DNA from: Treponema sp.
GTDB taxonomy: Bacteria; Spirochaetota; Spirochaetia; Treponematales; Breznakiellaceae
Assembly: GCA_009786455.1 (NCBI GenBank)
Contig: WQTD01000004.1
Span: 65,649 to 98,134, forward strand
DNA: 32,486 nt
Reading direction: 5' to 3'
Part shown: positions 1 to 32,486 of the stretch, in pieces
How the letters are laid out: the number at the start of each line of letters is the position of its first letter
How positions within the stretch are numbered: the first letter of the stretch is position 1
Position numbers and translations under genes: made by a program
The notes under the pieces: model-generated
Told to the model about the DNA's origin: nothing
The model's database searches: none
What the model saw: only the letters and a program-made list of their open reading frames with translations

Positions 1-306
1 AATTCTTTAAGATATGAAGGATTTGGAAAAGGCACTTATTCTTATGTTGGTTACGCCAACCGTATGATTAGCGTAAATTCCCAAAGCGTGCGCGTAGACG
101 CGGCGCTCAGCGTAAATTTGTCTCTTGAAGAAACCCTGCTGGATCAAACATCAGTAAATCAGACAGGGCTGACTTTGGTTTTTAACGCCGATAAAACAGC
201 GTTTAATTTTGTTAACGGCATGCTGCCGTGCGGCGCCAATCATGACGGACCGTCTGTTCATCCTTCCGTTTCTCTTGGATTTGTAAACTTTTCAAAAATC
301 CGGTAA
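1..306 (+). CDS. C-terminal part of an unidentified protein (5' truncated by window edge)
   Basis: The frame is open from the first base of the window to a TAA at 304-306, giving 101 codons. The gene therefore begins upstream, and the internal ATG at 64 is probably not its start. The visible part has no transmembrane stretch. It is rich in Ser, Asn, Val and hydrophobic-polar alternation, as in beta-strand-rich extracytoplasmic domains, and it ends SLGFVNFSKIR. I do not recognise a family. The stop lies 11 bases before the next ATG at 318, so it is probably in the same transcript as the propeller protein and may act with it in the envelope. That functional link is inference from spacing only. 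Confidence 0.6.
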   Translation, partial: NSLRYEGFGKGTYSYVGYANRMISVNSQSVRVDAALSVNLSLEETLLDQTSVNQTGLTLVFNADKTAFNFVNGMLPCGANHDGPSVHPSVSLGFVNFSKIR

Positions 307-317
307 GGCAGGTTTAA

Positions 318-2099
318 ATGATTAAATCCAGCAAATTAATTATAACCGCGGCTTTTATTTTCATTGCGGGAGCGTTTTCTTCGGCGCAAGACAGAATTGT
401 TTTCAATCAAATACAGGTAGGTGCAGCTCCGATGTGGGAAACGCCAATCGGCGATACGATCAGGGGAGTCCCGCACCTGCAGGCAAGCTCTGTCGTGCTG
501 GTCGGAGAAGGCGGAAATGTAAAATCATTTTTCATGAGCGGGACTCCACTCTGGGATTTTAACGCAAGGGGAACTGCTGTTCCCCATATTGCCCGCTCAT
601 ACGAAGCGGCTACCTATGTATGCAGCACCGAAGGTCTTTTCATGGCTGTTAACAGGGTAGGGCGCGAGCTTTGGCGTCTTGATCTTGGAAAGCCTGTTTC
701 ATATTCGCCTGTTGTCGGGTGGGACGGCAGGGTTTTCATAACTGTTGATTCAACTGTCACATGCCGCACTGCTTCGGGCCATCCGCTCTGGACGCTGGAT
801 TTGGAAAGTCCTGTCGCTTTTGCTCCTATTCTTGACAGAACGGGAAGCGTCGCTACGGTGCTTCAAAATATGGACTTTGTAAAAATTAATCAGTTCAGTT
901 ATACAGAAAGGATAAGGCTGAACAGGGTTCCTGTCATGATTATTTCCCTGAATGAGGGAGAACAGCAGAGTTATGTGCTAATGTACCAGAACGGAGAGAC
1001 TGAAAAAATCGTTTTTAACAACAGCGCTGCGGAAGGAAACAAACTGACAAGAAGCAATTTTGTGCGGCTGCCCGCTCCTCCTGCCGCCTCCGCCGGTCTT
1101 GCCGATAAATTTGCCGTAACATTAAGGGACGGAAGAACTCTCTGTTATGACGCTTCAGGCAGTGTTCTCTGGACCAGAAACAGCCATGAAGCCGTTGAAG
1201 AAAGAGGCAGGGGCAGTGTCGATATAAATCAGGCAAAAATGATTTTTGATGAAAGAGGCGTATACGCAATAACAACACGCGGAGTGAGCGCGTTTACTGC
1301 GGAAGGGCGCCGCCGTTTTGTGCATAAATTAAGCGTTGAATGTTCAGGGGTTCCGGGTTTCAGCGATGAAGGAATTCTTTATGCATGCGGAAATGACAAT
1401 GTATTAAGGGTTTTTAAAATTGACTCAAAACCCAGAACAGTTCTTCAAAGTAAATATTACGGTCCTGAACCTGAAGGAAGGTACGGGATGGACAATCCTC
1501 CTCATTCTCCCTGGTATGATGACAGCAGCCGTTATACCGAAGATAATCAAAACAATGCGTACAGGCAGATTGAAGCGGCGATAAAAAGCGGACAGCTTGG
1601 CAAAAATGAGCCTGTATATGTCGCCTACATAATGGAAATGGTAGGTTTTTTTATCGGCAGTCCGCAGACATCCGCTGTACGCCCTTTGGTAAGACCTGAG
1701 CAGCGCATAAGGCTAATTAACCTTCTTGCGCTCATCGGATCAAGAGAAACTATCTCTTTTCTCTGGCATATTTTTGACAGGGATCCCGAACCGTCTATTC
1801 GCAGGGCGTGCGCAGACGCGATTGGCGTCATCGGGGTCGATCCTACCGGAAGATCGTTTTACTCTTACAACTATTTACTTACACCCAACAATCCTAACAT
1901 TGATCCGCAGCTTGTACTTGCCGCTTCTTCATCGATCGCCAATATTTGCCGTTTTTCAGGACCGCCGCTTGCCAATGAGGGAATACGCATTCTTCGTTAT
2001 TTCACAAATCTTCCGTCCGTGCCGAATGTTGTAAAGGCGCAGATACGCGCCGAACTTGACGGTCTTTTTAATGACGGTCTGGATCAGCCTCTATATTGA
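318..2099 (+). CDS. Exported PQQ-like beta-propeller protein with C-terminal HEAT-type repeats
   Basis: The product has 593 residues. Residues 1-24 form a Sec signal peptide (positive start, hydrophobic core, ending FSSAQ), so it is likely periplasmic. Residues about 40-370 carry repeated blades of the PQQ/quinoprotein-like propeller type, with recurring phrases such as 'G..LW.......V...P', including GRELWRLDLG, GHPLWTLDLE and GSVLWTRNSH. Residues about 455-545 look like HEAT/armadillo helices (IRLINLLALIGSRETISFL, then SIRRACADAIGVIGVDP). BamB is also a PQQ-like propeller, but it is a lipoprotein without HEAT repeats, so this is not a plain BamB. AAGG/CAGG before the ATG is a modest ribosome-binding site. 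Its exact role is unknown; scaffolding or sensing in the envelope is a guess. It is convergent with the TPR lipoprotein at 2163. Confidence 0.8.
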   Translation: MIKSSKLIITAAFIFIAGAFSSAQDRIVFNQIQVGAAPMWETPIGDTIRGVPHLQASSVVLVGEGGNVKSFFMSGTPLWDFNARGTAVPHIARSYEAATYVCSTEGLFMAVNRVGRELWRLDLGKPVSYSPVVGWDGRVFITVDSTVTCRTASGHPLWTLDLESPVAFAPILDRTGSVATVLQNMDFVKINQFSYTERIRLNRVPVMIISLNEGEQQSYVLMYQNGETEKIVFNNSAAEGNKLTRSNFVRLPAPPAASAGLADKFAVTLRDGRTLCYDASGSVLWTRNSHEAVEERGRGSVDINQAKMIFDERGVYAITTRGVSAFTAEGRRRFVHKLSVECSGVPGFSDEGILYACGNDNVLRVFKIDSKPRTVLQSKYYGPEPEGRYGMDNPPHSPWYDDSSRYTEDNQNNAYRQIEAAIKSGQLGKNEPVYVAYIMEMVGFFIGSPQTSAVRPLVRPEQRIRLINLLALIGSRETISFLWHIFDRDPEPSIRRACADAIGVIGVDPTGRSFYSYNYLLTPNNPNIDPQLVLAASSSIANICRFSGPPLANEGIRILRYFTNLPSVPNVVKAQIRAELDGLFNDGLDQPLY

Positions 2100-2162
2100 C
2101 AGAATGTTTTTACAATAGGCTTGTTCGGCAACGGCTGCTTCACAACTCCAGTAAAAAAACGC

Positions 2163-3089
2163 TCACTGATAATATTTTTTCGCTGTTTCAAAATCCGCGA
2201 TTGCTTTATCATATTCACCTTTGCTGTGCAGGGCGTTTCCGCGGTTGTTGAAAGCTATGGCATAATCCGGTTTTAACCTGATTGCCTCTGTAAAATCACT
2301 GATTGCCCTGTCGTCGTTCTTCCGGTGATACCACGCGCTGCCTCTTCTGTTCCAGATGTATGCATTTTGCGGCTCAAGCCTTAAAATGCTGGTGCAGTCT
2401 TCAATCGCCTTTTCATAGTTGCCTGTATTGTAATACGCGTGGGAGCGGTTAATGAGAGCGTCAACATAGTTTCTGTTAAGAACGATTGCGCGGGAAAAAT
2501 CATCTATTGCCAGATTATAGGAAACGGCGCTTGTGCCTGCCGACGTTCTTGCAAAGCCCCGGTAGTTGTATGTTTCCGCTCTGTTGTTATCGAGCCTGAT
2601 CGACTGGGAAAAATCGTCAATCGCCCGGCTGTATTCTTTCTTTTTAAGCCAGGCTTTTCCCCTTGAAATGTAAGCTTCCGTAAATTCCCTGTTAGTGCCG
2701 ATTGACGCTGTATATTCATTAATCGCCTTGTCATAATCGCCTGTTTTAAAAAATTTTTCACCTGAAAGATATAATATTAAATACTGCTGCGCTCCCATTT
2801 GCTTCATGATATCAAGATCGGGATTTTCATAATTTATAGGATTTATTTCATAAGCGCTGACCCTGCCGCTTATTCTGGAAATATCGGGCAATATACGCCC
2901 GGAGTGATAAGAGATCTGAACATTGCCTTTTTCTTCCTTGACTGCAACCGCTTGAGCTTCCGCCGCTTCCGGTTCGGCTTCGAAAACTGTTTCCGGGATT
3001 ATTTGTTCAGTAATATCCGGTTTTCTGTTACAGGCGGAGAAAAGGACGCAGACTGCAAGCAATACATAAAAATATTTAATAATATCCAT
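2163..3089 (-). CDS. TPR-repeat lipoprotein
   Basis: The product has 308 residues. The N-terminus is a lipoprotein signal ending LFSAC, with the predicted lipidated Cys at residue 20, so it should be anchored in a membrane facing the periplasm or cell surface. From about residue 105 to the end there are about six tetratricopeptide repeats, with typical endings such as YDKAINEYTASI, YSRAIDDFSQSI, YEKAIEDCTSIL and DRAISDFTEAI. TPR arrays bind proteins and have no enzymatic activity, so the role is probably assembly or scaffolding. The ATG lies inside the end of the upstream gene, overlapping it by 14 bases, and no Shine-Dalgarno sequence is visible. Translation is therefore probably coupled to the 604-residue membrane protein, which is its most likely partner. 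Confidence 0.85.
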   Translation of the reverse strand: MDIIKYFYVLLAVCVLFSACNRKPDITEQIIPETVFEAEPEAAEAQAVAVKEEKGNVQISYHSGRILPDISRISGRVSAYEINPINYENPDLDIMKQMGAQQYLILYLSGEKFFKTGDYDKAINEYTASIGTNREFTEAYISRGKAWLKKKEYSRAIDDFSQSIRLDNNRAETYNYRGFARTSAGTSAVSYNLAIDDFSRAIVLNRNYVDALINRSHAYYNTGNYEKAIEDCTSILRLEPQNAYIWNRRGSAWYHRKNDDRAISDFTEAIRLKPDYAIAFNNRGNALHSKGEYDKAIADFETAKKYYQ

Positions 3090-4890
3090 AATAATAATTA
3101 TCGGTATTTTCTACCGCAGGTTCAGGGGGAGGAGGCGGAGGAGCGGGGGGAGGAGGCGGAGGCGCGCTGTAAATAATCCTGACATTCTCTGATACCGAGC
3201 GGTGCCGCAGTTTTAATACAAGTATCTGTTCCTGCTGATAGTACACCCAACCCGATGAATCGCTTCGTTCAAAACCTGCTTCCGTTCTCCAGTCAGTCCC
3301 GTAAAACTGAAGCCTTAAAAAGGGTTTTATGCCGTTTAAAATCACATAATGCGTCATGTTTACAGGGAAGTTAAATGTTACGGTAAAATCACCGTTCGCA
3401 GCCGCCGCCGCCCTGACAGAAGGCGAAACAGTCCATGCCCACTGACCGTTATCTGAAAGCCATGCCGCTCTTGGATTGTAATTTGCAGGTTTTAATCCGG
3501 CGTACAGCCTGCCCGCGTCTCCCATTTCAAGAGCGGATATGACAAGCGATTTGCCGATTGCTTCCCATTCGGTATTCTCTGTTATTTCAGCCCAATTTAT
3601 GAGAGCTTTTCCAAGCCTCAGGCTGAAATCCGGATTCAATCCTTCATAATTCATCGCAAATACATGATCCTCTACCGTATCGCGTATCAGGTTATCAGAA
3701 ATAATCGAAATAACCTGATCTGTTAAATGACCGGCGGGATTGTCAAGCGAAGGGCGCCAGTATTTAAGATCGGTTATTGCTTCCAGAATGCCGGGACAGT
3801 AATCAATAAATAAACTTTCCGCTTTTGTACTCGTTATAGTATCGATAGCTGCGTTTGTAAGCGCGATATTGTTATGTGTAAAAAGGTAATCGAATACATG
3901 CTCTTCTTTTAAAAAATCAAGGGAATTCTCCTGCGTTGAACGGGTAATCAAATTCAATCTCTCTTTTTCATACGCGGTTATTGAACTGTAAGCGTTCGAC
4001 ATTCCGCCGACAAGCGGAGAGGATCTGAAACTTTGGTTTGTACTGCCGATAAAATCACGGGGGATTGCCGCAGAAGCAGCCTGAAAACTTCCGCGCGCAA
4101 GTGCTTCAGATAAATAGGCGATTATATCGTATTCATTCTGCAATGCAGCGGCGTTTTTATTCCAGTTATCGAAGCTGGAGTTTCTGAAAGCCGAAACAAT
4201 ATCGTCATAATTTCCGGATTTTTTGGTTATGTAATCGGCGGGATTAAATACCGTCTGTCTTCCCCTGGATCTGTATGAAAGAAATGAACTTTCTCTTTTT
4301 AAGCTGATCCTGCCGTTTTCCAGTTCGTTTCCCGGTCTTGCGAACAAGTAACGGATACCTGAATACATTATGCCGAGCTGTCCTGAGTCACGTATCAGCG
4401 AAGACCTTCGCGGTGTTATGGGAAAAGACACTTCAGAAATATCCTCCGCGAAATCCGCATTAATTCTCAGCTCTGTTCCTCCGGGCGAACTAAATGAGTT
4501 AAACACAAGGACGGTTCCGCCGGGAAGAACAAAGCGCGCAACGGTGCCGGTTAAAATCATGTATTCAGGATTTACGTAAAACGCTTCGTCATTGCCGTAT
4601 AAAGTCAATCCTTTTCCTCTTTCTTCGCTTAATGTGAACTCAAGACCGCCGTAATAAATTCTTATTCCCTCTGAAACAGCCTGTGCATCTGAATCTTCAA
4701 AAATTTTAAAGAGCGTTTGTCTGGCCTCATCTATTTTTTCTTCGCCTGAATTATGCCCTCTGATGGTCATCCCGCCTGCGGTTATCGAGAAATTTTTCCT
4801 GTCAGCGAATTGAATTATTATTAGTCCGACGAACACAAGAACGTAAAGAAGGGCAAGACCGGCTATTTGTGAAGCGTAGGGTTTTCTCAT
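3076..4890 (-). CDS. Membrane-anchored protein of unknown function with proline-rich C-terminal tail
   Basis: The product has 604 residues and no family I recognise. A single hydrophobic segment at about residues 9-28, after a short basic start, is an uncleaved signal anchor, so the bulk should lie outside the cytoplasmic membrane. The body alternates beta-rich stretches (about 35-215 and 480-570) with a helical middle (about 220-480). The last 28 residues, from 577, are two blocks of six prolines separated by Ala, then a short acidic linker and a tyrosine-rich end YYYGYY. Such tails often reach across the envelope or bind partners, but that is inference. A weak AAAGG lies 9 bases before the ATG. 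Its stop overlaps the start of the TPR lipoprotein, so the two are probably made together. It is divergent from the TPR gene at 4962. Confidence 0.8.
   Translation of the reverse strand: MRKPYASQIAGLALLYVLVFVGLIIIQFADRKNFSITAGGMTIRGHNSGEEKIDEARQTLFKIFEDSDAQAVSEGIRIYYGGLEFTLSEERGKGLTLYGNDEAFYVNPEYMILTGTVARFVLPGGTVLVFNSFSSPGGTELRINADFAEDISEVSFPITPRRSSLIRDSGQLGIMYSGIRYLFARPGNELENGRISLKRESSFLSYRSRGRQTVFNPADYITKKSGNYDDIVSAFRNSSFDNWNKNAAALQNEYDIIAYLSEALARGSFQAASAAIPRDFIGSTNQSFRSSPLVGGMSNAYSSITAYEKERLNLITRSTQENSLDFLKEEHVFDYLFTHNNIALTNAAIDTITSTKAESLFIDYCPGILEAITDLKYWRPSLDNPAGHLTDQVISIISDNLIRDTVEDHVFAMNYEGLNPDFSLRLGKALINWAEITENTEWEAIGKSLVISALEMGDAGRLYAGLKPANYNPRAAWLSDNGQWAWTVSPSVRAAAAANGDFTVTFNFPVNMTHYVILNGIKPFLRLQFYGTDWRTEAGFERSDSSGWVYYQQEQILVLKLRHRSVSENVRIIYSAPPPPPPAPPPPPPEPAVENTDNYYYGYY
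3125..3166 (+). repeat. G-rich 21-bp tandem repeat, two copies, coding for the proline tail
   Basis: Two adjacent 21-bp units (3125-3145 and 3146-3166) differ at one base only. On the + strand each starts with five G and continues as G-pairs separated by single A or C. On the coding (-) strand each unit encodes six Pro and one Ala. The unit length is a multiple of three, so gain or loss of copies would change tail length without breaking the frame. The run of G-pairs also has the form of a two-tetrad G-quadruplex on the + strand. Confidence 0.85.
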
Positions 4891-4924
4891 TAATATTTGC
4901 CTTTACTTAAAACCGCCGCGTAAC

Positions 4925-4953
4925 TTGCCGGTTTTTTAATTATTTAATACTAT
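4925..4953 (+). promoter_or_regulatory. Putative promoter of the TPR gene, start codon 9 nt after the -10
   Basis: TTGCCG (4925-4930), a 17-bp spacer and TACTAT (4948-4953) make a moderate sigma70-type pair. The ATG is at 4962 and there is no Shine-Dalgarno sequence before it, so the transcript would have a leader of at most a few bases. Overlapping TATATA and TATATT sequences nearby make the exact -10 uncertain. This 71-bp divergent gap must also hold the promoter for the minus-strand gene starting at 4890. Confidence 0.4.
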
Positions 4954-4961
4954 ATATTGAC

Positions 4962-6338
4962 ATGGTGAAAAATTTCAATAGAAACATCTGTTTAGTGTTC
5001 TTTTCCGCGATTTTGCTGTTGCTTGCTCCTTTTCTTTATGCTCAGGACAGCACAGAAGTAATTTTAAACGATGTTATCGCTTTGCTTGCCGGCAGGAATT
5101 TTTCTTCGGCGCTGGAATTATTTGATAAACTTGATCCGCAGGTTGCGCAGGATACCGGAATTCAGATTTTACGCGCTTCAATATCAAATTCCGCTGGGAG
5201 ACCGGCTGAAGCGATCCAAATAGCAAATCGTATTATCGCGCTTGACGGCAATAATACCGATGCATTGATGATTTTGGCTGATTCTGCCGCTTTGCAAAAC
5301 AGGGAACACGACAGGCGGCGGCTTCTTGAAAGAATAATCAGTATTAGTCCCGCTCACGCCAGAGCGCTGACTGATTTGGGGAATTTAAGTCTTGGGAGCC
5401 GTAATCTCCATGTCGCAGCCGGTTATTTTGACAGAGCTCTTGCCGCGGAACCTGAAAACGGGGAAGCTCTTGTAGGACGCGCGGTCATTTACCGGTACGA
5501 CAGGGAATCCCGAAACTCCGAGCGTCTTTTGAACAGAGCGGCAAGCTTATACCCGGCATGGGCAAGACCTCTCCATGAAAGGGCAAGGCTTTACAGAAGC
5601 GCCGGTTTTCATAACGACGCTTTGGAAGACCTTGATTTGGCGCTGGAACTTGAAAACGAAAATTACTGGATTATTACGGACCGCGGACAGGTTCTAATGG
5701 ATATGGGCAGAAAACAGGAAGCGCTCGCCGCTTTTGCGCGTGCGATTGAAATAGAACCCAACGCTTTTCTTGCCTATGTTTTCAGCGCCGGCATTAAAGA
5801 CGAGCTCGGAGATTATGCAGGTTCGGAAAAAGATTATGTAAAGCTTGCAGGTATAAGACCTGATTATTATTTTGCATTTGAAGCAATCGGAATCTTCAAT
5901 ATGAAAAATAAAAACTGGGCAAAAGCAAGGGACGCTTTTTTGGACGCATACAAACAGGCGCCTTCTGAACTAACATACGCCATGCTCGCCGCTGTTTGCT
6001 GGATGCGTGCGGGCAGGCAAACCGATCCCAAACAATTTATTGCACAGGTTCTGCGCACTGTTCCGCGGGATTCTTTTGAATATGCGATACTCAGACTTTA
6101 TCACGATCTTTCGGGTGATCTTGATGTGGCTAACAGAATTGAAACCGAAAAAAACGCCGATACAAAGGCGCGCATGATTTTTTATCTGGCGTCCTTTTAT
6201 GATATCAGAGGCAATACAAATTTGGCAAACCGGTATTATTCGCTTATGCAGGAGCAAAACGCAGCCGTTTCCGTTGAATGGCGGCTGAACGAATGGATAC
6301 TCGAAGAAAGAAATCTCGGCTTAAAGGTAAATAAGTGA
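4962..6338 (+). CDS. Exported TPR-repeat protein
   Basis: The product has 458 residues. Residues 1-28 are a Sec signal peptide ending LYAQ, with no lipobox, so a soluble periplasmic location is likely. The rest is a long tetratricopeptide array, with recognisable units such as PAEAIQIANRIIALDGNN, ARALTDLGNLSLGSRNL, HNDALEDLDLALELENEN, KQEALAAFARAIEIEPN and YAGSEKDYVKLAGIRPDY. Such arrays form a superhelix that binds other proteins. No catalytic domain is visible. The start lacks a ribosome-binding site and sits just after a promoter-like pair, so it may be leaderless. The stop overlaps the start of the TraB-family gene by four bases (GTGA), which indicates one transcript and coupled translation. 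Confidence 0.85.
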   Translation: MVKNFNRNICLVFFSAILLLLAPFLYAQDSTEVILNDVIALLAGRNFSSALELFDKLDPQVAQDTGIQILRASISNSAGRPAEAIQIANRIIALDGNNTDALMILADSAALQNREHDRRRLLERIISISPAHARALTDLGNLSLGSRNLHVAAGYFDRALAAEPENGEALVGRAVIYRYDRESRNSERLLNRAASLYPAWARPLHERARLYRSAGFHNDALEDLDLALELENENYWIITDRGQVLMDMGRKQEALAAFARAIEIEPNAFLAYVFSAGIKDELGDYAGSEKDYVKLAGIRPDYYFAFEAIGIFNMKNKNWAKARDAFLDAYKQAPSELTYAMLAAVCWMRAGRQTDPKQFIAQVLRTVPRDSFEYAILRLYHDLSGDLDVANRIETEKNADTKARMIFYLASFYDIRGNTNLANRYYSLMQEQNAAVSVEWRLNEWILEERNLGLKVNK

Positions 6339-7525
6339 GCGGGAACATTGTAATTGTTAATCTGGGAAGCAGAGAATTTAAACTGATAGGAACCGCTCAT
6401 GTTTCGCGTGGAAGCATTGACGAAGTAAAAAAAATCATCTGCGATGAGAAACCCGATATGGTTTGCGTCGAACTCGATCAGGGGCGTTTAAGTTCTATAA
6501 CAAAAAATGATAACTGGGAAAAGCTCGATTTATCAAAAGTTTTTAAGGAAGGAAAGGGTTTTCTTTTAATTGCAAACCTTGTTCTTGCAAGTTTTCAGAA
6601 ACGTCTTGGAAACGAGCTGGGAGTCAAACCCGGCGAAGAAATGAAAGTCGCTGTTGAAACCGCGCAGGAGCTTGGCATTCCCTACAGTCTTTGCGACCGT
6701 GAAGTGCATACGACGCTTCGCCGCGCATGGGCAAAGTGCGGTTTCTGGAGCAAGTCAAAATTGCTCGCTTCGCTTCTGGCAAGCGCTTTTACAAAAGAAA
6801 AACTAAGCGAGCAGGAAGTAGAAAAACTCAAGGATAAAAGCGAACTTGACGGAATGATGGGCGAGCTTGCTGATTATCTTCCTGCGGTAAAGACAGTTCT
6901 CATTGATGAAAGGGACCGTTATCTTGCTTCTAGGATTTGGACTTCAACTCCGGCTGACATTCCAAAAAAAATAACCGCTGTAGTAGGAGCGGGGCACATG
7001 AAGGGAATGATTCTATACCTGGAGAAACTTTACGAAGGAAAGGAAAAAACGGATGTCAGCGAACTTGATGTAATACCGCCGAAGGGTTTTCTCTCCAAAA
7101 CGGCGGGTTTCATCATTCCTGCAGCGATTATCGCCTTGATCGCTGTCGGGTTTATAGGCAAAGGAGCGGGTGTCGGTTTTGAAATGATCTTGAGATGGGT
7201 GCTGTGGAACGGCTCTCTTGCGGCGCTTGGCTCTCTTCTTGCCCTTGCGCATCCGCTTGCAGTTCTTGTATCGTTTCTCGGCGCTCCGTTTGCGACCTTA
7301 AATCCTCTTGTCGGCGTCGGGTTATTTTCCGGGCTTGTTCAAATCGCGTTTCGCAAGCCGCGTGTCTGCGATGTTGAAAATATTTCAGAGGACGCAACAA
7401 GCGTGAAAGGCGTTTACCGCAACAGAATAACAAAAGCTCTTTTGGTTTTTTTCCTTTCCAGTCTTGGAGGCGCAATCGGGAACTTCATTTCATTTCCGGC
7501 GATTGCGGGTCTTTTGGCGGGATAA
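6335..7525 (+). CDS. TraB-family membrane protein
   Basis: The product has 396 residues and a GTG start. AAAGG lies 7 bases upstream, and the start overlaps the TPR gene stop as GTGA. The N-terminal 230 residues match the TraB/PrgY family (named for enterococcal pheromone shutdown proteins, related to the Tiki/EreA-like superfamily): GTAHVS near residue 17-22, VCVELDQGR about 45, ERDRYL about 190 and VVGAGHMKGM about 217. These conserved Gly-Thr-His, Glu and Gly-His positions are the likely active-site or metal-site residues. The C-terminal 150 residues hold about four membrane helices, as is usual in bacterial and archaeal members. The physiological substrate in spirochetes is unknown; a membrane protease-like role is inferred from the superfamily. 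The gene ends 3 bases from the convergent rmuC stop. Confidence 0.88.
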   Translation: MSGNIVIVNLGSREFKLIGTAHVSRGSIDEVKKIICDEKPDMVCVELDQGRLSSITKNDNWEKLDLSKVFKEGKGFLLIANLVLASFQKRLGNELGVKPGEEMKVAVETAQELGIPYSLCDREVHTTLRRAWAKCGFWSKSKLLASLLASAFTKEKLSEQEVEKLKDKSELDGMMGELADYLPAVKTVLIDERDRYLASRIWTSTPADIPKKITAVVGAGHMKGMILYLEKLYEGKEKTDVSELDVIPPKGFLSKTAGFIIPAAIIALIAVGFIGKGAGVGFEMILRWVLWNGSLAALGSLLALAHPLAVLVSFLGAPFATLNPLVGVGLFSGLVQIAFRKPRVCDVENISEDATSVKGVYRNRITKALLVFFLSSLGGAIGNFISFPAIAGLLAG

Positions 7526-7528
7526 ACT

Positions 7529-8629
7529 TTATGTTTCCGCCAATTCGGTTTTTTGCCCTGTAATTCTTCCTGCCTGTTCATTCAGCCTGTCTGCGGTTTT
7601 GGCTGTATCGTTGTATTTATTTATTGCGCTTGTCAGGTGTTTGCCTACCAGACTGTAGTCGGCGAAAAATTTTGCAAATCTGTCCTGAATTTTTGTTATC
7701 TCTCCGAGAATTGTTTTTGTTTCTTTTTCCAGATTAAGCCCCTTTAACCCGTAAACAATAGCCATGAGGTACGCATAGAAACTGTTGGGGGAAACGGGAA
7801 TAACGCGCTTTTCCTGCGCGTAGTTCAAAAGTTCAAAATCCCTGTTTGTAAAAGAATCGCTTATAATTGTTTCGTAATAAACATTCTCCGCTGGAATATA
7901 CATGATGGCAAAATCAAATGTACCTTCGGCGGGGTTAATATATTTTGACGCTATTTCATCAATGCGTTTTTTTACGCTGCTTATAAATTCTTTCTTGAAT
8001 GTTTTTTTATCTTCTTCGTTTCCGGCTTTTATAAATCTCTGGAAACTTTCCAGGGGGAATTTGGAATCGACAGGAACCATGCTTTCTCCCAGTTTTATAA
8101 CAGCGTCAACTTGCGTGCCGTTTTTAAAACTGTACTTAATTTCATAATTGGATGACGGAAAAAGCTCCTTAAGAAGTTCTTCAAGAAAAAATTCCCCAAG
8201 ATTTCCCCTTAACTTTGGAGACTGGAGTATATCCTGCAATGAAGAAATGTTTTTTCCAATGTTTTCCATGTTTACCGCGGTTTTTTCAAGAGCGGCAAGT
8301 TTGGAATGAATGTCGTTTATCGCGCGGTTAGAGTCGTTAAGCCTCTGGGAAATATTACTTTGGGTAGAGCTTAAATTTTGATTCATGGCGGTCATCATCT
8401 GATGAAGCTGTGAGCCGAGCTGGTTCTGCGTGTCCAGTAAAACTTTCTGCTGCGATGTAAGGGAGAGCTGTTGATTTTCAAGTTGTTTTGTCTTTAGTTC
8501 ATTGATTTCGTTTTTCAAATCCAGAAGCTGCGGAGAGAAATCAGTTTGCTTAACCGAAAAGAGTTTTACAAGGATAAGGATGACAAGCATAAACAAAACC
8601 GCAAAGGCACATAATATCAGAATATCCAT
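7529..8629 (-). CDS. rmuC: DNA recombination protein RmuC
   Basis: The product has 366 residues. It starts with one membrane helix (about 3-23), followed by a coiled coil (about 30-115, rich in Gln, Leu, Lys and Asn with heptad spacing). The RmuC nuclease-like domain follows at about 120-345, with the family phrases SPKLRGNLGEFFLEELL, MVPVDSKFPLESFQRF, DFAIMYIPAENVYYE and PVSPNSFYAYL. RmuC is genetically linked to limiting inversions at short repeats and has a predicted restriction-endonuclease-like core; its reaction is not well defined. GAGGA lies just before the ATG. The gene starts 15 bases after the murA stop on the same strand, so the two are probably cotranscribed from the murA promoter. 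Confidence 0.93.
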   Translation of the reverse strand: MDILILCAFAVLFMLVILILVKLFSVKQTDFSPQLLDLKNEINELKTKQLENQQLSLTSQQKVLLDTQNQLGSQLHQMMTAMNQNLSSTQSNISQRLNDSNRAINDIHSKLAALEKTAVNMENIGKNISSLQDILQSPKLRGNLGEFFLEELLKELFPSSNYEIKYSFKNGTQVDAVIKLGESMVPVDSKFPLESFQRFIKAGNEEDKKTFKKEFISSVKKRIDEIASKYINPAEGTFDFAIMYIPAENVYYETIISDSFTNRDFELLNYAQEKRVIPVSPNSFYAYLMAIVYGLKGLNLEKETKTILGEITKIQDRFAKFFADYSLVGKHLTSAINKYNDTAKTADRLNEQAGRITGQKTELAET

Positions 8630-8644
8630 TTGTTCCTCATCCTG

Positions 8645-9922
8645 TCACTGGAATCTTTCTATCCGCGCGCCTAGAGAGGAAAGCCTTTCAACAAGATGTT
8701 CATAACCCCTTTCAATCTGATAAACGTTGCGTATAACGCTTTTGCCCTCCGCGCACATGGCGGCAATCAGGAGAGCCATTCCGGCGCGCACATCGGGGCT
8801 TATAAGTTCGGAGCCGTGCAGTTTTGAAGGTCCGGATATCACAGCGCGGTGCGGATCGCATAACACAATCCGCGCGCCCATGCCGATAAGCTTGTCAACA
8901 AAGAACATTCTGGATTCATACATTTTTTCGTGAATTAAAACTGTTCCCTTTATCTGCGTTGCCGTAACAATCGCGATGCTTACAAGATCAGGCGGGAAAC
9001 CAGGCCAGGGCGCATCGTCTATCTTGGGGATCATTCCTCCAAGATCGTGGTTTACTTCCATGCTCTGGTTTTTCGGCACATGAATAACGGTCCCTTCATG
9101 CGCCCAGACAATTCCAAGTTTGCCGAAAGCGATCCTTGCAGGACGCATATCCTGCGCTGACGCGCCTTCAATATGAATATCTCCGCCTGTAACTGCGGCA
9201 AGACCTATAAAAGAGCCGACCTCCATAAAGTCCGCGCCAATTTCAAAATCGCAGCCTGAAAGTTTCTTTACTCCGGTAATCGTTAAAATATTTGAACCGA
9301 CTCCCTCAATCTGCGCCCCCATCTGCATAAGCATTCTGCATAAGTCCTGCACATGGGGTTCGCTTGCGGCGTTAGTCAAAATTGTTCTGCCTTTTGCAAG
9401 AACAGCCGCCATTATCGCGTTTTCAGTCGCGGTTACAGAAGCTTCATCAAGAAAAATATCAGTGCCTTTAAGCGACTTCGCCGTGAATGTAAATTTTTCA
9501 CCGATTTTCACTTTTGAGCCAAGTTCTGTCAGAACCAGAAAATGCGTATCAAGCCTTCGTCTTCCTATAACGTCGCCGCCTGGCGGAGGGAGAACCGCTT
9601 TTCCGGCACGCGCAAGAAGCGGACCTGCGAACAATATTGACGCCCTGATTTTTTTTGCCTGTTCATCAGGAATCTCGGATGATTTAATATCTTTTAAATG
9701 AAGATTGTAAATATTTTGCTGAAAAGAATTAACTTCTCCGCCGAGCGCCTTGAAAACATCAAGCATCACATGAACGTCTTCAATATCGGGGATGTTGCGG
9801 AGGACAACAGGCTCGCCGGTCAAAAGCGCCGCCGCAATGCAGGGAAGAGCGGCGTTTTTGTTTCCGCTCACCCTTATTGTTCCGTTAAGCGGAATCCCGC
9901 CGTTAATATGGTACTCGCTCAT
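8645..9922 (-). CDS. murA: UDP-N-acetylglucosamine 1-carboxyvinyltransferase MurA, Asp in place of catalytic Cys
   Basis: The product has 425 residues, close to the usual 419. MurA transfers enolpyruvate from PEP to UDP-GlcNAc in the cytoplasm, the first committed step of peptidoglycan synthesis. Visible landmarks are the N-terminal Lys22-Asn23 pair (GNKNAALP), [13 protein letters not shown], the mobile loop [16 protein letters not shown] (the equivalent of the E. coli catalytic Asp305) and ERGYE near the C-terminus. The loop residue normally Cys (E. coli Cys115) is Asp117 here. That substitution is known in mycobacteria, chlamydiae and spirochetes and makes the enzyme insensitive to fosfomycin, which alkylates the Cys. 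No ribosome-binding site precedes the ATG; a TTGACA/TACATT promoter ends 7 bases before it, suggesting a leaderless mRNA. rmuC follows in the same unit. Confidence 0.95.
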
Positions 9923-9928
9923 GTATTG

Positions 9929-9958
9929 AATGTAACTAAAAAGCCGTCACGCTGTCAA
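9929..9958 (-). promoter_or_regulatory. murA promoter, predicted leaderless
   Basis: On the minus strand, a perfect TTGACA (9958-9953), an 18-bp spacer and TACATT (9934-9929) precede the murA ATG, whose first base is 7 nt after the last -10 base (9922). That is where transcription would normally begin. No Shine-Dalgarno sequence is present. The promoter starts 12 bases after the stop of the upstream MFS gene on the same strand. Confidence 0.6.
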
Positions 9959-9969
9959 TGAAGGCGCTT

Positions 9970-11226
9970 TTAATCTCCCATTTCATCCAATACCTGCACC
10001 GCGCTTGTTGACTGCGTTTGATCTTCACCGTGACGCACAAAGAATAAACTTGCCATTGCAAGCGCAAAGGCAATGCACGCATACAGGAAAAGCGTTTTAT
10101 AACTGCCGGTTAAGTCGCGGATAAAACCGAATAAAACAGGAGATACAATCTGTGAACTGAAAGAGAAGAAATAATAATATCCGATAAATGTTCCGATTTT
10201 TTCCTCGCCGGAAATACGAACAACCATGGGAAGCGAATTAATATTTACAAGAGCCCATGAAAATCCGCCCAAAAAAAGACAGATGCGCGCCGCCCAGGCA
10301 TCGGCGATAAAAGCCAGCGGCAGGAATAACACTGTAACGCCGGACAGACCAATCAATATTGCTTTGCGTCTTCCTATCCTTGCGCCTATGAAACCTGCGG
10401 GAACCGCAAAGGTTAAAAACGTAATTGAAAAAATCGAAAGAGTCATCGCGGCGTCTCCCGCTGTCATGCCAAGAGTGTTTGTCGCGTACAATGTAAAGAA
10501 TGTTTCTACGGCATTATAACCTGTGAACCATAAAAAAACTCCAAAGAGAATCAACAGAAGACTCTTTTTTTCATCCTTATCAAGTTTTAGTTTGACTGTA
10601 TTTGTTTTATTTTCCGGTTCATAAGCCTGTTTGGGTTCGCGTACAAAAAGAGCAAGGACGGCAAGTGCGAGCAGCATCATTGCAGAGCTCATTATAAAAG
10701 GCAGAGGGAAACCGTTTCCGGTTTTGTTCAGCCAGAAATTAAAGAGAATGCCGCCCAGAAGAAAAGCGAACACGCTGCCGACACCTCCCATTAAGTTTAC
10801 AATTCCGTTTGCCTGACTGCGAAGCGGTCCGGGTGTAAGGTCGGGCATGAGCGCGACAACAGGGGATCTCCACGCTGACATTACAAATGTGAAAATGATT
10901 AACATCACCATTATTGTCCATAAAGTGTTCATGTAGGGAATCAGCGCAAAAGCCGCTGCGCAAACAGGAATGCCAATGAAGATATACGGCATTCTCTTTC
11001 CGAAACGGGTGCGGGTTTTATCGCTTAAATTTCCGAACAGGGGCTGAAATATAACGCCGAAGACATTGTCAACTGTCATAACAAGACCGATCAGCATGGT
11101 GCTTGAGATAAATCCTTCAAGTATCTGCGGTACGAAAGAATTGTAAACGCTCCATGCGATTGATGATGCAAAAAAGCCGAATGACAATAACAGCGTCACT
11201 TTTACATTTAATTTATTCTCCTGCAT
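9970..11226 (-). CDS. MFS transporter, sugar-cation symporter-like
   Basis: The product has 418 residues from the chosen ATG at 11226, where AAAGGGG lies 5 bases upstream. An earlier in-frame ATG at 11244 would add six residues but has no ribosome-binding site and would put that SD inside the gene. About twelve membrane helices are visible. Between helices 2 and 3 lies GNLSDKTRTRFGKRMPYI, the MFS signature in the form seen in the sucrose/maltose SLC45-like and GPH-type symporters (compare D-x-x-x-x-RFGRRRP). A second, weaker copy follows mid-protein (GARIGRRKAIL), as expected for two six-helix halves. The likely substrate is a sugar or glycoside moved with a cation, but no residue fixes it. 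The last 25 residues are a polar cytoplasmic tail. The gene is divergent from the recombinase. Confidence 0.85.
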   Translation of the reverse strand: MQENKLNVKVTLLLSFGFFASSIAWSVYNSFVPQILEGFISSTMLIGLVMTVDNVFGVIFQPLFGNLSDKTRTRFGKRMPYIFIGIPVCAAAFALIPYMNTLWTIMVMLIIFTFVMSAWRSPVVALMPDLTPGPLRSQANGIVNLMGGVGSVFAFLLGGILFNFWLNKTGNGFPLPFIMSSAMMLLALAVLALFVREPKQAYEPENKTNTVKLKLDKDEKKSLLLILFGVFLWFTGYNAVETFFTLYATNTLGMTAGDAAMTLSIFSITFLTFAVPAGFIGARIGRRKAILIGLSGVTVLFLPLAFIADAWAARICLFLGGFSWALVNINSLPMVVRISGEEKIGTFIGYYYFFSFSSQIVSPVLFGFIRDLTGSYKTLFLYACIAFALAMASLFFVRHGEDQTQSTSAVQVLDEMGD

Positions 11227-11396
11227 GACAACCCCTTTATTCATTAATTATTATTTCAGTTAATCCGCTGATAACCCAAAATATAATTATCGCAAATATT
11301 TTCAATTTCTGGCAAGAGGCGTAAAGAACGCAGGATTTATATTCGATATTCTACTATTACATTTTCATTTGTTACGGTCAAAAGCAGGAGGTTTTC

Positions 11397-12029
11397 ATGA
11401 TATATGGTTACATTCGTGTCAGTACAGATAAACAGACAATGGATAATCAGATGTTTGAGATAATGCGTTTTTGTAAATCAGAGAAATTTGAAATTAACAG
11501 ATGGATCACGGAAAAAATCAGCGGTACAAAGTCAGTTGAAAAAAGACAGCTTGGCAATTTGCTAAAGACAGTTGAAAGCGGAGACATAATAATTTGTTCG
11601 GAATTATCGCGTCTTGGAAGATCCTTTTTCATGATAATGTCGATTCTTTCAGCCTGCATGGAGCGCGGAGTTAAAATCTGGACAATCAAGGATAACTACA
11701 GATTAGGCGATGATATTCAAAGCAAGGTTCTTGCTTTTGCGTTCGGTCTGTCTGCGGAGATAGAGCGCAATTTGATTTCACAGCGCACAAAAGAAGCGCT
11801 TGCCCGTAAAAAAGCCGAAGGAAAAATCCTTGGCAGAAGACCCGGGAAATTAAAAAAAGTGAGATTGACAGGACACGAAAAAGAGATCAGAAAAATGATA
11901 CGCGAAGGGAAAAATAATGTCGAAATCGGAAAGCGTTTCGGAGTTCACCGGCAGACAGTAAGACATTTTCGCCGTGATCGGCTGACAAAACGGCAATTGA
12001 AGAAACTGTTTCCCGAAGATGCTCTGTAA
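11397..12029 (+). CDS. Serine recombinase (resolvase/DNA invertase family)
   Basis: The product has 210 residues. The N-terminal catalytic domain (1-135) has the family signature YIRVST with the nucleophile Ser9 and Arg7, then SELSRLGRS (about 64-72) and AEIERNLISQRTKEAL leading into the long E helix. The C-terminal part (about 155-192) has a Hin-like helix-turn-helix (NNVEIGKRFGVHRQTVRHF), followed by a 17-residue basic tail that is longer than in Hin or Gin. It should cut and rejoin DNA at short paired sites by a covalent 5' phosphoserine link. AGGAGG lies 6 bases before the ATG. No transposase, integrase partner or clear pair of crossover sites is visible here, so it may act on distant sites or be a leftover of a mobile element. 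Confidence 0.92.
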   Translation: MIYGYIRVSTDKQTMDNQMFEIMRFCKSEKFEINRWITEKISGTKSVEKRQLGNLLKTVESGDIIICSELSRLGRSFFMIMSILSACMERGVKIWTIKDNYRLGDDIQSKVLAFAFGLSAEIERNLISQRTKEALARKKAEGKILGRRPGKLKKVRLTGHEKEIRKMIREGKNNVEIGKRFGVHRQTVRHFRRDRLTKRQLKKLFPEDAL

Positions 12030-12066
12030 CAGGTGATTTTAAGGAAAATATTCCACGCTTTTTTTA

Positions 12067-12087
12067 TTGCTTGATACAAAAAAGCAA
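12067..12087. repeat. Short inverted repeat between recombinase and alpha-2-macroglobulin gene
   Basis: TTGCTT (12067-12072) and AAGCAA (12082-12087) form a 6-bp inverted repeat with a 9-bp centre. It overlaps the predicted -35 of the downstream lipoprotein gene. It could be an operator or half of a recombinase site, or chance in AT-rich DNA. Confidence 0.4.
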
Positions 12088-12099
12088 ATATGAGACAAT
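12071..12099 (+). promoter_or_regulatory. Promoter of alpha-2-macroglobulin gene, predicted leaderless
   Basis: TTGATA (12071-12076), a 17-bp spacer and GACAAT (12094-12099) lie so that the ATG at 12106 begins 7 nt after the -10. No Shine-Dalgarno sequence occurs between. The lipoprotein signal starting exactly at this ATG supports the start codon. Confidence 0.5.
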
Positions 12100-12105
12100 T
12101 TCTCC

Positions 12106-15100
12106 ATGTCCGTTAAAAGAATTTTTGTTATTTTATTGATTTTTTGCATATGTTTTTTATCCGGCTGCAGGAAGAAAACCGCAGCGGAAATCCACGAGAT
12201 TCCCGTTAATGTTAATGATTTCATTCTTGCAGGTTTGTATGACAGACCAATCGCGAATGAAGCGGCGGTTGAAGCAGCCTTTACTCTGGATTTCAGACCG
12301 TTAAAAGCTGAACCTGTAAACGAGGCGGAGATCTTAAGCGCTCAGGCTCTTTCTAGCGTAACATCTTCTTCCGGTTCTGTGACTGGCGGAGGGCTTCGAA
12401 AGCTAGCCGATTATAAAACAGAATATTTTGATCCCTTGCAGGATAACGCGCGCATTCAGGCAGTCCGCGCAGCGCAGACCGCCGCGATGCAGACAGGCGT
12501 TTCGGCGGCGAATAATGAGCCGTTGACTGTTATCGACTGGGGACCGAGAGGGGATTATTCTTCGGCGATTCAGCGTCCGTCTGTTTATGTAATTTTTTCG
12601 CAGCCTATAGTTGCGCTTGCAAGCCTTGGAGAGCAAAGCGCTTCTTCGCCTGTGATAAGCATTAATCCTCCGATTAAAGGAACTTTCCGCTGGTACGGGA
12701 CGAATTTTTTAAGCTTTGAAGGAGAAGAACCCTGCGCCGCCCAGCAGGAGTACAAAATCACTGTTGCAGCTAACGTATCATCGGTTTACGGAAACAGGCT
12801 TTCAGGAGACAGGGTTTTTTCTTTTTTTACCGAGGCTTTAAGCGTCAAAAACGTTATTCCGGGCGAAAGTTTCAGCAAAAACAACAATATGTATTTTGAC
12901 AATAACAATGTACCGCCGCCCGCCGCAAGGCAGATAAGCCTTGAATTTAATTATCCTGTTCAGGCTGGCGACATCAGCCAGTACATGGAAATTTACACAG
13001 GAAATACACAAAAGAGATTCACCTTAAAACAGGAAAACGAATATAAAATAATCGCTGAAATTTCAGATACTGTAGATTTCAATACACAGGTAAGGATTGT
13101 TTTAAAACAGGGAGCGAAATCGCGCAGCGGAAGCCGTGGAACAGAATTCGATCAAATTCACAGTTTCAGAACGCCCGGTCCTTTCACTGTAACGTCGCAT
13201 AACAGATGGCCCGGATACGGAAGGTACACCAATCTTGTCGAAATAAGTTTCAGCCACGCGTTAAATGAGAACGTTACGCGTAACGCCGTAAGCATTGAAC
13301 CTGCTCTTGTCTTTAGCAGGGATAATATCGAAGTATCAGGAAATACGCTTCGTATTATCAATCTGCCCGTTAAATTTAACGATCGTTTCGCAGTGAAAAT
13401 ATCAACAGCAGCTGAAGATATATTCGGCAGAAAATTATCTGAATCGTATACAGCCAACATTATAATGCCTGAAGAGCCTCCGCCGCAGGGTGAAGTAAAT
13501 TTTCTTGATTACAGGCGGCATACCATACTGGAAGCGCAGTTTCCTCCGCGTTATCTTTTTGAATACAGAAATATAACGGCAAATTCCGGCTATCAATTAA
13601 TAAAAAGAAATAATCCGATAATAACCGCCGAATCTGTCTGGTCAAGCGCTTCCAATTTTCAGCTAACTCCAAAGCAGCCAAATCAAAGATATTTTGAAGA
13701 AATTGATCTGAAACCCTATCTGAGAGAGCATGGAAAAATGTTCGTAGGGTTTGTCGGTTTCCGCACTGAAATGGAACTGCTTACAAGCGATTGGCAGCGT
13801 GACGGCACATACCGCGCAGGGACAAGAAAGATCGAAAGCATGTACAGCATACAGGTGACAGACCTTGGCGTTACTGTGCGTTACGGGATAAATAAAGCTG
13901 TTGTTTTGGTTACAAGCCTTTCTACCGGAAAACCAATTGAAGGCGCTGTTGTAAAAATATTGCCGCCTGCTGCAAATAACAGCGGTTTAGATACAATTGT
14001 TACATCAAATGCAATTGCAGAAGCCAAAACAAATGGAAACGGTCTTGCGGTGCTGTCTTTTAATCCTGTTATGACAAAACTTCGTTCTCAGACAGAGAAC
14101 GGCAGCAGCTGGAGAGGGTTTGATGAGCCGTTTGTCATGGTAGAGAATGGAAACGCAGACAAGGTATTATACACTCCCTCTTCGCATAACACATGGGCTT
14201 TCGGTTTTGGCTCCGCCATTCCCCAGCGTGCGGTAGAAGTTACTCCTCTTGCCTTTCTGTTTTCGGATCGAGGGCTTTATAAACCCGGAGAAACGCTTAC
14301 GTTCCGCGGCGTTGACCGTTCAAAGGTTCTTGGAATGTATACGATATACAACGGCGATTACACGATAATTTTTGAGGAAAACACCTACAGACCTGCGCAA
14401 ATTAAAACAATACACGGAGTGACAACAGAATCAGGAAGCTTCTTCGGGAAAGTTGAAATACCGGATGATTTAACACCCGGCGACTATAGGCTCATTTATA
14501 AGAGAGGAGACGGCTCTGATAATGAAATAATCGCGAATATTCCCGTAACGGTCGCTTTTTTTGAGCGCTTGAAATTTCAGGCGTCTCTTTCATCGCCTGC
14601 CGCGCCTGTGATAATGGGAGACGACATCAATCTGAACTTACAGGCAAGTTATCTTTCCGGCGGAAGCCTCTCCGGCGCTTCATGGGAATCTGCTTGGTAT
14701 GAACAGCAGACATCATTCCGTCCGCAGAACGCTGATACGCGAAACTTTATATTCGGTCCCAGCCGCGGATGGGACAGCATGCGTTATATTTCTTCCCAGA
14801 GCGGAATATTAAGCGGGCAGGGAACCGCAAGCATCAGCCAGAAAACTGGCGGCAGCAAGATAACAGGATCGCCGTATATTTATCAGGCTGAAGCGAGAGT
14901 GACCGATATAAGCAATCAGATGATTTCCGCTTCCCGTTCTGTTATTGCGCACCCGGCTTCTTTTTACATCGGTCTTTACAGGCAGGTCTCAGGTTTTTCC
15001 CGTGCAGGTCAGGAAGTCTCTTTTGATTATATTACCGTTAATACATCTGGTGAAAAAACACCGAATAACGCCCTGTTTCTGCAGTCAGGCGAAGGAGCCG

Positions 15101-18100
15101 GTCAAATCAAGGCTGAGCTTATACGCGAAGAATGGCGGCGCGTTCAGCAAAGGGGAGTGAGCGGCTATATTTATGATGAGTATACTTCGCAAAAAATAAC
15201 AGACAGCACGCAAACGATCAGTATCAGGAACGGCGGCGGGAAAATCAGCGTAAAGCCGTCGTCCGCAGGCTATCATATATTGCGCGTAACGTCAGCGGAC
15301 AGGGAAGGAAGAACCGCTCTTACCGAATTTACATTTTACGTAACAGGTTCAGGCGGTTACTGGAACATGAGCAATCCTTCGGAAATAAGACTGACCGCCG
15401 ATCAGAATGTTTATGAACCGGGCGATACGGCGAAAGTTTTGCTTCAAAGCGCGCTGCCGGAAGGTTATTACCTTATAACGGTGGAGAGGGAAGGGATATA
15501 CTCCGAAGAGGTCAGGTACTTAAACGAATCGGTTACTGTTCTGGATATTCCAATTGCGCGTAACTATGTGCCTGTCGTTTATGTCGCGGTCTCTTCATAT
15601 TCGATCCGCTCAGGTCCGCCGACCCATGAATACGGAAGCCCCGATCTTGACAAGCCAAAAGGTTATTTCGGCGTGACGCGGCTGAATATAAATCCGCGCG
15701 TACGAGCTTTTTCTGTCAAAGCGGAGAGCGATAAAAAAACCTACCGGCCGGGCGAAGAAGTTACAATGACATTAACCGCGACAAGGGACGGAAAACCTCT
15801 TCCCAATGCTGAACTTTCGCTTATGGCGGTTGACAGGGGAGTTCTTGATCTTATAAATTACCATGTTCCCGATCCAATAGAATATTTTTATTCCGAATAC
15901 CGTTTTCCTCTTTCTGTCGCAGGCGGAGATTCCCGTTCATGGCTGATGGACCCTGTAACCTACAGCGTAAAAAACCTTCAGGGAGGAGACTCCGAAGGCG
16001 ACAGCAAAATCGAAGAGCGGAAGGATTTTAATCCTACCGCTGTTTTCGAACCAATGCTGATAACGGACGCAAACGGAAAAGTTACGTGCAAATTCAAACT
16101 GCCTGATAATCTTACAACATACCGCGTTACTGTCTTTGGAGTGCGCGGAGATCTGTTCGCGCTTAAGGAAAGCGAGATTGCCGCGCAAAACAGGATAAAT
16201 GTGCGCGAGGTGGTTCCCCGCCGCCTTCGCGAAAGGGATACCGCCGAGGCGGGAGTGCTGATTACAAACCTTGATTCACAGTCTCATACGCTGACAGTCA
16301 GTCTCAATGTCGGAAATCCCCTTGCGGCGGACGCTTCAAGCGGGATTCTAAAAATGACAGGCAGCGCTTTTGTTGACGGAAACGCGGAGAGGCGGATAAC
16401 CGTTAAAAGCGGCGAAAACACAGTTGTTTATTTTGATGTCGCGGGCGTGAAAGAAGGAACAGTGACTTTGAATTTTACGGTAAGGTCCGATATTTTAAAC
16501 GAAAGGTTAATCCGCGAAATGACAGTTGAACGTCCTTATGTTTTTGAAACTGTTACAACTACAGGCACTGTAACCGCCGCGAACGCAAGTGAAGGAGTGG
16601 TTATTCCTTCGTTTGCAGATAACAACGCGGGAAGCCTGACTGTTACTCTTGACGCAACGCGCCTTGCCCTGCTTGACTCGGCGATAAATTATATTTTCCG
16701 TTACCCCTACGGCTGTCTTGAACAGCGAACCGCCGCAATTATGCCTCTTGTTGTTTTCGGTGAATACCTTGATGCGCTTAGTCTGAAAAGCGAAGTTTCG
16801 AATCCCCGGCGTGTTGTGGAAAATGAAATGCGATCATGGGCGCAAATTCAGCTTTCCAACGGCGGTTTCCCGTACTGGCCTTCAAGCATAAGATCGGATC
16901 TTTATGTGAGCCTGCGCGTTGCCCATGTTATAGCGATCGCAAAATCAAAAAACATGAATATTCCTTCTTCCATAAACATCACATCTCTTGTCGCATATTT
17001 AAACCGCGAGTATCAGGAAATACAAAAGTGGCAGAACGGTAATTCATCATATAATTATCATAATTATCAGTCCTATCTGCAGAGTTATATACTTTATGTA
17101 ATGTCCCTGCTCGGAGAGAGGGTTGATCCGTCGCGGTTAGCTGAAATCCTGAGCCGCAGCAATGTTGATCCTTCCGTGCTTGCCTTTGCAGGAATGACTT
17201 ACATGGAGCTGGGAAGAAGCGGCGATGCGGATAATACCGCACGGCGTTTGCGCAATTTAATCCGCCTGACGGCAAGAGGCGCGGATTTAACAGATCCGCT
17301 TGCAGGCAGCCGCAGCAGTTTCTACGGCGGCAATATCGAACAGCTCGCCCTTACCCTGCATTTTTTCGCGCAGCAGTTTCCCGGCGATGACATAAATACG
17401 CGCCTTCTTTTTTCGCTTATTGAATTTCAGAGATCAGATTCAGGATGGCAGAACACAGCCGATGTTTTCCGCATTCTTTCTGCTGTAGACGCTCTTATAA
17501 AAGCGGAAAATCTTGAAAACATCGACGTCAGGGGGAGCGTTTCACTTGGTTCAGCGGAACTGCTGCAGGGCGCTTTCAGGGGGCTTGGCGCCAAGCCTGT
17601 TACGCGCACTTTTGATTTCGGCTCTTCACAAATCGCCGGCATTGCCAGGGATCGCACCCAGACTCTTAACTTTACCCGAAGCGGAAATGGAAACCTTTAT
17701 TACACAGCGTCGCTGCGTTATGCGATACCGTCGGAGCTTCAGTCCGGCTGCGACGAAGGGATCGGGGTTTTTATGAGCATTTACGATATAGCAACCGGCG
17801 AAGAGATAAAGGGATCAGCGCTTAAAAGCGGAAAAACATACCGCGCCAGAGTGAGACTTTCTTCATCCAGGGATCGTACTTACCTTGCCCTGCGCGTTCC
17901 TGTGCCTTCCGGAGCTGAAATACTGGATGCCGCTTTTGTAACAACCGCTTCCTACGCCGATATGGGCGGAACAGGCGGAGAAGATGCAGGGTACGGAAAC
18001 AGTTCATGGATCAGTCATCAGGCGATTATGGATAATGAGGTGCAGTATTTCTGGGATCGTTTTTACAGGGGAGAAAATACGGTTAACTTCCTGTTCCGCA

Positions 18101-18204
18101 CGGCAAGAAGGGGAGTGTATCCGACGCCTCCTGTGCAGGCTGAGTGTATGTACGAGCCTGAAATCTTCGGAAGAACCCGGGGACTTTTATACACGATTGA
18201 ATAA
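12106..18204 (+). CDS. Bacterial alpha-2-macroglobulin lipoprotein with thioester motif
   Basis: The product has 2032 residues, longer than the roughly 1530-1650 usual for enterobacterial members because of an extended N-terminal region. The signal ends LSGC with lipidated Cys21, so it is membrane-anchored in the periplasm. The macroglobulin domains include the DRGLYKPGETLTFRG motif near residue 719 and a central MAVDRGVLDLINYHVPDP segment. FEPMLITDANGKVTCKFKLP follows in the main A2M domain. YGCLEQ carries the thioester pair Cys1537-Gln1540, within a helical thioester domain (about 1500-1790). Family members trap attacking proteases: bait cleavage triggers a shape change and covalent capture through the thioester. 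The gene directly precedes pbpC, as in enterobacterial yfhM-pbpC, matching the idea that the pair protects and repairs a breached envelope. Confidence 0.95.
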   Translation: MSVKRIFVILLIFCICFLSGCRKKTAAEIHEIPVNVNDFILAGLYDRPIANEAAVEAAFTLDFRPLKAEPVNEAEILSAQALSSVTSSSGSVTGGGLRKLADYKTEYFDPLQDNARIQAVRAAQTAAMQTGVSAANNEPLTVIDWGPRGDYSSAIQRPSVYVIFSQPIVALASLGEQSASSPVISINPPIKGTFRWYGTNFLSFEGEEPCAAQQEYKITVAANVSSVYGNRLSGDRVFSFFTEALSVKNVIPGESFSKNNNMYFDNNNVPPPAARQISLEFNYPVQAGDISQYMEIYTGNTQKRFTLKQENEYKIIAEISDTVDFNTQVRIVLKQGAKSRSGSRGTEFDQIHSFRTPGPFTVTSHNRWPGYGRYTNLVEISFSHALNENVTRNAVSIEPALVFSRDNIEVSGNTLRIINLPVKFNDRFAVKISTAAEDIFGRKLSESYTANIIMPEEPPPQGEVNFLDYRRHTILEAQFPPRYLFEYRNITANSGYQLIKRNNPIITAESVWSSASNFQLTPKQPNQRYFEEIDLKPYLREHGKMFVGFVGFRTEMELLTSDWQRDGTYRAGTRKIESMYSIQVTDLGVTVRYGINKAVVLVTSLSTGKPIEGAVVKILPPAANNSGLDTIVTSNAIAEAKTNGNGLAVLSFNPVMTKLRSQTENGSSWRGFDEPFVMVENGNADKVLYTPSSHNTWAFGFGSAIPQRAVEVTPLAFLFSDRGLYKPGETLTFRGVDRSKVLGMYTIYNGDYTIIFEENTYRPAQIKTIHGVTTESGSFFGKVEIPDDLTPGDYRLIYKRGDGSDNEIIANIPVTVAFFERLKFQASLSSPAAPVIMGDDINLNLQASYLSGGSLSGASWESAWYEQQTSFRPQNADTRNFIFGPSRGWDSMRYISSQSGILSGQGTASISQKTGGSKITGSPYIYQAEARVTDISNQMISASRSVIAHPASFYIGLYRQVSGFSRAGQEVSFDYITVNTSGEKTPNNALFLQSGEGAGQIKAELIREEWRRVQQRGVSGYIYDEYTSQKITDSTQTISIRNGGGKISVKPSSAGYHILRVTSADREGRTALTEFTFYVTGSGGYWNMSNPSEIRLTADQNVYEPGDTAKVLLQSALPEGYYLITVEREGIYSEEVRYLNESVTVLDIPIARNYVPVVYVAVSSYSIRSGPPTHEYGSPDLDKPKGYFGVTRLNINPRVRAFSVKAESDKKTYRPGEEVTMTLTATRDGKPLPNAELSLMAVDRGVLDLINYHVPDPIEYFYSEYRFPLSVAGGDSRSWLMDPVTYSVKNLQGGDSEGDSKIEERKDFNPTAVFEPMLITDANGKVTCKFKLPDNLTTYRVTVFGVRGDLFALKESEIAAQNRINVREVVPRRLRERDTAEAGVLITNLDSQSHTLTVSLNVGNPLAADASSGILKMTGSAFVDGNAERRITVKSGENTVVYFDVAGVKEGTVTLNFTVRSDILNERLIREMTVERPYVFETVTTTGTVTAANASEGVVIPSFADNNAGSLTVTLDATRLALLDSAINYIFRYPYGCLEQRTAAIMPLVVFGEYLDALSLKSEVSNPRRVVENEMRSWAQIQLSNGGFPYWPSSIRSDLYVSLRVAHVIAIAKSKNMNIPSSINITSLVAYLNREYQEIQKWQNGNSSYNYHNYQSYLQSYILYVMSLLGERVDPSRLAEILSRSNVDPSVLAFAGMTYMELGRSGDADNTARRLRNLIRLTARGADLTDPLAGSRSSFYGGNIEQLALTLHFFAQQFPGDDINTRLLFSLIEFQRSDSGWQNTADVFRILSAVDALIKAENLENIDVRGSVSLGSAELLQGAFRGLGAKPVTRTFDFGSSQIAGIARDRTQTLNFTRSGNGNLYYTASLRYAIPSELQSGCDEGIGVFMSIYDIATGEEIKGSALKSGKTYRARVRLSSSRDRTYLALRVPVPSGAEILDAAFVTTASYADMGGTGGEDAGYGNSSWISHQAIMDNEVQYFWDRFYRGENTVNFLFRTARRGVYPTPPVQAECMYEPEIFGRTRGLLYTIE

Positions 18205-18217
18205 GGTGACTGTCACC
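18205..18217. promoter_or_regulatory. 13-bp perfect palindrome covering the pbpC ribosome-binding site
   Basis: GGTGACTGTCACC begins on the base after the alpha-2-macroglobulin stop codon and ends 5 bases before the pbpC ATG. As RNA it can fold as GGTGA, loop CUG, UCACC. The only candidate ribosome-binding sequence (AAGGTGA, 18203-18209) lies in its left arm. Confidence 0.6.
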
Positions 18218-18222
18218 ATTAT

Positions 18223-20475
18223 ATGAACAAACGGAAATTTTTAATTTTGATGATGGGTGCGGCAGGGCTGCTCGCTGTCTTTTGGCTATTTTTGCGTTTT
18301 TCACCGTATCCTGCGCTCAGGCAGTTCCAGCAGCGTGCGAACAGCGTCCGCTATTATGACCGAAATGGAATGTTATTGCAGGTTACTCCCCTTGACGGCG
18401 GTCTTCGCCGGGAGACGCCGCAGGAAATCCCCCAATATGTAAAGGATGTTTTTGTATTTTCAGAGGATCGGCGTTTTTACCGCCATCCGGGAGTTGATGT
18501 TTTTTCGCTTGTCCGTGCGCTGTTTCAAAATACAAGGCAGCAAAGGAGAGTAAGCGGAGCCAGCACAATTACCATGCAGCTTGCCCGCCTGATTGCAGAT
18601 AACGCAAGGACGGACGCGCGCCCGCAGGGCCTGGGACAGAAAATTAACGAAACATTTAACGCACTGTGCCTTGAAACGCGGCTTTCCAAGGATAAAATTC
18701 TTGAAATGTATCTTTTAAACCTTCCGTTTGGGTTTAACACAGAAGGCGCGGCGTCCGCGGCAAGAACTTTTTTCGCAAGTGAATTAAACATGCTTTCTCC
18801 CGTGCAGGTTTTTGCTCTTGCCGTCATTCCGCGCCGTCCCGGCCTGTACAATCCGATTGAAAATCCCCGGAATTGCATTAGTGCAGCTTCCGAACTGCAC
18901 GGGAGGTTTGCAGCTAATAAAAAATTGAAGAAAGCATGGCCGCTTCTGGCGCAGATAAGACCTGAAGACTGGCAGTTTGTTTCATCATCGGCGCGGCGTT
19001 TTAATTATCCGTTTGAACTGCCTCATCTGATACGCGGAATAAACAGCGGGAACAGAAGCGAAGTGCGCCTTACGGTTGATCTTCCCCTGCAAAATTTTCT
19101 GGAAGGAGCAATCGCTGGAAATGTTATGCGCTATTATTCTTCCCGCGTTACAAACGGAGCGGCTTTTGTAATCGACAACGAAACGGGAGAAATTCTTGCG
19201 TGGGTCGGCAGCGCGGATTTTTTTAACAGGGTGGATGCCGGGCAGATTGACGGAGTGCTGGCGTTAAATCAGCCGGGTAGCAGCATGAAACCTTTTTTGT
19301 ACGCTATGGCCCTTGAATACGGCTTTAGACCGACAGAAATTATCGCTGACATCCAGATGACCTTCGGCGAAAGTGAAATTTACATTCCAAGGAATTTTAA
19401 CGAACGTTTTAACGGACCGATGCTCCTGCGCGCGGCTCTTGCTTCAAGCCTGAATATTCCCGCCGTTTACCTTCTCTACAGGCTGGGTGTGCAGAATTAC
19501 GGAGATTTGCTTTTTTCGCTTGGTTTTGATTCAATTGAAAAATCTTTGGAAGTCGCGGGACTTGGACTTGCTCTCGGGAACGCTCCTGTCAGCCTATTGG
19601 AGCTTGTGAGAGCGTTCAGCGTTTTTACACGGGACGGCGTTTATCTTCCCCTGACATGGGAAGCGGATAGTAAAACGCGGGAAGGAATAAATATTTTTTC
19701 AGCAGATACCGCGCGGCTTATTCTTTCTTTTTTATCGGATCCGAACGCAAGAGTGCTTGCTTTTGGTTCGGCGAGGAATTTCAGAACAGAGTTTCCCGCG
19801 ATTTTTAAAACAGGAACGGCAAATCAGTTTCAGAGCATTGTAGCTCTCGGGGCGACAGCAAGATATTCAGCGGGAGTTTGGATGGGGAACTTCACGGGAG
19901 AGACCGTTATAGGAAGAACGGGAAGTTCAATACCGGCGGCAATTGTTCGGGATGCGCTTGTTTTTCTGGAAAAGCGGCATGGAAACGCTGTAGATTTTCC
20001 CGTTCCGGAAAACTGGAAACCGCAGCGTGTCTGCGCTGTTTCCGGAATGTTTCCGCTGGAAGCGTGCCTCTCTGTGATTGACGAATATGTGCGTCCTGAC
20101 GAAGGATTAGCGTTATGTGACTGGCACAAAATAATAAACGGAAGAAGTGTTACAGTTTTTCCCGCCGAGTATCAGGCGTGGTTTAACGCCGTTTCAAGGC
20201 AGGGCTCGGTTGATTACTCATCGCGCCCGTTGGAAATAATAAATCCCCGAAGCGGTTTTTCATATCTTTCAGGTCCCGGTATCGGTTCCAATGAAGAAAT
20301 ACCGGTTGAAGTTATCGGCGGAACAGAAGATGTATTGTCAGTAACGCATAACGGGAGAATATTTTCTTCGAACCGGCCTTTTGTTTTTTACCTTCCGCGG
20401 ATAACCGGAGAAAACATTCTTCGCGTTCAGAACGGCGGCGAAGAAGAAACTGTAATTTTCACAGTTGAACGTTGA
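18223..20475 (+). CDS. pbpC: Penicillin-binding protein 1C
   Basis: The product has 750 residues, near the usual 770. A membrane anchor lies at about residues 6-26. The GT51 glycosyltransferase domain (about 60-230) has its catalytic Glu81 in SEDRRFYRHPGVD, plus the GASTITMQLARL motif, and polymerises lipid II. The transpeptidase domain (about 295-580) has SxxK at Ser353-Lys356, SLN at 409-411 and KTG at 529-531, so all three penicillin-binding motifs are intact. The last about 85 residues form the small beta domain typical of PBP1C (BiPBP_C). The gene follows the alpha-2-macroglobulin by 18 bases and is surely cotranscribed; its ribosome-binding site lies in a 13-bp palindrome, which suggests translational coupling. 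It probably works in wall repair rather than bulk synthesis, by analogy with E. coli. Confidence 0.96.
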   Translation: MNKRKFLILMMGAAGLLAVFWLFLRFSPYPALRQFQQRANSVRYYDRNGMLLQVTPLDGGLRRETPQEIPQYVKDVFVFSEDRRFYRHPGVDVFSLVRALFQNTRQQRRVSGASTITMQLARLIADNARTDARPQGLGQKINETFNALCLETRLSKDKILEMYLLNLPFGFNTEGAASAARTFFASELNMLSPVQVFALAVIPRRPGLYNPIENPRNCISAASELHGRFAANKKLKKAWPLLAQIRPEDWQFVSSSARRFNYPFELPHLIRGINSGNRSEVRLTVDLPLQNFLEGAIAGNVMRYYSSRVTNGAAFVIDNETGEILAWVGSADFFNRVDAGQIDGVLALNQPGSSMKPFLYAMALEYGFRPTEIIADIQMTFGESEIYIPRNFNERFNGPMLLRAALASSLNIPAVYLLYRLGVQNYGDLLFSLGFDSIEKSLEVAGLGLALGNAPVSLLELVRAFSVFTRDGVYLPLTWEADSKTREGINIFSADTARLILSFLSDPNARVLAFGSARNFRTEFPAIFKTGTANQFQSIVALGATARYSAGVWMGNFTGETVIGRTGSSIPAAIVRDALVFLEKRHGNAVDFPVPENWKPQRVCAVSGMFPLEACLSVIDEYVRPDEGLALCDWHKIINGRSVTVFPAEYQAWFNAVSRQGSVDYSSRPLEIINPRSGFSYLSGPGIGSNEEIPVEVIGGTEDVLSVTHNGRIFSSNRPFVFYLPRITGENILRVQNGGEEETVIFTVER

Positions 20476-20500
20476 AAATTTATCATAATATCATTACAAT
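20472..20500 (+). promoter_or_regulatory. Promoter of cyclophilin-FKBP gene, predicted leaderless
   Basis: TTGAAA (20472-20477), a 17-bp spacer and TACAAT (20495-20500) are each one base from consensus. The ATG at 20507 starts 7 nt after the -10. No Shine-Dalgarno sequence exists in the gap, and the sequence around it is AT-rich. TTGAAA begins inside the pbpC stop codon. Confidence 0.65.
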
Positions 20501-20506
20501 CATCAC

Positions 20507-21562
20507 ATGAAAAACATCAGACATTTAATTTTATTTTTAACAGGAGTTATTTTTATTTTGAGTTGTACAAAAACAAACAATGCCCAGGATTTAAATTTGG
20601 GCGACGGACTTTTTGCGCGGATTACCACCAACAGGGGGGATATCATAGTGCGTCTGGAATATCAAAAAGCTCCCCTTACAGTCTGTAATTTTGTCGCTCT
20701 TGCGGAAGGGAAAATGGATAATACCAAGGGAAGATATTTTTATGACGGTTTAAATTTTCACCGTGTTATTTCCAGAGTAAACGGCGACGGCCAGGATTTC
20801 ATGATTCAGGGCGGATGTCCGCAGGGAAACGGAAGGGGAGGTCCCGGTTACAATTTCCCCGATGAAATAGACCCAGCGTTAAAACACGACAGACCCGGCA
20901 TTCTTTCCATGGCGAACGCGGGTCCGGGAACAAACGGCAGCCAGATTTTTATTACAATTGTTCCTACTCCCCATCTTGACGGGAAACATACGGTTTTCGG
21001 ACAGGTTGTCGCGGGACAAAATATCGTAAACACAACAAGGCAGGGCGATAAAATAGAAAAAATTATCATAATCCGCAATGGGCAGGAAGCTTCCGCTTTT
21101 AAAGCCGATCAGGAGAGTTTTGACAGGCTGCGAAGGGATATTGATATGATTAACCTAAGCAAAGCAGAAGCGCAAAAACAAGCGAATATCGACATTATCA
21201 ATGCGCAGTATCCGAATACAGTCCAGACAGCTTCAGGGATTCGCTATATTGTTCAGCAGCAGGGTTCAGGCGGAAAACCGCCGCGCGGTGCGGCAGTGAA
21301 GGTAAATTATAAGGGTATGCTGCTCTCCGGTTTTGTTTTTGACGATTCAAGTTTAAGGGGGGAGCCGATTGAATTCGAGGTCGGAGCGGGAAGGGTTATT
21401 CAGGGCTGGGAAGAGACCGTTCTTGACATGCAGACCGGTGAAAAAAGGCTTGTGATTATTCCTCCTGAACTTGCGTACGGAGACCGCGAAGTTGGAAACG
21501 GTCTTATTCCGGCTAACAGTTTTCTTGTTTTTGAAATGGAGTTAAAAAGTTTTAGTCAATAG
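20507..21562 (+). CDS. Dual-family immunophilin lipoprotein (cyclophilin + FKBP peptidyl-prolyl isomerase)
   Basis: The product has 351 residues. The signal ends ILSC, with lipidated Cys20, so this is an envelope lipoprotein. The cyclophilin domain (about 35-195) has FHRVI with the catalytic Arg, [14 protein letters not shown] and [12 protein letters not shown]. The Trp that contacts cyclosporin in human CypA is His here, as in many bacterial cyclophilins. A helical linker (about 200-235) leads to an FKBP domain (about 238-351) with [19 protein letters not shown] and [11 protein letters not shown]. Both domains catalyse cis-trans isomerisation of X-Pro bonds and should help exported proteins fold. 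I recall this cyclophilin-then-FKBP order from Treponema denticola, which supports a spirochete host. The gene appears to have its own promoter directly after pbpC. Confidence 0.93.
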
Positions 21563-21569
21563 AAGAGTC

Positions 21570-21598
21570 TTGTCAATATTTATTGATTGTTTTATTAT
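21570..21598 (+). promoter_or_regulatory. Promoter of PilZ gene, predicted leaderless
   Basis: TTGTCA (21570-21575), a 17-bp spacer and TATTAT (21593-21598) are each one base from consensus. The in-frame GTG at 21605 begins 7 nt after the -10. No Shine-Dalgarno sequence is present. The promoter lies 7 bases past the previous stop. Confidence 0.6.
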
Positions 21599-21604
21599 TT
21601 GTGT

Positions 21605-22375
21605 GTGAGCGATGAAAAGCAGGATTCTGATATAACAGGAAGAAAAATTTATTTTCTCTTTCCTACTGCTTCCGTGCAGAATCAAGTTGTCATTGAGCTT
21701 GTACAGCAGGAATATGAAGTTTATGTAATAAAAGATTCCAACCGCATGCTGCGTTATATAAAAAAATATCCTGATTCAGCAGTATTTGTTAATATTGATG
21801 AAGGAATGGGATATGCCGAATGGGAGAAATGGGTTGCAGGAGTCAATACGTCCTTTCCTGATACGATTATTGGAATTTTTACTTCAAAAAACGATGAGGA
21901 ATTGCATAAAAAATTTACCGGCGTTCATTGTATAAAATGCGGAGTTACGCTTTTAAAAGTTGACATGACCAAAACCGCAGTCAAAATTGTTGAAATGATG
22001 AATGAAATGAATATAAAAGGCAGGCGCAAATATCTCCGCGCTACTTTGGAACGTGAAACAAACGCGAGCATGAATATGCCGTACGGCGGCGATTATTTAA
22101 GCGGTACAATCAAGGATATAAGCATTGTCGGTTTTTCCTGTTCATTTGAGACGGAAATTAATTTACCGAAGAATTCCTTTATTAAAGATATACAGATTAA
22201 ATTACAGTCAGTTCTTTTAAGGGTAGAAGCGATTGTTTTTGGCTCCCGTGAAGAAGAAGGTCAGAGAAAATATGTAATGCTTTTTACGCAGAAGGTTGAC
22301 ACCGAAATGCGTACGAAAATACGCAAGTATATTCAAACCAACCTTCAGGCAAGAATGGACAGCGAAGTAGGTTAA
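21605..22375 (+). CDS. PilZ-domain protein with receiver-like N-terminal domain
   Basis: The product has 256 residues from the chosen GTG at 21605 (MSDEKQDSD). A TTG at 21587 in the same frame would add six residues but would lie inside the promoter. Residues about 10-120 show alternating strands and helices like a response-regulator fold (KIYFLFPTASVQNQ, then SAVFVNIDEG and IIGIFTS), but without a clear phospho-acceptor arrangement. The C-terminal PilZ domain (about 138-250) has RxxxR at Arg141-Arg145 and DxSxxG at Asp171-Ser173-Gly176, the two motifs that bind cyclic di-GMP. It is thus a likely second-messenger receptor, acting through a partner not visible here; spirochete PilZ proteins have been linked to motility and virulence. 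It is convergent with the PII-like gene. Confidence 0.88.
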   Translation: MSDEKQDSDITGRKIYFLFPTASVQNQVVIELVQQEYEVYVIKDSNRMLRYIKKYPDSAVFVNIDEGMGYAEWEKWVAGVNTSFPDTIIGIFTSKNDEELHKKFTGVHCIKCGVTLLKVDMTKTAVKIVEMMNEMNIKGRRKYLRATLERETNASMNMPYGGDYLSGTIKDISIVGFSCSFETEINLPKNSFIKDIQIKLQSVLLRVEAIVFGSREEEGQRKYVMLFTQKVDTEMRTKIRKYIQTNLQARMDSEVG

Positions 22376-22392
22376 AATACTGTCAGTTTTTT

Positions 22393-22686
22393 TTACCAGG
22401 CAGTTTCAGGTTTTTCAAAGCCGAATAATTTAATGCCCTCACCAGGATATTTTTCCTTTACAGCGTCAACGGCTTTTTTTATGCGCAGCGCCTCTTTTTG
22501 TTCGCACCAGATAACAAGCGCGAAGTTTTCTTCCGGCCAGACCGCGTCCCCCATGCGCGGACCAGTGCTGCCGACTCCGTAAATATTTGGAAATTTTGTG
22601 TAAAATTTTCCGGCTTCTTCCTTTGCAAGGGCTTCAAGTATATTTTCTTCAACAGACTGATTCGCTATTATTTCAATTCTCAGCAT
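22393..22686 (-). CDS. Small PII-like protein at the end of the efflux operon
   Basis: The product has 97 residues. Alternating strand-helix-strand, strand-helix-strand character (LRIEIIANQSVEENILEAL, then NFALVIWCEQKEALRIKKAV) fits the ferredoxin-like core of the PII superfamily, with a conserved-looking central loop YGVGSTGPRMGDAVWPEEN. It lacks the PII T-loop uridylylation Tyr context, so it is not GlnB. PII-like proteins encoded beside RND metal or drug pumps are known as a group; nucleotide or ligand sensing that tunes the pump is the natural idea but is inference. GGAGG lies 6 bases before the ATG, inside the pump gene, and the two genes overlap by 14 bases, so it is clearly made together with the pump. 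Confidence 0.75.
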   Translation of the reverse strand: MLRIEIIANQSVEENILEALAKEEAGKFYTKFPNIYGVGSTGPRMGDAVWPEENFALVIWCEQKEALRIKKAVDAVKEKYPGEGIKLFGFEKPETAW

Positions 22687-25600
22687 TATCCGCCTCCGTT
22701 ATTATTGATTCTTTCTCCGCTTCCGCTCTCATATTTTCAATTTCCGCATCTTTTTTTCTGCGGCTCTCGCCTGATGCGATCCTGTCGCGACGCGCCTGCG
22801 CTTTTGCCTTGCGCAGATCCGATCTCTTGTTCAGAATAGCGTAAATTGTCGGCATTAGAAATAAGGTCATCAGCGTTCCGACAGTAAGACCGCCAAGAAC
22901 TGTTTTTCCTATGGGAGCTACAAGCTCGGAACCTTCGCCGGGGAAGAACGCCATAGGCATAAGACCGACAACTGTAGTAAGCGTTGTCATGAGAATGGGA
23001 CGCAGCCTGTTACCGGCGGCTTCTACGCACGCGTCATGGAGATTGAATCCCCTCTTTCGCAGAAGATTTGTATAATCCACAAGAACGATACCGTTATTTG
23101 TAATAACGCCGATCAAAACCAAAAGACCGACGGCGGTAAGCACATTGAAGATTGTATTTGTCGCAAGGTAAATTGCCACAATGCCGATTAATGAAAGCGG
23201 TATGGTAAAGATGATGATAAACGGATCGCGGAATGATTCAAATAATGACGCCATAATGCCGAATACAAGGAAAACAGCCACAACACAGATTAGGATGAAA
23301 CGGGTAAACACCCTTACCATTTCGGTATTGCCACCGCCGTATTCGATTATAACATCGTCTTCAATCGGGATTTCGGATTTGATCAAATTTTCAACATCAG
23401 TTTGAAGGACATTAAGCCGCACTCCGGGTTTCGCGCTTGCGGAGACTGTGATGATACGGCTCTGGTTTTCACGCCTGATTGTCAGGGGACCTGTTCCTTC
23501 TTCGTATCTGACAAAACTTGAAAGAGGAACGCGGCCTGCCATCTGGCTGTTGATAAAGATATTGTCAAGCGCAGGACGCGTATTGCGATCAGCTTCCGCA
23601 AGGATCAATACGACTTCATAGTCCTTGCCGCCATATTTAAATCTTGTTGCGGTAACGCCGTCTACAGCGGCCCTTATTTCATTTCCAATTGTATAAGCGT
23701 TAAGACCAAGCGCGTACATTCTTTCGCGGTCAAGAACAAGTTCAATCTGCGGAAGACCGTCAGTAAGGCTTACTGAAGGCTCTGTTACCTGATCGCTTAA
23801 ATGGTCGCGCATAAGAGCCGCCATTTTTTCCGCTATTGCCTTTCCTTTTACAAGGTCTTCTGTGCGCAGCGTTATACTGATACCTCCGCCTCCCATCATA
23901 CCCATGCCCATACCCCCGCCGAAGGAGAGCATAACGCCGGGGAACTCGTTAAAGTGCGGACGCAGTATTTCCTTTATATCGTTTGCTGATTCAACGCGCT
24001 GATTAAACGGCGGAAGTTCGATTCTTATTGAGCCGGAATTTCCCCCTCCTCCTCCCATGCCCATCATTCCGCCGCCGCCTATATTGATAACAAGGGATTC
24101 GTATCCTTTGATTTCCCTTTCAATAATCATCTGGAATTGTTTTAAAACCGCCTCTGTTTCCTGAAGCGTGGTTCCGACAGGGAGAGTCGCGTTAACTGAA
24201 ACATTATCATCTTCCTGCTGCGGCATAAATTCCCAGCCGACAATCGGAATCATGACAACGCTGGCTACAAAGATTGCGAGCATTACAAGAACAGTAATTA
24301 GTTTGTGGCGAAGTATTTTGTCAACAGCGCCCCGGTATTTGTTGTCAAGCCACTTGAAGAAACCGTCAAACTTCGCGTCAATTGCGGCGAGACCTCCCTT
24401 CAGGGGTTTTTGTTTTCGCGTAACAAGCGGCAGGTAATGGCTTGCCAGAACGGGAACAAGAAAAAGCGCGGTAAAGAGCGAAATTCCCAGTGATATCGCG
24501 ATGGTAAAAGCAAGACCGGAAAAAATTTCCCCCGCAAGTTCCAGAAGACCCTGGAACATTATAAGCGGAAGGAATACGCAAAGCGTTGTCAATGTGGAAG
24601 CTGTAATCGCAATGGTCATTTCAGATGTTCCGAGTATGGATGAAGTTTTAAGCTTTGCGCCTTTTTCCCTGTAATGATAGATGTTCTCAAGAATTACAAT
24701 TGAGTTATCAATTAACATACCGATGCCAAGGACAAGACCGGCGAGCGTCATCAGGTTTAAGGTAAGACCTGCAAAGTACATGAGCATCATTGTAATTAAT
24801 ACCGATATCGGAATGCTTAAGCCTATGATGATAGTCGGTTTAATTGATCGAAGGAACAGAAACAAAAAAACAATCGCAAGAACAGCGCCTGATACAGCCG
24901 TGTTCGTTACCTGTTTAAGTGAATTTTCTATGATATCCGTTGTATTGTACAGTTCTGAAATTTTTATATCCTGGGGGATTTCCCGTTCCAATCTCTTTAA
25001 TCTGTCGCGGAGATCCTTCGCCGCCTGTACTGAATTTTTTCCGCTTTGCTTTGACACCGACAGCATAACAGCGGACTGACCGTTTACATAAACAACGCTT
25101 GATTCATCGCGGTAGCCTTCAAAAACATCGGCAAGGTCTCTGAGATAAATCTGCCTGGGCATTTCTACGGCGGTGCCCGTAAAGCCGCCTCCCTTGTATG
25201 AGATGACCGTATTTTTTATTTCGTCCAACGAACTGAATTCACCCATTGCGGTAAGGATGTATGAGAGGCCGCCCTCTGTTATGCTGCCCACTGATGTCTG
25301 CATGTTCTGAACCGCGAGCATCTGTTGAATCTGCGTTATTGTAAGGTTGTAGGCTTCCAGTCTGCTTTGCGGAATTTCAACGCGGATGATTTTTTCCCTT
25401 CCACCTGACGTGGAGGCTGTCGCGATTCCGGGAGTCTGTTCAATGCGCGGAATAATCGTGTCTTCTGCGATTTCACGCAGTTCTTCCGGCGTGCGGTTTC
25501 CTGTAACCATAAGCCCCATTATCGGGATCATGGAAGGGTCGTACTTGAAAATCATCGGGGCTTCCGTGCCGGTCGGAAGAATACGCCTGACCCTGTCCAG

Positions 25601-25930
25601 AAAATCGCGGACAGAAAGGGATGCGTCGTCAAGGTTAACCCCGTATGTGAACTGCAGAAGCACAAGACTCGATCCCCTTGATGAAGTGGACGTTATTTTA
25701 TCAAGACCTGAGACGCTTGAAAGCGCTGCTTCCAGTATGCGCGTAACAGATCTTTCCACTTCTTCAGGTCCGGCGCCTGAGTAGGAGGTAAAGACTGCGA
25801 TATACGGAGGATTTATCTCGGGATACAGATCGATAGGCAGGTTAACAAGTGAGAAAAAACCAAGCCCGATTAAAAGCGCGAAAATTACAAGTACTGTAGT
25901 CGGGCGCGAAACTATTGTTTTTGCAAGCAT
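22673..25930 (-). CDS. RND efflux pump, inner-membrane subunit (HAE1/AcrB-like)
   Basis: The product has 1085 residues. It has the standard layout: helix 1 at about 12-31, a large periplasmic loop, helices 2-6 at about 335-490, a second periplasmic loop and helices 8-12 at about 860-1040. The start IVSRPTTVLVIFALLIGLG and YPEINPPYIAV are typical. Helix 4 carries the proton-relay Asp in GMLIDNSIVILENIY, the form found in HAE1-type pumps outside the AcrB core group (which has two Asp). Two Gly/Met-rich loops, at 618-630 and 671-683, lie in the porter region. The last about 45 residues are a charged cytoplasmic tail. It should work with the preceding fusion protein and channel as a tripartite exporter. 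AAGGGG lies 5 bases before the ATG, and the gap to the previous gene is 9 bases. Confidence 0.95.
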   Translation of the reverse strand: MLAKTIVSRPTTVLVIFALLIGLGFFSLVNLPIDLYPEINPPYIAVFTSYSGAGPEEVERSVTRILEAALSSVSGLDKITSTSSRGSSLVLLQFTYGVNLDDASLSVRDFLDRVRRILPTGTEAPMIFKYDPSMIPIMGLMVTGNRTPEELREIAEDTIIPRIEQTPGIATASTSGGREKIIRVEIPQSRLEAYNLTITQIQQMLAVQNMQTSVGSITEGGLSYILTAMGEFSSLDEIKNTVISYKGGGFTGTAVEMPRQIYLRDLADVFEGYRDESSVVYVNGQSAVMLSVSKQSGKNSVQAAKDLRDRLKRLEREIPQDIKISELYNTTDIIENSLKQVTNTAVSGAVLAIVFLFLFLRSIKPTIIIGLSIPISVLITMMLMYFAGLTLNLMTLAGLVLGIGMLIDNSIVILENIYHYREKGAKLKTSSILGTSEMTIAITASTLTTLCVFLPLIMFQGLLELAGEIFSGLAFTIAISLGISLFTALFLVPVLASHYLPLVTRKQKPLKGGLAAIDAKFDGFFKWLDNKYRGAVDKILRHKLITVLVMLAIFVASVVMIPIVGWEFMPQQEDDNVSVNATLPVGTTLQETEAVLKQFQMIIEREIKGYESLVINIGGGGMMGMGGGGGNSGSIRIELPPFNQRVESANDIKEILRPHFNEFPGVMLSFGGGMGMGMMGGGGISITLRTEDLVKGKAIAEKMAALMRDHLSDQVTEPSVSLTDGLPQIELVLDRERMYALGLNAYTIGNEIRAAVDGVTATRFKYGGKDYEVVLILAEADRNTRPALDNIFINSQMAGRVPLSSFVRYEEGTGPLTIRRENQSRIITVSASAKPGVRLNVLQTDVENLIKSEIPIEDDVIIEYGGGNTEMVRVFTRFILICVVAVFLVFGIMASLFESFRDPFIIIFTIPLSLIGIVAIYLATNTIFNVLTAVGLLVLIGVITNNGIVLVDYTNLLRKRGFNLHDACVEAAGNRLRPILMTTLTTVVGLMPMAFFPGEGSELVAPIGKTVLGGLTVGTLMTLFLMPTIYAILNKRSDLRKAKAQARRDRIASGESRRKKDAEIENMRAEAEKESIITEADNAEN

Positions 25931-25939
25931 AAATACCCC

Positions 25940-26890
25940 TTAAATTGACTGCCGTTCAATAACATTTACCCTTACCCCGTCTTCAAGAAGAGTCTGACCG
26001 CGGGCGACTACTTCTTCATCAGGCGAAAGACCGTCCTGAATTTCAAGAATTCCGTCTATAAGGATTCCGGGCACTACATTTCTTTTCTTTACAATTTTAT
26101 ATTCGGGACTTTCAGGATCGTTTTGGACGACGTATACATACTGCTCGCCGAAGCGTGAAAGCATTGCTGTTGACGGAATTCTTACGATGTCTTCCTTCGC
26201 TTCAGTTATGATTTTAACCTTTGCGAACATTCCCGGTTTTAATTTTGAACCAGTGTCAGATACATTAATCCGCACTTCCATTGTGCGGGAAGCCAGATCG
26301 ATTGTAGGAGACAGTTCGCTTATGCTTCCCTGAAAAATATCGCCTGGCCATGCGTCAAGGGTTACAGTGCAGGGAAGATTCAACGCCATTTTGGAAACAA
26401 AACGTTCCGCTATATGAAGTTTTATTTCAAGAGCACCGCCTCCTGTAATCCGCGCTAAGGGTACCGCCTGACTTATTGTCATTCCAATCTGCGCGGGGAC
26501 TGCGACTATTGTTCCGGCGATGGGAGCTGTTACTAAACTCTGTCTGAACGTCATGCCGGGACGGGATGGATCAACTGCCGCTACGGGAGTTCCCCTGTTA
26601 ACCCATCTGCCGACTGATGTGTATATCTCTACAACCTTGCCTGCTGTATCAGAATATACGTCAATGGTAGAACCTGCGACTATATCTCCTGATAAAGAAA
26701 TATAATCCTGAATCTGTCCACGGCTTGCAAGGGTGGTGTTTACCGCAAATATCGGACGCGTGATTTCCGGCGGCGCCGCTGTGTTGGGTTTTTCACCTGA
26801 ACAACTCACTGTTAACAAGATTGTAATTAAACCTGATATTAAAATTCTGCGTCTCCGCGCTTTTGCGTGAATTATTTCGAAAATAATCAT
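25940..26890 (-). CDS. RND periplasmic adaptor (membrane fusion) lipoprotein
   Basis: The product has 316 residues. A basic start with four consecutive Arg is followed by a hydrophobic core ending LTVSC, a relaxed spirochete-style lipobox with Cys about residue 30, so it is probably lipid-anchored. The lipoyl/barrel-sandwich halves are visible around 55-150 (GDIVAGSTIDVYSDTAGKVVEI, then VTAPIAGTIVAVPAQIG), without a long helical hairpin between them. A beta-barrel domain (PCTVTLDAWPGDIFQGSISELSP) and a membrane-proximal domain to the end follow. It links the pump to the outer channel. The ATG overlaps the channel gene stop as ATGA, and AAGGAG lies 6 bases before it. Confidence 0.93.
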   Translation of the reverse strand: MIIFEIIHAKARRRRILISGLITILLTVSCSGEKPNTAAPPEITRPIFAVNTTLASRGQIQDYISLSGDIVAGSTIDVYSDTAGKVVEIYTSVGRWVNRGTPVAAVDPSRPGMTFRQSLVTAPIAGTIVAVPAQIGMTISQAVPLARITGGGALEIKLHIAERFVSKMALNLPCTVTLDAWPGDIFQGSISELSPTIDLASRTMEVRINVSDTGSKLKPGMFAKVKIITEAKEDIVRIPSTAMLSRFGEQYVYVVQNDPESPEYKIVKKRNVVPGILIDGILEIQDGLSPDEEVVARGQTLLEDGVRVNVIERQSI

Positions 26891-28350
26891 TGGTTGCTCC
26901 TTCCCGAGAGAGTTCCGAAAGGAACTCCTATTGAATATTCAAGGTCAATGAGACCGTTTACATAATTAAACTGCTGTTCAAGCATTTGGACGCGCGCCTG
27001 CTGAAGCGACTGCAGAGAATTTTGAACCTGAAAATAATCCTGTAGTCCTGCCTGATATGCCTGTTCTGTAAGCCGGTATGCCTGTTCGGCTATTCGAACA
27101 GTCTGCGCCTGCGCTGCAGTGCTTGTACGAAGCCTTTCCAGACTAAGGACTGTATTATAAACTTCAATTTCAGTTCCGTTGATCATCTGCGATAAACCCA
27201 GATTGGCGGTTTTAATCTGATCATCCATATTTTTTATTCCCTGAAAATCGGCGCTGAAAGGAATAAGGCTGTGCAGGCGGAGTCCCAGTGAAATTGTAAG
27301 AGAACCTGTATTCATCCAGTTGTCGCCGTTGAACCATGAGTTATCCCACGGACCGACAAGAATAGAATTGTTGTTCCAGCTTAATGTCAGCGACGGGGTG
27401 AGTGAATAAACCGTCGCCGTGCGTGCGCTTTCCAGCATCGCGATTGTTTGTTTTAATTCCTTGATCTCAGGTTTTTCCTTTGACGCTCTTGAAATCATTT
27501 CTGTTACATCAAGCGGTGCGTACTCTTCGTTATGTGTAATGGGTTCAAGTTCAAAGGGAGTGGTGTAGTCCATGCCGAGGAACATGGCAAACTGCGCCAT
27601 GGAAAGCTTAAGCCCGTTTTCTGCCTGATCAATTGTCGGACGCATGTTTTCACGGGCGACCTGCGCCTGTAAAAGCGTTAGTTCGGGAGCAAGACCGGCG
27701 TTGTAGTTCGCCTGCGCCATCTGCACCTGGCGTTCCACATTCGCGTATGCCGTGCGCAGTAACGCGATGTTTTCCTGCAGGAGCAGCATGTTGTGATAGG
27801 ATTTTCGAATGTCGCGTTCAAGCTGAGCTTTTATTTTTTCGTATGTTATAAGCCCGCCGTGGTAATCAAGGCTCAGGCGTTTCATGTTTTCAAACATCGC
27901 AAAGTTTAAATTCAGGGAAGCCTGTATTGTTCCCGCCAGGCGCCACGGAGAAACGTCTACAGAGTAGGGAGTTACAGCATATAATGTTTCCGCCGGAAGC
28001 AGAGGGATTTGCATTGCTGGAGGAAGGCTGCTGTTAAATGTTCCGTATATTGGATTTAATAATGTTGATAAATCAACGCTTGGGACAACCCCTGAAGCCG
28101 TAGTCGCGTTGTTATCCTTCATTAAGGAACCTGCGACAGTAACGCTGGGGATAAACTGATTCCACGATAATTCGGAAGCCCTCTTTTTTGTTTCAAGGCT
28201 TGTTCTTGACGATTCAAGCCCAAGGTTGCTTTTAATCGCCATCTGCACCGCTTCATCGGGGCTGAGGCGAATGGTCTGCGCATATAATCCCGCAGAAATT
28301 ATAAAGAAAAGAAGCGGTAATAAAGACGCACATCGTTTTTTTATGTTCAT
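26887..28350 (-). CDS. TolC-like outer membrane efflux protein
   Basis: The product has 487 residues. A Sec signal peptide (1-25) ends GLYAQ. Two repeated outer-membrane-efflux halves follow, each with long amphipathic helices (AVQMAIKSNLGLESSRTSLETKKR near the start; ANYNAGLAPELTLLQAQVARE in the middle; RIAEQAYRLTEQAYQAGLQDYFQVQNS near the end). The NAGLAPELTLLQAQ and QAGLQDYFQVQN phrases are the usual helix-turn signatures. It should form a trimeric channel through the outer membrane and periplasm for the adjacent RND pump. AAAGGAG lies 7 bases before the ATG, inside a 13-bp palindrome. The predicted promoter overlaps the end of the regulator gene. Confidence 0.93.
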   Translation of the reverse strand: MNIKKRCASLLPLLFFIISAGLYAQTIRLSPDEAVQMAIKSNLGLESSRTSLETKKRASELSWNQFIPSVTVAGSLMKDNNATTASGVVPSVDLSTLLNPIYGTFNSSLPPAMQIPLLPAETLYAVTPYSVDVSPWRLAGTIQASLNLNFAMFENMKRLSLDYHGGLITYEKIKAQLERDIRKSYHNMLLLQENIALLRTAYANVERQVQMAQANYNAGLAPELTLLQAQVARENMRPTIDQAENGLKLSMAQFAMFLGMDYTTPFELEPITHNEEYAPLDVTEMISRASKEKPEIKELKQTIAMLESARTATVYSLTPSLTLSWNNNSILVGPWDNSWFNGDNWMNTGSLTISLGLRLHSLIPFSADFQGIKNMDDQIKTANLGLSQMINGTEIEVYNTVLSLERLRTSTAAQAQTVRIAEQAYRLTEQAYQAGLQDYFQVQNSLQSLQQARVQMLEQQFNYVNGLIDLEYSIGVPFGTLSGRSNQ

Positions 28351-28351
28351 T

Positions 28352-28364
28352 AAAGGACTCCTTT
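28352..28364. promoter_or_regulatory. 13-bp perfect palindrome covering the ribosome-binding site of the TolC-like gene
   Basis: AAAGGACTCCTTT is a perfect 6+1+6 palindrome ending 1 base before the start codon (minus strand). As RNA it can fold AAAGG, loop AGU, CCUUU, hiding the AAAGGAG ribosome-binding site. Confidence 0.55.
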
Positions 28365-28373
28365 GCCCGTTTT

Positions 28374-28402
28374 AATATAATCATTTTTAATCATCGTTTA
28401 AA
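28374..28402 (-). promoter_or_regulatory. Promoter of the channel-adaptor-pump genes
   Basis: On the minus strand, TTTAAA (28402-28397), a 17-bp spacer and TATATT (28379-28374) lie over the last codons and stop of the regulator gene. Transcription would start about 17-20 bases before the channel start codon. This would let the pump genes be expressed separately from the regulator. Confidence 0.45.
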
Positions 28403-29608
28403 GCCTCCAAGCCCCTGGGTTATATATTTAAAAAGCATTCTTATATCGTTATGCGCCATAGACAAACCTTTTTTGGTTTCTTCCCTGCTTACAAACGGTC
28501 TTGTCAGTATATTTATCAACAAAAACAGCATCCAGTAGGAGATTTTTTGTTTTTCTCCTTCTTCCGCGTTTAAAAGGTTTTCAATTTCAACATCTTCAAA
28601 CAGCCTGAAAATTTCATGGTTTTTATCCGGTTTGCCAAGATCAAGTTTCCGGGTGCGTATCCAGCTTATCGCGACAAGAATTTCCGGGCGCGATCTCATG
28701 TAAACCGCAATGGAAAAAATTCCAAGATACAGCTGTTCGGCGCTGTCCGCCGACATATTAATGGCATTATGCGCAAATTCAATTATTCGTCTAAACTCGG
28801 TTGTAAAAAGGCGGCGCAGCATATCCTTTTTATTTTTAAAATGCCCGTACAGGCTGCTCTTTGAAAATCCCATGCGTTTGGCTACCATTTCCATGGAAGC
28901 GTTCCACGGACCTGCCTCTGCGACAGCTTCCGCGACAGCCCTGAAAAGGGGTTCAGGTTCCGCGCCTGGTTTCATGGCGTTAATTTGTTTTTCCATTTTG
29001 TCAAAATCAAGAGCGTCAATCTTCCGGGAAGTAATTTTCAATCCGTGTTTTATCACTTCGTGTATTGATGAAATAATTTCTTTTATTTCATTGTCCGAAG
29101 GAATTTCATCAATTAAATTCCTGCTTTTATGAAAATGCATCATAAAAAAAGTAAGGGTGGCAAAAACCAGAGTTATGATCACAGGATTTGTATCATATTT
29201 TCTATTGATGATGATATGAAAATTTTCCATATCCACGCCGCGCGTTTTAAGATTCTCGGATAAATATCTGCTGTCAATGTTATGATCATATATGTTAATC
29301 AGGGAAAAAATTAAAGCATATTCGTTCCGGGCGAAATAACCGGTTATGCTCTGTATGATGGAAAAAATTCCTTCATCGGTATCTGTGGTTTGCATGGCTT
29401 TTTCAAAGCCTGATTTGACAGAAAATGAAAAATCGTCAATAAAATAGTCAGCCATGGCGGAGGTTAACGCTTTTTTATTTTCAAAATGGCGGTATAACGC
29501 AGGTTTACTGACACCCAGCGCTTTTGAAAGCTGTGTGAGGCTTGTTTTCCGGTAAAAATTACGACCCCAGACTTTGAAGGCTGCCGTAATAATTTCTGTT
29601 TTTGTCAA
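28391..29608 (-). CDS. Tandem TetR-family regulator (two TetR units in one chain)
   Basis: The product has 405 residues from the TTG at 29608, which has AAGGGG 5 bases upstream. A GTG at 29614 would add two residues but touches that ribosome-binding site. Usual TetR proteins have about 200 residues; this one holds two. The first helix-turn-helix is at about 21-48 (TSLTQLSKALGVSKPALYRHFENKKAL) with its ligand-binding helices to about 190. After a polar linker the second is at about 236-263 (ASMEMVAKRMGFSKSSLYGHFKNKKDM), with a second helical domain to the end. It likely represses the efflux operon that follows on the same strand and its own promoter, where a 20-bp near-palindrome lies. The ligand is unknown, probably a pump substrate. 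Confidence 0.88.
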   Translation of the reverse strand: MTKTEIITAAFKVWGRNFYRKTSLTQLSKALGVSKPALYRHFENKKALTSAMADYFIDDFSFSVKSGFEKAMQTTDTDEGIFSIIQSITGYFARNEYALIFSLINIYDHNIDSRYLSENLKTRGVDMENFHIIINRKYDTNPVIITLVFATLTFFMMHFHKSRNLIDEIPSDNEIKEIISSIHEVIKHGLKITSRKIDALDFDKMEKQINAMKPGAEPEPLFRAVAEAVAEAGPWNASMEMVAKRMGFSKSSLYGHFKNKKDMLRRLFTTEFRRIIEFAHNAINMSADSAEQLYLGIFSIAVYMRSRPEILVAISWIRTRKLDLGKPDKNHEIFRLFEDVEIENLLNAEEGEKQKISYWMLFLLINILTRPFVSREETKKGLSMAHNDIRMLFKYITQGLGGFKR

Positions 29609-29619
29609 TTCCACCCCTT

Positions 29620-29639
29620 GTTACCGAACGGTCGTTAAC
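29620..29639. promoter_or_regulatory. Putative operator of the tandem TetR regulator
   Basis: GTTACCGAACGGTCGTTAAC is a 20-bp near-palindrome with 8 of 10 base pairs symmetrical and an inner ACCG/CGGT pair, the kind of GC-rich core in AT-rich flanks typical of TetR/AcrR operators. It lies just upstream of the regulator start and next to a weak minus-strand -10 (TATGTT, 29642-29637), so binding would cover the start point. The rest of the 131-bp divergent gap is AT-rich and must hold the YhhN gene promoter. Confidence 0.6.
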
Positions 29640-29739
29640 ATAACCATAACAATTTTAAACACAAAAAGCAACCATATTAATAAATAAATTTGTTATTATT
29701 TGAATTTAAACATATCATAATGAGAGAGGGAGCGAATAA

Positions 29740-30384
29740 GTGGATTTAAAACTGATTTTTTTAATAATTCTGGGAATTGTTTCAATTGCTTATCTTGTTT
29801 CCCTGTATTTTAAATTTTCCATTTACCAGGCTGTTTTAAAGGCAAGCCTTGTACCTCTTGTTTTGGCTGTTTATCTTGTTGCAGCTGATAAAATACTCGT
29901 TTTAATAGTTTTAGCTCTCATATTCGGATGGATTGGCGATATTTTCCTTCTAAAGGGAAATAATTTTCGTTTTTTCAGTATCGGTCTTGTCAGTTTTCTG
30001 CTGGGGCATATTTGCTACATTATTGCAATGTACGGCTTTATTGAGCAATTTAATGTGACAGTTCTTGTTATAAGCGCCGCTTTGTCGGTAATTTTCGGTC
30101 TTACCGCTTTCAGGATTGTTAATCCGGTTAAAATAATGAAAATACCTGTTTTCGCGTATAAAACGATAATACTTGTAATGGTTATTTTCGCGTTACAGAT
30201 TTTTGTTACCTCAGGCGGCAGATTCGGCATTCTTGTTTTTACAGGCAGCCTTTTATTTTTGGCTTCTGATTCAACTCTTGCCTATGATACATTTAAAAAA
30301 AAGACAAAATACGGAAAATATTTTTTAATGTTTACATATATTCTGGCGCAGCTTTTAATCGCTTTAGGTTTCGCGGCGGTTTAG
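29740..30384 (+). CDS. YhhN/TMEM86-family membrane protein, possible lysoplasmalogenase
   Basis: The product has 214 residues and a GTG start, with GAGAGGGAG about 7 bases upstream. Seven or eight membrane helices fill the whole length. Family marks are WIGDIFLL (about 67-74), FSIGLVSFLLGHICYI (about 81-96) and LLFLASDSTLAYDTF (about 171-185), with the conserved polar Asp and His residues buried in helices. Characterised relatives (mammalian TMEM86B) cut the vinyl-ether bond of lysoplasmalogens, and treponemes contain plasmalogens, so a lipid role is plausible but unproven here. Its stop is 3 bases before mtnA, so the three genes to the right form one operon. It is not an obvious methionine salvage partner. 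Confidence 0.82.
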   Translation: MDLKLIFLIILGIVSIAYLVSLYFKFSIYQAVLKASLVPLVLAVYLVAADKILVLIVLALIFGWIGDIFLLKGNNFRFFSIGLVSFLLGHICYIIAMYGFIEQFNVTVLVISAALSVIFGLTAFRIVNPVKIMKIPVFAYKTIILVMVIFALQIFVTSGGRFGILVFTGSLLFLASDSTLAYDTFKKKTKYGKYFLMFTYILAQLLIALGFAAV

Positions 30385-30387
30385 CTT

Positions 30388-31503
30388 ATGAATATTGACG
30401 GTTCGCATTACAGAACGATTTGGCTGAAGGAAGGTTCTCCTGATACCGTACAGATTATCAATCAGAAGGCTCTTCCTTTTAAATTTGAAATTCTTGACCT
30501 CCGCTCTTTGGAAGATACCGCCAAAGCGATAAAAGATATGTATGTGCGCGGTGCTGGTCTTATTGGAGCTTCCGCGGCTTTCGGCATGTATCTCGCTTTT
30601 TTTGGAGCAAAAGAAAATCCTTGTAATAAAGAAAATATTGATAAAGCGGCTCTTTTACTTAAAAATACCCGTCCCACTGCCATCAATCTTTCATGGGCTG
30701 TTGACAGAATGGTTTCGTGTCTTTTAAAAAAGGAGGAGATGACGCCCGAACAAAAAAGGGAAGCTGCGCTGAAGCAGGCGCAGGAAATCGCCGATGAAGA
30801 CGCGGAATCCTGCAGACAGATCGGTCTTCATGGACTTGATATTATTAAACAGATCTCAAAAAAGAAAAAAGGAGAAACTGTAAATATACTGACCCACTGC
30901 AACGCAGGATGGCTTGCCTTTGTCGATTACGGCTCAGCGCTTTCTCCGGTTTATGCGGCTTTTGATCAGGGAATAAAAGTTCACCTCTGGGTTGATGAGA
31001 CTCGTCCGCGCAACCAGGGAGCGTCCCTTACAGCATGGGAACTTGCGCAGCACGGGGTAAGCTGTGATCTAATCCCTGACAACGCGGGAGGGCATCTTAT
31101 GCAGCGCGGCATGGTTGACCTTGTGATCACAGGAGCGGACAGAGTTACGCGAAACGGAGACGCCGCGAATAAAATCGGCACATACCTGAAAGCAGTGGCG
31201 GCAAAAGAGAATGATATTCCTTTTTACATCGCGCTTCCTTCTTCAACTTTTGATTTTAAAATGAAAGACGGAGTTAAGGAGATTCCCATTGAAGAGCGGG
31301 ATTCCTCTGAAGTAAGGTATGTTGAGGGAAAAAACAGCGAAGGAAAAATTGAAACAGTGCAGATTTGCCCTGACAAAACGACCGCGCGGAACTGGGGCTT
31401 TGACGTTACGCCTGCAAAATATATAACTTCTTTTATAAGTGAAAGAGGTATTTGTCAGGCGGATGAAAAAGGGATAATATCCTTATACCCTGAGTTTGGT
31501 TAA
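30388..31503 (+). CDS. mtnA: S-methyl-5-thioribose-1-phosphate isomerase
   Basis: The product has 371 residues, close to the usual 350. It converts methylthioribose-1-phosphate to methylthioribulose-1-phosphate in the cytoplasm, as part of 5'-methylthioadenosine salvage. Evidence is RGAGLIGASAAFGMYLA (about 53-69), THCNAG with the catalytic Cys171, DETRPRNQGASLTAWEL and TGADRVTRNGDAANKIGTY with the catalytic Asp251. The Cys-Asp spacing of 80 equals that of B. subtilis MtnA (Cys160, Asp240). The closely related eIF2B alpha subunits lack this pair. No ribosome-binding site is visible before the ATG, and with 3 bases to the previous stop, translation is probably coupled. mtnP follows after 19 bases and supplies the substrate. 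Confidence 0.95.
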   Translation: MNIDGSHYRTIWLKEGSPDTVQIINQKALPFKFEILDLRSLEDTAKAIKDMYVRGAGLIGASAAFGMYLAFFGAKENPCNKENIDKAALLLKNTRPTAINLSWAVDRMVSCLLKKEEMTPEQKREAALKQAQEIADEDAESCRQIGLHGLDIIKQISKKKKGETVNILTHCNAGWLAFVDYGSALSPVYAAFDQGIKVHLWVDETRPRNQGASLTAWELAQHGVSCDLIPDNAGGHLMQRGMVDLVITGADRVTRNGDAANKIGTYLKAVAAKENDIPFYIALPSSTFDFKMKDGVKEIPIEERDSSEVRYVEGKNSEGKIETVQICPDKTTARNWGFDVTPAKYITSFISERGICQADEKGIISLYPEFG

Positions 31504-31522
31504 TTTTATATTGGAGGAAGAT

Positions 31523-32272
31523 ATGGCAAAGATCGGAATAATCGGCGGAAGCGGACTTGATAATCCTGACATTTTATATAATCCGCATGATGAAATTGTG
31601 AAGACGCCTTACGGTGATCCTTCTTCGCCCCTTAAACACGGAGAAATTAGCTTTGTTGGAGTAGTCCTTATTGCGCGCCACGGAAGGGAGCATACAATTC
31701 CGCCGACGCAGGTAAATTTCCGCGCCAACATTCATGCGCTTAAAGACGCCGGATGCACTCATATTCTTGCCACCACGGCGGTCGGCTCCCTGCGTGATGA
31801 GATAGACAGGGGAGATATGGTAATTATCGATCAGTTTATCGATTTCACAAAACAGAGGAAGATGACTTTCCATGAAAGTTTCCAGCCACACAAACCTGTT
31901 CATCAGGTAATGGCTGATCCGTTCGATCAGGATTTGCGCGGTCTTTTGATTGCCGAGTGCCGCAAAAAAGAGCTTTCGTTTCATCCGAATGGAACTGTCA
32001 TAACAATAGAAGGTCCGCGTTTTTCAACAAGAGCAGAATCGCTTATGTTCCGCAGCTGGGGAGCGGATATCATCAATATGTCAACAGCGACAGAAGCTGT
32101 TCTTGCAAACGAAGCGGGTATTCCCTACGCTGCGATAGCGATGAGCACGGATTTTGACTGCTGGAAACCGTATGAAGAGTCAGTAAGCTGGGAAGCAATC
32201 GCGAAAATATTTGCAGATAACGCGCAGGATGTCACGGATTTGCTGAAGGGCGTCATTCCCCATATTAATTAA
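31523..32272 (+). CDS. mtnP: S-methyl-5'-thioadenosine phosphorylase
   Basis: The product has 249 residues from the ATG at 31523, which has GGAGG 5 bases upstream; an in-frame TTG at 31496 would overlap mtnA and bury that site. The enzyme cleaves methylthioadenosine with phosphate to adenine and methylthioribose-1-phosphate. Evidence is the phosphate loop IGGSGL (about 6-11), RHGREHTIPPTQVNFRANI, TTAVGSLRDEI, IEGPRFSTRAES, NMSTATEAVLANEAGI and STDFDCWK. The two Asp in TDFD are those that read the 6-amino group of adenine in MTA phosphorylases, so this is not a guanosine/inosine phosphorylase. It relieves product inhibition of polyamine synthesis and feeds MtnA. A strong terminator follows. 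Confidence 0.95.
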   Translation: MAKIGIIGGSGLDNPDILYNPHDEIVKTPYGDPSSPLKHGEISFVGVVLIARHGREHTIPPTQVNFRANIHALKDAGCTHILATTAVGSLRDEIDRGDMVIIDQFIDFTKQRKMTFHESFQPHKPVHQVMADPFDQDLRGLLIAECRKKELSFHPNGTVITIEGPRFSTRAESLMFRSWGADIINMSTATEAVLANEAGIPYAAIAMSTDFDCWKPYEESVSWEAIAKIFADNAQDVTDLLKGVIPHIN

Positions 32273-32299
32273 GAGTACCCGACTTTACGGACAGACCTT

Positions 32300-32337
32300 G
32301 CATTTTCCCGCCTGAAGGCTGCGAAAATGCGTTTTTT
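32300..32337 (+). terminator. Rho-independent terminator after mtnP
   Basis: GCATTTTC (32300-32307) pairs perfectly with GAAAATGC (32323-32330), with a further GCC/GGC pair inside the loop, and is followed by six T (32332-32337). It lies 27 bases after the mtnP stop and closes the operon. Confidence 0.85.
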
Positions 32338-32342
32338 AAGGT

Positions 32343-32378
32343 AGTCTGTCTATAATGTGTCCACATTTTAGACAGACT
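32343..32378. repeat. Long near-perfect inverted repeat
   Basis: Arms 32343-32359 and 32362-32378 are 17 bases each with one mismatch and a 2-base centre. The arm reads AGTCTGTCTATAATGTG. No T-run follows, so it is not a simple terminator. It looks like a cruciform-forming protein site or joined ends of a mobile element. Confidence 0.75.
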
Positions 32379-32408
32379 CTAATGTACATCCCCCGATTAT
32401 ACGGACAG

Positions 32409-32486
32409 CAAATTAAGCCGCAGAATTATTTTGATATGTTACTGGTATAGCATATCCTAAAGATGAGTGTCTACGACACCTGTTAT
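32409..32486. other. Non-coding right edge with two small inverted repeats
   Basis: No reading frame with coding character is visible. GATATG/CATATC (32433-32438 and 32451-32456, with TAC/GTA inside) and GTGTC-TAC-GACAC (32467-32479) are short inverted repeats. They may be regulatory sites for a gene beyond the window. Confidence 0.4.

Follow-up and report, generated by a model that had tools for sequence, protein, structure and literature searches.

The window analysed here is a 32,486-nt stretch of the genome of Treponema sp. (Breznakiellaceae), one of a group of termite-gut spirochetes (assembly GCA_009786455.1, contig WQTD01000004.1, positions 65,649-98,134). Five of its genes carry a pair of promoter-like hexamers directly ahead of the start codon (Table 1). 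They code for a MurA-like enzyme, a bacterial alpha-2-macroglobulin (A2M), a cyclophilin-FKBP protein, a PilZ-domain protein and a TPR protein. In each case a TTGACA-like and a TATAAT-like hexamer lie about 17 bp apart, as in sigma-70-type promoters, with the -10 of A2M being off-consensus. An earlier note had placed the start codon at the same short distance from the -10 box in four of these genes, and direct reading finds all the boxes and spacings as it described them: the first base of the start codon lies 7 nt past the last base of the -10 box, that is, with 6 nt between them (hereafter distance 7), and in the TPR gene the distance is 9. The first of these genes, which we take to be murA, a name that was proposed in that note and agrees with the sequence, has a same-strand MFS gene 48 nt upstream; the promoter is present nonetheless.

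Table 1. Promoter-like boxes and the genes that follow them in the window (positions count from the first base of the window)
Feature	Positions	Strand	Basis or detail
murA -35 box TTGACA	9953..9958	-	kept in relatives
murA -10 box TACATT	9929..9934	-	18-nt spacer; box ends 7 nt before A of ATG
murA-like gene, predicted leaderless, ATG at 9922	8645..9922	-	Pfam PF00275 EPSP_synthase
A2M -35-like box TTGATA	12071..12076	+	direct reading
A2M -10-like box GACAAT (not TANNNT)	12094..12099	+	17-nt spacer; 6 nt to ATG
Bacterial alpha-2-macroglobulin gene	12106..18204	+	Pfam A2M, A2M_BRD, bMG10
Cyclophilin-FKBP -35 box TTGAAA	20472..20477	+	direct reading
Cyclophilin-FKBP -10 box TACAAT	20495..20500	+	17-nt spacer; 6 nt to ATG
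Cyclophilin-FKBP gene, predicted leaderless, ATG 20507	20507..21562	+	Pfam PF00160, PF00254
PilZ -35 box TTGTCA	21570..21575	+	direct reading
PilZ -10 box TATTAT	21593..21598	+	17-nt spacer; 6 nt to GTG
PilZ-domain gene, GTG start, possible leaderless	21605..22375	+	Pfam PF07238
TPR -35 box TTGCCG	4925..4930	+	direct reading
TPR -10 box TACTAT	4948..4953	+	17-nt spacer; 8 nt before ATG
TPR gene, ATG 4962	4962..6338	+	Pfam TPR families

All five lack a Shine-Dalgarno (SD) 4-mer, scored as any of five 4-mers within a 15-nt stretch, while the neighbours named as SD-bearing in that note, namely those for the recombinase, the TolC-like channel, the adaptor, the RND pump and mtnP (counted from an internal ATG at 31523), all possess one. 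The 16S tail pattern TGGATCACCTCCTT had no match in the organism's own assembly, which is uninformative on the anti-SD since this assembly is 86% complete; a working SD is instead indicated by a peak of SD motifs 6-9 nt before starts. A missing SD is not diagnostic by itself, because four other window genes without it (those for a TPR lipoprotein at 3089, PBP1C, mtnA and TetR) are also without a TANNNT 5-11 nt before the start. When TANNNT at distance 5-11 was combined with TTG at 16-18, four of the 21 window genes checked were recovered (murA, cyclophilin-FKBP, PilZ and TPR), with A2M falling outside on account of its GACAAT. At the shuffle rate of the genome sample, three of 21 window genes would correspond to p of about 8e-6, and the window is locally rich in such genes (3/21 as against 15/643 elsewhere; Fisher p=0.016, a post hoc comparison).

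The earlier note had called for a genome-wide scan against shuffled upstream sequences, and in such a scan SD-less genes show a sharp distance-7 peak. Taking as starts the first ATG of an open frame or simple candidates from a simple script, we found TTG-16/18-TANNNT at distance 7 before the first ATG in 17 of 664 genes of an 832-kb sample of the own genome (mean 1.21, maximum 4, in 200 dinucleotide-preserving shuffles). Three other genomes gave 10/303, 11/328 and 10/134 (shuffle means 0.44, 0.66 and 0.26), and distance 7 has the highest count in all four. An SD 4-mer accompanies the pattern in 0/17 genes of the own genome (G000), 2/10 of G020 and 0/11 of G025. Pooling the four genomes, 91 distance-7 genes lack an SD; the TTG sits at a 17-nt spacer in 36 of them, at 16 in four and at 18 in six (46/91 at 16-18), with 0-3 at each of the other spacers tested. 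As some TTG at 17 nt also accompanies TANNNT at distances 12-30 (31/428), ordinary leadered promoters exist alongside. The class of start-codon-adjacent promoters is thus real beyond chance, and the layout accounts for roughly 7% of genes in the own genome and roughly 4-11% across the four sampled genomes.

The spacing is also retained through evolution: among 148 orthologue pairs, TANNNT stands at distance 7 in both members in seven (1.5 expected), every other distance yielding 0-2, and this distance is conserved even though the sequence between the boxes drifts. A strict form of the pattern, scanned across 150 genomes of the phylum, gave 3301 matches at distance 7, 1274 at distance 13 and 850 in the reversed control. 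Genome by genome, matches at distance 7 outnumber those at distance 13 in 139, are equal to them in three and are fewer in eight; the signal is accordingly widespread, though missing in some families (f7, f37, f26).

Among the five genes, the case appears strongest for murA, judging from its sequence and that of its relatives. Its start position is set by orthologues, and the open frame upstream of the ATG holds no further ATG, GTG or TTG. The layout recurs in 24 of 28 readable loci, the window's own counted, in a first set (loci from 30 of 41 matches, with family f4 absent), and in a set of 80 named loci (the best 80 of at least 519 matches) the full layout is present in 42 and the -10 alone in a further 13; these two sets share organisms and some identical upstream sequences, so they are not independent. 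The murA locus of Gracilinema caldarium (L320) is another that shows the layout. The cyclophilin-FKBP layout is conserved within the genus, and its predicted leaderless state holds well. PilZ is a plausible yet weaker fit: its GTG occupies the position of the orthologues' ATG, in-frame TTG codons occur 6 and 18 nt upstream, and GTG starts are barely enriched (119 against 71 reversed), as opposed to ATG (814 against 114 reversed), which is strongly preferred as the start. The TPR gene fits a very short predicted leader of about 0-2 nt, and its layout at distance 9 is found again in five of 30 loci. In this comparison of orthologous loci the starts of several TPR, FKBP and PilZ relatives were placed wrongly.

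The A2M gene stands apart. Its frame opens at 12094, the ATG at 12106 being the first start codon there. One relative (L140) is window-like, with TTGCTT-17-AATAAT-6 nt-ATG, while in three others (L139, L143 and L144) TTGCGN-17-GATAAT precedes a 17-nt leader that contains GGGG or GAGG. We therefore rejected A2M as a conserved member; a loss of the leader is possible, and a leaderless layout for this gene is weakly indicated and doubtful.

We assign a probability of about 0.85 to the reading that the boxes form ordinary sigma-70-type promoters from which transcription begins at the start codon, yielding predicted leaderless mRNAs. RNA polymerase would bind TTGNNN-17-TANNNT and begin transcription at the A of the ATG, about 7 nt past the -10 box and usually after a pyrimidine, so that the presumed RNA 5' end would be the start codon itself. 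For leaderless mRNAs elsewhere it is established that the start codon is bound directly, with no SD pairing, and translation here may proceed in the same manner. The class that the earlier note proposed thus gains from the positional peak, the 17-nt spacer and the orthologue conservation, well in the case of murA and cyclophilin-FKBP and less so for PilZ; A2M and the GTG-started PilZ fit this reading poorly.

The residue preceding the start bears on an unlikely alternative, in which transcription would begin 1-5 nt ahead of the start codon, leaving very short leaders with no room for an SD. A pyrimidine occupies -1 in 115 of the 150 strict matches listed from five genomes, as expected for a start on A, as against A in 32, which could accommodate such leaders, and G in three; in the four genome samples it is found in 36/48, with only a slight preference in the own genome (11/17). 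The smaller own-genome counts at distances 6, 9 and 10 (6, 8 and 6 genes) and the recurrent TPR layout likewise suit very short leaders, against which stand the top counts at distance 7 in each of the four genomes (17, 10, 11 and 10). There is a negligible chance that the pattern merely reflects A+T-rich DNA upstream of genes without an SD, or promoters lying at random short distances. TANNNT does form a flat background (on average 11.5 at each distance in 357 SD-less genes), and distance 13 too surpasses the reversed control; nevertheless, composition as the whole explanation is excluded by the shuffles, by the confinement of the excess to distance 7 with spacer 17, and by the concentration of orthologue-pair conservation at distance 7. 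That leaderless transcripts give envelope and signalling genes a translational regime of their own, as the earlier note further suggested, is very improbable. Several of the five window genes do look envelope- or signalling-related in our reading of their Pfam domains, but the members at large are mixed, including RuvA, peptide deformylase, HPr kinase, CheR, a SpoU methylase, DUF72, GH26 and EamA proteins and others (for G156, membership was read from Pfam in 10 of its 15). Signal-like N-termini, scored by a crude hydrophobicity rule, occur in 6/18 as against 127/321 SD genes and 93/304 others. With no coherent function emerging from this rule and Pfam, we rejected the functional regime.

The murA loci further suggest how such a layout might come and go. 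It is probably old in the order. Several lineages appear to have swapped it for an SD site, and in some of these at least murA now directly follows another gene; one quick tree implies a minimum of six switches between the leaderless and SD types. Eight of nine SD-type loci tested (of 18) carry a Pfam domain in an ORF ending 2-25 nt upstream (M20 peptidase in four, one of these matches lying below the Pfam cut-off, LGT in three and TSCPD in one), as against none of ten leaderless-type loci tested (of 55). ORFs upstream of the latter often stop at the TGA inside the TTGACA box, and most of those translated also show a long opposite-strand frame; given this and the 0/10 Pfam result, we take them to be chance frames. 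As a general predictor of SD-type murA, a same-strand upstream gene was rejected: a mechanical ORF test found one in 11/18 SD-type and 28/53 leaderless-type loci (p=0.59), and seven of the 18 SD-type loci have none. A pyrimidine at -1 is not specific to the murA layout, since among the best 80 of at least 519 matches it occurs in 39/42 loci with the full layout and in 30/38 without it. We consider it slightly better than an even bet that an old promoter of murA, an essential cell-wall gene, fused to the start codon and giving a leaderless mRNA in several families, gives way to an SD where the gene sits directly behind another and can be regained, the two being interchangeable, position-dependent states. 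Among the papers listed in our literature search, none concerned leaderless murA.

Annotation of start codons and 5'-UTRs, reporter design and expression models in this group should hence allow for leader-free transcripts. One essential gene moving repeatedly between leaderless and SD states in closely related organisms would also furnish a natural experiment on the cost of each, and raises the testable question of whether translation without a leader is regulated or simply follows from being first in the transcript.

Leaderless genes are known in bacteria, and none of the papers listed in our literature search dealt with such mRNAs in Treponema. As described in a 2011 survey, TA-led genes lack an SD and carry TANNNT roughly 12 bp ahead of the start, and its figures for Spirochaetes place leaderless genes in 6/18 genomes at a mean of 3.9% (1.8-6.9) (PMC3160421). 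The SD-less TANNNT layout is common to both; here TANNNT clusters about 6-7 nt before the start, SDs are nearly absent and the excess is over dinucleotide-preserving shuffles, and to what that survey's account of TA-led genes offers we add the -35 box at 17 nt, gene-by-gene conservation and the 4-11% estimates. Leptospira interrogans is likewise a spirochete with leaderless mRNAs, for which the dRNA-seq results place many 5' ends 0-10 nt ahead of the start codon, with about 440 transcripts under 10 nt (PMC5243855); the 5' ends are experimental there, whereas ours are predicted from DNA layout, and the motif section of that paper reports no -35/-10 layout like the present one. With leaderless spirochete genes already in print, the murA-type layout is therefore another case of a known phenomenon. 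Deinococcus-Thermus, as depicted in a further study, has TANNNT for the most part some 6-7 bp ahead of ORFs, with leaderless expression, in genes that show no pathway bias and are conserved in homologues, amounting in D. radiodurans to nearly a third of genes, most of them without a classical -35 region (PMC12340547). The -10 adjoining the ORF, the conservation and the want of pathway bias are alike in the two cases, whereas in these spirochetes about half of the genes with the -10 at distance 7 have TTG at 16-18 nt, in place of a predominance of promoters without a -35, and the share of genes is smaller.

The promoter layouts that an earlier note had described for five genes of the window, namely murA and those for alpha-2-macroglobulin (A2M), cyclophilin-FKBP (FKBP), PilZ and TPR proteins, were all found in place on direct reading of the sequence (see table). 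Here, distance runs from the last -10 base to the first base of the start codon, and the full layout, TTG-16/18-TANNNT just before the start, predicts a leaderless mRNA. The A2M box lies outside the TANNNT pattern, and among 21 window genes checked none beyond the other four combines TANNNT at distance 5-11 with TTG at 16-18 nt. A Shine-Dalgarno (SD) 4-mer occurs in 0/5 of these genes and, again as the note had it, in the neighboring recombinase, TolC-like channel, adaptor, RND pump and mtnP.

Start-proximal promoter layouts and the murA-A2M interval in the window
Feature	Position	Start codon	Layout
TPR	4962	ATG	TTG-17/18-TANNNT, then 8 nt
murA	9922	ATG	TTG-17/18-TANNNT, then 6 nt
MFS transporter + serine recombinase/resolvase	9970-12029		
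A2M	12106	ATG	-10 box GACAAT
FKBP	20507	ATG	TTG-17/18-TANNNT, then 6 nt
PilZ	21605	GTG	TTG-17/18-TANNNT, then 6 nt

The genome-wide comparison with shuffled upstream sequences, named beforehand as the check, gave a clear excess at distance 7. The own-genome sample comprised 832 kb (the window and 40 further stretches of 20 kb each), with 665 genes, 664 of them usable, called with a hexamer score. At this distance TANNNT precedes the first ATG most often (42 genes versus 13-30 at most others); with TTG at 16-18 nt, the counts at distances 6 to 10 are 6, 17, 3, 8 and 6, against a mean of 1.21 and a maximum of 4 at distance 7 in 200 shuffles. None of these 17 genes has an SD (0/17). The peak recurs in genomes of the same genus (G020, 10 versus 0.44 in shuffles), family (G156, 10 versus 0.26) and order (G025, 11 versus 0.66). 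Pooling the four, TTG stands at exactly 17 nt in 36/91 distance-7 genes without SD versus 31/428 for TANNNT at distances 12-30. The TANNNT excess at distances 6-8 amounts to 6.8% of genes in the own genome, 8.7% in G020, 4.3% in G025 and 10.9% in G156.

Across 150 genomes of the phylum, the strict pattern TTGACN-16/18-TANNNT-6 nt-ATG has 3301 matches, versus 1274 with 12 nt and 850 for the reversed control; matches at distance 7 outnumber those at distance 13 in 139 genomes, with a tie in 3 and the reverse in 8. A looser pattern in the own genome gives 163 versus 74 reversed. Family f42 stands out (205 versus 67 at distance 13, two genomes), as does G156 (122 versus 11, 4 reversed), whose ratio of such promoters is far above others near the window's lineage; many of its promoters have TATACT as their last six bases and, between these and the ATG, an A-rich stretch and then T/C. 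Unlike most of the phylum, families f7 (12 versus 10 in five small genomes of 1.0-1.8 Mb), f37 (23 versus 22) and f26 (24 versus 21) show no excess over distance 13. The class is all but limited to ATG starts, since ATG in the genus yields 814 matches versus 114 reversed (above control in 30/30 genomes) but GTG only 119 versus 71 (17/30 genomes, with 18/119 from G018). The base before the start is T/C in 115/150 strict matches listed, A in 32 and G in 3 (all matches of four genomes and 32/33 of a fifth), compared with 48-67% pyrimidine at other starts in the genome samples. For murA this base does not discriminate, because among the best 80 of at least 519 loci it is a pyrimidine in 30/38 without the full layout as well as in 39/42 with it.

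Conservation is evident at the gene level. Both members of 7/148 orthologue pairs with matching starts carry TANNNT at distance 7 (1.5 expected), against 0-2 pairs at any other distance. For murA, the full layout is present at distance 7-9 in 24/28 readable loci, own included and none from f4 (19/21 in the genus, 5/5 in families f2 and f5), while the sequence between the boxes differs for the most part among relatives; the genus exceptions are one locus cut by a contig end and one without the layout, and both f3 loci have AGGA in its place. The best 80 of at least 519 named murA loci, mostly from Treponema and Spirochaetales MAGs from guts, divide into 42 with the full layout, 13 with only the -10 box, 18 with SD and 7 with neither; the 42 show distance 7 in 33, 8 in 6, and 6, 9 and 10 once each, with AGGA also present in 4. 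FKBP has the layout at distance 6-8 in 11/20 genus loci and the -10 box alone at 7 in two more; outside the family, 8/10 loci have SD. The layout is found in 7/20 readable genus loci for PilZ, 5/30 loci for TPR (at distance 9) and, as TANNNT, 0/9 near-complete genus loci for A2M.

In one quick FastTree tree, murA requires at least six changes between leaderless and SD types. Three leaderless-type loci (L332, L334, L335) nest within an SD-rich clade, which suggests that the leaderless state was regained there. As a leaderless gene must be first in its transcript, SD would be expected where murA is transcribed behind another gene. An ORF ending 2-25 nt before murA carries a Pfam domain in 8/9 SD-type loci scanned: M20 peptidase in L327, L328 (below the Pfam cut-off), L329 and L341, LGT in L345, L346 and L350, and TSCPD in L338; the ORF of L331 has none. 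The scan covered 9 of the 11 SD loci in which an ORF of this kind precedes murA, while the other 7 SD loci lack one, and 0/10 leaderless-type loci tested have an upstream domain. Position by itself, however, does not decide the state, because the window murA lies 48 nt behind the same-strand MFS gene and yet has retained a promoter of its own in that interval. In some relatives (L137, L163) the A2M start directly adjoins the murA promoter in divergent orientation, which suggests that the MFS-recombinase pair was inserted in the lineage of the window. On the A2M side (L136, L139, L140, L143, L144), three relatives share the -35/-10 pair of the window but have a 17-nt G-rich leader after it, and in the window and L140 the pair is only 6 nt from the start, as if a leader had been lost. 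In L163 (G019), one in-frame stop and a shift of reading frame between two matches break up the A2M gene.

The proposal of a separate regime for envelope and signaling genes was not supported. The 15 own-genome members outside the window include RuvA, peptide deformylase, HPr kinase, CheR, a SpoU methylase, DUF72, GH26, TM2, AAA/DUF4143 and EamA proteins, with 5/15 lacking a family above the Pfam cut-off; the 10/15 members scanned in G156 are just as mixed, and signal-like N-termini are not enriched.

Leaderless genes as a kind are already known from published surveys and dRNA-seq. A 2011 survey reports them in 6/18 Spirochaetes genomes, at a mean of 3.9% (PMC3160421), and dRNA-seq in Leptospira interrogans about 440 such mRNAs (PMC5243855). 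Such signals are also linked to leaderless mRNAs in a study that compared non-SD genes of 260 prokaryotes, although its six Spirochaetes have a negative mean on the axis associated with these mRNAs (PMC5397173). Deinococcus-Thermus is described with the same -10 position, but mostly without a -35 box (PMC12340547). What this analysis adds is conservation of the layout at the level of single genes, the switches of murA and how the layout is spread in this lineage.
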